From: a virus
Direction: 5' to 3' (one strand)
Virus record (IMG/VR): IMGVR_UViG_3300027833_000113
Location: 1-38,254 of that record
DNA length: 38,254 bases
In this document: positions 1-38,254 of the stretch, one piece after another
Position numbering within the stretch: the stretch's first letter is position 1
Layout: the number at the start of each line of letters is the position of its first letter
The notes under the pieces: model-generated
Databases searched by the model: none
What the model was told of the DNA's origin: nothing
What the model saw: only the letters and a program-made list of their open reading frames with translations
Made by a program: the position numbers and the translations under genes

Positions 1-18
1 ACACAGAAAGGCAGAAAA

Positions 19-387
19 ATGTTAAAACTGATCGCAACATACATCGTAGCACTGACGCTAGTAAGCGCGACGGTGACAAACGCTCAAACAAGCAATATAC
101 AAGATCACTCACAAGAGAGTGAGCTCTCTATCTTTAATGATGAAGAAAAATCAAGACAAACAACTGAAGAAGAGTGCTACGGCATCGCAAAAGTTCTGGA
201 AACACTCGGAGATGTGCGAGATAACGGTCTAACGATCCGTGAAGCGCATGAAGTGCTCATGACAACGACAGACGATGAAGAAATAGTAATCTCAATGCTC
301 TATATCGCATATGTTGTCGGCGAAGGCAAGACGCCTCAGCAAATTGCAAGCGATTTCATAGACGAATGCGTAGGCGTTCAAGTTTAA
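19..387 (+). CDS. Small exported protein, unknown function
   Basis: I do not recognise a family with certainty. The 122-residue product begins with a clear Sec signal peptide: Lys3, a hydrophobic core over about residues 4-18, and a cleavage site near VTNA-QTS (about residue 22). The mature part is acidic, with two cysteines (about 53 and 118) that could form a disulfide, and a helical C-terminal half rather like small periplasmic helical proteins. The start has a purine-rich ribosome site (AGAAAGG) about nine bases upstream. A palindrome of the same family as the intergenic ones (106-121) lies inside the gene and encodes residues around DHSQESELS. It is the first gene of the leftward early cluster. 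Export suggests a role at the envelope, such as superinfection exclusion, but that is a guess. Confidence 0.6.
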   Translation: MLKLIATYIVALTLVSATVTNAQTSNIQDHSQESELSIFNDEEKSRQTTEEECYGIAKVLETLGDVRDNGLTIREAHEVLMTTTDDEEIVISMLYIAYVVGEGKTPQQIASDFIDECVGVQV

Positions 388-396
388 CACCGCTCT

Positions 397-421
397 AACG
401 CCCGCTCTTGCGAGCGTGCGC
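397..421 (+). promoter_or_regulatory. Conserved hairpin element, copy 1 (candidate early promoter)
   Basis: A 25-base sequence occurs identically three times in the window (here, 7637-7661 and 11062-11086), always between genes and upstream of a + strand gene. Its core CCCGCTCTTGCGAGCGTG folds into a 5-bp stem CGCTC/GAGCG with a 4-base loop TTGC, extended after one mismatch by a further CGC/GCG pairing. All copies are followed by a similar AT-rich tract (TTTAAG, ATTAAG, TATAAAG). Copies 1 and 3 also share CGCTCT just upstream. N4 virion RNA polymerase uses small DNA hairpins as promoters, and this phage encodes such an enzyme, so promoter function is plausible. A processing or termination site is the alternative. 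Confidence 0.55.
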
Positions 422-424
422 TTT

Positions 425-545
425 AAGGGAGCTCACTCTCTCTCAAGTGAGTGACCTCTTTACAAGCAATATTTCAAAATATAAGAGATCGCTCGCCTAA
501 GAGCAAACACCCTAAGGGAGCTCGCTCTCAGGCGAGCGACCTCTT
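425..545 (+). repeat. Cluster of palindromic elements with covarying stems
   Basis: The gene-free stretch 422-567 holds three related palindromes. At 432-451 the stem is CTCACT/AGTGAG; at 520-537 it is GCTCGC/GCGAGC; at 491-504 it is GCTC/GAGC in the opposite orientation. Flanks are shared (AAGGGAG on one side, GACCTCTT on the other). The change from CACTC-GAGTG to CGCTC-GAGCG keeps the pairing, which points to selection on the hairpin. Related copies lie at 106-121, 1029-1043, 2249-2311 and 11092-11121. The stem is the same as in the 25-base hairpin element just upstream. Confidence 0.6.
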
Positions 546-567
546 AAACAAAGAAAGATGATAAACA

Positions 568-1053
568 ATGTTGACTTTATATAAACCAAAAGTAATATTC
601 TCAATAGACAATGTGAATGATCTTCACATAAAAGCAAAGTTCTTAAGAATGTACGATACACTGCTCAACATGGGAAAAGTATCTAATAGCATGTCAGAAG
701 GCACTGGTTGCTGGGAAGGCACGTTAGAGCAATGCTTTATGGTAAATGAAGACGTATTCGACAAACACATACGCAAAACAAGGTATCTTGAAAACCAAGA
801 AGCGGTTTTACACGTAGCAGGATCAACAAAACAACCAGCATTCATAGAAATGCTGAAAACAGGCGAACAGAGAAACGCAGGAGTGATGAGACAAATAACA
901 CGCAAAGAAGCGTATGAGCTGAACGCATGGACAAACTTCAATAACAGATACTACGAGATCAAGGCAACGAAAGCACAGCCATTCAGCGAATACGGCTACT
1001 ACGGCGAAAACAACGCTCAAGTAAGAGATCGCTCCCTAAGCGAGCTCCGTTAA
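568..1053 (+). CDS. Hypothetical early protein
   Basis: The 161-residue soluble product is not recognised. It has no signal peptide or membrane segment. The middle is mixed charged helix and the C-terminal part is rich in Tyr/Asn (YGYYGENN). The start at 568 follows AAAGAAAG about nine bases upstream. The last codons (around VRDRSLSELR) are written by a palindromic element (1029-1043) of the same family as the intergenic ones, so the natural C-terminus may once have been slightly different. It lies between the hairpin cluster and a tightly packed row of small genes. Confidence 0.6.
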   Translation: MLTLYKPKVIFSIDNVNDLHIKAKFLRMYDTLLNMGKVSNSMSEGTGCWEGTLEQCFMVNEDVFDKHIRKTRYLENQEAVLHVAGSTKQPAFIEMLKTGEQRNAGVMRQITRKEAYELNAWTNFNNRYYEIKATKAQPFSEYGYYGENNAQVRDRSLSELR

Positions 1054-1070
1054 CACAGAAAGCAGATAAA

Positions 1071-1268
1071 ATGACTTACGATCAAACAAATAAGTTGTTG
1101 ACAACAATAGAAAACCTAACATTGCGCTCAAGAATGCTAGCAAGAACGATGGCAGAAAAACACGTAGATTGGAAAGCAGTCGCAGAACTCGAGGGGCACG
1201 TATTAGATGATAAAAGAACGCTATACGCATTATTTGTCGAAATTGAAAGAAAAGATTCAACAAATTAA
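1071..1268 (+). CDS. Small helical hypothetical protein
   Basis: This gene encodes 65 residues, largely helical and charged (for example LTLRSRMLARTMAEKHVDWKA), with no recognised domain. The start is preceded by AGAAAGCAGATAAA, a weak ribosome site of the type used by its neighbours. It begins 17 bases after the previous gene, and its 3' end overlaps the next gene in another frame by about 60 bases. That is a long overlap even for a phage, so either both are translated or the next gene starts later. Confidence 0.5.
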   Translation: MTYDQTNKLLTTIENLTLRSRMLARTMAEKHVDWKAVAELEGHVLDDKRTLYALFVEIERKDSTN

Positions 1269-1488
1269 AATAAAAGCAGCAAAGCTAAAAACAAAACTGC
1301 AAGAAATCAAAGCAAAACTGCAAGAAATCAAAGCAAAACTGCAAGAAATCAAAGCAAGATTTGTGGAACAAAAACCAAAGCTACAGAAAATAAAGCAATA
1401 CGTCACGCAATCATGGGCAATGATCTACGTAAATATTGCGGTAATGATAATTGCAGGAATATCTACTGTGAAATACTATTGGAACTAA
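1207..1488 (+). CDS. Coiled-coil protein with C-terminal membrane anchor
   Basis: The 93-residue product has a Lys-rich heptad coiled coil (about residues 8-65) followed by one hydrophobic segment near the C-terminus (about 73-89, MIYVNIAVMIIAGIS), so it is probably a tail-anchored membrane protein with a basic cytoplasmic rod. Three perfect heptads KLQEIKA (residues 30-50) arise from a 21-bp tandem repeat. The start at 1207 overlaps the previous gene; no in-frame Met follows before the membrane segment. The topology recalls small phage envelope proteins such as spanin or holin accessory factors, but it lies in the early cluster and not beside the lysozyme, so I assign no function. Confidence 0.5.
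   Translation: MIKERYTHYLSKLKEKIQQIKIKAAKLKTKLQEIKAKLQEIKAKLQEIKARFVEQKPKLQKIKQYVTQSWAMIYVNIAVMIIAGISTVKYYWN
1294..1356 (+). repeat. Three tandem 21-bp repeats (heptad-encoding)
   Basis: The unit AAACTGCAAGAAATCAAAGC plus a final A occurs three times head to tail, in frame, each copy encoding one KLQEIKA heptad. Copies are identical, so the expansion is recent. Loss or gain of one copy would lengthen or shorten the coiled coil by exactly two helical turns. Confidence 0.9.
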
Positions 1489-1514
1489 AGACAAATGCAA
1501 GAAAGGATAACAAG

Positions 1515-1898
1515 ATGCACCACAAAACGTACTCAGAAAGCGTTGAACGCTGCTTTAGCAAGTTCTATTCTCGCGTAAATACAAAGCGCGTAATGCTGCC
1601 GCTACCGTACACAGAAGTTTTAGAACTGTTAGAAGAAGACATTAAAGCAATACTTGCAGAAACATCAGAGCCAGTTGCAGAAGTACAAACCGCGTACGAA
1701 AACGGCTTGCAAGATGGCAACGAAAACTCAGATATCGAATATGGCACAGGCTACGAAGATGGTCAACGTGCAGCGGAAACTGAAGCATACTTAAATGGCT
1801 GGAGAGCGGGTGTGAGTCGCACGCTGCAACGCGTGAACATCAAACCACGTGAACCACGCGAAAAGAATGCGCGCCACACACAGATTAAGACACCATGA
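1515..1898 (+). CDS. Hypothetical protein sharing a 25-residue segment with a later gene
   Basis: I choose ATG 1515 because GAAAGGA lies seven bases upstream; an in-frame ATG at 1413 lies within the previous gene and has no ribosome site. The 127-residue product is not recognised. It has a Tyr/Gly-rich stretch (about 65-100, repeated x-GY-x-D/N-G motifs such as YENGLQDG, GTGYEDGQ, YLNGWRAG) that resembles short glycine-bearing helical repeats. Its C-terminus, RTLQRVNIKP and on to ARHTQIK, is nearly identical to an internal segment of the gene at 4359-4670, where the protein continues further. This copy ends two residues later. Confidence 0.55.
   Translation: MHHKTYSESVERCFSKFYSRVNTKRVMLPLPYTEVLELLEEDIKAILAETSEPVAEVQTAYENGLQDGNENSDIEYGTGYEDGQRAAETEAYLNGWRAGVSRTLQRVNIKPREPREKNARHTQIKTP
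1816..1888 (+). repeat. 73-bp segment shared with 4519-4591, copy 1
   Basis: This segment matches 4519-4591 at 72 of 73 bases (A versus G in the CCACGTGRACC part) and is read in the same frame in two otherwise unlike genes. It encodes the extreme C-terminus here. The match ends abruptly on both sides, as expected for gene conversion or a copied domain fragment. Confidence 0.9.
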
Positions 1899-1916
1899 AG
1901 TAAGGGAACTAAAGAA

Positions 1917-2180
1917 ATGCTACGAATAGTAAGAGAACGAGGAAGCCTTACCGCCGCGCAAGGTACCAAAGACATAATAACTCTAGCAGATCGATTCGGA
2001 GTGTACTCAATAGAACAAGGCGATGGCACAGTGATAGAAGAAAAAGGTGAAAGATTCTATCTAGAACCGACAGATTGGTTTATTTGCAACATGGAGCTAG
2101 ACACATGGCACCACACAACAGACGAAGAGTTTCAAAATGATTATGTAATGGAACTATACCAAGTAGCGTTTAACGACTAA
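1917..2180 (+). CDS. Hypothetical early protein
   Basis: The 87-residue product is not recognised. It is acidic, has no membrane segment, and looks like a compact alpha/beta fold (alternating strands around VYSIEQGDGTVIEEKGERFYL). The start follows AAGGGAACTAAAGAA, with GGGAA about eight bases upstream. It is followed by 150 bases of non-coding repeats. Confidence 0.55.
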   Translation: MLRIVRERGSLTAAQGTKDIITLADRFGVYSIEQGDGTVIEEKGERFYLEPTDWFICNMELDTWHHTTDEEFQNDYVMELYQVAFND

Positions 2181-2205
2181 CGACGAGGTTACACGATGGG
2201 TTTTG

Positions 2206-2311
2206 CCGTTGTTCCTTGAGCCACAATACAACGGACACACACAAAGAAGCTCGCTCTCATAAAGGGAGCTCGCTCTCATAAAGGGAGCGACCTCTTACGA
2301 GCGACCTCTTA
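2206..2311 (+). repeat. Intergenic hairpin and tandem repeats
   Basis: The gene-free stretch 2181-2330 holds several structures. A 7-bp hairpin CCGTTGT/ACAACGG spans 2206-2234. Two tandem copies of a 19-base unit beginning GCTCGCTCTC cover 2249-2286. Two copies of GAGCGACCTCTTA lie at 2285-2297 and 2299-2311. The parts are pieces of the same palindrome family seen at 425-545, here rearranged. The stretch ends just before a small gene, so a regulatory or mRNA-processing role is possible. Confidence 0.6.
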
Positions 2312-2330
2312 AACAAGTGAGTGATCTATA

Positions 2331-2489
2331 ATGAAAACACGAATAAAAACAAGTGGTGGTGATGAGTATGACGCGTTCTCAAAAAGACGCAGAAACTACA
2401 CGTTTCCACGCGGATACATAAAAAAGCTACAAAGAGCGTATAATAAAAGACTACGCAAGAAAACAAAGGTAGAACAATATGAAGATTAG
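2331..2489 (+). CDS. Small basic hypothetical protein
   Basis: The 52-residue product (starts MKTRIKTSGGDEYDAF, ends KVEQYED) is strongly basic, with a run SKRRRNY and many Lys/Arg in its second half, suggesting nucleic-acid binding. The start is preceded by AAGTGAGTGATCTATA, a modest ribosome site. It overlaps the following DUF1127 gene by 11 bases, a common sign of translational coupling here. No family is recognised. Confidence 0.5.
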   Translation: MKTRIKTSGGDEYDAFSKRRRNYTFPRGYIKKLQRAYNKRLRKKTKVEQYED

Positions 2490-2676
2490 CATGCGTGCAG
2501 CAATTGTAGAAGCGTTCAGACGCCACACAAATACGCGTAACACAATAAAAGAGCTGAACAGTCTAACAGATGATGAACTCAACGACATAGGAATAAATAG
2601 AGGTGACATACAAAACATCGCGAGAGGAGTTCTAGACGTGCACAGAGCAGTGCGAGACCATAACGAACAAAAATAA
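2479..2676 (+). CDS. DUF1127-type small protein
   Basis: The 65-residue product contains the hallmark of DUF1127 (YjiS-like) proteins: a short Arg-rich helix followed by ELNSLTDDELNDIGINRGDI (about residues 24-43). These small proteins are abundant in Proteobacteria, especially Alphaproteobacteria, where some act in RNA turnover or stress and phosphate responses. In a phage it could be a host-derived regulator. The start overlaps the previous gene, with GGTAGAA upstream. The gene is in the early cluster just before thyX. Confidence 0.75.
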   Translation: MKISMRAAIVEAFRRHTNTRNTIKELNSLTDDELNDIGINRGDIQNIARGVLDVHRAVRDHNEQK

Positions 2677-2688
2677 AGGATAACCCTT

Positions 2689-3375
2689 ATGGAATCAACA
2701 GTAATAAAATTCCCAAAGCAAATCCAAGTGACATACATTGATCACATGGGCACAGATCTTTCTGTAGTCAACGCAGCACGCGTGAGCTTCGGAAAAACAA
2801 GTAAACTAGAAGAACAACCACACGGTCCAGCACGACTCAAAGAAAACGATTCCAAACTGATAAACTACCTAGCAAAGCACAAACACTTGTCACCATTCGG
2901 CCATTGCTTCGCATCCTTTCACGTAAAAGCACCAGTGTTTGTAGCGCGCCAATTAGTAAAACATAAATACTTACGCTGGAATGAAATAAGCAGAAGATAC
3001 GTGTTTGACGAATCAGAATTCTTTAACACAGAGCACTGGCGCGGCGCATCAGAAGATAAAAAGCAAGGAAGCGAAGGAGTAATAAGCATATCAAAATTCA
3101 GACAAAAGGCGTATAAAACAGCAGTGAACTCATGCAAAGCCGTATACAACCAGCTGCTGAAAGACGGAGTAGCTCCAGAACAAGCTAGAATGATACTACC
3201 ACAATCTGCGATGACGGAATGGTACTGGTCAGGCTCGCTAGACGCGCTGGCAGCAATGTGCAAACTGCGGTGTGCAAGCGACACACAGAAAGAGTCACGA
3301 GAAGCAGCAAATCAAATACACGCTGAAATGGCAAAGCTATACCCAGTGTCATGGAAAGCGTTGATAGAAAGTTAA
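2689..3375 (+). CDS. thyX: Flavin-dependent thymidylate synthase ThyX
   Basis: ThyX converts dUMP to dTMP using FAD, methylene-tetrahydrofolate and NADPH. The 228-residue length is typical. Visible signatures are NAARVSFG (28-35), the HLSPFGH stretch (66-72), and the ThyX motif region at 87-104: RQ87-88, then KHK at 91-93, R96, N98-E99, S101 and R103-Y104. The canonical motif is RHRxxSxNExSxRY, so here RHR is KHK and the first Ser is Arg; the remaining positions agree. The start follows AAAGGATAACCCTT. Its product supplies thymidine nucleotides for phage DNA synthesis, which frees the ThyA-family protein encoded next door for another reaction. Confidence 0.9.
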   Translation: MESTVIKFPKQIQVTYIDHMGTDLSVVNAARVSFGKTSKLEEQPHGPARLKENDSKLINYLAKHKHLSPFGHCFASFHVKAPVFVARQLVKHKYLRWNEISRRYVFDESEFFNTEHWRGASEDKKQGSEGVISISKFRQKAYKTAVNSCKAVYNQLLKDGVAPEQARMILPQSAMTEWYWSGSLDALAAMCKLRCASDTQKESREAANQIHAEMAKLYPVSWKALIES

Positions 3376-3379
3376 TATA

Positions 3380-4024
3380 ATGTATGTAAACAAAGTAAAA
3401 GAGATTCGAAACAAACTAATAAAACTCAAGAAACGTACAAAACCAAAAGAAATGATAGAAATAGTAAATGCATCGTTTATAGCAGACGAGGAAAGCATAT
3501 TCGGTAAAGTAAACGAAGATTACATACAACGCGAATTTAAATGGTACGCGTCACAAAGCCTGAACGTGCACGACATAGAAGGCGTAGTGCCAGATATATG
3601 GGCGCAAGTGTCGGGTGCAGATGGCAGCATCAACTCAAACTACGGATGGTGCCAATTTTCATACGAGAACTGTTTTCAATACGATAGTGCAATCGCAAGT
3701 CTAAGAAAAGACCTAAACAGTAGACAAGGCGCGATGATATTCAACAGACCATCGATGCATATGGACGCGATAGAATGTGGTCGATCAGATTTCATGTGCA
3801 CATACGCACACCAAATGATGTTCAGAGACGGCAAGCTTAACTACCACGTGTACATGCGATCAAACGACGTAGTGTTTGGCTACAACAATGATAAAGCGTG
3901 GGCAGACTACGTGCACGATTTAGCAGCAAAAGACCTTGGAGTAGAAAAAGGCGTAATGTACTGGAACGCAGCAAGCCTTCACGTATACCCACGTCACCAT
4001 CATTTAGTAGTGCAAAAACCATGA
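3380..4024 (+). CDS. ThyA-superfamily enzyme, probable dCMP hydroxymethylase
   Basis: The 214-residue product belongs to the thymidylate synthase/dCMP hydroxymethylase family. I see the catalytic Cys140 in DFMCTYAH, the phosphate-binding R160-S161-x-D163 in YMRSNDVVFGY, and the nucleotide-binding HVYPRH near the C-terminus (201-206). Thymidylate synthases have Asn in the GLPFN motif (N177 in E. coli) to read uracil; here the aligned residue is Asp171 (GYNND). T4 dCMP hydroxymethylase has Asp (D179) at this position, which lets it accept cytosine. With ThyX next door making dTMP, a role in making 5-hydroxymethyl-dCMP is the best reading. No glucosyltransferase is visible. It starts four bases after thyX and overlaps the next small gene by ATGA. 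Confidence 0.75.
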   Translation: MYVNKVKEIRNKLIKLKKRTKPKEMIEIVNASFIADEESIFGKVNEDYIQREFKWYASQSLNVHDIEGVVPDIWAQVSGADGSINSNYGWCQFSYENCFQYDSAIASLRKDLNSRQGAMIFNRPSMHMDAIECGRSDFMCTYAHQMMFRDGKLNYHVYMRSNDVVFGYNNDKAWADYVHDLAAKDLGVEKGVMYWNAASLHVYPRHHHLVVQKP

Positions 4025-4098
4025 TGGCAATGTCTGTGGTAGCACCACCAACAATAGTTCTAATCATATTCATAGTAAACGCAATGAGGACAAAATGA
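4021..4098 (+). CDS. Single-pass membrane microprotein (candidate)
   Basis: A 25-residue reading frame starts in an ATGA overlap with the previous stop codon and ends in an ATGA overlap with the next start. The sequence MMAMSVVAPPTIVLIIFIV followed by NAMRTK is one hydrophobic helix with a positively charged tail. Coupled overlaps at both ends favour real translation, and the frame bridges what would otherwise be a 70-base gap. There is no strong ribosome site of its own. The function is unknown; it may be a small inhibitor or membrane-acting peptide. Confidence 0.4.
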   Translation: MMAMSVVAPPTIVLIIFIVNAMRTK

Positions 4099-4322
4099 AA
4101 CAAGATTACACAAACGAATACACAGACGGATACAAAAACGCAATTGACGAGATCTTAAAACTAACAGCAGGATCAAACGTGTTTTACACACCAGAAACGA
4201 ACGAAGAACTGCAAAAAATGATCAAACAATTCCAAGAGAATGGGACAATGACAGTAATGTTTGCGTTGAATTTTCTATCACAAGAAATTGAAAAACTTAA
4301 GACAGCAATAGATAAAGATTAA
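4095..4322 (+). CDS. Hypothetical early protein
   Basis: The 75-residue acidic, helical product (starts MKQDYTNEYTDGY) is not recognised. Its second half is a likely amphipathic helix (FLSQEIEKLKTAIDKD). A good ribosome site, GAGGA, lies about six bases upstream of ATG 4095. It overlaps the preceding microprotein frame by four bases. Confidence 0.55.
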   Translation: MKQDYTNEYTDGYKNAIDEILKLTAGSNVFYTPETNEELQKMIKQFQENGTMTVMFALNFLSQEIEKLKTAIDKD

Positions 4323-4358
4323 CTACAAGCTATAACAGCAACAAAAGAAAGCAAGAAA

Positions 4359-4670
4359 ATGCATTACAAAATTAAAGCTACGCGCACAGAAGCATACGTG
4401 GGATCAACGAACAACCCATACACAGATGAATATGTGAAAGCGCTCAAAGCGCAAGTGCGTAAAAACAACAAAGCAATGCGCAAAGAAGCACGACGCACAG
4501 GAGTGTTCAACTTCTATGGTCGCACGCTGCAACGCGTGAACATCAAACCACGTGGACCACGCGAAAAGAATGCGCGCCACACACAGATTAAAGATGCACG
4601 TTACTTCGATATATATTTGCACAAAGACACGACAGGTAACTGGCGAATGTACAAAGAACTAAACGGCTAA
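4359..4670 (+). CDS. Hypothetical protein with the shared 25-residue segment
   Basis: The 103-residue basic product is not recognised. Residues about 54-78 (GRTLQRVNIKP through HTQIK) are almost identical to the C-terminus of the product of 1515-1898, but here the protein continues for 25 residues (KDARYFDIYLHKDTTGNW and on). The longer tail suggests this gene carries the complete version of the segment. The start follows GAAAGCAAGAAA. Confidence 0.55.
   Translation: MHYKIKATRTEAYVGSTNNPYTDEYVKALKAQVRKNNKAMRKEARRTGVFNFYGRTLQRVNIKPRGPREKNARHTQIKDARYFDIYLHKDTTGNWRMYKELNG
4519..4591 (+). repeat. 73-bp segment shared with 1816-1888, copy 2
   Basis: This is the second copy of the in-frame shared segment, differing by one base. 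Here it lies inside the gene, with coding sequence on both sides that has no counterpart at the first copy. Confidence 0.9.
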
Positions 4671-4718
4671 ATTGGAATCATGAAATCGAGTGTCAAAACC
4701 AAAACAATGAGGTAGACA

Positions 4719-4877
4719 ATGGAAATCCAATGTAACCCTTTTGACGACTGCACACACTGGATAGGAAAAATGATACCGCTCAAAGACCAAGTTGATGAGG
4801 GTCCAAGTGATCCTCACCACACTACACAGAGCACAATCAAAATAGAAAGGACGAACAATGCTTTGGGAAGATATTAG
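4719..4877 (+). CDS. Small hypothetical protein
   Basis: A 52-residue reading frame (starts MEIQCNPFDDCTHWIGK) has a good ribosome site AATGAGGTAG about seven bases before its ATG. It fills the space between its neighbours and overlaps the next gene by 20 bases. Two Cys and several His near the N-terminus (C5, C11, H13) could bind metal, but no family is recognised. Confidence 0.45.
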   Translation: MEIQCNPFDDCTHWIGKMIPLKDQVDEGPSDPHHTTQSTIKIERTNNALGRY

Positions 4878-5037
4878 CATACAAGAATATGATGCGTGGA
4901 TGTCAGATCTACAATCACAGCTCGAAGACTACGAATCGTGTGATGATGAAGAAGGCGCATACGTCGCAGAATGTGACATAAGAAACCTAGCAAGCGCGTA
5001 CGCGTCACAAATCAAAAGAGAAAGAGCATGTCAATAA
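4858..5037 (+). CDS. Small acidic hypothetical protein
   Basis: A 59-residue product, MLWEDISIQEYDAWMSDLQ and on to IKRERACQ, is strongly acidic in the middle (YESCDDEEGAYVAECD). GAAAGGA lies about six bases upstream of ATG 4858. It overlaps both neighbours slightly (20 and 10 bases), the packing typical of this cluster. The acidic, DNA-mimic-like composition is common among small phage inhibitors, but I cannot assign a role. Confidence 0.5.
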   Translation: MLWEDISIQEYDAWMSDLQSQLEDYESCDDEEGAYVAECDIRNLASAYASQIKRERACQ

Positions 5038-5273
5038 ACTTCTCAAAGACAAATGCGATAACGCACAGAGACAACGCGATAACGCTCACGCAATACGCAG
5101 GAACGAAGTCAATGCGCTTTGAGAAAGGTAAATTGCGCACTGAATCAGAGACACGTTGTCAAGTGACGTCAGGCAGAAGATACATAACGATGTCAAAACA
5201 ACAAGCAGAGCAAGTAGGCTTAAACCTCTTAATGTGGGCAAAAGGAATGCCGACTAAAGAAATAGACGATTAA
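5028..5273 (+). CDS. Hypothetical early protein
   Basis: The 81-residue basic product (starts MSINFSKTNAITHRDN) is not recognised. The alternating polar/hydrophobic middle looks like a small beta sheet followed by a helix (MSKQQAEQVGLNLLMWAKGM). The start overlaps the previous gene by ten bases, with AAAGAGAAAGAG upstream. It is the last gene before the tmRNA. Confidence 0.55.
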   Translation: MSINFSKTNAITHRDNAITLTQYAGTKSMRFEKGKLRTESETRCQVTSGRRYITMSKQQAEQVGLNLLMWAKGMPTKEIDD

Positions 5274-5299
5274 ACAAGAGATTACCGTTTGAGTTCAAT

Positions 5300-5343
5300 C
5301 TAAAACGATCCTGGACCCGGCTGCAATGCCGGCATCTCCACCA
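5300..5343 (+). ncRNA. ssrA: Two-piece tmRNA: acceptor RNA segment
   Basis: The 3' half of the tRNA-like domain comes first, as in permuted tmRNA genes of Alphaproteobacteria. A T-arm hairpin CCGGC/GCCGG with loop TGCAAT is followed by CATCTCC-A-CCA; the CCA end (5341-5343) is encoded. CATCTCC pairs with GGGGATG at 5409-5415 to give a 7-bp acceptor stem with one G-U pair. The 5' boundary is approximate. The 65 bases between the pieces would be cut out during maturation. Confidence 0.85.
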
Positions 5344-5408
5344 TAAGGGCACTATGATCAGCTTAGCACTCGATGCATAGAAACCGCATCCTCTGGTGTC
5401 CTTTTTAT

Positions 5409-5560
5409 GGGGATGAATTAGATTTCGACAGGGCGCGTAGGCAAGAACGAGGTATTCGGTTGAGCACCGTAATCGGCTTAAAAACTATAAGTGCAAACAC
5501 AAACGCACCTATGGCGCTAGCAGCGTAACAACTGCAACCGCCGGGGTTTTACTATCTTTT
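5409..5560 (+). ncRNA. ssrA: Two-piece tmRNA: coding RNA segment
   Basis: tmRNA with SmpB rescues stalled ribosomes and adds a degradation tag. This piece starts with the 5' tRNA-like half, GGGGATGAATTAGATTTCGAC, minus its last base close to the standard tmRNA 5' end. A pseudoknot-like region follows, then AAAACTATAAGT and the resume codon GCA (5493). The open frame 5493-5528 encodes the tag ANTNAPMALAA and a TAA stop; the ALAA end is the classic proteolysis signal. A CTATCTTT/AAAGATAG hairpin at 5552-5582 may close the transcript or be its last stem, so the 3' end is approximate. I see no SmpB gene, so host SmpB is presumably used. Confidence 0.88.
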
Positions 5561-5663
5561 CCTAGCAACAGAATAAAGATAGACATATAACAACAACTAA
5601 GCAAAAACAAGACGAGATACACAAGCAAAAACGTAAACTTATCAGACTTGAGGAGGTTTAATT

Positions 5664-5939
5664 ATGACTACCGTATTTGACACAGTTGAGCTGGTATTAC
5701 CCCAACACTGGCTTGTGGCATTTTTTAATGACGATCTTTCGGCGTATGACGAAGAAGAAATCGAGCAGATAGAGCGTTTTACACGCTACATGCAAGAAAC
5801 TTATGGCACTTCAATTCCATTAAGCTATGAGTTGGAAAGCGATAACTTCACAGCTTGGCATGATGCTAGAGACTTTGGAGTTTTAGCTTGCGAAGTTTAC
5901 ACGGTCACGTTCCCTATAACCAAACAAAAGAAGGCATAA
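5664..5939 (+). CDS. Conserved-looking hypothetical protein
   Basis: The 91-residue acidic product (starts MTTVFDTVELVLPQHWLVAFFN) is not firmly recognised. It resembles small proteins often found on plasmids and in phages of Proteobacteria, with a conserved layout of LPQHW, a DD/EEE patch and a C-terminal strand EVYTVTFP. It has the best ribosome site in the window, GAGGAGGT eight bases before ATG. Its codon use (more T-ending codons) differs from the A-rich early genes to its left. Together with the tmRNA and the next gene it may be an acquired cassette. Confidence 0.6.
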   Translation: MTTVFDTVELVLPQHWLVAFFNDDLSAYDEEEIEQIERFTRYMQETYGTSIPLSYELESDNFTAWHDARDFGVLACEVYTVTFPITKQKKA

Positions 5940-5943
5940 GCTC

Positions 5944-6261
5944 ATGGCTGATTTGATTATGAATGATTATCTACTCAACAAACTTGCAAAGGAATACGCC
6001 AAAGAGATATTCGAGAAAACTCAAGATATTGATGAAGCTCAAGACTTGGCGCATCAATACGCCGATGATAGTGAGTGGGTGATCTACACTAAAAAGGCTC
6101 ACACGCTCTGCCAGAATTGCGACATTGTTGATGGGCAAGAGTTTGTTGATGATTGTCGAGCTAACACGCCAATGACCTACGACGAAATGGCATCAGTGCT
6201 TGCGTATGGTGAGCTGAATAGCCGCATTGTAACGGCGCTTTATAGCTTGATTGACGTTTAA
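5944..6261 (+). CDS. Hypothetical protein, partner of the preceding gene
   Basis: The 105-residue acidic helical product is not recognised. It contains a region IDEAQDLAHQYADDSEWVIY followed by a C-x-x-C pair (CQNC, about 58-61) and another Cys. It starts four bases after the previous stop, so the two are co-translated. The reading frame continues open past the TAA stop for another 58 codons (see the following entry), which suggests the ancestral region held a further in-frame coding sequence. Confidence 0.55.
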   Translation: MADLIMNDYLLNKLAKEYAKEIFEKTQDIDEAQDLAHQYADDSEWVIYTKKAHTLCQNCDIVDGQEFVDDCRANTPMTYDEMASVLAYGELNSRIVTALYSLIDV

Positions 6262-6438
6262 CAATTACCCTACAGAAGAACAACCATAACCTACAAAATA
6301 ACTCAATCTGTTGACTACTTAGCCTCCAACCATGTTGTAACTTTATTCAAAAAAGTGTGGGAAGCCACAGGCTACCTGAATAACTGTGTCGATTACGTGG
6401 TTAAGTCTAAGACTGCCAATAGCCTGTATTCAATCTGA
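6262..6438 (+). pseudogene. Open frame without a start codon (gene remnant?)
   Basis: In the same frame as the preceding gene, directly after its stop codon, 58 sense codons run to TGA at 6436-6438. The translation (from 6286: ITYKITQSVDYLASNHVVTLF and on) looks protein-like, with balanced hydrophobic and charged residues. There is no ATG, GTG or TTG in a useful place; the first is GTG near 6355. Explanations are a gene whose start was lost, an ATA start at 6286, or stop read-through. Otherwise the 190 bases before the next gene show no feature. Confidence 0.35.
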
Positions 6439-6451
6439 GAAGGAAATAGAT

Positions 6452-6667
6452 ATGAAACGCACAGAGATCGACGGTGTAGTATGCTTTGGAAACCTACGAG
6501 ATTCATCGAACATAGAAATTCTATTCGACGACGAAGAACTAGACTTCGTGTGGATGACAAGAGAGCCAGACAAGCTAAAAGATTGGCAAAGCATCATAGA
6601 CCTATTCAAAGAATACGCAATGCAACACAGCACAACTCTCGTAGAACTATGTTCGGACGACGAGTGA
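6452..6667 (+). CDS. Small acidic hypothetical protein
   Basis: I choose ATG 6452 (MKRTEIDGVVCFGNL) because AGAAGGAAA lies about eight bases upstream; an upstream in-frame ATG at 6386 has no ribosome site and overlaps the remnant frame. The 71-residue product is very acidic (IEILFDDEELDF, ELCSDDE) and begins a group of three small acidic proteins before the terminator. No family is recognised. Confidence 0.55.
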   Translation: MKRTEIDGVVCFGNLRDSSNIEILFDDEELDFVWMTREPDKLKDWQSIIDLFKEYAMQHSTTLVELCSDDE

Positions 6668-6677
6668 AAGGAACAAA

Positions 6678-6836
6678 ATGAACGTATACAGTGAAGCTGA
6701 CGGAAAAGTAATTGTAGAAATCTCAGACGGTACATTAGAGCTGTCACAGATCGAAGCAGAAGACCTATTCGTACACCTAGGACATGTACTACGAGACATG
6801 CATGAAACACAAGAGGAGCTCACAAGTGCCGACTGA
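6678..6836 (+). CDS. Small acidic hypothetical protein
   Basis: A 52-residue product (starts MNVYSEADGKVIVEISDGTL) has an excellent ribosome site, GAAAGGAAC, just before its ATG and starts 10 bases after the previous stop. It is acidic and probably a small beta hairpin followed by a helix. It overlaps the next gene by 11 bases. Confidence 0.55.
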   Translation: MNVYSEADGKVIVEISDGTLELSQIEAEDLFVHLGHVLRDMHETQEELTSAD

Positions 6837-7038
6837 ACAAGCAATAACGCGCTGTGGTACAGAAACAGACATGCAAGAAGAGTCAAACGAATCAAATAAC
6901 ATCTTAACAATAAAATGGGTAATAGATCCCGACGACGACATTAAAATTGAAGTGTTACGACATCCAGGAATGGATCACCAAGACACAATAGAGTTCATAG
7001 AAGAGTTTGTAGAAACACTCAAAGAACAAAACGAATAA
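6826..7038 (+). CDS. Small acidic hypothetical protein (GTG start)
   Basis: GTG 6826 is the best start: GAGGAGCT lies seven bases upstream, and an in-frame ATG at 6784 falls inside the previous gene with no ribosome site. The 70-residue product is acidic, with IKWVIDPDDDIKIEV and a C-terminal helix (DTIEFIEEFVETLKEQ). This is the last gene of the early transcription unit; its stop lies next to a strong terminator. Confidence 0.55.
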   Translation: MPTEQAITRCGTETDMQEESNESNNILTIKWVIDPDDDIKIEVLRHPGMDHQDTIEFIEEFVETLKEQNE

Positions 7039-7042
7039 AAAA

Positions 7043-7083
7043 ACCCCAGAGATCCTTTAATAGGATGCTCTGGGGTAATTTTT
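7043..7083 (+). terminator. Strong intrinsic terminator ending the early unit
   Basis: A stem ACCCCAGAG/CTCTGGGGT extended by ATCCT/AGGAT around a TTTAA-type loop is followed by AATTTTT. An A-run precedes it, so it could also act on the minus strand, where a transcript arrives from the gene at 7184-7603. It starts four bases after the last early stop codon. Confidence 0.9.
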
Positions 7084-7173
7084 CGCCTAACCGACAAGGC
7101 GCATTTGACTTTCTTTTCGCCTAACCGACAAGGCGCATTTGACTTTCTTTTCGCCTAACCGACAAGGCGCAAA
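7084..7173 (+). repeat. Three tandem copies of a 34-bp hairpin repeat
   Basis: Copies start at 7084, 7118 and 7152; the third is cut short after about 20 bases. Each begins CGCCTAACCGACAAGGCG, a 5-bp stem CGCCT/AGGCG, followed by a T-rich spacer ending TTTCTTTT. The array lies between two converging genes. Stacked weak terminators or protein-binding iterons, for example at an origin, are both possible. It is not a CRISPR, because the units abut without variable spacers. Confidence 0.85.
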
Positions 7174-7183
7174 TTGCATCTGC

Positions 7184-7603
7184 TTATTCTTTCAGTGCCT
7201 CTTTAATACGAGCCATGAGCTCCTCATCAGTAAGTGATTCAGCTTTAATCTCTTCAACTTTGCTTTCAACGCGAGCAAGCTTAGGCTTTTCAAACTCTGC
7301 AATTGATTTAAATATCTCAATAGCAGCATCCATATCGCCTTCCTCCATCTTTTCGTAAGCAATAAGACGAAGAACATCTACAGAATCAACTTTGTCTGCT
7401 CTAAGCTCTTCCTCCATGGACTTCAACAACTTTAAACGAGCCTTCATGTCATTACGCTTCTGTGAATTTGCTGACCGGCTCGCCGCGGACTTCAATTGTG
7501 CTTCGCGTGCTTTATCTGAATCCCACGTGGCTGTGAGAGCTGCGAGGCTATTCGGATGAGTCCCAGCAGGATACTTCTTTTTAGTGATGGGTGTAACGGT
7601 CAT
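7184..7603 (-). CDS. Possible terminase small subunit
   Basis: The 139-residue product has the look of phage small terminase subunits. A basic N-terminus with HPNSLAAL (about 16-23) is followed by an Arg/Lys/Ser-rich linker, a helical core, and a C-terminal stretch AEFEKPKLARVESKVEEI then LTDEELMARIKEAL. Such subunits recognise packaging sites and assemble as rings that recruit the large subunit. I am moderately sure only; no helix-turn-helix is obvious. The gene stands alone on the minus strand among + strand genes. It has a ribosome site (AGGA) and a T7-promoter-like sequence about 110 bases upstream, matching the one before the virion genes, so late co-expression is likely. Confidence 0.5.
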   Translation of the reverse strand: MTVTPITKKKYPAGTHPNSLAALTATWDSDKAREAQLKSAASRSANSQKRNDMKARLKLLKSMEEELRADKVDSVDVLRLIAYEKMEEGDMDAAIEIFKSIAEFEKPKLARVESKVEEIKAESLTDEELMARIKEALKE

Positions 7604-7636
7604 GATAGATTCCTATAATGTTTAAGGGAGAGGAAG

Positions 7637-7661
7637 AACGCCCGCTCTTGCGAGCGTGCGC
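7637..7661 (+). promoter_or_regulatory. Conserved hairpin element, copy 2 (candidate promoter)
   Basis: This is an identical copy of the 25-base hairpin element at 397-421 and 11062-11086, here in the 154-base divergent gap between the minus-strand gene and the nucleotide-metabolism unit. It is followed by ATTAAG. Its position and orientation would suit transcription of the + strand genes from 7758 on. Confidence 0.55.
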
Positions 7662-7708
7662 ATTAAGAAGAAAAGTCTAAGGCTACATCTTAGCAAAACC
7701 CAGCCCCC

Positions 7709-7731
7709 GTTCCTCTATAAGGGACGGATAC
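7709..7731 (-). promoter_or_regulatory. T7-type promoter A for the isolated minus-strand gene
   Basis: Read on the minus strand, the core ATCCGTCCCTTATAGAG is followed by GAAC. It agrees with the site at 37446-37468 at 21 of 23 positions, and it resembles phage single-subunit RNAP promoters: the TATAG initiation region follows the same layout as T7 CACTATAGGG. Start of transcription would be the G opposite 7715, about 112 bases before the gene at 7603. Both matching sites on the minus strand stand before minus-strand transcription units, which supports the call. Confidence 0.7.
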
Positions 7732-7757
7732 ATTTTGTATTTCATATGAAAGGAATA

Positions 7758-8057
7758 ATGAATAAAATGCTCGAACAGAAGATAACAGCGATTGACTTCA
7801 TGGAAGAAGCAATTGAGCTGAAAAGAAAGAAGTCTGCCGATTATCAAGGCGGGCAAATATCAGAAGAGCAGTACTTTCCATTTGGTTATGAAAGTTATAT
7901 GCACATGATTATTACAAAAGTAAATCGCATTCGTTCTATCATGGAACGTGACGATAGATCTGATACAAATTTCGAATCAGCGGAAGACAGTGTAATCGAT
8001 CTTGTGAATTATGCTGCTATGATGGGTTCATGGATGAGGAATAACGATGATAAATAA
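7758..8057 (+). CDS. DUF1599-like nucleotide-metabolism-associated protein
   Basis: I choose ATG 7758 because GAAAGGA sits just before it; upstream in-frame codons run back into the non-coding gap. The 99-residue product matches the pattern of DUF1599 (nucleotide modification associated domain 1). It has ELKRKKSADYQGG, then FGYESYMHMIITKVNRI, then SAEDSVIDLVNYAAMM near the C-terminus. These all-helical proteins resemble MazG-type pyrophosphatases and occur in phage nucleotide clusters. It overlaps the MazG-like gene by 11 bases and precedes the ribonucleotide reductase. The exact reaction is unknown. Confidence 0.65.
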   Translation: MNKMLEQKITAIDFMEEAIELKRKKSADYQGGQISEEQYFPFGYESYMHMIITKVNRIRSIMERDDRSDTNFESAEDSVIDLVNYAAMMGSWMRNNDDK

Positions 8058-8457
8058 CATAATCACAGACGTAGAAGACATGCACATAAAGTTCAAGCTG
8101 AGAAATTGGCTTGAATCAAACCCAGATAAACTCAATGAATTGATGAAGCTACGCATGAGAATGCTAACAGAAGAGTTCTCAGAGACGATGGATGCATACC
8201 TCCAAGGTGACCCAGAAGAACTGGTAGACGGCTTGATAGATCTCGTAGTCATCGCTGTAGGCACATTGGAAATGTCTGGAGTCGACGTGAATGAAGCGTG
8301 GACTAAAGTTCACGAAGCAAACATGTCCAAAGAAGTTGGCGTAAAACCAGGACGTCCTAATAAGTTAGGGCTGCCAGATCTAATAAAGCCTGATAACTGG
8401 CGAGCGCCATCACACAGAAACAACCACGGCAATTTGCCTGAAATGCTAAGCAATTAA
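8047..8457 (+). CDS. MazG-like (all-alpha) nucleotide pyrophosphohydrolase
   Basis: The 136-residue product carries the all-alpha NTP-pyrophosphatase signature: EEFSE (about residues 39-43) and ELVDGLIDLVVIAVGT (about 58-73), the ExxE and ExxD pairs that bind magnesium. Then comes WTKVHEANMSK, typical of phage phosphoribosyl-ATP-pyrophosphohydrolase-like proteins. These enzymes cleave (d)NTPs to (d)NMPs plus pyrophosphate. A phage that makes a modified cytosine would profit from dCTP hydrolysis, but the substrate cannot be read from sequence. A GAGG ribosome site lies upstream, and the start overlaps the previous gene by 11 bases. Confidence 0.8.
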   Translation: MINNIITDVEDMHIKFKLRNWLESNPDKLNELMKLRMRMLTEEFSETMDAYLQGDPEELVDGLIDLVVIAVGTLEMSGVDVNEAWTKVHEANMSKEVGVKPGRPNKLGLPDLIKPDNWRAPSHRNNHGNLPEMLSN

Positions 8458-8477
8458 AACACACTAAGGAGATGCTA

Positions 8478-9468
8478 ATGAAAACTAACGTAACCTCTAA
8501 CAACCACCTTGGGACGGACTACCAGCAGTTCATTGCGACCTCACGTTACGCGCGGTGGCTAGACGAAGAAGGCAGACGCGAGACCTGGGCGGAAACAGTT
8601 GATCGTTACATGATTAACGTTATCAAGCCGCACGCCCAAGATAAGAAAACGTATGATAAAATTGAAAACGCTATCTTATCTCTTGAGGTTCTTCCGTCAA
8701 TGCGAGCAATGATGTCCGCAGGAACCGCCTTGTCACGTGATAACACTGCTGGGTTTAACTGCTCTTACTTACCCATCGATGATCCTAAAGCTTTTGATGA
8801 AGCTATGTTCATTCTACTGTGTGGTACGGGAGTGGGGTTCTCCGTGGAGCGTCAATTTGTTACAAAGCTTCCTGAAATCCCAGACGAAATGTTTGAGAGT
8901 GACACAACGGTAATTGTTAAAGACAGCAAAGAAGGTTGGGCGAAAGCACTCCGTCAGGTCATTGCACTACTATACACCGGTGAGAAACCAAAGTGGGATA
9001 TGTCCAAGGTTAGACCCGCTGGTGCTCGATTGAAATCATTTGGTGGTCGCGCCAGCGGTCCAGCACCACTGGTCGATTTATTCACTTTCGTCACACGAGT
9101 GTTTGAAAGCGCTAAAGGCCGCAGACTGTCCTCATTAGAAGTTCACGATATAATGTGTAAGATTGGAGAAGTTGTTGTTGTAGGTGGCGTTAGGCGCTCA
9201 GCTATGATCAGTCTATCTAACTTATCAGATGATCGCATGCGTCACGCTAAGTCTGGTGCTTGGTGGGAAACTAATCCACAACGAGCTCTAGCAAACAACT
9301 CAGTCGCGTACACTGAGAAACCCGACAGCGTATCGTTCATGCGTGAATGGATGGCACTAGTCGAGAGTGGTTCTGGAGAGCGCGGTATATTCAACCGTGA
9401 GGCTTCAAAGAAACAAGCAGCCAAGAATGGGAGGCGTGACGCATCCTATGAATTTGGTACCAATCCGT
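8478..9468 (+). CDS. nrdJ: Class II ribonucleotide reductase, exon 1
   Basis: This exon encodes residues 1-330 and the first base of codon 331 of an adenosylcobalamin-dependent ribonucleotide reductase. ATG 8478 is chosen because AAGGAG lies six bases upstream; ATG 8472 touches the ribosome site. Seen here are AGFNCSYLPI with redox Cys95, CGTGVGFSVER and VVVGGVRRSAM. The exon stops at GGTACCAATCCGT inside the active-site motif NxCxE. Joined to exons 2 and 3 it gives 640 residues with no frame break. The enzyme makes deoxynucleotides from host ribonucleotides; the B12 dependence means the host must supply cobalamin. Confidence 0.93.
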
Positions 9469-9641
9469 AAGCGTTTAATTGTGCGGATTTAAAACTTCTT
9501 CTGATTGACTTGGAAGCTCGTAGCAGAGCGACAGGGCGCAAGGGTAAAGCCAGCGTGAGAGACTAAGCGAAGAGGCGGCCGAAAGGCTGATGCGATAGTC
9601 CAGCGCACAGTGGGTAAGCTACTACATCCCCACAGTGTGAG
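9469..9641 (+). ncRNA. Group I intron 1 (173 nt, no ORF)
   Basis: The intron follows a U (9468) and ends in G (9641). P1 is visible: exon AATCCGT pairs with intron GCGGATT (9484-9490 region) with the expected U-G at the splice site. GAGACTA and ATAGTC form P7, in the setting AGAGACTAAGCG ... GCGATAGTCCAGC seen in small bacterial tRNA-type group I introns. A P9-like GTGGG/CCCAC hairpin precedes the terminal G. It differs in sequence from the two td-like introns nearby, so it was acquired separately. Confidence 0.8.
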
Positions 9642-9676
9642 GCAGTGAAATAATACTTCGACCATACCAATTCTGT
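9642..9676 (+). CDS. nrdJ: Class II ribonucleotide reductase, exon 2 (35-nt microexon)
   Basis: The microexon begins GCAGTGAAATAATAC and ends TTCTGT. With the T from exon 1 it encodes CSEIILRPYQFC (residues 331-342). This is the catalytic heart: Cys331 is the expected thiyl-radical cysteine of the NPCSE motif, Glu333 the catalytic glutamate, and Cys342 the second redox cysteine of the pair with Cys95. Splicing gives NPCSEIILRPYQFCNLSEI, an exact fit to the family. Without this exon the protein would be dead, so both introns must be removed precisely. Confidence 0.92.
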
Positions 9677-10067
9677 TAATAGATAGCAGAAGTAAAACAG
9701 GGTGAATTGCTGGGAAGCCTACGTGGAAACATATGGTAATCAGCAGCCAAGCTAGGGCTGGGAAGCCCCTGAAGGTTCAACGACTAGGACATACATACTA
9801 GAACAGTATATGAAGTCCATACACTCAAGCGAGTGGAAGCGCCCTGCCCCTATTAACTTAGGGTGATGATATAGTCTGATCTGTACGGAAACGTGCAGGA
9901 GAAAGAAGTTATAGAATGAAAATGAATCGTGAAGGCAATGTAATGGTTGTCTCTCACCGTGCAAACATGATGAAAGGTGGTGCCTCTCCAGAGGAGCTGC
10001 TTAAGTTTGCTGATTGGGCTATAACATGCTACCGCTAGTAACTAGCGTCTACTAGTGAACATAAATG
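9677..10067 (+). ncRNA. Group I intron 2 (td-like, 391 nt)
   Basis: P1 pairs exon TTCTGT with intron GCAGAA, again with U-G at the junction. Core elements are GGTAATCAGCAGCC, GGTTCAACGACTA and GATGATATAGTCTGATC, and the intron ends GAACATAAATG before AATCTAAGC. All these closely match the intron in the RNA polymerase gene at 18094-18427 and the known T4 td intron (subgroup IA2) ending. A 40-codon reading frame lies near the 3' end; no homing endonuclease is recognisable. Confidence 0.88.
9916..10038 (+). CDS. Intron-internal mini-ORF (candidate)
   Basis: A 40-codon frame inside intron 2 (starts MKMNREGNVMVVSHRANMM, ends FADWAITCYR) has balanced composition and two close Met starts. The upstream AGGAG at 9897 is about 14 bases away, too far for a strong site. 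It is not a recognisable homing endonuclease (no LAGLIDADG, GIY-YIG or HNH). It could be an unrelated small gene carried in the P9 region, or chance. Confidence 0.3.
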   Translation: MKMNREGNVMVVSHRANMMKGGASPEELLKFADWAITCYR

Positions 10068-10964
10068 AATCTAAGCGAAATCGTAGTACGTGCTACGGAT
10101 ACCGTGGATGATCTTGTCCGCAAGGCTGAGATCGCTGCTATTATTGGTACAATACAAGCAACACAAACTAAGTTCCCTTACCTTCGTAAGATATGGAAGA
10201 CGAACACTGAAGAAGAAAGCCTATTAGGTGTTTCAATGACAGGCATTATGGATAACCCCTTGACTACATTGAAAAACAAAGGGTTAGATAAGATGTTGGA
10301 GCACGTAAGAGATGTGGTAATCAACACCAACGCTAAGTGGGCAAAGCGTCTTGGCATACCGCAAAGCACAGCCTGTTGCGCTGTGAAACCATCTGGAACG
10401 GTATCGCAGCTTGTTGACTCAGCTTCGGGAATACATGCCCGCCACAGCCCTTTCTACATAAGAACAGTGCGTGGAGACATTAAAGATCCACTAACACAGT
10501 TCATGAAAGACCAGGGGATCCCATCAGAACCTTGCGTAATGAAGCCAGATCAAACTGTTGTGTTCAGCTTCCCTATGAAGTCACCAAACAAAGCCGTAGT
10601 CACTGCTGACACTTCAGCAATTGAGCAGCTGCAAATGTGGTTAGCTTACCAGAGACATTGGTGTGAGCATAAGCCTTCGGTTACAATCAACGTCAAGTCA
10701 GACGAGTGGATTGAAGTCGGTGCTTTTGTATACAAACATTTCGATGAGATGTCAGGTGTTTCTTTCTTACCCTACAGCGAACACACGTACCAGCAGGCAC
10801 CTTACCAAGAGTGCACAGAAGAAGAGTACCTTGAAATGTACGCGATAATGCCTGACAGCATTGAATGGGAAAACCTATCACAGTACGAAAGTGAGGACAA
10901 CACTGCAGGAAGTCAAACACTGGCCTGCTCAGGAGATGTCTGTGAGCTAGTAGACATCACTTGA
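10068..10964 (+). CDS. nrdJ: Class II ribonucleotide reductase, exon 3
   Basis: This exon encodes residues 343-640, beginning NLSEIVVRATDT directly after the intron's terminal G; the ATG at 10065 belongs to the intron end and is not a start. Seen are RLGIPQSTACCAVKPSGTVSQ (the KPSGT-type substrate-phosphate loop), ASGIHARH and, at the C-terminus, ACSGDVCEL, whose Cys629 and Cys634 match the CxxxxC swinging redox pair of monomeric class II enzymes. The gene closes the nucleotide-metabolism group and is followed by a long hairpin. Confidence 0.93.
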   Translation, partial: NLSEIVVRATDTVDDLVRKAEIAAIIGTIQATQTKFPYLRKIWKTNTEEESLLGVSMTGIMDNPLTTLKNKGLDKMLEHVRDVVINTNAKWAKRLGIPQSTACCAVKPSGTVSQLVDSASGIHARHSPFYIRTVRGDIKDPLTQFMKDQGIPSEPCVMKPDQTVVFSFPMKSPNKAVVTADTSAIEQLQMWLAYQRHWCEHKPSVTINVKSDEWIEVGAFVYKHFDEMSGVSFLPYSEHTYQQAPYQECTEEEYLEMYAIMPDSIEWENLSQYESEDNTAGSQTLACSGDVCELVDIT

Positions 10965-10974
10965 TTACTCACTG

Positions 10975-11013
10975 ATGGCTCTTAGAAGCCGAGAGATCGC
11001 TTCTGAGAGCCAT
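10975..11013 (+). terminator. Long hairpin after the reductase gene
   Basis: ATGGCTCT pairs with AGAGCCAT and AGAAGC with GCTTCT around a nine-base loop, with one T-G in between. There is no U-run behind it, so it may be a processing or stabilising hairpin rather than a full terminator. It begins 11 bases after the RNR stop codon. Confidence 0.55.
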
Positions 11014-11061
11014 ATCCTATATAATTGGGCTAAGCTACAGTAAAGTGCTTAACGTCGCTCT

Positions 11062-11121
11062 AACGCCCGCTCTTGCGAGCGTGCGCTATAAAGAGGTCAC
11101 TCGCCTAAGAGTGAGCTTCCT
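11062..11121 (+). promoter_or_regulatory. Conserved hairpin element, copy 3, plus a palindrome
   Basis: 11062-11086 is the third identical 25-base hairpin element, again preceded by CGCTCT as at copy 1. Right behind it (11092-11121) lies a palindrome of the covarying family with stem CACTC/GAGTG, flanked by GAGGT and AGCTTCC. The same order, 25-base element then palindrome, is seen at 397-451. The pair stands before the replication genes starting at 11142. Confidence 0.55.
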
Positions 11122-11141
11122 TAAAGTAGAAAGGATTATCA

Positions 11142-11369
11142 ATGAACGATAAGGAGCTGAAGGATCTAGAAGATCGTTACGCGCTGATAGAAACAAGATG
11201 GCGTTCTAAGTTTACCGATAACGAGAAACAACTGAATGCAATAAACAAGATGCGCAACTCACTAGACCGTAGAAAACAATCATCTCTTGACACGTACAGC
11301 GAATCCATGAAGGAACTCGTCGAGTATCTCGAGATGAGTTATGATCACAAAGAATCTGAAAGGAATTAA
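11142..11369 (+). CDS. Small coiled-coil hypothetical protein
   Basis: The 75-residue product is almost entirely charged helix (starts MNDKELKDLEDRYALIETRW) and probably forms a coiled coil. GAAAGGA lies about nine bases upstream of the ATG. It is the first gene after a candidate promoter and is followed one base later by the next gene, so the two are coupled. No family is recognised. Confidence 0.6.
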   Translation: MNDKELKDLEDRYALIETRWRSKFTDNEKQLNAINKMRNSLDRRKQSSLDTYSESMKELVEYLEMSYDHKESERN

Positions 11370-11370
11370 C

Positions 11371-11835
11371 GTGGAAATTACCATTAAAGTAACTGATGAG
11401 TTCATTGAACAACGAGCAGCTAACTCAAAACTGTATAACCAAACTGGTCGAACCGATAGAAAGTTCTGGATGGACTTAGACTGTGAAATAGTCGAGCACA
11501 CATTCATTGCTAATGGTGAGTGGAGTGCTGCTGAAGGTTGGGAAACCGATGCTGTGATCGACGGCAAGAACGTAGATCTAAAGTTCGTTCAAAAGTACTG
11601 GAACATAAGCCCTCGCCGCATCGTGAACATCATTCGGCAACGAAAGATTATCGACGAGTACCACTTTTATGAGTGGGTTGAACGTCCGAAGCGACCACTA
11701 GAACCTGGTGATGAAGTCACTGTGCAATTTGTAGGCGCTATGACATATGACCAAGTTGCAGACAACATCAAAGCCTCGTACAAGCAAGCTGGTGGCCACT
11801 ACGTAGACATACGGTCAGGACTCAGTAATCAATAA
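11371..11835 (+). CDS. Candidate PD-(D/E)XK-type nuclease
   Basis: GTG 11371 is the best start: GAAAGGA lies about eight bases upstream, while an in-frame ATG at 11341 is inside the previous gene. The 154-residue product has a WETDAVIDGKNVDLKF stretch: Asp60, then Asp69-x-Lys71 after a short hairpin, the spacing of PD-(D/E)XK nuclease cores. A Lys/Arg-rich helix follows (WNISPRRIVNIIRQRK). Placed just before DNA polymerase, it could be the Holliday-junction resolvase that T7-like phages carry (gp3), which belongs to this fold. The motif match is suggestive only. Confidence 0.45.
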   Translation: MEITIKVTDEFIEQRAANSKLYNQTGRTDRKFWMDLDCEIVEHTFIANGEWSAAEGWETDAVIDGKNVDLKFVQKYWNISPRRIVNIIRQRKIIDEYHFYEWVERPKRPLEPGDEVTVQFVGAMTYDQVADNIKASYKQAGGHYVDIRSGLSNQ

Positions 11836-11862
11836 TGTAACGCAAACATAGAAAGAAATAAG

Positions 11863-13689
11863 ATGAAACTCGTTTATGATTTAGAGTGTGACGGATTAGA
11901 TCCCAGTGTAATCTGGTGTATCGTTGCATACAACATCGACACTAAAGTGACGTACAAATTCTCAGACCATGATAACCTTCACGGATCTATTGAAGATGGT
12001 GTACGTCTTCTCAAAAACGCTGAACTATTGATCGGCCATAACATAATCGGATTCGATAACCGCGTGATCAACGATCTCTACGATGTCGATCTGAACAACA
12101 ACCGATGCCACGATACGTTTGTGATGTCTCAAGTACTCAGCTACAAGCGAACCCACCGCCACGGTTTAGCCGGTTGGGGTGAGCACTTAGGTAACTCAAA
12201 GATAACTTTCAACGAGTGGGATAAGTATAGCCGTGAAATGCTGAGGTACTGTGTGCAAGACGTCATGGTAAACGTAGCGGTCTACAATGAACTGCTCAAA
12301 GAATATGCAGCGATTTATGAGCGCAACCCAAAGATAAAACGTGGGCTGCAAGTCGAGCACGACGTAGCTATCTTCAACGCGGTAGTACGAAAGAAGGGCT
12401 GGAACTTTGACTCAGAGAAAGCAACGGCAACACTTAAACGTATGCACGATCGTATGCAGACTATCAAGGCAACCCTAGAGCCGAAGCTCGGTATGAAAAC
12501 TGTATACATTGATAAAGAGCCACGCAATCCTAAGTACAAAAAGAACGGTGACTTCAATCATCACACCGTCAATCAATTAACGGAGTACTTCGGGCATGAA
12601 GTTAAGCCAAGCGATACTCACCTTATTCAACCTGAAGAAACCTTCCAAAGAACGCGAGAAGAACAGATCGATTTGGGATCAACAGAGCTCGTTAAAGAAT
12701 GGCTTCTCGAAAACGGTTGGAAACCAGACGAATACCAGAGAAAGAAAATCGGATTTGAGTGGGTCACGACAGGCCCAAAGCTTACGAGTACCTCCCTTAC
12801 AGCGTTCGGCGAAGACGGTAAGCTCATCGACGAGTACTACACCCTTAGGTCCAGGAAAGCGGTCATCGAAGGTTGGGTAGACAAGCTTGTTGATGGACGC
12901 CTTCACGGTAACATGTGGACATGTGGCACACCAACATTCCGTGCTCGTCACGAAGTCATTGTTAACTTGCCTGCCGTGAACGCAGAGTGGGGTAGAGAAA
13001 TACGTGAGTTGCTCATCGCAGATGAAGGCACCATAATTGTGGGAGCTGATTCAAGTGGTAACCAGCTGCGAGGTCTGTGCCACTACGTGCGTAATGAAGC
13101 CTTCACTGAGGAAGTTATATTTGGCGATCAGCACCAACGTAACGCTGACGCTCTAGGCTCTTCCCGTCCTGTTGCGAAGTCTTATTTGTATGCGTACCTC
13201 TTCGGAGCTGGTGATGCGAAGCTAGGTCAAGTACTGACTGGTAAAGCAAACGCTTCGGTCGGTGCTAAATCTCGAGTCGACTTTGCTAAAGGCATCAAAG
13301 GCTTACAAGAGTTGAAAGACAAGCTCACAAAGCTATGGAAGCGCACTAAGTTCTCATCAGGTGAAGGTAAAGTTCCTGGCTTAGACGGTAGAACTGTATT
13401 CATTCCATCAGACCACCAAGCACTTAACTATCTTCTTCAATCAGCTGAGGCAATCACATGCAAAGCAGCAGTGTCTTACCAGATGCATAAGATAAAAGAA
13501 GAAGGCTTGCGAGCAGAGCCACGTCTAATGTACCATGACGAGTCAGCTTGGGCCGCTCATCCTGATGATGCAGTCCGTGTAGGCCAGATCCTAAAAGAAT
13601 CGTTCGCTGAAGCTCCTAAATGGTTCGGAGTTGCATGTATGGGAGGCGGTGACCCATCTTTCGGGAACAACTACTCCGAAGTTCACTGA
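11863..13689 (+). CDS. T7-type family A DNA polymerase with 3'-5' exonuclease
   Basis: The 608-residue product replicates phage DNA. The N-terminal proofreading exonuclease shows D6 and E8 (VYDLECDG), GHNIIGFD with D65, and YCVQDV with D133. Polymerase motif A is VGADSSGNQLRG with Asp396. Motif B is R435-x3-K439-x3-Y443 in RPVAKSYLYAYLFGAG; Tyr443 corresponds to T7 Tyr526, which permits dideoxynucleotide use. Motif C is YHDES with His558-Asp559-Glu560. It is about 100 residues shorter than T7 gp5 (704 aa), and whether it binds thioredoxin cannot be told. The ribosome site AGAAAGAAATAAG precedes ATG 11863. No intron interrupts it, unlike its neighbours. Confidence 0.95.
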   Translation: MKLVYDLECDGLDPSVIWCIVAYNIDTKVTYKFSDHDNLHGSIEDGVRLLKNAELLIGHNIIGFDNRVINDLYDVDLNNNRCHDTFVMSQVLSYKRTHRHGLAGWGEHLGNSKITFNEWDKYSREMLRYCVQDVMVNVAVYNELLKEYAAIYERNPKIKRGLQVEHDVAIFNAVVRKKGWNFDSEKATATLKRMHDRMQTIKATLEPKLGMKTVYIDKEPRNPKYKKNGDFNHHTVNQLTEYFGHEVKPSDTHLIQPEETFQRTREEQIDLGSTELVKEWLLENGWKPDEYQRKKIGFEWVTTGPKLTSTSLTAFGEDGKLIDEYYTLRSRKAVIEGWVDKLVDGRLHGNMWTCGTPTFRARHEVIVNLPAVNAEWGREIRELLIADEGTIIVGADSSGNQLRGLCHYVRNEAFTEEVIFGDQHQRNADALGSSRPVAKSYLYAYLFGAGDAKLGQVLTGKANASVGAKSRVDFAKGIKGLQELKDKLTKLWKRTKFSSGEGKVPGLDGRTVFIPSDHQALNYLLQSAEAITCKAAVSYQMHKIKEEGLRAEPRLMYHDESAWAAHPDDAVRVGQILKESFAEAPKWFGVACMGGGDPSFGNNYSEVH

Positions 13690-13737
13690 CCAGAGGCCAC
13701 AAACCCTCGATTAAGCAACATGAGGAGTTGACTACTA

Positions 13738-14025
13738 ATGGATTGGGATCTAGAACGCGCAAAGAAGAAGTCAGCGTGGAAACATAGAAGCAAACTGCGG
13801 CAAGACTCTACACCTTGCGAGATTTGTGGTGAACCGGAATACAAGTTCACTATTAAAAACAAAGTGCAACCTATTTGCAAGCTATGTTTTCGTAAAATAG
13901 AACAAGAGAACACTGACTTTTCTCAGTTTGGTGATCGACTCGCCACCCATTTAAACATCAAGGGGTTTGCAGGAACTAAAGAACGAAAGTACCACGCAGA
14001 CCACTACTCTAAGAAATACGATTAG
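13738..14025 (+). CDS. Small zinc-ribbon protein
   Basis: The 95-residue basic protein has two CxxC knuckles, CEIC (about 22-25) and CKLC (about 43-46), separated by about 17 residues, a typical zinc ribbon. The rest is charged, with a C-terminal KYHADHYSKKYD. GAGGAG lies nine bases before the ATG. Its place between DNA polymerase and exonuclease suggests a nucleic-acid-binding accessory role; no family is assigned. Confidence 0.6.
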   Translation: MDWDLERAKKKSAWKHRSKLRQDSTPCEICGEPEYKFTIKNKVQPICKLCFRKIEQENTDFSQFGDRLATHLNIKGFAGTKERKYHADHYSKKYD

Positions 14026-14037
14026 AAAGGAAACATA

Positions 14038-14787
14038 ATGTTTCAAGATATACTACTGATCGACGCAGATAGTTTGTACTTCCGTATAGCGTGCAGCACT
14101 CAGCGTCAGAAAGATATTCGCAAGGGTATCAAATACACTATGAACGAAATCAAAAGAAACTGTGGAGTGAATGATTATCTGTGTGCAGTGAAAGGCAACG
14201 GTAACTTCAGAAACAATGTAGATTCATCGTACAAAGGGCAGCGCAAGTCGTTGGACCCTAAGATCAAAGCTGCGGTCGAGTATGGCCGTCAGCACATGAT
14301 CAAAGAGTACAATGCAATCGAAGCAGACGACATGGAAGCAGACGATCTAGTCAGTATCTGGGCTTACGAGATGATGGACTCTGGTAGAGAGCCAATCATT
14401 GTAGCTATCGATAAAGATCTACTGCAGATTCCAGGCTGGCACTACAACTTTGTTAAGAAAGAGCCACCACGACACATCGATGAAGACGAAGCCAATCTAC
14501 TACTGATGCTTCAATGCTTAGTTGGTGACACGGCAGACAACATCAAAGGTATTAAAGGCGTTGGCCCTAAGAAAGCTGCTATGATACTGAAAGACGTGCC
14601 GATGAAACGTCGTTGGAGTCGTGTGCGCGCTGCGTATCGTGCTCACAAAGCATCCAACCTTGACACAAACTACACGTTGTTGAGAATGTTGAAGAGCTGG
14701 GATGAGTACGAAGAAGTCAGAGATAAGTTCAAACAACGTGAGGCTGTAAGAAATGAGCAATCATCATTGGAAGGGAATAGCTCCTGA
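14038..14787 (+). CDS. 5'-3' exonuclease (FEN/T7 gp6-like)
   Basis: The 249-residue product shows the flap-nuclease fold: LLIDADSLYFR at the N-terminus with metal-binding Asp9/Asp11, then EADDMEADDLVSI and AIDKDLLQIPG with further carboxylates, and a helix-hairpin-helix, GDTADNIKGIKGVGPKKA (about 165-182). Such enzymes remove RNA primers and degrade host DNA. GAAAGGAAACATA precedes ATG 14038. The 3' end overlaps the next gene by 35 bases. It belongs to the core replication block with polymerase and primase-helicase. Confidence 0.88.
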   Translation: MFQDILLIDADSLYFRIACSTQRQKDIRKGIKYTMNEIKRNCGVNDYLCAVKGNGNFRNNVDSSYKGQRKSLDPKIKAAVEYGRQHMIKEYNAIEADDMEADDLVSIWAYEMMDSGREPIIVAIDKDLLQIPGWHYNFVKKEPPRHIDEDEANLLLMLQCLVGDTADNIKGIKGVGPKKAAMILKDVPMKRRWSRVRAAYRAHKASNLDTNYTLLRMLKSWDEYEEVRDKFKQREAVRNEQSSLEGNSS

Positions 14788-15247
14788 TCCAGATAAGAAT
14801 CACGGGTTCATATACTTGGTTCGCAATACGGTAACCGAACAGTTATACGTAGGGAAAAAGGCATATTGGTCAGAGCGATCGAAGATTGTTCCTGGTAAAA
14901 CTCGAAGAAAGAAGTTTAAAACTCCTAACAAGTGGGAGTTCTACACCGGATCGAGCAGATGGCTGAACGAAGCGTTTGAAGAACATGGCAAAGCAAACTT
15001 TGAATTTGTAATGATCATAAACTGTGAAACAAAAGGCTGGCTCACATACGTAGAGTGTAACTTACAACACAAGCTCAATGTACTGACTGACAAACTCAGT
15101 GATAACGTAACTCCACGCTTCTACAACAAGCAGATAGGAGCTATTAAGTTCATACCGCCGAGTGATAGATCCTACATGATAGGTGACGACCACTGGACAA
15201 ACCAAGTAAACAACATCCAACTTAAGGAAGAAAGAGAGTACGAATGA
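14753..15247 (+). CDS. GIY-YIG-like putative endonuclease
   Basis: The 164-residue product has an N-terminal GIY-YIG-like pattern: GFIYLVRN (18-25) and, ten residues after Tyr21, LYVGKKAYW (31-39), with a Glu later (YVECNLQHK) in the position of the metal-binding glutamate. It continues with SSRWLNEAFEEHGKANFEF, a helix common in phage relatives. It may be a free-standing homing endonuclease or a replication-linked nuclease. It overlaps the exonuclease gene by 35 bases and the primase gene by four, and a GTGAGG ribosome site lies inside the exonuclease frame. Confidence 0.6.
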   Translation: MSNHHWKGIAPDPDKNHGFIYLVRNTVTEQLYVGKKAYWSERSKIVPGKTRRKKFKTPNKWEFYTGSSRWLNEAFEEHGKANFEFVMIINCETKGWLTYVECNLQHKLNVLTDKLSDNVTPRFYNKQIGAIKFIPPSDRSYMIGDDHWTNQVNNIQLKEEREYE

Positions 15248-16860
15248 AAGTCCCCTGCGATAGTTGTGGAAGCTCAGACGCAAACCACTTATACGAAGAT
15301 GGACACACCCACTGCTTCTCATGTTCGAGAACAGTTCAACCTAAACTAGAAAGAGATAAGATGAAAGACTATGGACCTACCCCCTATACTTCAGCTACTA
15401 ACCTCACCCACATACACGATCTTAGTGGTCACGCTCTTAGTAGTCGTGGTATTACTAAGGAGGTAGTCGACTTCTTCGACGTCAAGATGGGATTCGATGA
15501 GAACCGTAAGCCACAATCACACTATTACCCATACACTAAGAAGGGAGTTACAGTCGCATACAAAGAACGCAGGCTACCAAAATCGTTTGCTGTCAGCGGT
15601 GACTTCAAGTCTGTGGAAATGTTCGGTCAGTCTAAGTTTTCTGGTGGCAGAACGTTAGTAATCTGCGAAGGTGAAATAGATGTTATGTCTGTAGCACAAG
15701 CATTCAAGGACTACAAAGGCGTTATCTATCCTGTCGTAGGTGTTCCAAGTGCAAGCGACACTAACGCTGTGCTGCGGCAACGTGACTGGATAAATGGCTT
15801 TGAAAAAGTAATACTGATGATGGATAACGATGATGCTGGCGAAAAGGCAACAGACACAATCGCTAAGATCATCAAGACAGGCAAAGCATACGTTGCTACA
15901 CTGCCAGAGAAAGACGCTAACGAGTCTTATCTTAAGCACGGTAAGACTTCTATTCTTCGTGCGATATGGGATGCAAAAGAGTGGTCACCTGCTGACATCG
16001 TTTCAGGTGATGCTGTGTGGGAACACTTCAAATCTCGTCAAGAGATCAAATCAATACCATATCCATCGTGCTTGCAAGGTCTCAACGACAAACTGGATGG
16101 CATGAGATACGGCGAGATCACTCTATTTACGAGTGGCACTGGCTCAGGTAAGTCAACAGTGATCAAAGAGATTGCTTTAGATTTACTTGACACTACTGAC
16201 AGCCGCATCGGCCTCATCAGTCTCGAGGAAAGCATTGGTGATACAGCAGAGAAATTCATCTCTATGTCACTTAAGAAATCTGTGTCTGATCCTCCACCAC
16301 TTGACGAGAAGGATCTCAAAGCAGGCTTCGATAAAGTGTTCGGTGATGAACGGCTCGTGCTGCTCGATCACCAAGGTTCAGTGGGAGATAGCTCTCTGAT
16401 TGATAAGATCGAGTACATGTGCCTCATGGGTTGCAAATATCTTGTACTAGACCACATAACGATAGCTGTATCTGAAGGAAGCAAAGGTCTGTCAGGTAAC
16501 GAAGCGATCGATAAGATCATGTCAGACCTGCTCAAAGTAGTGAAGAGACATAACGTATGGCTTGGTCTAATATCTCACTTGCGCAAAGCACAAGACGGTA
16601 AATCGTTCGAGGAAGGCCATCTTGCGTCTATCGACGACATCAAAGGCAGTGGTTCAATCAAACAAATCTCGTTCGACATCATTGCTTTTGCTCGTAACTT
16701 AATTGCTGAAGATGAAACAACACGGAACACAATTAAATTTCGTGTACTCAAATCACGTTTCACAGGCAGGACTGGTGACGCAGGCGCAGCAACCTACGAT
16801 CCAAGTACTACTCGACTGACTGACGCCGTTGAATTGGAGTTTGAAGCGGTCGATCTATAA
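15244..16860 (+). CDS. Primase-helicase (T7 gp4-like)
   Basis: The 538-residue bifunctional enzyme has an N-terminal zinc ribbon (C5-x2-C8 ... C24-x2-C27), a TOPRIM primase core with CEGEIDVMS (Glu142) and MMDNDDAG (Asp194, Asp196), and a RecA-type helicase. Walker A is SGTGSGKST (about 297-305), followed by LISLEE, KYLVLDHITI (Walker B) and LGLISHLRK. It unwinds DNA at the fork and makes RNA primers. The length is close to T7 gp4 (566 aa). The ATGA overlap with the previous gene implies translational coupling. Confidence 0.95.
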   Translation: MKVPCDSCGSSDANHLYEDGHTHCFSCSRTVQPKLERDKMKDYGPTPYTSATNLTHIHDLSGHALSSRGITKEVVDFFDVKMGFDENRKPQSHYYPYTKKGVTVAYKERRLPKSFAVSGDFKSVEMFGQSKFSGGRTLVICEGEIDVMSVAQAFKDYKGVIYPVVGVPSASDTNAVLRQRDWINGFEKVILMMDNDDAGEKATDTIAKIIKTGKAYVATLPEKDANESYLKHGKTSILRAIWDAKEWSPADIVSGDAVWEHFKSRQEIKSIPYPSCLQGLNDKLDGMRYGEITLFTSGTGSGKSTVIKEIALDLLDTTDSRIGLISLEESIGDTAEKFISMSLKKSVSDPPPLDEKDLKAGFDKVFGDERLVLLDHQGSVGDSSLIDKIEYMCLMGCKYLVLDHITIAVSEGSKGLSGNEAIDKIMSDLLKVVKRHNVWLGLISHLRKAQDGKSFEEGHLASIDDIKGSGSIKQISFDIIAFARNLIAEDETTRNTIKFRVLKSRFTGRTGDAGAATYDPSTTRLTDAVELEFEAVDL

Positions 16861-16873
16861 CTACTAACACAGT

Positions 16874-16902
16874 GGCGTAGCTCTCATAACAAGAGCTATG
16901 CC
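16874..16902 (+). terminator. Hairpin between primase-helicase and RNA polymerase genes
   Basis: GGCGTAGCTCT pairs with AGAGCTATGCC (11 bp, one G-U) around CATAACA. There is no U-run, so it may attenuate, stabilise or be cut by RNase III rather than terminate fully. The 69-base gap holds nothing else except the ribosome site AAGGGG of the next gene. Confidence 0.6.
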
Positions 16903-16929
16903 TTGCACAAATATAAATTATAAGGGGAC

Positions 16930-18093
16930 TTGAATTTGTATGCAATAAATCAAGTGATCGAGTACCTGAACCGCAAAGTCTCTCGCGTTAATCTAAATAA
17001 CCAGAAGGCAAACAGGGGTGGTGTGCTCGTTAAAACTCACCACGGTTGGGAAGACAAGTTGGAGAAGCTAGTCGCAGTTTCATTCCAGATTATTCAATCC
17101 CAATTCACACGAACATCAAGCGACTATCTTCCAGGTGAAGCAGGACTGACGGCAACATCAATGGTGATAGGTAAAGCGGTCGCAAGACTTATCAGTCGAG
17201 AACCTGTGAAGACAGAGCATCAGCTTACAATTGGTGACCTGTTTATCGAAGGCTTTGTGTACCATGGCTTTGCTGAACTCATTCCACCAACACGGCGTGA
17301 TGAGTCTTATATTCTCAAAGCAACTCCGAAGTGGGAAGAGCTTGCCGATATACCGTTGGAGTTAGTGAAAGAAACTATATTAGGCAGCTTCAAAGAGCCA
17401 CAAGCCGTCACTAAGAACGCTCATAAAATGCATGACTTCTTGTACGATGCCGACGCACCTTACGTGGTAGCGATAGAGAAGCTACAGAATGTACGCTGGA
17501 CGATCAATCATGCGATCATTGATAAGATAGTAGCTCCACCGTCTGAACCTCACGAGAATGATGCTAAAGAACAGAGACGGCGCAGCAAGGTCATCGAGTA
17601 TAAGTTTATAAAGTCAAAGGCAGAAGTCCTCAAAGATTGGGATTCGTTCTATCAGACTTTTGAAGCAGACTACCGTGGACGAATCTATAACACAGAGCCG
17701 TTTTTAAACTATCAAAGTTGTGACATGGCAAAGGGTTTGCTTCTATTTGCAGACGCTAAGCCTATTGACGATGCCGGCCAGTTCTGGTTAGCGGTTCATA
17801 CCGCCGCCTGCTACAACCAACACTACGCTCTTGATGATATTCCTGAGTGGTGTGAGCAAGACTATCGCGCGCACCTCTTAGAAGAGGGCTTGGAAGACAT
17901 CTCGGTAGACAAGATGACACTCAACGATAGAGCGAACTGGACTATGAACCACTGGGACAAGATCCTTCAAGGCGAGCTAGATCTGAGAGCTGAGAAGCCT
18001 TACATGTTCTTAGCGAGCTGCTATGAGTGGAGATTTGTGCAGGAGACAGGGTTAACTCAACTTCCTGTAGCTATCGATGGTTCGAACAACGGT
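16930..18093 (+). CDS. T7-type single-subunit RNA polymerase, exon 1
   Basis: This exon encodes residues 1-388. The start appears to be TTG (16930, or 16936) after AAGGGG; no in-frame ATG is nearby. The T/DxxGR motif is DYRGRIYNTEPF with Arg251. Motif A is VAIDGSNNG with Asp383, cut by the intron right after GGT. Spliced to exon 2 the enzyme has 729 residues, shorter than T7 RNAP (883) mainly at the N-terminus, where promoter recognition and melting functions reside. It probably transcribes late genes from the T7-like promoters at 7709-7731 and 37446-37468. Confidence 0.93.
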
Positions 18094-18427
18094 TAATTGC
18101 TAGCCGTTATAAAACCTTGTGAATTGACTGGGAACCCCTACCATTAAGTTGAGGGCAATCAGCAGCGAAGCCTCCTAACAGAGGAACGTTCAACGACTAT
18201 TCCGAAAGGAAGTACACTCAAGTGAGTGGAAGCGCAAGGCACTCTTTAGTTAGAGTGATGATATAGTCTGATCTGCATGGTAACATGCAGCAGGTTCTTA
18301 CAAACCTACTAACAATGGTTGACATACGTCCCTTATAGAGAACAACAAGGGATCGGCCTTCTCAAGATGGCATGGAGACAACTGTAAGAACCGGAGTAAG
18401 CCTAACGACCTTGCTCGAACATAAATG
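18094..18427 (+). ncRNA. Group I intron 3 in the RNA polymerase gene (td-like, 334 nt)
   Basis: P1 pairs exon AACGGT with intron GCCGTT, the splice-site U facing G. The core shows GGCAATCAGCAGC, GTTCAACGACTA and GATGATATAGTCTGATC, then a hairpin CTGCATGGTAACATGCAG, and it ends GTAAGCCTAACGACCTTGCTCGAACATAAATG-type sequence like the T4 td intron. Long stretches agree with intron 2 in the RNR gene, so the two are relatives. No ORF of note is inside, but a T7-type promoter sequence is (18322-18343). Splicing joins GSNNG to WQHLG. Confidence 0.9.
18322..18343 (+). promoter_or_regulatory. T7-type promoter-like sequence C inside intron 3
   Basis: ATACGTCCCTTATAGAG matches the core of site A (7709-7731, minus strand) at 16 of 17 positions, here on the + strand. 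Initiation would be at G18338. A transcript would cover the 3' part of the intron, exon 2 of the RNA polymerase and the next gene, ending at the terminator at 19.7 kb. Its function there is unclear. Confidence 0.5.
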
Positions 18428-19453
18428 TGGCAGCACTTAGGTGCTATAAGCAAAGACACTCTAACTGGCGAACTTGTGGGTCTGATTCCTACAGTGATTC
18501 AGAAAGACTTCTACGTTCAAACTGCAAAGAAGCTGATAGAGCTAGCAGCAACTGATAAGCGTCTGTCTTCATTGCTTCAGAGAATGCCTATGAAACACAT
18601 AAGAAAAGGCATCAGTAAGAGAGGCAGCATGACGAGAGCCTACTCAGCAGGAGCCGGTAAGATAGCAGAGAACATGTACTTCGATGTTCGAGCTGAAGAG
18701 TTCACTGACGCGTACGGGATAACTCGTAAGGATTGTGACAAGTTAGCTTTGCTACTAGTTAAGGCAATCGATGCTGTGTGTCCAGGGCCTTTGCAGACAA
18801 TGTCTTACTTACAGGAACTAGCTCAATTTCAAATAGGAAAACACGAGTTAGTCGGTGGTTCACGCAAAGAGTTCAACGAGTTGAAAGCTAGACGCAGAGA
18901 ATTGTTAAGTCAGAAGCTGCTGTCTGAAGATGAGTTGATAGAATTGAATGATACATCCATCGCTATTCAAAGTTTCTCATACGAACTGACATACGGCAAC
19001 GGTGAAAGCGTGATAGAGTGGACAACTCCATCAGGCTTCGTTGCGCGCTATGAGAACTTCACAACTGTAGACTTCAAGGCAAGAGCTAGATTGAATGGCA
19101 AGGATGTAAAGCATGTACTGAAAACGCCCACAGATAGACCTAATATAAGAGGTTTTATGTCTGGTATATCCCCTAACTTTATCCACTCGATGGATGCAGC
19201 ACACATGGCCCTTGTGATAGCTGAATGGGACGGCACGTTCGGAGCTGTGCATGACAGCTTTGCCACTCATGCATCTGATGTAGATGTTTTACTTCAGAGA
19301 ACCAAAGAGGTATTCATAGATATGTATTCAAGTGATAACTTCTTTGACACCATACGACAGCAAGTAACCAACAACACGGATAGCGTAGAGCAACCTGCGA
19401 TAGGTAAGCTCAACGTGGGAGACATAGATGACAGCAAATACTTCTTCTGCTGA
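18428..19453 (+). CDS. T7-type single-subunit RNA polymerase, exon 2
   Basis: This exon encodes residues 389-729, starting WQHLGAISKDT right after the intron; the ATG at 18425 is intron sequence. Motif B is RKGISKRGSMTRAYSAG, with Lys452 and Tyr460 in the T7 K631/Y639 positions; Lys448 replaces the usual Arg, and Ser461 follows the Tyr where T7 has Gly. Motif C is AVHDSFATHA with Asp664, preceded by FIHSMDAAHMALV. The enzyme is otherwise complete. The 3' end overlaps the next small gene by 26 bases. Confidence 0.93.
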   Translation, partial: WQHLGAISKDTLTGELVGLIPTVIQKDFYVQTAKKLIELAATDKRLSSLLQRMPMKHIRKGISKRGSMTRAYSAGAGKIAENMYFDVRAEEFTDAYGITRKDCDKLALLLVKAIDAVCPGPLQTMSYLQELAQFQIGKHELVGGSRKEFNELKARRRELLSQKLLSEDELIELNDTSIAIQSFSYELTYGNGESVIEWTTPSGFVARYENFTTVDFKARARLNGKDVKHVLKTPTDRPNIRGFMSGISPNFIHSMDAAHMALVIAEWDGTFGAVHDSFATHASDVDVLLQRTKEVFIDMYSSDNFFDTIRQQVTNNTDSVEQPAIGKLNVGDIDDSKYFFC

Positions 19454-19694
19454 TAAGACTAACTACAACATAATGGCTCTGAGAGGAGCAACCATTGACG
19501 ACATGGAGTACGTTGAGACATTTGGACTGAACGCTGACTTGGCGTACACTCCAGGGCTCAATGACGCTATGCTAGACGAAGCATTCAGACAGAACATAGA
19601 CGCTGGAATGGAAGAGAGTGAAGCTAACAAGATAAGAGACACTCATTCGACAGGCATCAAGCGATTGCTTGCTGCGAACGGTCTACTGAAATGA
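19428..19694 (+). CDS. Hypothetical protein after RNA polymerase
   Basis: The 88-residue acidic helical protein (starts MTANTSSADKTNYNIMAL) is not recognised. GGGAG lies about nine bases before its ATG, inside the RNA polymerase gene, so translation is coupled. Being last in the + strand unit and tied to the RNA polymerase, it may regulate transcription, as small T7 proteins do, but no motif supports this. Confidence 0.55.
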   Translation: MTANTSSADKTNYNIMALRGATIDDMEYVETFGLNADLAYTPGLNDAMLDEAFRQNIDAGMEESEANKIRDTHSTGIKRLLAANGLLK

Positions 19695-19708
19695 TTAACT
19701 AGATCGAA

Positions 19709-19771
19709 TAAAAAAAAAGGCGAACCTTGAGAAACCGTAATGGTCTCTCTTAGGTTCGCCTTATTTTTTTT
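19709..19771. terminator. Bidirectional terminator between convergent units
   Basis: AAGGCGAACCT pairs with AGGTTCGCCTT, extended inside by GAGA/TCTC and ACC/GGT. A run of nine or more A precedes it and a run of eight T follows, so it works for transcripts from both sides. It separates the + strand replication genes from the minus-strand virion genes. Confidence 0.95.
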
Positions 19772-19779
19772 GTTAACGT

Positions 19780-22700
19780 TTAATGCGCATAGTACTGCAA
19801 CGCAGTGACTCGACCTGATGGATGTTTATGCCCCTTAGCCAAGATCTCTTTACGTAGCTGCTGCTTCTGCTTGTTGGTGTACTTAATGATTCGATCTAGT
19901 CTACTAGGAACAGCAAGCAGGCTTCCTATTTGATCTACAAAAGTACGCAGTTGTAAAACTGTAACCTCCTCAGGAGGAGACATCCAATCGTACCCAACTT
20001 TTCGCATAGCTTCTTGGAAATCTGAAGTTGCCTCACTCGCTTTTATACCACGTTTGTCAAACGCTCCTCCGTTAACAACTCGTGATTTAAAGTTAGGCAT
20101 GGTAAATTTTCCAGTACCATCATCATGTTCCTTCATTATCCATCTCAAGAACGCAGCTTCGTTCTCAGAGACTGGAGACTCAGGATCTCGCTTTGCAATC
20201 TCCTTTTTCCACTTAGCAGTTGTATCTTGCAGTGACTTCTGATTAGCTTCAAGATAAGACCACTCCATAGAGACGTCTAACCAATTCTTATTAACATCCT
20301 CAAGAATGACGTCATAGCCCATTGCATCAGTCTTGAAAGCATCGTAGATAGTTAGAGTGTATGGGTTCCCACCACTGGCTTGCTTCAATCTGTTCCAAGT
20401 CTTTCCAGTAGTTGATAGAGCTACGGTGGCTGCATCAAGAGCTTGCACAGGGCCTACAACAGACCCTCCATAGGCGTGCCCACCGTATATCACTGCACCA
20501 TCCGCCTTTTTCTTTGGAGCCATTGCTGTTGGCTCAGATTGCTGATGGTACGAAGTGAACTCTCGAGATCCACCTTGAACTTTGTCCCCCGTAATTCGAT
20601 ACTTAGTCTCAGTGGCTTCGCCAGGTATCTGCGTATCTCGTCCGAAGTGTAGGTCGTTACCGGTAGGTCCAGTCATAGTCATGAGCGCGTTCATAGATGC
20701 AAACATAACAGATGATGCTCGCATGATAGAACGAGCGGCTAATGCTTCAGGCGATATGACCGACTCAAGCTGCGGCTTGAACATTGTTAAGAGCGTTCTA
20801 CCAACCGTAGTGCCTGTTGTTGGATCAGTTAAAGCTTTTCTAACGGCGTCTGAACTGGACACAAACTTAACTCGCGTTGCCTCATCTTTGATAAGACTTG
20901 GATCTGTTTCTAACAAATCAAACGTGGCATCTAAACTGAAGTGCATATGCCTTGCGTCCATACCGTATGCGAAGACCATAGTTGTTTCTTTCAACATCTC
21001 ACGATGTGAGAATACTGCCGTGGCCACTGCATCTAACTCAGAGGCGATGTTACCTATGCTTCCATCGAATCCATCGTTATCAATTGCATGAAGAAGACTT
21101 TGCCTCAACGCGTCGCGCACATCACCATCATCTAAGTAATCAGTCTTGCTAGCGCGCAGAACACCAGTGCGATACGCAGTTTCTGTATTACCCATCTGAA
21201 TACCATTAGACGCGATACCGTTCGTCTTACCGTCAATGTAACCATTGAAATAAGAGTAGTATGTTTGCTTGGCCCGACGAGCTTTTAGATACTTAGCGGC
21301 GTCCATGAGACCGTCCACATACGCTGGTCCATCCTCACCTTTTTCAAGAATGCTCTGGATAAGTTCTGCATCTGCTTCAACGTCAAGATTTAAAGGTTTT
21401 ATCAGAGGGAACGCAGGGTCAGTCAAGGGCATGCCAGATTGAATAGCGCCTGTGATGGCCTTTGATTCTGCGTCTGTCATCTCTAGCGCAACCGCTAGGC
21501 GATCTCCCCACGCTTCAAGCTTACTGGCGTACGCTTCAAACTTAATTTCACGCTCAGCCGGCAATACACCATCGGCTCCTGGAACTAACGCGCCAGCGTA
21601 CATCTGCTTGAGATTGTATTCAACACGAGATCCAGGCTTTGCTGGAGATGGGACGGCGTTACGAGTTGCCATCCTCACAGTCTTCGAAGACACAGGATTA
21701 AACTTAGACTGCTGTGGTGAGATGCGACCTTGAAATCCTTGAATGGCGTACGTCAGGTAGTTGGCTCCCTCAGACTCCTGCGCGAGAGCTTGGATAGACT
21801 GAGCTAACTTATCTGCAGCTTTCTCTATTTCAATCATCGCAATATCTGGTCCATGTTTTGCTTCATAAGATTTCAGTTTGCTTGGACCTATGCTGTGCAT
21901 CGTAGCTGACACGCGAGTGTAATCACCAGATTGCAAAACAGGAAGCGCTGTGGCGTAGATAATGCGAAGACGTTGTGAATCAACGACATGCGGGATTGTA
22001 GAAAGATTGACCATCGATTGTTCAAGAACTTTACCAAATGATTGTTTACCAACTTGGCCTTGAACTTTCTTCACTTGGTTGTCACCAACATCGCCCACAA
22101 GATTTCCTCTCGGTGGCGGAGTCTTAGCTGGTTGAACGTTTTTAGATGGGAACAATCTACGACGCGTGTCGACGCCTTGAGCGATAACATCTTCACCTTG
22201 TGGAGTAAACTCATAGTAATTCTGTAGAGTTATTGGATCTTTAGTTACTTTAACTAGGTTAGGATTTTGAATCGCCCACATAGTTTTAAATGTGTCGCCA
22301 AGAGTTTCTGCTTCTTTTGTAGGTATCTTTGTAGGCACTTCGTTACCTGTTAAGCGTTGATACTCGAGAGCGATTTGTTGCCCGATGTGCGCGTTACCTT
22401 GCTGCTTAGCCACACGTTTAAATCCTTTGGGATTGCTGGTGTCTCTTTCTGTGAACATATCAGAAGACGCAACCGCTGATTCCGTGATGCCTTGCGCATC
22501 ACTCACAGGATCAGGTACAGTATCAATGCCTAGATTTGTGTCACCTTCAGATAGCGTCATGAGCATGTGCTCAGTAACAATAGAACCTGCTTTGATCATA
22601 TCAAGATCTATTACTGGATTGCGTGGATCAGTATTGTCTATAGCGCCGACTCGATTGAAAGCAGCTTGAACCGATCCCTCCCGCGTGGCCGCTATCGCAT

Positions 22701-23259
22701 CTGCGATTTCTACACCTGACGCACCTTCCTCAGCTAATGGAAATCCAGCGGTGTTTCGCAGAGACTGTGGAGGCACGAGGGTACCTGTCTTTGCGGAGTC
22801 CGCCATCTGATTTGCACGGTTAAAGATACCTCCATCAACTATGCCGGATGCGACCGCTTGACGATTCAGTACAACAGGCTCTGGAGCAACCGCTCTGTCT
22901 CTGAGATTAGCAACTCTATTGCGATCTTGCGCTTGATAGTCAAGCATATCCTGCTGCTCTACACTCACTTCTTCAGGAGGCAAAGGCAGATCCTCTGATC
23001 GCCTCAGATTAACAGACGGATCCATCGCTGATCGATTGAACGAACTGTAATCTTCTGTTATTGCAGGCGCGTTGAGCACAGGATTGTCGCGTGCTGGGGC
23101 GGCTGCAGCCATCTCTCCGGTTTGTGTGATCGGTGCGACTTCACCGACCGCATCGACGACCGGTTCGACAGGTAACGTAACTCCTGATTCGGGTCGGGAC
23201 ATCAGCTGACGCAGCTTGCTAGTCTTGCCTGAGCCTGCGTTAGTGTTAAATTTTCCCAT
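19780..23259 (-). CDS. Virion RNA polymerase, N4 vRNAP-like single-subunit RNAP
   Basis: The 1159-residue product carries all single-subunit RNAP motifs in order. T/DxxGR: GFQGRISPQQSKFNP with Arg512 (T7: GR, six residues, FNP). Motif A: NGYIDGKTNGIASN with Asp676, in a form like the IDGxTNG of N4 vRNAP. Motif B: R753-x3-K757-x3-M761-x3-Y765-G766 in REMLKETTMVFAYGM, the exact T7 spacing R627-K631-M635-Y639-G640. Motif C: TLTIYDAFKTDA with Asp973, preceded by VQALDAATVAL as in T7 (SQDGSHL). The first about 400 residues are Pro/Ala-rich and unordered-looking. It is the last gene of the virion operon, two bases after an ejection-protein gene, so it is probably packaged and injected to transcribe early genes. 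Motif and spacing evidence is strong; virion location is inferred. Confidence 0.88.
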   Translation of the reverse strand: MGKFNTNAGSGKTSKLRQLMSRPESGVTLPVEPVVDAVGEVAPITQTGEMAAAAPARDNPVLNAPAITEDYSSFNRSAMDPSVNLRRSEDLPLPPEEVSVEQQDMLDYQAQDRNRVANLRDRAVAPEPVVLNRQAVASGIVDGGIFNRANQMADSAKTGTLVPPQSLRNTAGFPLAEEGASGVEIADAIAATREGSVQAAFNRVGAIDNTDPRNPVIDLDMIKAGSIVTEHMLMTLSEGDTNLGIDTVPDPVSDAQGITESAVASSDMFTERDTSNPKGFKRVAKQQGNAHIGQQIALEYQRLTGNEVPTKIPTKEAETLGDTFKTMWAIQNPNLVKVTKDPITLQNYYEFTPQGEDVIAQGVDTRRRLFPSKNVQPAKTPPPRGNLVGDVGDNQVKKVQGQVGKQSFGKVLEQSMVNLSTIPHVVDSQRLRIIYATALPVLQSGDYTRVSATMHSIGPSKLKSYEAKHGPDIAMIEIEKAADKLAQSIQALAQESEGANYLTYAIQGFQGRISPQQSKFNPVSSKTVRMATRNAVPSPAKPGSRVEYNLKQMYAGALVPGADGVLPAEREIKFEAYASKLEAWGDRLAVALEMTDAESKAITGAIQSGMPLTDPAFPLIKPLNLDVEADAELIQSILEKGEDGPAYVDGLMDAAKYLKARRAKQTYYSYFNGYIDGKTNGIASNGIQMGNTETAYRTGVLRASKTDYLDDGDVRDALRQSLLHAIDNDGFDGSIGNIASELDAVATAVFSHREMLKETTMVFAYGMDARHMHFSLDATFDLLETDPSLIKDEATRVKFVSSSDAVRKALTDPTTGTTVGRTLLTMFKPQLESVISPEALAARSIMRASSVMFASMNALMTMTGPTGNDLHFGRDTQIPGEATETKYRITGDKVQGGSREFTSYHQQSEPTAMAPKKKADGAVIYGGHAYGGSVVGPVQALDAATVALSTTGKTWNRLKQASGGNPYTLTIYDAFKTDAMGYDVILEDVNKNWLDVSMEWSYLEANQKSLQDTTAKWKKEIAKRDPESPVSENEAAFLRWIMKEHDDGTGKFTMPNFKSRVVNGGAFDKRGIKASEATSDFQEAMRKVGYDWMSPPEEVTVLQLRTFVDQIGSLLAVPSRLDRIIKYTNKQKQQLRKEILAKGHKHPSGRVTALQYYAH

Positions 23260-23261
23260 AA

Positions 23262-26200
23262 TTATTCTCCATTAAAGTTCCAATCCGAAGCATAGTTGCC
23301 AATCTTTCTATTTGCGAGGTTGAACGGTCCAAAGACAGGTGCTGCCTTCAGCCCTTGCTCTACTCCTTTGCCGACGTCTCCAGACGCGAGGGCATACGAA
23401 GCACCCGCAACTCTCTGTACATAGCCAAGCGCAGGGCTTTCGCCTACCGCTTGATTGTACAGCCAGTCTCCTGGGTTGTCGCTACGTTGCGCGTACAGAG
23501 GAAACACAGTATTGATTGCGCGTTCACTGATTCCAAGCAGACCTGTCGAAAGCACGCCACGACGTATATACTCTGGCGTGTTAAGATACGGGTTGCCTGC
23601 GGTCTTTGAGGGATACTCATCGTCTCCTTCGTCAAACGTATCGTACTTAATCCAGTCTTTCATTGCCTGCGACACGAAAGCTAGCATGATCATAGTCATC
23701 ATTGTAGCCCACGCTGAATACATCATTGTTGGAGTAGAGTTTCCAAACGCGTCACGCCAAAGTTTTGGAAGAACCTTAGTAGTGAAGGTTGAAATGAAAC
23801 CTTGGAACTGCATGAACAGCGCAAACCTAGGATCTTGATACATCAAAGGTCTGTTGGATGCTTGAGGCAATACAATCGCGTCATTGACGAAGCCGTACGT
23901 GAGAGTGCGCACTGAATCATCGTAATACATTTGTTGCTCATCAGATAGCTTAATGTTAGCTCCAACCATTTCATAGATGGGAGAAAAACGATCAATGTCT
24001 AAACCGAGGTTGCGCAGCTTGAGCTCTGCTTCTTGCACTTCACGAGTGTAAGGAGTGCCTGCACGTCGCTGATTCATTATCAGCTCCATGTTGTCATTGA
24101 GAAAGTCTCCAGCGAATGATGCTCGTAGAGCTCGAGTGTAATCAGTCCATTGAGTCAAGCCATTAGCTTTGAAGAACGCTTTGTAATAGTTTGCGTGTCT
24201 GGCATGAACTTCAGAAACACCTGTTGTGGTGGCCGCACCCACATCCCACTCGTAGTATCCCGCATCGCGAATGCGAGCTTCAGCGGCTGTATCATTACGA
24301 TAGCTTGTCTTGCCTTGCGCTGTGAGAGCAAAGTCGTTCATGTAGTTTACCATGCCCTCAGCAAAGTCTTTAGAGAATGACTTTATAACTTTAAGGCCTG
24401 CGCCATCAACACCACGAGCTATGAGTGCAGCTTCTACAAACGAAGAGAAAACAGCAAGTGGTAATCCTGCAAACGTCATCAGCATCATTGCGTGCTTCTG
24501 AATCGCCTCCGCCTTCTTACCAAACTCCGAAGTGGGGCGGTTATAAGTACCTGACTCAGCATCAAGATAGTCTTTTAAACCAGAAGCAATGCGTCCGATT
24601 TCAGCGGCAGAGAGACCTTCTCTACTCATTCTATCGAGCATGGTTGTTATCACCTTACCGTTCTGACCGATGTATTCACGGTGCGCAACGTATCGTGCTG
24701 CACTTTTAGTAGCGTGCGATACGTTAGCAAACAGATCTTGTTCCATGAACTCAGCGAACTTCTCTTTCTGTGCAAGGTTGAGCGTACGTTTCTTATGAGA
24801 TCCAGGTACAATACCTCCTGATACAACTGAGAACGCTTCTTCTACGGTTCCTACGTTAGGATCGTCGACGATAGCGCCAGCAATCTGATCAGCTTCCGCA
24901 GCAGTCATGCCATATTCTGACTGTAGAAGTGATTGAAACTGTGTGCGCTTCTTGAGAACCGCTTGTTTATCAAGCGATTTGAATGTGTGCAAGTAGTTCT
25001 TAACGTATCCAAGCTCAGGGTTGTGCACCTTCTGGTCAGCGTACATTTTCTCTGACAACGCGTTGAGTTCTTTTGCTACCTTTATGTACGCTTCACGGCT
25101 GTCAAGATCTTTAGGAACAAGCTCTGCATCAAAGTTACCATCTTTATCAACCGCTTTTTTCATAACGTCGTACAGTTTAGCACTGACTCGTTTCTTATCG
25201 CTTTGAGTAAACGGTTTATTACCATTCAATTGATAGAACATCTCTTCAGGGCGCGTCATAAAGTTCTTGTAAGTAGCGACCTTGTGGTGCTTAGCATCTT
25301 CAAAACTGTCGCCAGAGAACACGCGATCTGGGTTGCCGCCAAAAAGATCGGCAGCAATGCGAGCAGTGCGTGATCGTTCTAGTATACTGTCTGAAAAGAG
25401 ATTACGAGTAGATCCTTGCCACAGAGCTGGTAAGTTAGAGAGCTTATCCCATACGCGCTGAGCTGTTGATTTCTCTTTCTCGGCTGTGCGCCACAGATCA
25501 GAGTACTCGTCTAATGTACCGAAATCTCCAGCTTTCATTTCTGCGTGGATCTCAGCAAGGTTCTCTTTGTTTGAAGGAATATAACCGTTTTCTTTTATTT
25601 CTTGCTCAGCCCAAATGGCAGACTTGACAGCAGTTGTATGATCCGCTATCTCAGTGTCTCCCATGAGTCCATGATATTTAGCTCCATCAACGACAGAACC
25701 TGGTACGGAGAATGCACCACCTAAAGCAGAGCCTGCAATAGCTGCGGCTATCATCCGCTGGTTCAGCTCTTCCCATTCAAACTCTTTATCTGAGCCGATG
25801 CTAGCTGAAACATATCCAGTTGCTTCTTGCATAACTTCGGTGACGCCCTCTCTAGACGCTGACTTAAGAAAGTTGACGCCTGCTTGTTTAGCTGCAACTT
25901 TCGCTACAGCTGCTTCACCTGAAGCGCGCACGACGTCTGCAATCTCTTGCTTCGTCGCTTCAGCTAGATACTGCTCTGCAGCCTCTCTCGGCATACCTTT
26001 AGACGTCATGATTTTACTCACGGCAGCGAAGCCCATATCCTTAGGCTTCATGCCTACAAGAGCTCCGACACCTACTCTATCAAGAGCACCCTGTATAACG
26101 CCAGCAGTTAGTGCAACACCTGCATTCTTTTCGCCTTCCATTTCGTTCCATGTTTGACCAGCGTAGACGAGTGATGGAATACCAACCGCCACAGCTGTGC

Positions 26201-27125
26201 CAAGAACAGGTGCGGATACAGCTCCTACGGCAGCACCTGCCACGCCAGCCGCAGCTGTTGTCACCATGTAAGGCAACGACATTGCAGCATTGTTAACGAG
26301 GTAGCTAACACCAGAGTTTATACCGTTGACATCTTTCCAATCCGTAAGTATGTCGGCGTACTCTTCTTGTTGAGCGCGCGCTCTATACACGCCGATTTCT
26401 CCAGACTCAGCTAGCTTCTCTATTCCAGTAGTGTCTCCGAGTAGCTCTAAGAAGCCATAGGCGCCTTCTTCAGCGCCGATCCAACCTTGCTCCCACGAAT
26501 CAGACATAGGGTTAAGAGATTTGTTATTTAATGTGCGATCGTATTTACGAAACGCTAAGTTGCTAGAGTATCCACCATACGAGTACTGCTCTTCGTTGAT
26601 GGCTGTTGGACGAGCTCTCAGCTCGCCAGTCTCTGCTGCTATAGCATTTTGCACAGCTACCGACGCTTGATCAAAGTCTGACTCTGCGCCTGTGAACTCT
26701 GCCCAATCGTGTAAAGCGCGTTCATCATCTGAAGAGAATCGTGTGGGTTTAAACATCCCACTTCGAATGGCTTCCGACGCGTAGTCTCTGCCTTCAGCGT
26801 TGTGAAGGCGAATGATGGGGCGAGAGCCTGTAGCATCCATCTTTGGGCTACCGTCTTCGTTGAGAACAGGCACAATGTTAGTGTACCCGTTCTCTAACGC
26901 CGCGCGCTGCGCCGCAATGCTCGCAATATTGGCGCCCGCTGTAGCTTTTCTATCGGGGTCGGCAACCCCATCTTGATCAAAACGAACAATCTCTGGAGCA
27001 TCTATAGACTCCAGACGATGCAGTTGACCGTCAGGCGTCTTAATGGTATCAGCATCTGACCAGACGAAGGGAGCGTCGCTACCTCCGCCGTAGTTCTCAC
27101 GAACTAATGATCCTAATTTACTCAT
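23262..27125 (-). CDS. Giant ejection protein with staphylococcal-nuclease-like domain
   Basis: ATG opposite 27125 (MSKLGSLVREN) is chosen: GGAG lies eight bases upstream and the next gene stop is 16 bases away. The 1287-residue protein opens with a thermonuclease-like domain (about 18-125): WSDADTIKTPDG with Asp24/Asp26, HRLESIDAPEI with Arg37, Asp42 and Glu45, and GRDYASEAIRSGM with Arg113, matching the catalytic Arg-Glu-Arg of the family. Later come Ala/Gly-rich hydrophobic stretches (about 290-360 and near FAGLPLAVFSSFVEAALIARG) that could cross membranes. Size and position match large internal virion proteins (T7 gp16-like). The nuclease could cut host DNA on entry. It lies directly before the virion RNA polymerase gene. 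Confidence 0.78.
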   Translation of the reverse strand: MSKLGSLVRENYGGGSDAPFVWSDADTIKTPDGQLHRLESIDAPEIVRFDQDGVADPDRKATAGANIASIAAQRAALENGYTNIVPVLNEDGSPKMDATGSRPIIRLHNAEGRDYASEAIRSGMFKPTRFSSDDERALHDWAEFTGAESDFDQASVAVQNAIAAETGELRARPTAINEEQYSYGGYSSNLAFRKYDRTLNNKSLNPMSDSWEQGWIGAEEGAYGFLELLGDTTGIEKLAESGEIGVYRARAQQEEYADILTDWKDVNGINSGVSYLVNNAAMSLPYMVTTAAAGVAGAAVGAVSAPVLGTAVAVGIPSLVYAGQTWNEMEGEKNAGVALTAGVIQGALDRVGVGALVGMKPKDMGFAAVSKIMTSKGMPREAAEQYLAEATKQEIADVVRASGEAAVAKVAAKQAGVNFLKSASREGVTEVMQEATGYVSASIGSDKEFEWEELNQRMIAAAIAGSALGGAFSVPGSVVDGAKYHGLMGDTEIADHTTAVKSAIWAEQEIKENGYIPSNKENLAEIHAEMKAGDFGTLDEYSDLWRTAEKEKSTAQRVWDKLSNLPALWQGSTRNLFSDSILERSRTARIAADLFGGNPDRVFSGDSFEDAKHHKVATYKNFMTRPEEMFYQLNGNKPFTQSDKKRVSAKLYDVMKKAVDKDGNFDAELVPKDLDSREAYIKVAKELNALSEKMYADQKVHNPELGYVKNYLHTFKSLDKQAVLKKRTQFQSLLQSEYGMTAAEADQIAGAIVDDPNVGTVEEAFSVVSGGIVPGSHKKRTLNLAQKEKFAEFMEQDLFANVSHATKSAARYVAHREYIGQNGKVITTMLDRMSREGLSAAEIGRIASGLKDYLDAESGTYNRPTSEFGKKAEAIQKHAMMLMTFAGLPLAVFSSFVEAALIARGVDGAGLKVIKSFSKDFAEGMVNYMNDFALTAQGKTSYRNDTAAEARIRDAGYYEWDVGAATTTGVSEVHARHANYYKAFFKANGLTQWTDYTRALRASFAGDFLNDNMELIMNQRRAGTPYTREVQEAELKLRNLGLDIDRFSPIYEMVGANIKLSDEQQMYYDDSVRTLTYGFVNDAIVLPQASNRPLMYQDPRFALFMQFQGFISTFTTKVLPKLWRDAFGNSTPTMMYSAWATMMTMIMLAFVSQAMKDWIKYDTFDEGDDEYPSKTAGNPYLNTPEYIRRGVLSTGLLGISERAINTVFPLYAQRSDNPGDWLYNQAVGESPALGYVQRVAGASYALASGDVGKGVEQGLKAAPVFGPFNLANRKIGNYASDWNFNGE

Positions 27126-27141
27126 TTTATTACTCCAGTTA

Positions 27142-30100
27142 TTAGTTAAGTAGACTCTCCATGTACTCAAGAAAGCCGTTGGTACTGTCGCTGCTCCGTT
27201 TTTCCCACTTACGCCTTTCAGCATCTTCAAGTGCGTTCCACTTCGCCCAACCTGTCGAGTACGCTTGAGATAAAAGTTCTTGATCAGGCTGGCCGGTGTA
27301 GTATTCTTCATCACCTTTCAAGTCGTTTATGATCGCAGCGTTTATTTCAACCATGCTCATCGGGCTTAATTGCTCGGAAGATTTGCCATTATTGTTAGCT
27401 TTTCTAAACATTTCTAGGGACATGTTGCTCTTATACATTAACATGTTCTGTTCGAGATATGGCACAATGCTATTGATTTCCGCAACGTTACGGTCAGCAT
27501 CGTTGTACATGTCCGTCATAGCTTTGTCAAGAATCGCGCTTCTGCTTATATCCTCCATTGCGAAGTCGTTCTCTTGAGCCCAACGACCCATTTGCTCTGC
27601 GAGCTGTAAAGGTCCTACACGAAGTTTATCTTCGTACCGTGGCACTCCACTATCGCTTTCACCCACCTTGTTTCTTCCTTGAGATTTGTATATCTCTTCG
27701 ATGAGAGGAGTAATCTGCTCTTGAACAACCATACGTTTCTTGTGTGCTGACTTAGGTTCCTCAGAGTGGAGTTTTAGTGGATCTATCTGCCTGCCCCCAC
27801 TAAACCACGCTTTATCTCCATTTGGCAGAACTATCTTTTCAGCTACGATTTTCGTGCCGTCGTCAGTGTACCAGTTCTTGTATTCACCAGTCGATTTCGG
27901 TGCAACTTTCTTAATCTCGAGATCGTTTGGATCCTTCGACGTTTTGAACTTAGCGACACTTGACTTAGTATATTTGTCAGATGCGGCAGCAGTCTTGTAC
28001 AGTTTTTCACTCTCGTTCATACGCGTGAGATAGCTCTTACCTGCAAACGCAAGAGACGAGCCGTGGCTAGCGCCTGTTACACGTGCGCCTACATACAGAA
28101 CCGCCATGCGTTTGAGTTCAGTCGCGTCGAACATGTCTCCGAAGAAACTTTTAAGTGAGCCAAACGCTTTGCCAAGAGTTGAAGGGTCTTTAGCTATAGC
28201 CTTTTCACCAGCTGTTGTCATCGCGCCGGTAGAGCTTGCGCTGATAACCTCTTCACCTTTACCAGCCTCCTCAACTTTGGTCTTGACCTCTGCTATTGGT
28301 GTGGCGTTGTTTGTGTCTGCAGCAATCACTGAGTCATCAGGCACCATATCAAAAGAGTCAAGCCCATTTGCGGGAGGTGGAGGCGCAAGCGTGCCAGCTT
28401 CGTGGCGCTCTACAAGATCGTCACGTGCCTTGATTAAGGCGTTTCTACCCTCATCAGTCGTCGCATTTTCGATGGCGTTGTCTAAGCCCATCACTTCCAG
28501 TTGGATCTGAGTGTTGAGTCGATTGCTTTCCTCGTTCGCGTTTATTTCTCTATTATTTACTATCTCCTGAGCCTTGTCCTTAGCTGTTGTCAACGCTTCG
28601 TGAGCTGCTGCGAGAGCTGCTTCACTCTCAGCGACACCCTCATAATCGCCGCTGCTAGCCGCTGTTTCAATGTTTGCTACTGCTTCACCAACCGCGGTTT
28701 CAGCGTTGTTGATTTCGTTGTGAACATCGAGCACATGCGTTCCAGGTGTTTCTGCCCTTGGGTACAGAGAGCCTGAGTTCTCTTCAGAGCGTCCAAGCAA
28801 CGTCAAAGCCTTTTCACGCTGGCTCGTCCAATGATCGTATCCCTGAGTGCCGACTGGCGCAACTAGTAGGTTACGATCTGCCTCCTCAAGCATCTGTTGT
28901 GCTTGATACTGAGCTTCATCAAGCTCGAAGCCTTGATCTACGTACGCTTGCATCTCCCAACCGGGTTCTTTTGGCACGTCATATTCGTTGCTAGCACCCA
29001 TTTCTACTGGAATGTCTTTTGCGATGAAAGGATCTACACCTGGCACGTTGAAGCCAGCGTCTAAACCGATAGTCGATGCGTCAGATAACTCCATAGGCGA
29101 TCCATCGCTGCCATGCGCAGGCCCTAAGTTATACTCCTCAGGCGATGCAGCAAATCCGCTGTTGGCGCCGACAGTGTTCAGAACGTCTATCTCATCCTTA
29201 TTTGTGAAGATAGCTGGTTCAGCGCCTACTCGTCTCAGATGCTGCTCTTGCACTGCAGGATCTAAAGAATCCCAATAGCCTTGAACACCTAACCCAGAGC
29301 GATCAGACATCATTGCGTACGCAGGGTCTGAGAAGACTGCGTCTAACGGATTCGCTACCTCAACTAGTGGGGGCGAAGCCATCTCAGGAACCGTGGCAAC
29401 TCTCGGCATAGCGGGTTGTGTGTCAAACACTGTTCCATTTTTTCCGTGTTGCTGTGCTATCTCAGTTTGAAAGGGGTCATACTTTATAGGATCTAAGGGG
29501 TCGTAAGGATCAATTGTAGTTGGTGATTGGTACTGTGCCGTTTCCTGAGGAACCCCACCAGAGCTGACTGAGTTCGGACCCATGTTTAATGAGTTATTTT
29601 GGAATAGGTCTCCCATATAATGTCTATATGCAGGAGAATATTCTCCGTGTAGTTGGTCAAATCTGCCAGTAAATAAATCTTCCTCGCTCGGTTCAAAATT
29701 CAAGGTTTGATTGTATGGGATGCCCTGCTGTGGAACCATAGGCATTCCGCCTGGTAATGTGGGTCTTCGATCACTATAAGGTAGAGGCATTGACATGTCT
29801 GGTTGATACGGATGGATTTGAATCTGGTTAGATATGTCTGGAACTTGGTTAGGCATTTCATTTATTAAAGAAGGATTGTTGTTATACTGTTCGATTGCAG
29901 TAGTCTCACCACGATTCGCGTTAAAAGCTGCTAAGTATCTTTCACGCATCCTCGCTTTTTCATCTTCAGACGGTTCAACCGCGCCTCCTCCTCTGAAATA
30001 ACGTGCATCGTTTGGATTTCTAGTATTAGATTGATTTGTTCTTGCGTCAGTCGGTACAAACACAGGAACTGTTGGCGCAAACGATGCTTGGTGCGGAGCA

Positions 30101-30948
30101 GATGATCCGAACGATAGATCGAGCCAATCGCTATCTGCTTCGACATTTGGAACGCCGTCTGGAACAGGCACACCGAACTCTAGCATTTGATCTGTTTCTG
30201 CAGGCGTGCGGCCTAAGCCCTCAACTGAAGGTTTCCAAGAAGGATCACCTTGAATTTTACCAATTGTGTTTGAGTACTTTAATCCAGAGGTTCCCCAACC
30301 GTCCACTCCTGCTTGACCAGTACGCAGATATTCATTTGCGCCTCCGGCGCCTTGATTATGAGCGTAGCCGAGTACACGTTGTTGAGCCGCCGGATCCATG
30401 TTGCGATACTTTTCAGATCTGCTTAACAACGAAGCGTGGTTCGCTTGCGTAAAAGCGTTGAATAATCTTTCTTGCATTGCAGGATCTTTGCGTACTTGCT
30501 CGCGAGACGGAACGGTTTCCATTTTCAAGAACCTAGCGGCGTCCCCAATTGCATCACTTCCAAGCTGGTACTTACCGACGTAATGTTTATTGAAACCACC
30601 CATAATCGAGTACGGATCGTCGTGGCCGGCGGACTCTATTGAAGCAACAGCTGACCTGTAAAGATCCCAGTTATTGCCTGAGAACATATCTGATTGAGCA
30701 ACGGATCCACCTTCAGCGAAGTACTGAGCATTTGACGCGTGTGGTGGAACTTCTGCTTGCTGTTGCACCGCACGTCCGTGATTGTTCATTGCTTCAATTT
30801 GAGGACCATACATTTCTGTGGCCTCTGCGTTAACTACAAATTCGTTTGGAGCCAACCACGCAGGCACTCTGTCTTCGCCTACTGGAACTCCTGGATGTGT
30901 GTTTGGATCACCTTGAAGATAATCTCCGCTTACAGGTCTGTTAGTCAT
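27142..30948 (-). CDS. Giant internal virion protein with lytic transglycosylase-like domain
   Basis: The 1268-residue protein begins with a segment VPAWLAPNEFVVNAEATEMYG (residues 28-48) often seen in phage tape-measure and ejection proteins. A lysozyme/transglycosylase-like domain follows (about 95-230): VASIESAGHDD with probable catalytic Glu105, GKYQLGSDAI, DPAMQERLF and YAHNQGAGGANEYL. This would open the peptidoglycan during DNA injection. The middle is Pro/Asn/Gln-rich, and the C-terminal part is helical and charged with a probable coiled coil. In T7 the transglycosylase sits on gp16; here it is on a protein separate from the nuclease-bearing one. Confidence 0.78.
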   Translation of the reverse strand: MTNRPVSGDYLQGDPNTHPGVPVGEDRVPAWLAPNEFVVNAEATEMYGPQIEAMNNHGRAVQQQAEVPPHASNAQYFAEGGSVAQSDMFSGNNWDLYRSAVASIESAGHDDPYSIMGGFNKHYVGKYQLGSDAIGDAARFLKMETVPSREQVRKDPAMQERLFNAFTQANHASLLSRSEKYRNMDPAAQQRVLGYAHNQGAGGANEYLRTGQAGVDGWGTSGLKYSNTIGKIQGDPSWKPSVEGLGRTPAETDQMLEFGVPVPDGVPNVEADSDWLDLSFGSSAPHQASFAPTVPVFVPTDARTNQSNTRNPNDARYFRGGGAVEPSEDEKARMRERYLAAFNANRGETTAIEQYNNNPSLINEMPNQVPDISNQIQIHPYQPDMSMPLPYSDRRPTLPGGMPMVPQQGIPYNQTLNFEPSEEDLFTGRFDQLHGEYSPAYRHYMGDLFQNNSLNMGPNSVSSGGVPQETAQYQSPTTIDPYDPLDPIKYDPFQTEIAQQHGKNGTVFDTQPAMPRVATVPEMASPPLVEVANPLDAVFSDPAYAMMSDRSGLGVQGYWDSLDPAVQEQHLRRVGAEPAIFTNKDEIDVLNTVGANSGFAASPEEYNLGPAHGSDGSPMELSDASTIGLDAGFNVPGVDPFIAKDIPVEMGASNEYDVPKEPGWEMQAYVDQGFELDEAQYQAQQMLEEADRNLLVAPVGTQGYDHWTSQREKALTLLGRSEENSGSLYPRAETPGTHVLDVHNEINNAETAVGEAVANIETAASSGDYEGVAESEAALAAAHEALTTAKDKAQEIVNNREINANEESNRLNTQIQLEVMGLDNAIENATTDEGRNALIKARDDLVERHEAGTLAPPPPANGLDSFDMVPDDSVIAADTNNATPIAEVKTKVEEAGKGEEVISASSTGAMTTAGEKAIAKDPSTLGKAFGSLKSFFGDMFDATELKRMAVLYVGARVTGASHGSSLAFAGKSYLTRMNESEKLYKTAAASDKYTKSSVAKFKTSKDPNDLEIKKVAPKSTGEYKNWYTDDGTKIVAEKIVLPNGDKAWFSGGRQIDPLKLHSEEPKSAHKKRMVVQEQITPLIEEIYKSQGRNKVGESDSGVPRYEDKLRVGPLQLAEQMGRWAQENDFAMEDISRSAILDKAMTDMYNDADRNVAEINSIVPYLEQNMLMYKSNMSLEMFRKANNNGKSSEQLSPMSMVEINAAIINDLKGDEEYYTGQPDQELLSQAYSTGWAKWNALEDAERRKWEKRSSDSTNGFLEYMESLLN

Positions 30949-30957
30949 ATAAGTCTC

Positions 30958-31899
30958 CTACGGAGCAGACAAAGGTGTTCTAAAACCAGCTGCATCTCTG
31001 AGTTTAATTTCCTCTTGCATCATTTTCATCTGATGCGATTGGTTCTTACGCCTTTCATCCGCATCGAACGCTTGTTTATTGAGTGACAACGATTGTTGTT
31101 GCTCTAACTGTTTAAATGAAAGAGGTGGCTGTGATCGTTGCATCATCTGAGAAGGTGCAGGTTGTTGAGCCATCTGTGGTGACGCATGCATCTGCATGTT
31201 TTGAGGGGATCTCTGAGGCATTGGATAAGGCGACCGCTGAGTCATGTGTTGTGGCGACTGTTGAGTCATGTATTGAGGCGACTGTTGCGCCGTATGCTGA
31301 GGCGACTGTTGGGTCATGTATTGAGGCGGCTGTTGAGCCATATGTTGAGGCGACTGTTGAGTCATACGCTGAGGCGACTGTTGCGCACTGGGCATAGCTG
31401 TCATTGTCTCTGAAGGCACGCGCCCTCCATCATTGAACAAACCAAACGCTTTTCCTGCAAGCGCGCCAGCAGCGAGCGGTAACGCTATAGGTGCGGCTGC
31501 AGCCATGAGGCCTGCTCCGCCTGCCAATGCGCCACCTGCTAGACCTGCTCCCGCAGCTCCTGCTGCTCCTGTGGTTGCGGCTCCTGCTAGACCTGCTCCC
31601 GCAGCTCCTGCTGCTCCTGTGGTTGCGGCTCCTGTTGCGGCGGCAGGCGCTGCACCAAATAGAGATGTGAGACCTGTGGGTAGTAACCCTGCTAGACCAC
31701 TAGGTGCTGCAGCTGTTCCGCCGGCCGCAGGCGCAACCGCACCTGGGAATAAAGCTTCACCCGCTTTGGATAGAGCTTTGCTTGCTCCTGTACTGAGTAC
31801 TTTCTGTTTGATCTCCTCAGTCGGAGACGGGCTGAATTGAGCGTGTGGCGCGTATTGTGCGGGGTTCAGTTGTGGTGGTGCGAGTGGTGTTGCGGCCAT
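30958..31899 (-). CDS. Repeat-rich internal virion protein (Ala/Gly then QQSPQ repeats)
   Basis: The 313-residue protein has three zones. Residues about 40-155 are Ala/Gly-rich and hydrophobic, including two identical 16-residue units (AATTGAAGAAGAGLAG) and a likely membrane helix ending KAFGLFNDGGRVP. Residues 173-236 are eight copies of an octapeptide QQSPQ(H/Y)M(T/A). The rest is charged helix (about 260-313). The layout fits a small ejection protein that enters membranes. It lies between two other probable internal proteins with gaps of 1 and 9 bases. No family is named. Confidence 0.6.
   Translation of the reverse strand: MAATPLAPPQLNPAQYAPHAQFSPSPTEEIKQKVLSTGASKALSKAGEALFPGAVAPAAGGTAAAPSGLAGLLPTGLTSLFGAAPAAATGAATTGAAGAAGAGLAGAATTGAAGAAGAGLAGGALAGGAGLMAAAAPIALPLAAGALAGKAFGLFNDGGRVPSETMTAMPSAQQSPQRMTQQSPQHMAQQPPQYMTQQSPQHTAQQSPQYMTQQSPQHMTQRSPYPMPQRSPQNMQMHASPQMAQQPAPSQMMQRSQPPLSFKQLEQQQSLSLNKQAFDADERRKNQSHQMKMMQEEIKLRDAAGFRTPLSAP
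31192..31383 (-). repeat. Eight 24-bp repeats encoding QQSPQ octapeptides
   Basis: Eight imperfect in-frame 24-bp units encode residues 173-236 of the overlapping virion protein. Several units read TGTTGAGTCATGTATTGAGG on the + strand. Units in the middle are the most alike, suggesting expansion by slippage or recombination. Confidence 0.9.
31535..31630 (-). repeat. Perfect 48-bp tandem duplication
   Basis: Two identical 48-bp units (31535-31582, 31583-31630) encode the duplicated 16-residue Ala/Gly-rich segment. Complete identity implies a recent event or continued correction between copies. Confidence 0.92.
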
Positions 31900-31900
31900 A

Positions 31901-32791
31901 TCATTTGCCTCCAGATGAAGTTGTTTCAGACGTAGAACCGACTGTGTTTGTGTTTATCAGTCCAAACATACGTTGAATGCCTTGGTACTGAGCGTCCAGT
32001 TCTGCTTGTTGCTGGTTCTGCCTGTCTTGACCGACCGCCCCTAATTGTTGAGCGGCTTGAGATCGTGCTTGAAACACGTTACCTTGATGCCCTACAGCAG
32101 TATTCATATTGTTAAACGCTTCGCCTTGCGAGTTGAAAGCGTTTGTCTGCAACCCGTGCCCCGCAACACGCTGCGAGAACTGTGTGTTGGCGGTGTCGAC
32201 GCCTGAGCCTGCACCTGTGAACGCGTTTGCCCGTTGGGCTGCGACTTCAGCGGCAGACATGTCAGACGAGATCTGACCAGCTGCCATTCCTGCTGCAGCT
32301 TGTGCTCGAGCGCCGCCAAGATTACCTGACTGCGAGAACTGACCGGACTGTTGTCCGAGAGCTCTAGTCACTTGATTATCGATCTGTGGTTGAAGCTGAC
32401 CTGCTACAGTGCCGTAATGACCAGCACCAAAGATACCGCTCTGTTCGCTTGCATCTCGGTACACGCGTTGAGCCTGCGCAAACGCTGGATCCTTTCCCGC
32501 GTCTCTTGCGATGATGTCTGCTGCACGAGCAAGACGATTTGCGTTAGCGTTACGTGTGTTCGCTGCTGAGGTCAATCTATCAGCGTGTCGGCCGTACGAG
32601 CTTGCGTGCCCTGATAAGTCACGAGTGAGTTGAGCCGCTCTTAGTTGATCACTGTTGTAACCGGCTACTCGACTGAGAGCTCCAGCGTCGTATAGGTTCT
32701 GCGCGTCGTCCGCAGCTTTCATTACGTAAGGTCGCGCCCACTTGGGCGTTCCTGATGATGTTGTCGATTTCTTCGATTTGCCTCCGCCCAT
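31901..32791 (-). CDS. Internal virion/ejection-type protein
   Basis: The 296-residue protein begins MGGGKSKKSTTSSGTPKWARPYV and is rich in Ala, Gln, Asn and Gly, helical and probably coiled-coil. The central part (QIDNQVTRALGQQSGQFSQSGNLGGARAQAA, shown here only in part by its start QIDNQVT and its GNLGGARAQAAAGMAAG core) is typical of podovirus ejection proteins, where a Gly/Ser-rich GSxxGSR-like hinge joins two helices. It is probably the counterpart of T7 gp14, which forms the first part of the injection channel. The start is two bases from the next gene's stop. Confidence 0.55.
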   Translation of the reverse strand: MGGGKSKKSTTSSGTPKWARPYVMKAADDAQNLYDAGALSRVAGYNSDQLRAAQLTRDLSGHASSYGRHADRLTSAANTRNANANRLARAADIIARDAGKDPAFAQAQRVYRDASEQSGIFGAGHYGTVAGQLQPQIDNQVTRALGQQSGQFSQSGNLGGARAQAAAGMAAGQISSDMSAAEVAAQRANAFTGAGSGVDTANTQFSQRVAGHGLQTNAFNSQGEAFNNMNTAVGHQGNVFQARSQAAQQLGAVGQDRQNQQQAELDAQYQGIQRMFGLINTNTVGSTSETTSSGGK

Positions 32792-32793
32792 TT

Positions 32794-33255
32794 CTAAGCA
32801 CCTCCTAGATCTTTTGTTAAAGTTATATATGGTTCATAATAGCCTCTAGGCGCAAGCACCCGCAGCCAACCACGTCTTCCATACACATTCATTTTATGAC
32901 AACCTTCGCTGCGCCCGAACTCTTCAAGTCGCTCTAAAGTTTCATGACCTCCAGCAAACCAGTCTGGGTGGCTAGCGGCTATGACCGCAATGATTCGCGT
33001 GCCTTCCTGATCTTCAAATCTTGTTATAACGGCACCTCTCACATCTCCGTACTCGTCTTCGTCTATCCAACATTGAGCAACGGTTGCAAGACACTCAATA
33101 AATAGTCCGTATGAAGTCACTGATCCAGAGCCATGAAGTAACGCAGCGTCGATCAGTGGCACAATCTCAGACCATCGCCGAACGAGAGCGTCACCATATA
33201 TTCTTTCAACGCCCCACTTAGCGGTAGTTTCATTGTCTGCGCTATCAATGTCCAT
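32794..33255 (-). CDS. GNAT-fold-like protein (T7 gp13-like position)
   Basis: The 153-residue protein has an acetyltransferase-like pattern: an N-terminal helix, a strand-rich middle (RGAVITRFEDQEGTRIIAVIAASHPDW) and a C-terminal GRRGWLRVLAPRGYYEPYITLTKDL, the usual ending of GNAT folds. T7 gp13 is a small internal protein with a similar fold and ending, encoded just before the ejection proteins as here. Catalytic activity is not implied. The gene is tightly spaced between lysozyme and the ejection-protein gene. Confidence 0.5.
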   Translation of the reverse strand: MDIDSADNETTAKWGVERIYGDALVRRWSEIVPLIDAALLHGSGSVTSYGLFIECLATVAQCWIDEDEYGDVRGAVITRFEDQEGTRIIAVIAASHPDWFAGGHETLERLEEFGRSEGCHKMNVYGRRGWLRVLAPRGYYEPYITLTKDLGGA

Positions 33256-33260
33256 TCACT

Positions 33261-33965
33261 TTAATCTCTTTTTAGAGCGTTCACATCGGCCTTCAGCTTC
33301 TGCGCATCGTCTTGGATTTGGCTAACATCATCTTTAACAGTCTGGACCTTATCGCGATAGTCATCAAAGTCAACTCTGTCATCGATAGGCGAAGTCTCAT
33401 CATCTTTATCAGACTCTCCTAGGTAAGCTAATCCTTCTTGCTGCGAGATGCTTCTCTCTACAGTCCATATGACTTTATAGTTGCTATCAACTCGCCACAC
33501 ATTAACGGGTGAAGTTGGGTACACACTATCTCGGAACAGTACTTGCTCGGCTGTTCGACGCGGTATGATTTCCGAAGGACTACTCCAGTTCATGATCTGC
33601 GCAGCTGCTGTTTTGTGGTCGCCTTTATTAAGTGTCTTGACCCACGTAGCAGACGTGATTGCACCAGTGTTGTAATGAAAGCTTACGGCAGCGTCAAACT
33701 CTTCTTGACTGATCGGCACTGTTATCGCTTTATCAACTGTAGCCGCATACTTCTCTACATCTCTTTTGAATATATCGAGAATGCGTACAAGCTCTTCATC
33801 TAAATTATTAGGCATACCTTTCGGTAGCTTAGCAGGGTCCGGATCACCAGCAGATTTTGTGTGGCCAATTCCGTACGTCAAAACTCCAACCGAATCCTTA
33901 TACGGACCAGGAACTATTCCTTCGTGGGAAGCTAAAGCTATTAACCCTTTGTTTGATATTTGCAT
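33261..33965 (-). CDS. Endolysin, T4-lysozyme family (GH24)
   Basis: The 234-residue enzyme cleaves peptidoglycan for lysis. The catalytic triad is visible at family spacing: Glu15 in SHEGIV, Asp24 in YKDSVG and Thr30 in VLTYGIGH (T4: E11, D20, T26). FHYNTGAI and IIPRRTAEQVLF are further family marks. The domain ends near residue 165. A C-terminal extension of about 70 residues ends in an acidic coiled coil (KVQTVKDDVSQIQDD), which is unusual and might mediate oligomers or virion attachment. No signal peptide is present, so a holin is needed. It is encoded among virion genes rather than in a separate lysis cassette. Confidence 0.9.
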   Translation of the reverse strand: MQISNKGLIALASHEGIVPGPYKDSVGVLTYGIGHTKSAGDPDPAKLPKGMPNNLDEELVRILDIFKRDVEKYAATVDKAITVPISQEEFDAAVSFHYNTGAITSATWVKTLNKGDHKTAAAQIMNWSSPSEIIPRRTAEQVLFRDSVYPTSPVNVWRVDSNYKVIWTVERSISQQEGLAYLGESDKDDETSPIDDRVDFDDYRDKVQTVKDDVSQIQDDAQKLKADVNALKRD

Positions 33966-34002
33966 CGTCAGTTTCTCCGAGAGTTATATATGTATATGCA
34001 TT

Positions 34003-35601
34003 CTAAGTGATTGTATCAATAATAACGTTAAGCTCTGTAACAGTCACATAATTAGTAGAAGAAGAATTATTGGCTATCCATATTTCTATGTAGTCGCCCT
34101 CTGTAAGAGCCACGACCGCTTGTGTTGTGAAGCTCTCGGCTCTGCTGCTATCGTTTGTCGTTGTGAGACTAAAACTCTCTGGTAGCACCACTCCGTTCTT
34201 TGCAACATAAGCCGCAAGAACGTGAGAGTTCCCCGAGTTCGCTGATAGTACAGCGCTCACTTTGAAGTTGTTTGAGATCACGCCATTGTATGTTGCACGG
34301 TTGTTTGTGTTTGTAAACTTCTGTGTGCTCGGTGCAGAGATCGTTGCTCCAGCAATCTTAGTTGGTGTAGATGTAACCATAAGCGCAGAAGCCGTAGTGT
34401 TATTCTTCATGTAGTATGACGACGTAACCGCACCGTTCATGATACCGCGGCAGTTGAACCATCTGGATCTTGCATCAAGGTAAGTGATACCAGCGATATG
34501 AGTCGAGTCACCTAGAAAATCTGACGAAGATAATACAAAACCTTGATTTGGGATTATAGCGCTGCTGAAAAACGTAACGCCAGTTGAAAGTCCTGATGCT
34601 ACAATTGTAGAATCTGAAATCGCAAATTCGTTTCCTATCACAGCTGTGGAAGTGACCGTGATCAATGACGCGTTCGATCCATCTCCTTCAAACCGGCAAT
34701 TCGTAAGTCTGACGTCTCTAACGTTGCCAGTGAATTGTAAGCCTTGAGAATTATTGAAGGTGCCACTATCATACAGAAAAGTATCGACAGTTTTCATTGT
34801 GCCTACAGCCGTGACGTTTTCGAAGTTGACATTGAACCATTCGATGTCAGCTGTTCCATTGGTGCTCAACGGTGCATCTATTAAAAACCCTGTGCCAACA
34901 TCTTTTATTGTTATTGACTGCATAGGTAGATTGTTGCTTGACTGTATCAGCGGAGTCGAAGCTGACAGACCTGTGCTAGTGATTGAAGCTGTCTCAACCG
35001 ACGTTCCAAGTATACACGAGATACCATTGGTCTTGAGTCTTGCTCCATTCAGATCAACATGCGTAGCGAACACGTATGCCACACCAGATTTTAAAGTTAT
35101 TATAGAGTTGGATGGAGCGGGTAAGTCTGCCACTGAATTTACAAACACTATGTTCGTGCCAATTGCGTCAAACTGTGTCCAATCAAAGCTCTTTATAGGA
35201 GTTGAACCGGTGGTAGTCGTTGTCACGAATGGGGCCACAGAGTCTGAGAATATAAGTTTAGAACTGTAGAGACTCTCGGGAAGAGTTGGATCTACTGTTG
35301 GAGCTGTCTGTGACCAACCCGACGTAATGCTTGATAGTGCGCCTGTACTCCAAGTGATCGTGGCAGTAGGTGCTGCAGGAGTTGCCCCGGCAAGCGGATC
35401 AGTGAATAGAGTTACCTCTGCGTAGTGAGGAGCCGGCGCGCCAGCGGGACCTGGGGGTCCAACTGATCCTGCGCCTGTCCCACCCGCATCTCTGGGTCTA
35501 CCTTTGCCAAAGCCTTGATTTGTATTGATATGCTGTGTTATCTGGTTTCGCCAACTATCAAGATCTTGCACACCAGATATTGGTGGTCTGACAACTGCCA
35601 T
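34003..35601 (-). CDS. Tail spike/fibre protein, collagen-like and beta-rich
   Basis: The 532-residue protein has an N-terminal attachment-like region (1-35), a short collagen-like stretch VGPPGPAGAP (about 47-57), then a long Ser/Thr/Asn-rich segment of short strands (about 130-400) typical of a beta-helix. The C-terminal domain (about 400-532, strands KVSAVLSANSGNSHVLAAYV and EGDYIEIWIANNSSS) has a C1q/TNF-like jelly-roll pattern. Such proteins form trimers and bind host surface sugars. Its start overlaps the stop of the previous gene (TAATG), so the two are translated together. Confidence 0.75.
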   Translation of the reverse strand: MAVVRPPISGVQDLDSWRNQITQHINTNQGFGKGRPRDAGGTGAGSVGPPGPAGAPAPHYAEVTLFTDPLAGATPAAPTATITWSTGALSSITSGWSQTAPTVDPTLPESLYSSKLIFSDSVAPFVTTTTTGSTPIKSFDWTQFDAIGTNIVFVNSVADLPAPSNSIITLKSGVAYVFATHVDLNGARLKTNGISCILGTSVETASITSTGLSASTPLIQSSNNLPMQSITIKDVGTGFLIDAPLSTNGTADIEWFNVNFENVTAVGTMKTVDTFLYDSGTFNNSQGLQFTGNVRDVRLTNCRFEGDGSNASLITVTSTAVIGNEFAISDSTIVASGLSTGVTFFSSAIIPNQGFVLSSSDFLGDSTHIAGITYLDARSRWFNCRGIMNGAVTSSYYMKNNTTASALMVTSTPTKIAGATISAPSTQKFTNTNNRATYNGVISNNFKVSAVLSANSGNSHVLAAYVAKNGVVLPESFSLTTTNDSSRAESFTTQAVVALTEGDYIEIWIANNSSSTNYVTVTELNVIIDTIT

Positions 35602-37367
35602 TAGCGCCGACCTCCCTGATTGATTCCAAGTTGCATGTTGACTAGAGCAAAGCCCTTATCATCGATCAAATCTGGAATGTGTGTCACGCGATAGTTTAGA
35701 AAACGACCTTGCGCTCTCAAGTCCTGTTTATAATCTGATTCAATATTGAAATCAACAGTAGTGATCTGTCTATGCGCATCAACAGTTGGATCTCGGTTCT
35801 CGCCTGGAGCGTTACTACCAACTATTTGTGTCTTCAATTTTCCGTTGCCTTCGATGATGAGCGCTACGGTAGCAATTGTGTCCGTCTCAAAGTCTGATGG
35901 TATACTCAATCCGCGTCTCTCAATGTAAGAAACATCAGAGTAGCCCGTGTCCACAGTCTTTACAGATGTTGAATCAGTGATTAGCAAATCTCCGACAACG
36001 TCTGTCAGTGATATAGGAGCAGTTCCTGAGCGCTTCGACCATATGTCTGTTCTATAATTGTAAACATACATCAAAGAAACGTTTGGTGACCAGAACCACA
36101 GCTCATCCCACTTATTGTATCGCTGAACTTTAATGCCTGGAGTGGATCTAAAATAGTCACGCACTCTGCCAGACGCGATGGAGGTAATGCTACCGGGGTG
36201 TCCGCCAAATACGTACACATCATCGTAACTGATTGCAATGTGCTTTCCGTCTACTTCTACGACAGTATCAATTCCATGCGCCCCATAGTCAGCTGTAACA
36301 GCAGAGACCTGAAACGGTATTGTTATGTCACCTGTTTGCTGTATGACATGGATAGATGAATCGGTGTACACGTACAGTGAGCCTTGAAGCTCTGCCATGT
36401 CTTTAATGATGCCTGTGGAAGACAAGATAAATTCATCTGCTGTGTTAGCACCAAGATAGAATGGATTCCAGTTCTTTGGAATGTTTCCCGGAGCAGCGAC
36501 GTTAGATGTTCTGATAGTTCCTGTGAGTGTGCGGGCTCCATTCTCAATTAAATTACCTGCAACAAGAAGATTGCCAAACGCACGAATGACTCCACACGTC
36601 ACGTCAGACGTTGGGTCAGATACAGTGCTAAGAACAAATGTGTTACCGCCTGAGCCTGCTATTGGTGTGAAGTCGTAGCCTGCTGCTGTGACGTTACTTA
36701 TCTCGCCAATGCCAGCTAGCGTTGGGCTTGGGTAGACCATATACGTAGATCCATTAGTCACCGAGACTGTAACAACTTCAGTTTGAACGGCTACGCTACT
36801 GTCTCTTGAAATGTTTGATACCTGTATAGTGAAGCCATCTTCAATCGCGGCCTCCACTGACACTGTGTTTCGAGCCCCATCTTCAATGTATGTGAGCTCC
36901 TGCGTATACACAGCGTATGAGTCCCATCCAGGGAGAGGCGCCATGTCAGCCATGTTGTCTTGTAGAAACCTAGGCGTTGTTACTCCATTGTTTAAAATGA
37001 AATGAAATCCGCCATTAAATTCTGTATGCTGCCATTCAGCGATTGCTGAGTTAGGCATGCTGCCCGACGCAACGATTGCATCACGCTCTGCGTTATAAAC
37101 ATCTACAACCGCCGTCGTATCGTCTCCGTGGACAACTACGTATCGCAGACCTGATGGAGAGTTCCACGACGCTACGTACATTAGATCACTCACTGCTGGA
37201 CTGAAGACCAACGCAGACGATTCGCCAGGAAACTTACGGACTGCTCCGTCTAGAAACCGCACGTTGAGAACGTCGCTGAATGCGTTTGGTGGTAGAGCAA
37301 CGCTTGGTATATCTTCGACTAGCCCAATTGTTGCTAGCTCTCCGATAGGGATTACTTCAGTAGCCAT
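35601..37367 (-). CDS. Tail nozzle/tubular-like protein
   Basis: The 588-residue beta-rich protein starts MATEVIPIGELATIGLVEDI and then has LPPNAFSDVLNVRFLDGAVRK-type sequence, a pattern seen in podovirus tail nozzle proteins (T7 gp12, P22 gp10-like). Repeated strands with FGNLLVAGN, GSLYVYTDSSIHVI, KHIAISYDDVYVFGGHPG and ELWFWSPN suggest a beta-propeller. It would form the distal tail tube to which spikes attach. It is the first gene after promoter-like site B and precedes the spike gene. Confidence 0.65.
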   Translation of the reverse strand: MATEVIPIGELATIGLVEDIPSVALPPNAFSDVLNVRFLDGAVRKFPGESSALVFSPAVSDLMYVASWNSPSGLRYVVVHGDDTTAVVDVYNAERDAIVASGSMPNSAIAEWQHTEFNGGFHFILNNGVTTPRFLQDNMADMAPLPGWDSYAVYTQELTYIEDGARNTVSVEAAIEDGFTIQVSNISRDSSVAVQTEVVTVSVTNGSTYMVYPSPTLAGIGEISNVTAAGYDFTPIAGSGGNTFVLSTVSDPTSDVTCGVIRAFGNLLVAGNLIENGARTLTGTIRTSNVAAPGNIPKNWNPFYLGANTADEFILSSTGIIKDMAELQGSLYVYTDSSIHVIQQTGDITIPFQVSAVTADYGAHGIDTVVEVDGKHIAISYDDVYVFGGHPGSITSIASGRVRDYFRSTPGIKVQRYNKWDELWFWSPNVSLMYVYNYRTDIWSKRSGTAPISLTDVVGDLLITDSTSVKTVDTGYSDVSYIERRGLSIPSDFETDTIATVALIIEGNGKLKTQIVGSNAPGENRDPTVDAHRQITTVDFNIESDYKQDLRAQGRFLNYRVTHIPDLIDDKGFALVNMQLGINQGGRR

Positions 37368-37445
37368 TTCTTGCTCCTCAATGTCAGTTGCGATTTGAAT
37401 GTGGATGGTGAGCTAGATTGACAAAACAACTTTGCTCACCACTTC

Positions 37446-37468
37446 GTTCCCCTATAAGGGCCGGATAC
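37446..37468 (-). promoter_or_regulatory. T7-type promoter B for the virion operon
   Basis: On the minus strand this reads GTATCCGGCCCTTATAGGGG then AAC, identical to site A at 21 of 23 positions. Initiation would be at the G opposite 37452, about 85 bases before the nozzle gene at 37367. It is the only such site seen in the virion region, so one promoter may serve the 17.5-kb unit down to the bidirectional terminator. Most of the rest of 37368-37588 shows nothing I can name. Confidence 0.72.
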
Positions 37469-37588
37469 TTTTAATGGTTATTTTTACTTTCTAGTCTTTC
37501 ATAAGATTAAAAGCTAGCAGGATCATAACCATGACAACCTAAGCAAATGCCGCAAGGTGGTCCGCTTTGAATCCAACAGTACAAACTA

Positions 37589-37723
37589 TCACTCCTCGAT
37601 TTCTACTAGTTCAGGAATATGTGGAGAATCATCTAGCCAGTAAGCCACTCCCCAAAGAATAGATGTTGCGCACACAGCTCCAAGCATCAAGCCGACCCAG
37701 TGATCGTTACAAAAATTAAGCAT
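37589..37723 (-). CDS. Small membrane protein, possible holin
   Basis: A 44-residue product starts MLNFCNDHWVGLMLGAVCA; its hydrophobic segment (about 10-28) is followed by an acidic tail (LDDSPHIPELVEIEE). A good ribosome site, AGAGGAA, lies eight bases upstream, and the start overlaps the previous gene by eight bases. One membrane helix and small size fit a pinholin-like or other lysis protein, but its topology alone does not prove this. It is the last gene before promoter-like site B. Confidence 0.5.
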   Translation of the reverse strand: MLNFCNDHWVGLMLGAVCATSILWGVAYWLDDSPHIPELVEIEE

Positions 37724-37916
37724 TTGAAGATTCCTCTATTGTTAAAGTATTAGCCTCAGTCTGTCGTAAGATTTCCTTGTAGTGTCGATTGCGTGGGTCC
37801 ATTGGGACTGACATTGTGACACCATCAATCACTGCTTGAATTGATGTTGGCTCCTCGTCAGGTGTCATTGCAGCTTGAAGCATTGCCGACGTTATGTTCA
37901 TCGTTTCGTTCTCCAT
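37716..37916 (-). CDS. Small hypothetical protein
   Basis: The 66-residue soluble acidic product (starts MENETMNITSAMLQAAM) is not recognised. It is well placed between the tail gene ending at 37919 and the small membrane protein, with short overlap or gap at both ends. The middle has SIQAVIDGVTMSVPMDPRNRHYKEIL, a mixed strand-helix pattern. Confidence 0.55.
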   Translation of the reverse strand: MENETMNITSAMLQAAMTPDEEPTSIQAVIDGVTMSVPMDPRNRHYKEILRQTEANTLTIEESSNA

Positions 37917-37918
37917 GA

Positions 37919-38254
37919 TTATAACTCCGCATCTACGGGCATGTTTTGAGCAAGTTGAATTGTACCAACTCTATTATCTGTTATTACAGAATTAAAACCC
38001 GCAAACGTTATGTATATAGCGCTAGTATATCGCGCAAGTGTCAATGTAGAGTTTGTATCGCTAGTGCTGCCGCTAATGCTATACGCCCTTGCATTTACAT
38101 TAAAGGGAATTGTAGGTGTCGCCCTGAGTTCCACAAATGGGATTACACTAACAGCTATGGTTGTTGTAGAGCCACCCCTACCAGCAAAGGTATGGTCTAT
38201 CCCAAACACCTGATAATACCTCTGACATAGAGCCAGTTCCTCACCATACTGTCT
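37919..38254 (-). CDS. Tail protein, C-terminal part (cut by the window edge)
   Basis: The frame is open to the right edge without a start, so at least 111 residues of a longer protein are present. It begins RQYGEELALCQRYYQVFGID. The motif GEELALCQRYYQ marks a C-terminal domain found in many phage tail and fibre proteins; the rest is beta-rich and small-residue-rich (SISGSTSDTNSTLTLARYTS). A GTG at 38209 is not needed as a start. The gene upstream of this domain lies outside the window. Confidence 0.7.
   Translation of the reverse strand, partial: RQYGEELALCQRYYQVFGIDHTFAGRGGSTTTIAVSVIPFVELRATPTIPFNVNARAYSISGSTSDTNSTLTLARYTSAIYITFAGFNSVITDNRVGTIQLAQNMPVDAEL

Follow-up and report, generated by a model that had tools for sequence, protein, structure and literature searches.

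A T4-type dCMP hydroxymethylase gene next to thyX in a fragment of a CRP-7-like podovirus

Why does a phage carry two genes of the thymidylate synthase type side by side? The question is raised by the virus fragment IMGVR_UViG_3300027833_000113 (38,254 bases; this whole stretch is referred to as the window), in which a ThyX gene is followed after 4 bases, on the same strand, by a gene of the superfamily that includes the thymidylate synthase ThyA. The original prediction, made from the sequence alone, was that ThyX can supply dTMP, leaving the second enzyme free to hydroxymethylate dCMP, and that the phage DNA may thus contain 5-hydroxymethylcytosine (hmC) or a derived base. Both ORFs were found at the predicted positions, with matches to PF02511 and PF00303, and matches such as these can hardly be put down to chance. 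The features discussed below are collected in Table 1.

The signature of ThyX is RHR-x7-S. The protein of the window reads KHK-x7-S instead (residues 91-101), a variant shared by 123 of 134 aligned ThyX sequences of a large phage group, the window included. Of the 110 columns with a conservation of 90% or more in 133 relatives, it retains 104, and we assume from its group that it is active. The idea that ThyX is the dTMP source of the phage is reasonable: the neighboring gene is the sole PF00303 match within the 38-kb fragment, and many members of the clade possess ThyX.

Table 1 Coordinates of the discussed features in the window
Feature	Position	Strand	Evidence
ThyX, flavin-dependent thymidylate synthase, 228 aa	2689..3375	+	PF02511 E 1.1e-45; PDB 6j61 E 1.1e-36; KHK-x7-S signature variant
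T4-type dCMP hydroxymethylase, 214 aa	3380..4024	+	PDB 1b49 E 9.8e-59; residues; predicted model
NMAD1 (nucleotide-modification-associated domain 1, DUF1599)	7656..8057	+	PF07659 E 7e-06; phrog_18404
MazG-like NTP pyrophosphohydrolase	8047..8457	+	PF01503 E 5.7e-11; phrog_671 E 3.1e-25
Class II (B12) ribonucleotide reductase (RNR), two ORFs	8472..10964 (8472-9470, 10065-10964)	+	phrog_367, both halves; PF21995, first half
Candidate PD-(D/E)XK nuclease	11341..11835	+	E52...D70...D79-x-K81

Structure and active site of the second enzyme

By its family labels, the product of the 3380-4024 ORF would be taken for a thymidylate synthase: it matched the PF00303 superfamily (E 4.8e-15) and the PHROG named "thymidylate synthase" (phrog_160, E 1.9e-44). 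In comparisons with solved structures, the T4 dCMP hydroxymethylase was a much closer match than any thymidylate synthase, both for the protein itself (E 9.8e-59 for 1b49 vs 1.6e-07 for the best synthase) and for a profile of 48 relatives (3e-103 vs 4.4e-16). The AlphaFold2 model built from the alignment of 48 relatives (mean pLDDT 95.4) was superposed on 1b49 over all 214 residues with a Z score of 30.6 and an rmsd of 1.3 A; the lower matches included Mtb ThyA (Z 19.4), MilA (18.8) and the dCMP hydroxylase AfhB (18.6), i.e., among the branches of the superfamily, the model fits that of the T4 enzyme best.

The original prediction had singled out two residues, the catalytic Cys140 and Asp171, the latter in place of the Asn with which thymidylate synthase reads uracil. 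Both assignments hold in the alignment, in which T6 gp42 stood in for the T4 enzyme (wherever checked, its residues are those stated for T4 in PMC6400193): Cys140 corresponds to the T4 nucleophile Cys148 and Asp171 to the base reader Asp179, with no intervening alignment gap, and the structural alignment likewise places Asp171 at the Asn177 position. In the T4 enzyme, Asp179 is described as serving cytosine selection (PMC6400193). As a mark of a hydroxymethylase, however, this Asp is present but insufficient, since the Asn-to-Asp change alone fails to separate hydroxymethylases from methylases; the residue that does so is Asp137 (T4 Asp145).

According to PMC6400193, the T4 hydroxymethylase differs from the synthase by Asp145 three residues before the Cys, by Ser94 and Tyr96, by Val85 replacing a Trp and by the absence of the sealing C-terminal tail. 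The window enzyme possesses this hydroxymethylation signature (Asp137, Ser86 and Tyr88, equivalent to T4 145, 94 and 96), has Val77 (T4 Val85) at the position of the synthase Trp and is devoid of the synthase C-terminal tail. Ser161 and Arg115 are also present; they are equivalent to T4 Ser169 and Arg123, to which the deoxyribose preference is tied and in place of which MilA has Ala and Lys (PMC5175136). In T4 numbering, the retained determinants are Glu60, Ile81, Trp82, Val85, Ser94, Tyr96, Arg123, Asp145, Cys148, Ser169, Asp171, Phe174, Asp179, His216, Tyr218 and Arg220. The dCMP hydroxymethylase reading is thus backed by sequence, predicted structure and the complete published active-site set, beyond the one Asp.

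Two ligand contacts of the T4 enzyme are replaced in the window, Arg124 by Gln and Arg177 by Asn, and T4 Lys28 has no counterpart; among the best 80 of at least 588 IMG/VR relatives, many of them near-identical, Gln occurs in 32, Asn in 15 and a gap at Lys28 in 34. The search patterns for these 80 spanned T4 positions 94, 96, 145 and 148, so that invariance there is partly by construction, while the invariance of Asp179 is independent of the patterns. The C-terminus of the window enzyme extends 9 residues beyond Arg205 (T4 Arg220). A broken gene was rejected as the explanation of this short end, as the T4 enzyme is also tail-less (PMC6400193) and the 80 relatives have 6-34 residues there.

The same residues and Z scores bear on the other reactions known in the superfamily. 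An ordinary thymidylate synthase, redundant with ThyX, is what the database labels name, but the Asp at the uracil-reading position and the Z score of 30.6 to the hydroxymethylase, against at most 19.4 to synthases, practically rule it out; a CMP hydroxymethylase of the MilA type and a flavin dCMP hydroxylase of the AfhB type (PDB 9iqu) were likewise ruled out by residues and Z scores. A dCMP methylase, which would form 5-methyl-dCMP, as in Xanthomonas phage XP12, and lead to phage DNA with 5-methylcytosine, could account for Asp171, because the Asn-to-Asp change at the base-reading position makes a thymidylate synthase a dCMP methylase (work cited in PMC8670742). Judged by comparison with the T4 enzyme and the synthases, such an enzyme is highly improbable here: T4 Asp145, the D145N mutant of which formed no product (PMC6400193), is kept, the synthase Trp is a Val and the synthase tail is absent.

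The phage, its clade and the soundness of the contig

In what kind of phage does this gene pair reside? The DNA polymerase of the window shares 38.7% identity with its counterpart in Pelagibacter phage Kolga and 35.2% with the one in Roseobacter phage CRP-7, and the genes for polymerase, exonuclease, primase-helicase, T7-like RNA polymerase and large reverse-strand proteins follow the order of CRP-7, described as a 58.1-kb podovirus of RCA roseobacters (PMC6918029). Judged by these genes, the record is a 38-kb piece of a CRP-7-like podovirus, with marine bacteria as its probable hosts, and about one-third of a 58-kb genome may lie outside it. The IMG/VR relatives of ~ 58 kb share this gene order. 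CRP-7 also possesses a class II RNR split in two; a hydroxymethylase was neither annotated nor matched in its genome.

Searches of IMG/VR revealed 56 loci with a related polymerase, 48 of which were counted after eight truncated ones (L137, L141-L144, L146-L148) were left out. A ThyX homolog was present in 36 of the 48 records and a hydroxymethylase in none. Absence from a possibly fragmentary record is weak evidence, and weight was therefore placed on the long records: the five relatives of 57-60 kb possess ThyX and lack hydroxymethylase, MazG and NMAD1. From these counts, ThyX is to be regarded as old in this phage group, and the hydroxymethylase seems to have been acquired by this lineage.

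Is it then possible that the contig joins two phages, the hydroxymethylase coming from a phage other than that of the polymerase and RNA polymerase half? The hydroxymethylase region rests on a single contig, and L093 and L094, which match the right part of the window at 99.3-99.9%, terminate at 7080 and 6919, respectively, in the vicinity of a tandem repeat (3 x 34, positions 7080-7181); moreover, the frequency of A at third codon positions is 0.49 in ThyX and 0.41 in the hydroxymethylase vs ~ 0.26 in the replication genes. Nevertheless, the sequence of L094 continues through the tandem repeat, an element of 55 bases is present both at 384-438 and at 11049-11102, i.e., on either side of the repeat, and the codon style is a mosaic, with ORFs of each style before position 7080 and one of intermediate style (MazG) after it. 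The ThyX of the window is, in addition, of the type common in this clade, and we regard a false join as unlikely. Even in a sound contig, the enzyme could be active with hm-dCMP kept out of DNA for want of a kinase, or the gene could be a recent functionless passenger. The 0/48 count and the fact that no kinase was recognised in the fragment would agree with this, whereas the open frame, the catalytic residues kept at ~ 55% identity to relatives, the location 4 bases past ThyX and the third of the genome that may be missing speak against it, which makes it very unlikely in our judgment.

Several further features of the fragment were observed. The intergenic element mentioned above is dispersed, has a GC-rich core and occurs in three copies (384-438, 7624-7666 and 11049-11102), and a near-perfect direct repeat of 73 bases (1816-1888 and 4519-4591) lies inside two small ORFs. 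The early region (1-6000) displays a strong A-over-T skew of ~ 0.3-0.35 and A-ending codons, more strongly than the regions upstream of the polymerase in L103, L116 and L138. A phage-borne permuted (two-piece) tmRNA of the alphaproteobacterial type, with the tag ANTNAPMALAA, was located at 5251-5619. A group I intron (18093-18426) splits the T7-like RNA polymerase gene, and L094, without exactly that stretch, represents a natural intron-minus allele.

Distribution of the hydroxymethylase

The distribution of the enzyme is patchy. In 50,697 phage records, 1,061 matches to it were found, all below 60% identity, the best matches listed being T4-like phages of Erwinia and Acinetobacter (~ 55.8%). 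A genome-contig scan added 21 matches (40-52%) in contigs of bacterial bins, and peptides of the window hydroxymethylase matched no other IMG/VR contig. In an 88-row tree, the window enzyme falls within a 33-row group (support 100/100) that includes none of the six T4-like rows, its exact sister being uncertain (long end branch, support 90/4). A ThyX gene was present in 4 of the 50 hydroxymethylase records, out of the 80, in which its family was sought, and three of these four contigs (L014, L028 and L035) have their hydroxymethylases in the same 33-row group; used as queries, these three again had T4-like phages as their closest isolates. Among 79 IMG/VR loci picked by ThyX, no hydroxymethylase, MazG or NMAD1 was detected within flanks of up to 4 kb.

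Fold, active site and the missing synthase C-terminal tail are common to the window enzyme and T4 gp42 (~ 50% identity). Both T4 and the window phage have a separate dTMP synthase, which is the ThyA-type td in T4 and ThyX in the window; the window further differs from T4 in that the hydroxymethylase lies beside ThyX and in a small podovirus. The IMG/VR contig L028 (33 kb) likewise carries RNR, ThyX, MazG, a T4-type hydroxymethylase, RNA polymerase, primase-helicase, polymerase and exonuclease, with proteins 25-53% identical to those of the window. It differs in that MazG lies between ThyX and the hydroxymethylase, which are separated by 1.2 kb, and a DUF6378 protein replaces NMAD1. In searches of the open-access literature, we found no report of hydroxymethylcytosine in a roseophage or podovirus or of ThyX together with a hydroxymethylase.

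Neighboring genes and the proposed pathway

The original prediction also took the MazG-like gene as a hint of base modification. The gene is present, ~ 4 kb from the hydroxymethylase, but the hint is weak: MazG may make dUMP, and NMAD1, MazG and ThyX also occur in Pelagibacter phage Kolga, in which a search of 41.8 of the 48.7 kb revealed no hydroxymethylase. In 66 of the 80 hydroxymethylase loci, a MazG homolog is located at most 3.5 kb from the hydroxymethylase, and in 40 of them an NMAD1 homolog at most 1 kb from it; each of the two is present in 3 of the 56 polymerase loci. We retain MazG and NMAD1 only in part as markers of an hmC pathway: these counts and the lack of both genes in the five relatives of 57-60 kb speak for it, Kolga and the NMAD1 comparisons given below against it. 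PF00303 with Asp at 177 and PF01503 are reported to co-occur on MetaGPA contigs with experimentally modified cytosine (PMC8670742), and the window shares both; no scanned ORF of the window was recognised as a carbamoyltransferase, which is described as typical of those contigs.

The NMAD1 and MazG ORFs are adjacent, and phrog_18404 unites both in one family, so that NMAD1 is a possible partner of the MazG-like protein. A comparison of their profiles gave a probability of only 22.5%, too low to show common ancestry, and the NMAD1 profile had no match to solved structures below E 0.2. The window NMAD1 is most similar to those of L095 (60%) and Kolga (43%) and has the short form of the latter; an NPNS-type stretch, present in the remaining NMAD1 rows (which all come from hydroxymethylase loci), is absent from these three. 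For the MazG family profile, the nearest solved structure is DR2231, a MazG-like pyrophosphohydrolase (E 1.4e-09), a match that is no sign of cytosine modification; the window protein is a candidate source of dCMP or dUMP. The class II RNR would supply deoxynucleotides; its split (9470-10065) contains a group I intron (RF00028, 9667-9898, E 2.2e-20), and in CRP-7 the two RNR ORFs are of similar size with an ORF between them and perhaps a related intron (L012 13392-14185).

In the candidate nuclease, the E, D and D-x-K residues are invariant across seven sequences, and its model (pLDDT 87) has a best Z of 7.9 to restriction endonucleases, within the stated noise level of the tool; homologs lie between the MazG and NMAD1 genes beside the hydroxymethylase in L052, L058 and L071. 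In a T-even type pathway, nucleases clear away DNA with unmodified cytosine; for such a function, this ORF is at most a candidate. The ORF at 568-1053 resembles an S-adenosylmethionine lyase (PF23780, E 6.4e-09), has a homolog in Siovirus P12053L and is possibly a second anti-restriction gene.

Which steps of a T4-like pathway are recognisable? Among the 38 ORFs of the fragment scanned against Pfam and PHROGs (some against one library only), no hm-dCMP kinase and no glycosyltransferase or glucosyltransferase was recognised, nor was a dCTPase of the T4 gp56 type; T6 gp56 matches PF08761 and phrog_173, the window MazG PF01503 and phrog_671. In L014, three genes with nearly no Pfam matches (phrog_13881, phrog_7093 and none) follow the hydroxymethylase directly (10623-13673). 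Their homologs occur in 27, 22 and 18 loci (also L013, L033, L040, L052 and others) and are unmatched in the window; this cluster is a candidate for hmC hypermodification.

Taken together, we consider it probable that the second gene encodes a folate-dependent dCMP 5-hydroxymethylase of the T4 gp42 type, the product of which would feed hmC into the phage DNA in a protective role while ThyX makes dTMP. By homology and the predicted model, 5-hydroxymethyl-dCMP is the likely product and hmC a likely constituent of the phage DNA. The computations show the family of the enzyme, the composition of its active site, its adjacency to ThyX and its patchy distribution; its activity, the surrounding steps, hmC in virions and protection are inferred from these. 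Cys140 would attack C6 of dCMP, Asp171 would read and protonate the cytosine ring, and methylene-tetrahydrofolate would donate the one-carbon unit; water activated by Asp137, with Ser86 and Tyr88, would then convert the methylene intermediate to hydroxymethyl-dCMP rather than to a methyl product. The monophosphates would come from a pyrophosphohydrolase, either MazG/NMAD1 of the phage or an enzyme of the host, and dTMP from the neighboring ThyX. A putative kinase would convert hm-dCMP to its triphosphate, from which the phage polymerase would insert 5-hydroxymethylcytosine, a base that may guard against host nucleases.

A wider scenario can be offered only tentatively, and we regard it as rather doubtful: small marine podoviruses of alphaproteobacteria may have repeatedly taken up an hmC pathway of a non-T4 branch and run it with ThyX, which would spare the conversion of tetrahydrofolate to dihydrofolate during dTMP synthesis while the hydroxymethylase turns over methylene-tetrahydrofolate. 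MazG and NMAD1 would act as a dCTP pyrophosphatase pair, and the DNA would contain bare hmC or hmC decorated by means other than the known glycosyltransferases.

Thus, the type of enzyme is known, and what is unusual is the virus and the setting in which it occurs. Large T4-like phages are the best-known case of cytosine hydroxymethylation, and the phage-database label "thymidylate synthase" can hide hydroxymethylases. The separate environmental branch of the enzyme provides a setting for its partner genes, namely MazG, NMAD1, the possible nuclease and the three-gene cluster. If the proposed pathway is true, this small podovirus would demonstrate that even small genomes can achieve wholesale base replacement.

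Follow-up and report, generated by a model that had tools for sequence, protein, structure and literature searches.

The window, the whole stretch of 38,254 nucleotides of viral DNA that was analysed (IMG/VR record IMGVR_UViG_3300027833_000113), carries at 5281–5583 on its plus strand a circularly permuted, two-piece gene for tmRNA, the RNA by which bacteria release stalled ribosomes, recognised well beyond chance. The gene, from a marine phage related to Roseobacter phages, is real and apparently intact and, judged from its sequence, most likely functions together with the SmpB protein of the host. In a cmscan of the window, the Rfam model RF04321 (tmRNA_permuted) matched 5281–5528 (+) with 90.5 bits (E 2.5e-16; gathering score 47) and was spanned entirely (1–213). 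The alpha_tmRNA model RF01849, named in advance by the earlier sequence-only reading as the test by which its proposal could be refuted, matched 5244–5583 with 60.7 bits (E 1.8e-14; gathering score 50), also over its entire length (1–355), a score far lower than the 283–309 bits obtained on four Rhodobacterales genes. Independently, ARAGORN called a permuted tmRNA at 5251–5619 with the tag ANTNAPMALAA, the tag frame already proposed, and the neighbouring genes are all of phage type, which bears out the identification of a phage-borne permuted tmRNA. The extent first given to the gene, 5300–5582, fits the RF01849 match at its right end but is too short at its left end, and since the RF04321, ARAGORN and RF01849 matches start at 5281, 5251 and 5244, respectively, the left boundary has to be moved upstream of 5300.

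The acceptor piece precedes the coding piece, and the 7-bp acceptor stem connecting them across the spacer, as earlier proposed, is paired in 7/7 positions (GGGGATG with CATCTCC), including the G3-U70 alanine signal (Table 1). The G3-U70 pair and the CCA end are seen in GGGG and CTCC-ACCA at 5409–5412 and 5336–5343. The tag frame has the resume codon, the alanine-rich hydrophobic end and the stop expected of a tmRNA tag, and the predicted 3' helix ATCTTT/AAAGAT corresponds to the alpha-type GGCAACAGAA element. By analogy with known two-piece tmRNAs, the spacer is expected to be excised.

Table 1. Elements of the permuted tmRNA gene, in window coordinates.
Feature	Position	Strand	Remarks
Acceptor piece	5281–5343	+	5' boundary approximate, leader upstream from 5244/5251; CCA ends at 5343
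T-arm, CCGGC / loop TGCAAT / GCCGG	5317–5332	+	5/5 pairs; stem covaries
Acceptor stem 3' strand CATCTCC and encoded ACCA	5333–5343	+	
Spacer, 65 nt	5344–5408	+	Ends pair, AAGGGCAC with GTGTCCTT; predicted hairpin continuous with acceptor stem
Acceptor stem 5' strand GGGGATG	5409–5415	+	G3 of the G3-U70 pair
Coding (mRNA-like) piece	5409–5583	+	3' end approximate (RF01849 5583, ARAGORN 5619)
Tag frame ANTNAPMALAA, stop TAA, resume codon GCA	5493–5528	+	ARAGORN
3' helix ATCTTT...AAAGAT around CTAGCAACAGAA	5548–5583	+	RF01849 alignment and minimum-energy fold

Compared with dinucleotide shuffles, the region 5302–5425 folds at z -2.55 and the region 5281–5590 at z -2.2, and computed cofolding of both pieces yields the acceptor stem and the T-arm. 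In the fold of the window the spacer hairpin is stacked on the acceptor stem, as it is in Melnitz and other long-spacer phage copies, and such a hairpin would hold the ends together ahead of processing. When 21 distinct tRNA-like domains from viral contigs and Alphaproteobacteria were aligned, standard pairs filled 252 of 252 cells in the acceptor and T stems, compared with 52–60% paired in slid controls. Changes on both sides were found at 7/12 stem pairs, resulting in a covariation score of 0.52 versus 0.03–0.12 in the slid controls. The covarying stems are thus those of the family itself, and the window tmRNA fits every one of them.

On its plus strand the window encodes ThyX, a second thymidylate synthase, MazG, an intron-split ribonucleotide reductase, DNA polymerase, exonuclease, primase/helicase and an intron-split single-subunit RNA polymerase, and on its minus strand tail and other virion genes. 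The order of DNA polymerase, exonuclease, primase and RNA polymerase, followed by virion genes on the opposite strand, is that of Roseobacter phage CRP-7 (58 kb), the closest cultured relative by gene order, whose primase is 47% identical to that of the window. No gene for SmpB was found within the window, so that the protein of the host would be required. A promoter scan around the tmRNA gene found nothing, as expected if the phage RNA polymerase transcribes it, and no relatives were found for the neighbouring ORF 5028–5273. The IMG/VR record is a genome fragment: it has no terminal repeats, its last right-hand ORF runs past its end, and no terminase, portal or capsid genes were recognised in the window. 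Its length is therefore uninformative, and the suggestion that the gene is unusual for a genome of this size had to be abandoned, all the more with CRP-7 at 58 kb. Nor is tmRNA new in mid-size phages, since 63-kb siphophages of the alphaproteobacterium Bradyrhizobium elkanii carry it (PMC12656738).

Several other features of the record were observed. The early arm in which the tmRNA gene lies also encodes at 568–1053 a SAM-lyase-like protein (PF23780, 36.3 bits, cut-off 28), similar to the T3-type anti-restriction early genes. Two adjoining thymidylate synthase-type genes (2689–3375 and 3380–4024) belong to different PHROGs (phrog_85 and phrog_160), and a 73-bp direct repeat of 99% identity lies within two different small ORFs (1816–1888 and 4519–4591). 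The palindromic element AACGCCCGCTCTTGCGAGCGTGCGC occurs three times, always between genes, at 384–426, 7624–7666 and 11049–11091, and may be a terminator or a phage promoter/processing site. Common to positions 384, 7624 and 11049, this repeat, together with the continuous composition, speaks against a chimeric origin of the left 7 kb. The RNA polymerase gene contains a group I intron at 18093–18426 (RF00028, 96.6 bits), the boundaries of which are fixed by a natural intron-less allele, the 99% identical contig IMGVR_UViG_3300025880_001313 (L161/L125), whose alignment with the window stops at 18092 and continues from 18427. A second group I intron, at 9667–9898 (RF00028, 84.8 bits), separates the halves of the ribonucleotide reductase gene and, judged from matching flanks, appears to be kept in the same contig (L161), from which the polymerase intron is missing. 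Between early genes of CRP-7 (L226), positions 570–633 match the Type II hammerhead ribozyme (50.1 bits, cut-off 37).

As far as can be seen, the tmRNA gene is sporadic within the CRP-7-like group, since none of the 99 related records searched, viral contigs and phages and many of them fragments, matched RF04321 at E 0.001, and the complete genome of CRP-7 was among them. Two contigs with more than 99% identity to the window terminate short of the gene, at window positions 6919 and 7080, and relatives with 84% RNA polymerase identity also end before the locus. Three 34-bp tandem repeats occupy 7080–7181, where one of the near-identical contigs breaks off. Exact-sequence scans of viral contigs with the T-arm and coding start of the window gave 0 matches, and in 398 host-phylum genomes searched at the DNA level no more than two short, marginal matches appeared. 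The gene was also without a match in INPHARED by BLASTN, so identity-based searching is too weak here.

The two-piece form, which the sequence-only reading called unusual in a genome of this size, had already been published, mainly from marine and aquatic phages (PMC9004378), and motif scans of IMG/VR found it in 56 further viral contigs, 8 with a long and 48 with a short spacer. The cut-off of RF04321 was exceeded in 30/30 motif-positive phage contigs tested. Among the first eight motif-positive viral contigs, Rfam recognised 8/8 and ARAGORN only 3/8; L228, L229, L231, L232 and L233 were missed by ARAGORN and scored 77–104 bits with RF04321. Because of these misses, the published counts of phage two-piece tmRNA, which are based on ARAGORN, are probably too low. 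The permuted tmRNAs of the viral contigs (L228–L235 and L298–L345) resemble that of the window in the TTTCGAC signature, the acceptor stem and the T-arm, but belong to different phages, have mostly shorter spacers and carry other tags, among them ANDSNYDLALAA, ANNNFAMAA and ANDNFVSQEYALAA. When 84,980 bacterial and archaeal species were scanned for the phage-type motif, defined by TTTCGACAGG and a spacer of 10–40 nt, none matched it exactly; given the spacer limits of the scan, this absence of the TTTCGACAGG motif is only suggestive. In a FastTree analysis of tRNA-like domains, the window is found among phage sequences, beside Melnitz (0.73) and within a phage clade (0.975), but the tree provides weak support only, because it uses 120 nt per sequence and phage sequences picked mostly by the TTTCGAC motif. 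The tRNA-like domain of the window is at most about 72% identical to the sampled bacterial genes.

It is quite likely that the gene encodes a functional supplementary tmRNA of a CRP-7-like phage with an alphaproteobacterial host, probably one of the Rhodobacterales. We infer a single precursor transcript whose acceptor strands are joined by the spacer hairpin; RNase P would cut before GGGGATG and the encoded CCA would remain after 3' maturation, so that the acceptor stem would keep two RNAs together. G3-U70 would be recognised by the alanyl-tRNA synthetase (AlaRS) of the host, and delivery of the phage tmRNA to stalled ribosomes would be the task of host SmpB and EF-Tu. Translation would then continue in the phage tag frame, ANTNAPMALAA would be appended, and after termination the ribosomes could be used again. 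The tag ends in ALAA, as a ClpXP-type degron is expected to do. Presumably, the phage would benefit by keeping ribosomes available when mRNA decay during infection yields many non-stop messages. The two roles brought forward in the sequence-only reading, ribosomes kept free or tagging redirected, are plausible and correspond to those proposed for Melnitz, namely maintaining translation or tagging host proteins (PMC9004378).

In two respects the window tmRNA departs from its relatives. Its T-loop, TGCAAT, has 6 nt, compared with 7 nt in nearly all sequences examined, so that of the 5-bp stem and 7-nt loop of a T-arm only the stem is present. A loop of 7 nt is typical of tmRNA and not defining, and the 6-nt loop recurs in two unrelated phage tmRNAs (L302 and L326). 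Furthermore, helix 2, which adjoins the CGAC motif, is weak and short, with 4 contiguous pairs. We regard the unusual T-loop as a minor point, and the phage-lineage signature likewise.

Instead of simply adding rescue capacity, the phage RNA might divert SmpB, EF-Tu or AlaRS, or replace the host tag; the unusual T-loop would suit such a competitor, and mycobacteriophage DS6A provides a precedent with a tmRNA consisting only of the tRNA-like domain, a molecule reported to inhibit tmRNA, possibly by titrating SmpB (PMC4131195). This is unlikely for the window gene, in which the tag frame, the resume codon, the stop and the alanine-rich ...ALAA end, all needless for a pure decoy, are kept. Similarly improbable is the wider proposal that marine phages possess a permuted tmRNA lineage of their own, distinct from that of their hosts, and that the window copy, diverged in T-loop and tag, competes with or reprograms the host tmRNA. 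A decayed or non-expressed gene, with a recent deletion in the T-loop or an assembly error there, is very unlikely: the short loop speaks for it, and with one contig of a single assembly covering the site the loop may be an assembly error, yet every stem is intact, as are the CCA and the tag frame, and the same loop length is found in L302 and L326. Although tmRNA genes often serve as sites of integration and prophages can contain fragments of ssrA (PMC9004378, PMC11915505), it is highly improbable that a temperate phage acquired a piece of host ssrA as attP, since the gene is complete in both pieces, in the tag frame and in the 3' element, where an attP usually retains the gene end only, the window has no match to the tyrosine integrase family PF00589, and the tRNA-like domain is not close to any of the sampled bacterial genes. 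A working supplementary tmRNA thus remains the preferred reading. With it, a CRP-7-like podovirus fragment joins the aquatic phages with two-piece tmRNA, which supports the view that such genes are commoner in phages than annotation suggests, and makes testable both the gain of a phage from its own ribosome-rescue RNA and the replacement of the host tag by the phage tag.

Among known systems, the closest parallel in a phage is the two-piece ssrA of the marine Methylophilales phage Melnitz (EXVC044M; PMC9004378), which is likewise permuted, with G3-U70, an encoded CCA and a long spacer with paired ends and a hairpin on the acceptor stem, and which is of alpha type by Rfam as well (RF04321 113.4 bits, RF01849 106.7 bits). 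Melnitz differs in being a 141.5-kb myovirus, in its spacer of 142 nt versus 65 nt, and in the glutamine riboswitch annotated and detected on the 3' side of its ssrA, none being found in the window. Compared with the ssrA of Alphaproteobacteria, as in the Rhodobacterales Roseovarius and Thioclava (RF01849), the permuted order, the 7-bp acceptor stem, G3-U70, the GGAC motif and the 3' GCAACAGAA element are shared, whereas in the bacterial copies the acceptor strand is followed by GGATCGACG (window: GATTTCGACAGG), the T-loop is GGCGGTA (window: TGCAAT) and the spacers measure 22–46 nt (window: 65 nt). In the window tag, AN-N-AP-ALAA is common to it and the Rhodobacterales tag ANDNRAPVALAA, the closest in pattern, although the Rhodobacterales genomes compared were fetched by a pattern for this tag; Alphaproteobacteria taken without such selection show a wide variety of tags (ANDNEAFAVAA, ANDNDLALAA and others). 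The likeness to ANDNRAPVALAA is therefore suggestive of the Rhodobacterales as host group and no proof of it. In an earlier survey tmRNA was found in 402 of 18,146 phage genomes, 53 of them with the two-piece form by ARAGORN and 50 of these 53 marine or aquatic (PMC9004378), and the study in which RF04321 was introduced lists 79 unique phage tmRNA sequences (PMC11915505). Such genes are known in many aquatic phages, and that of the window is a new example of them, not a new kind.
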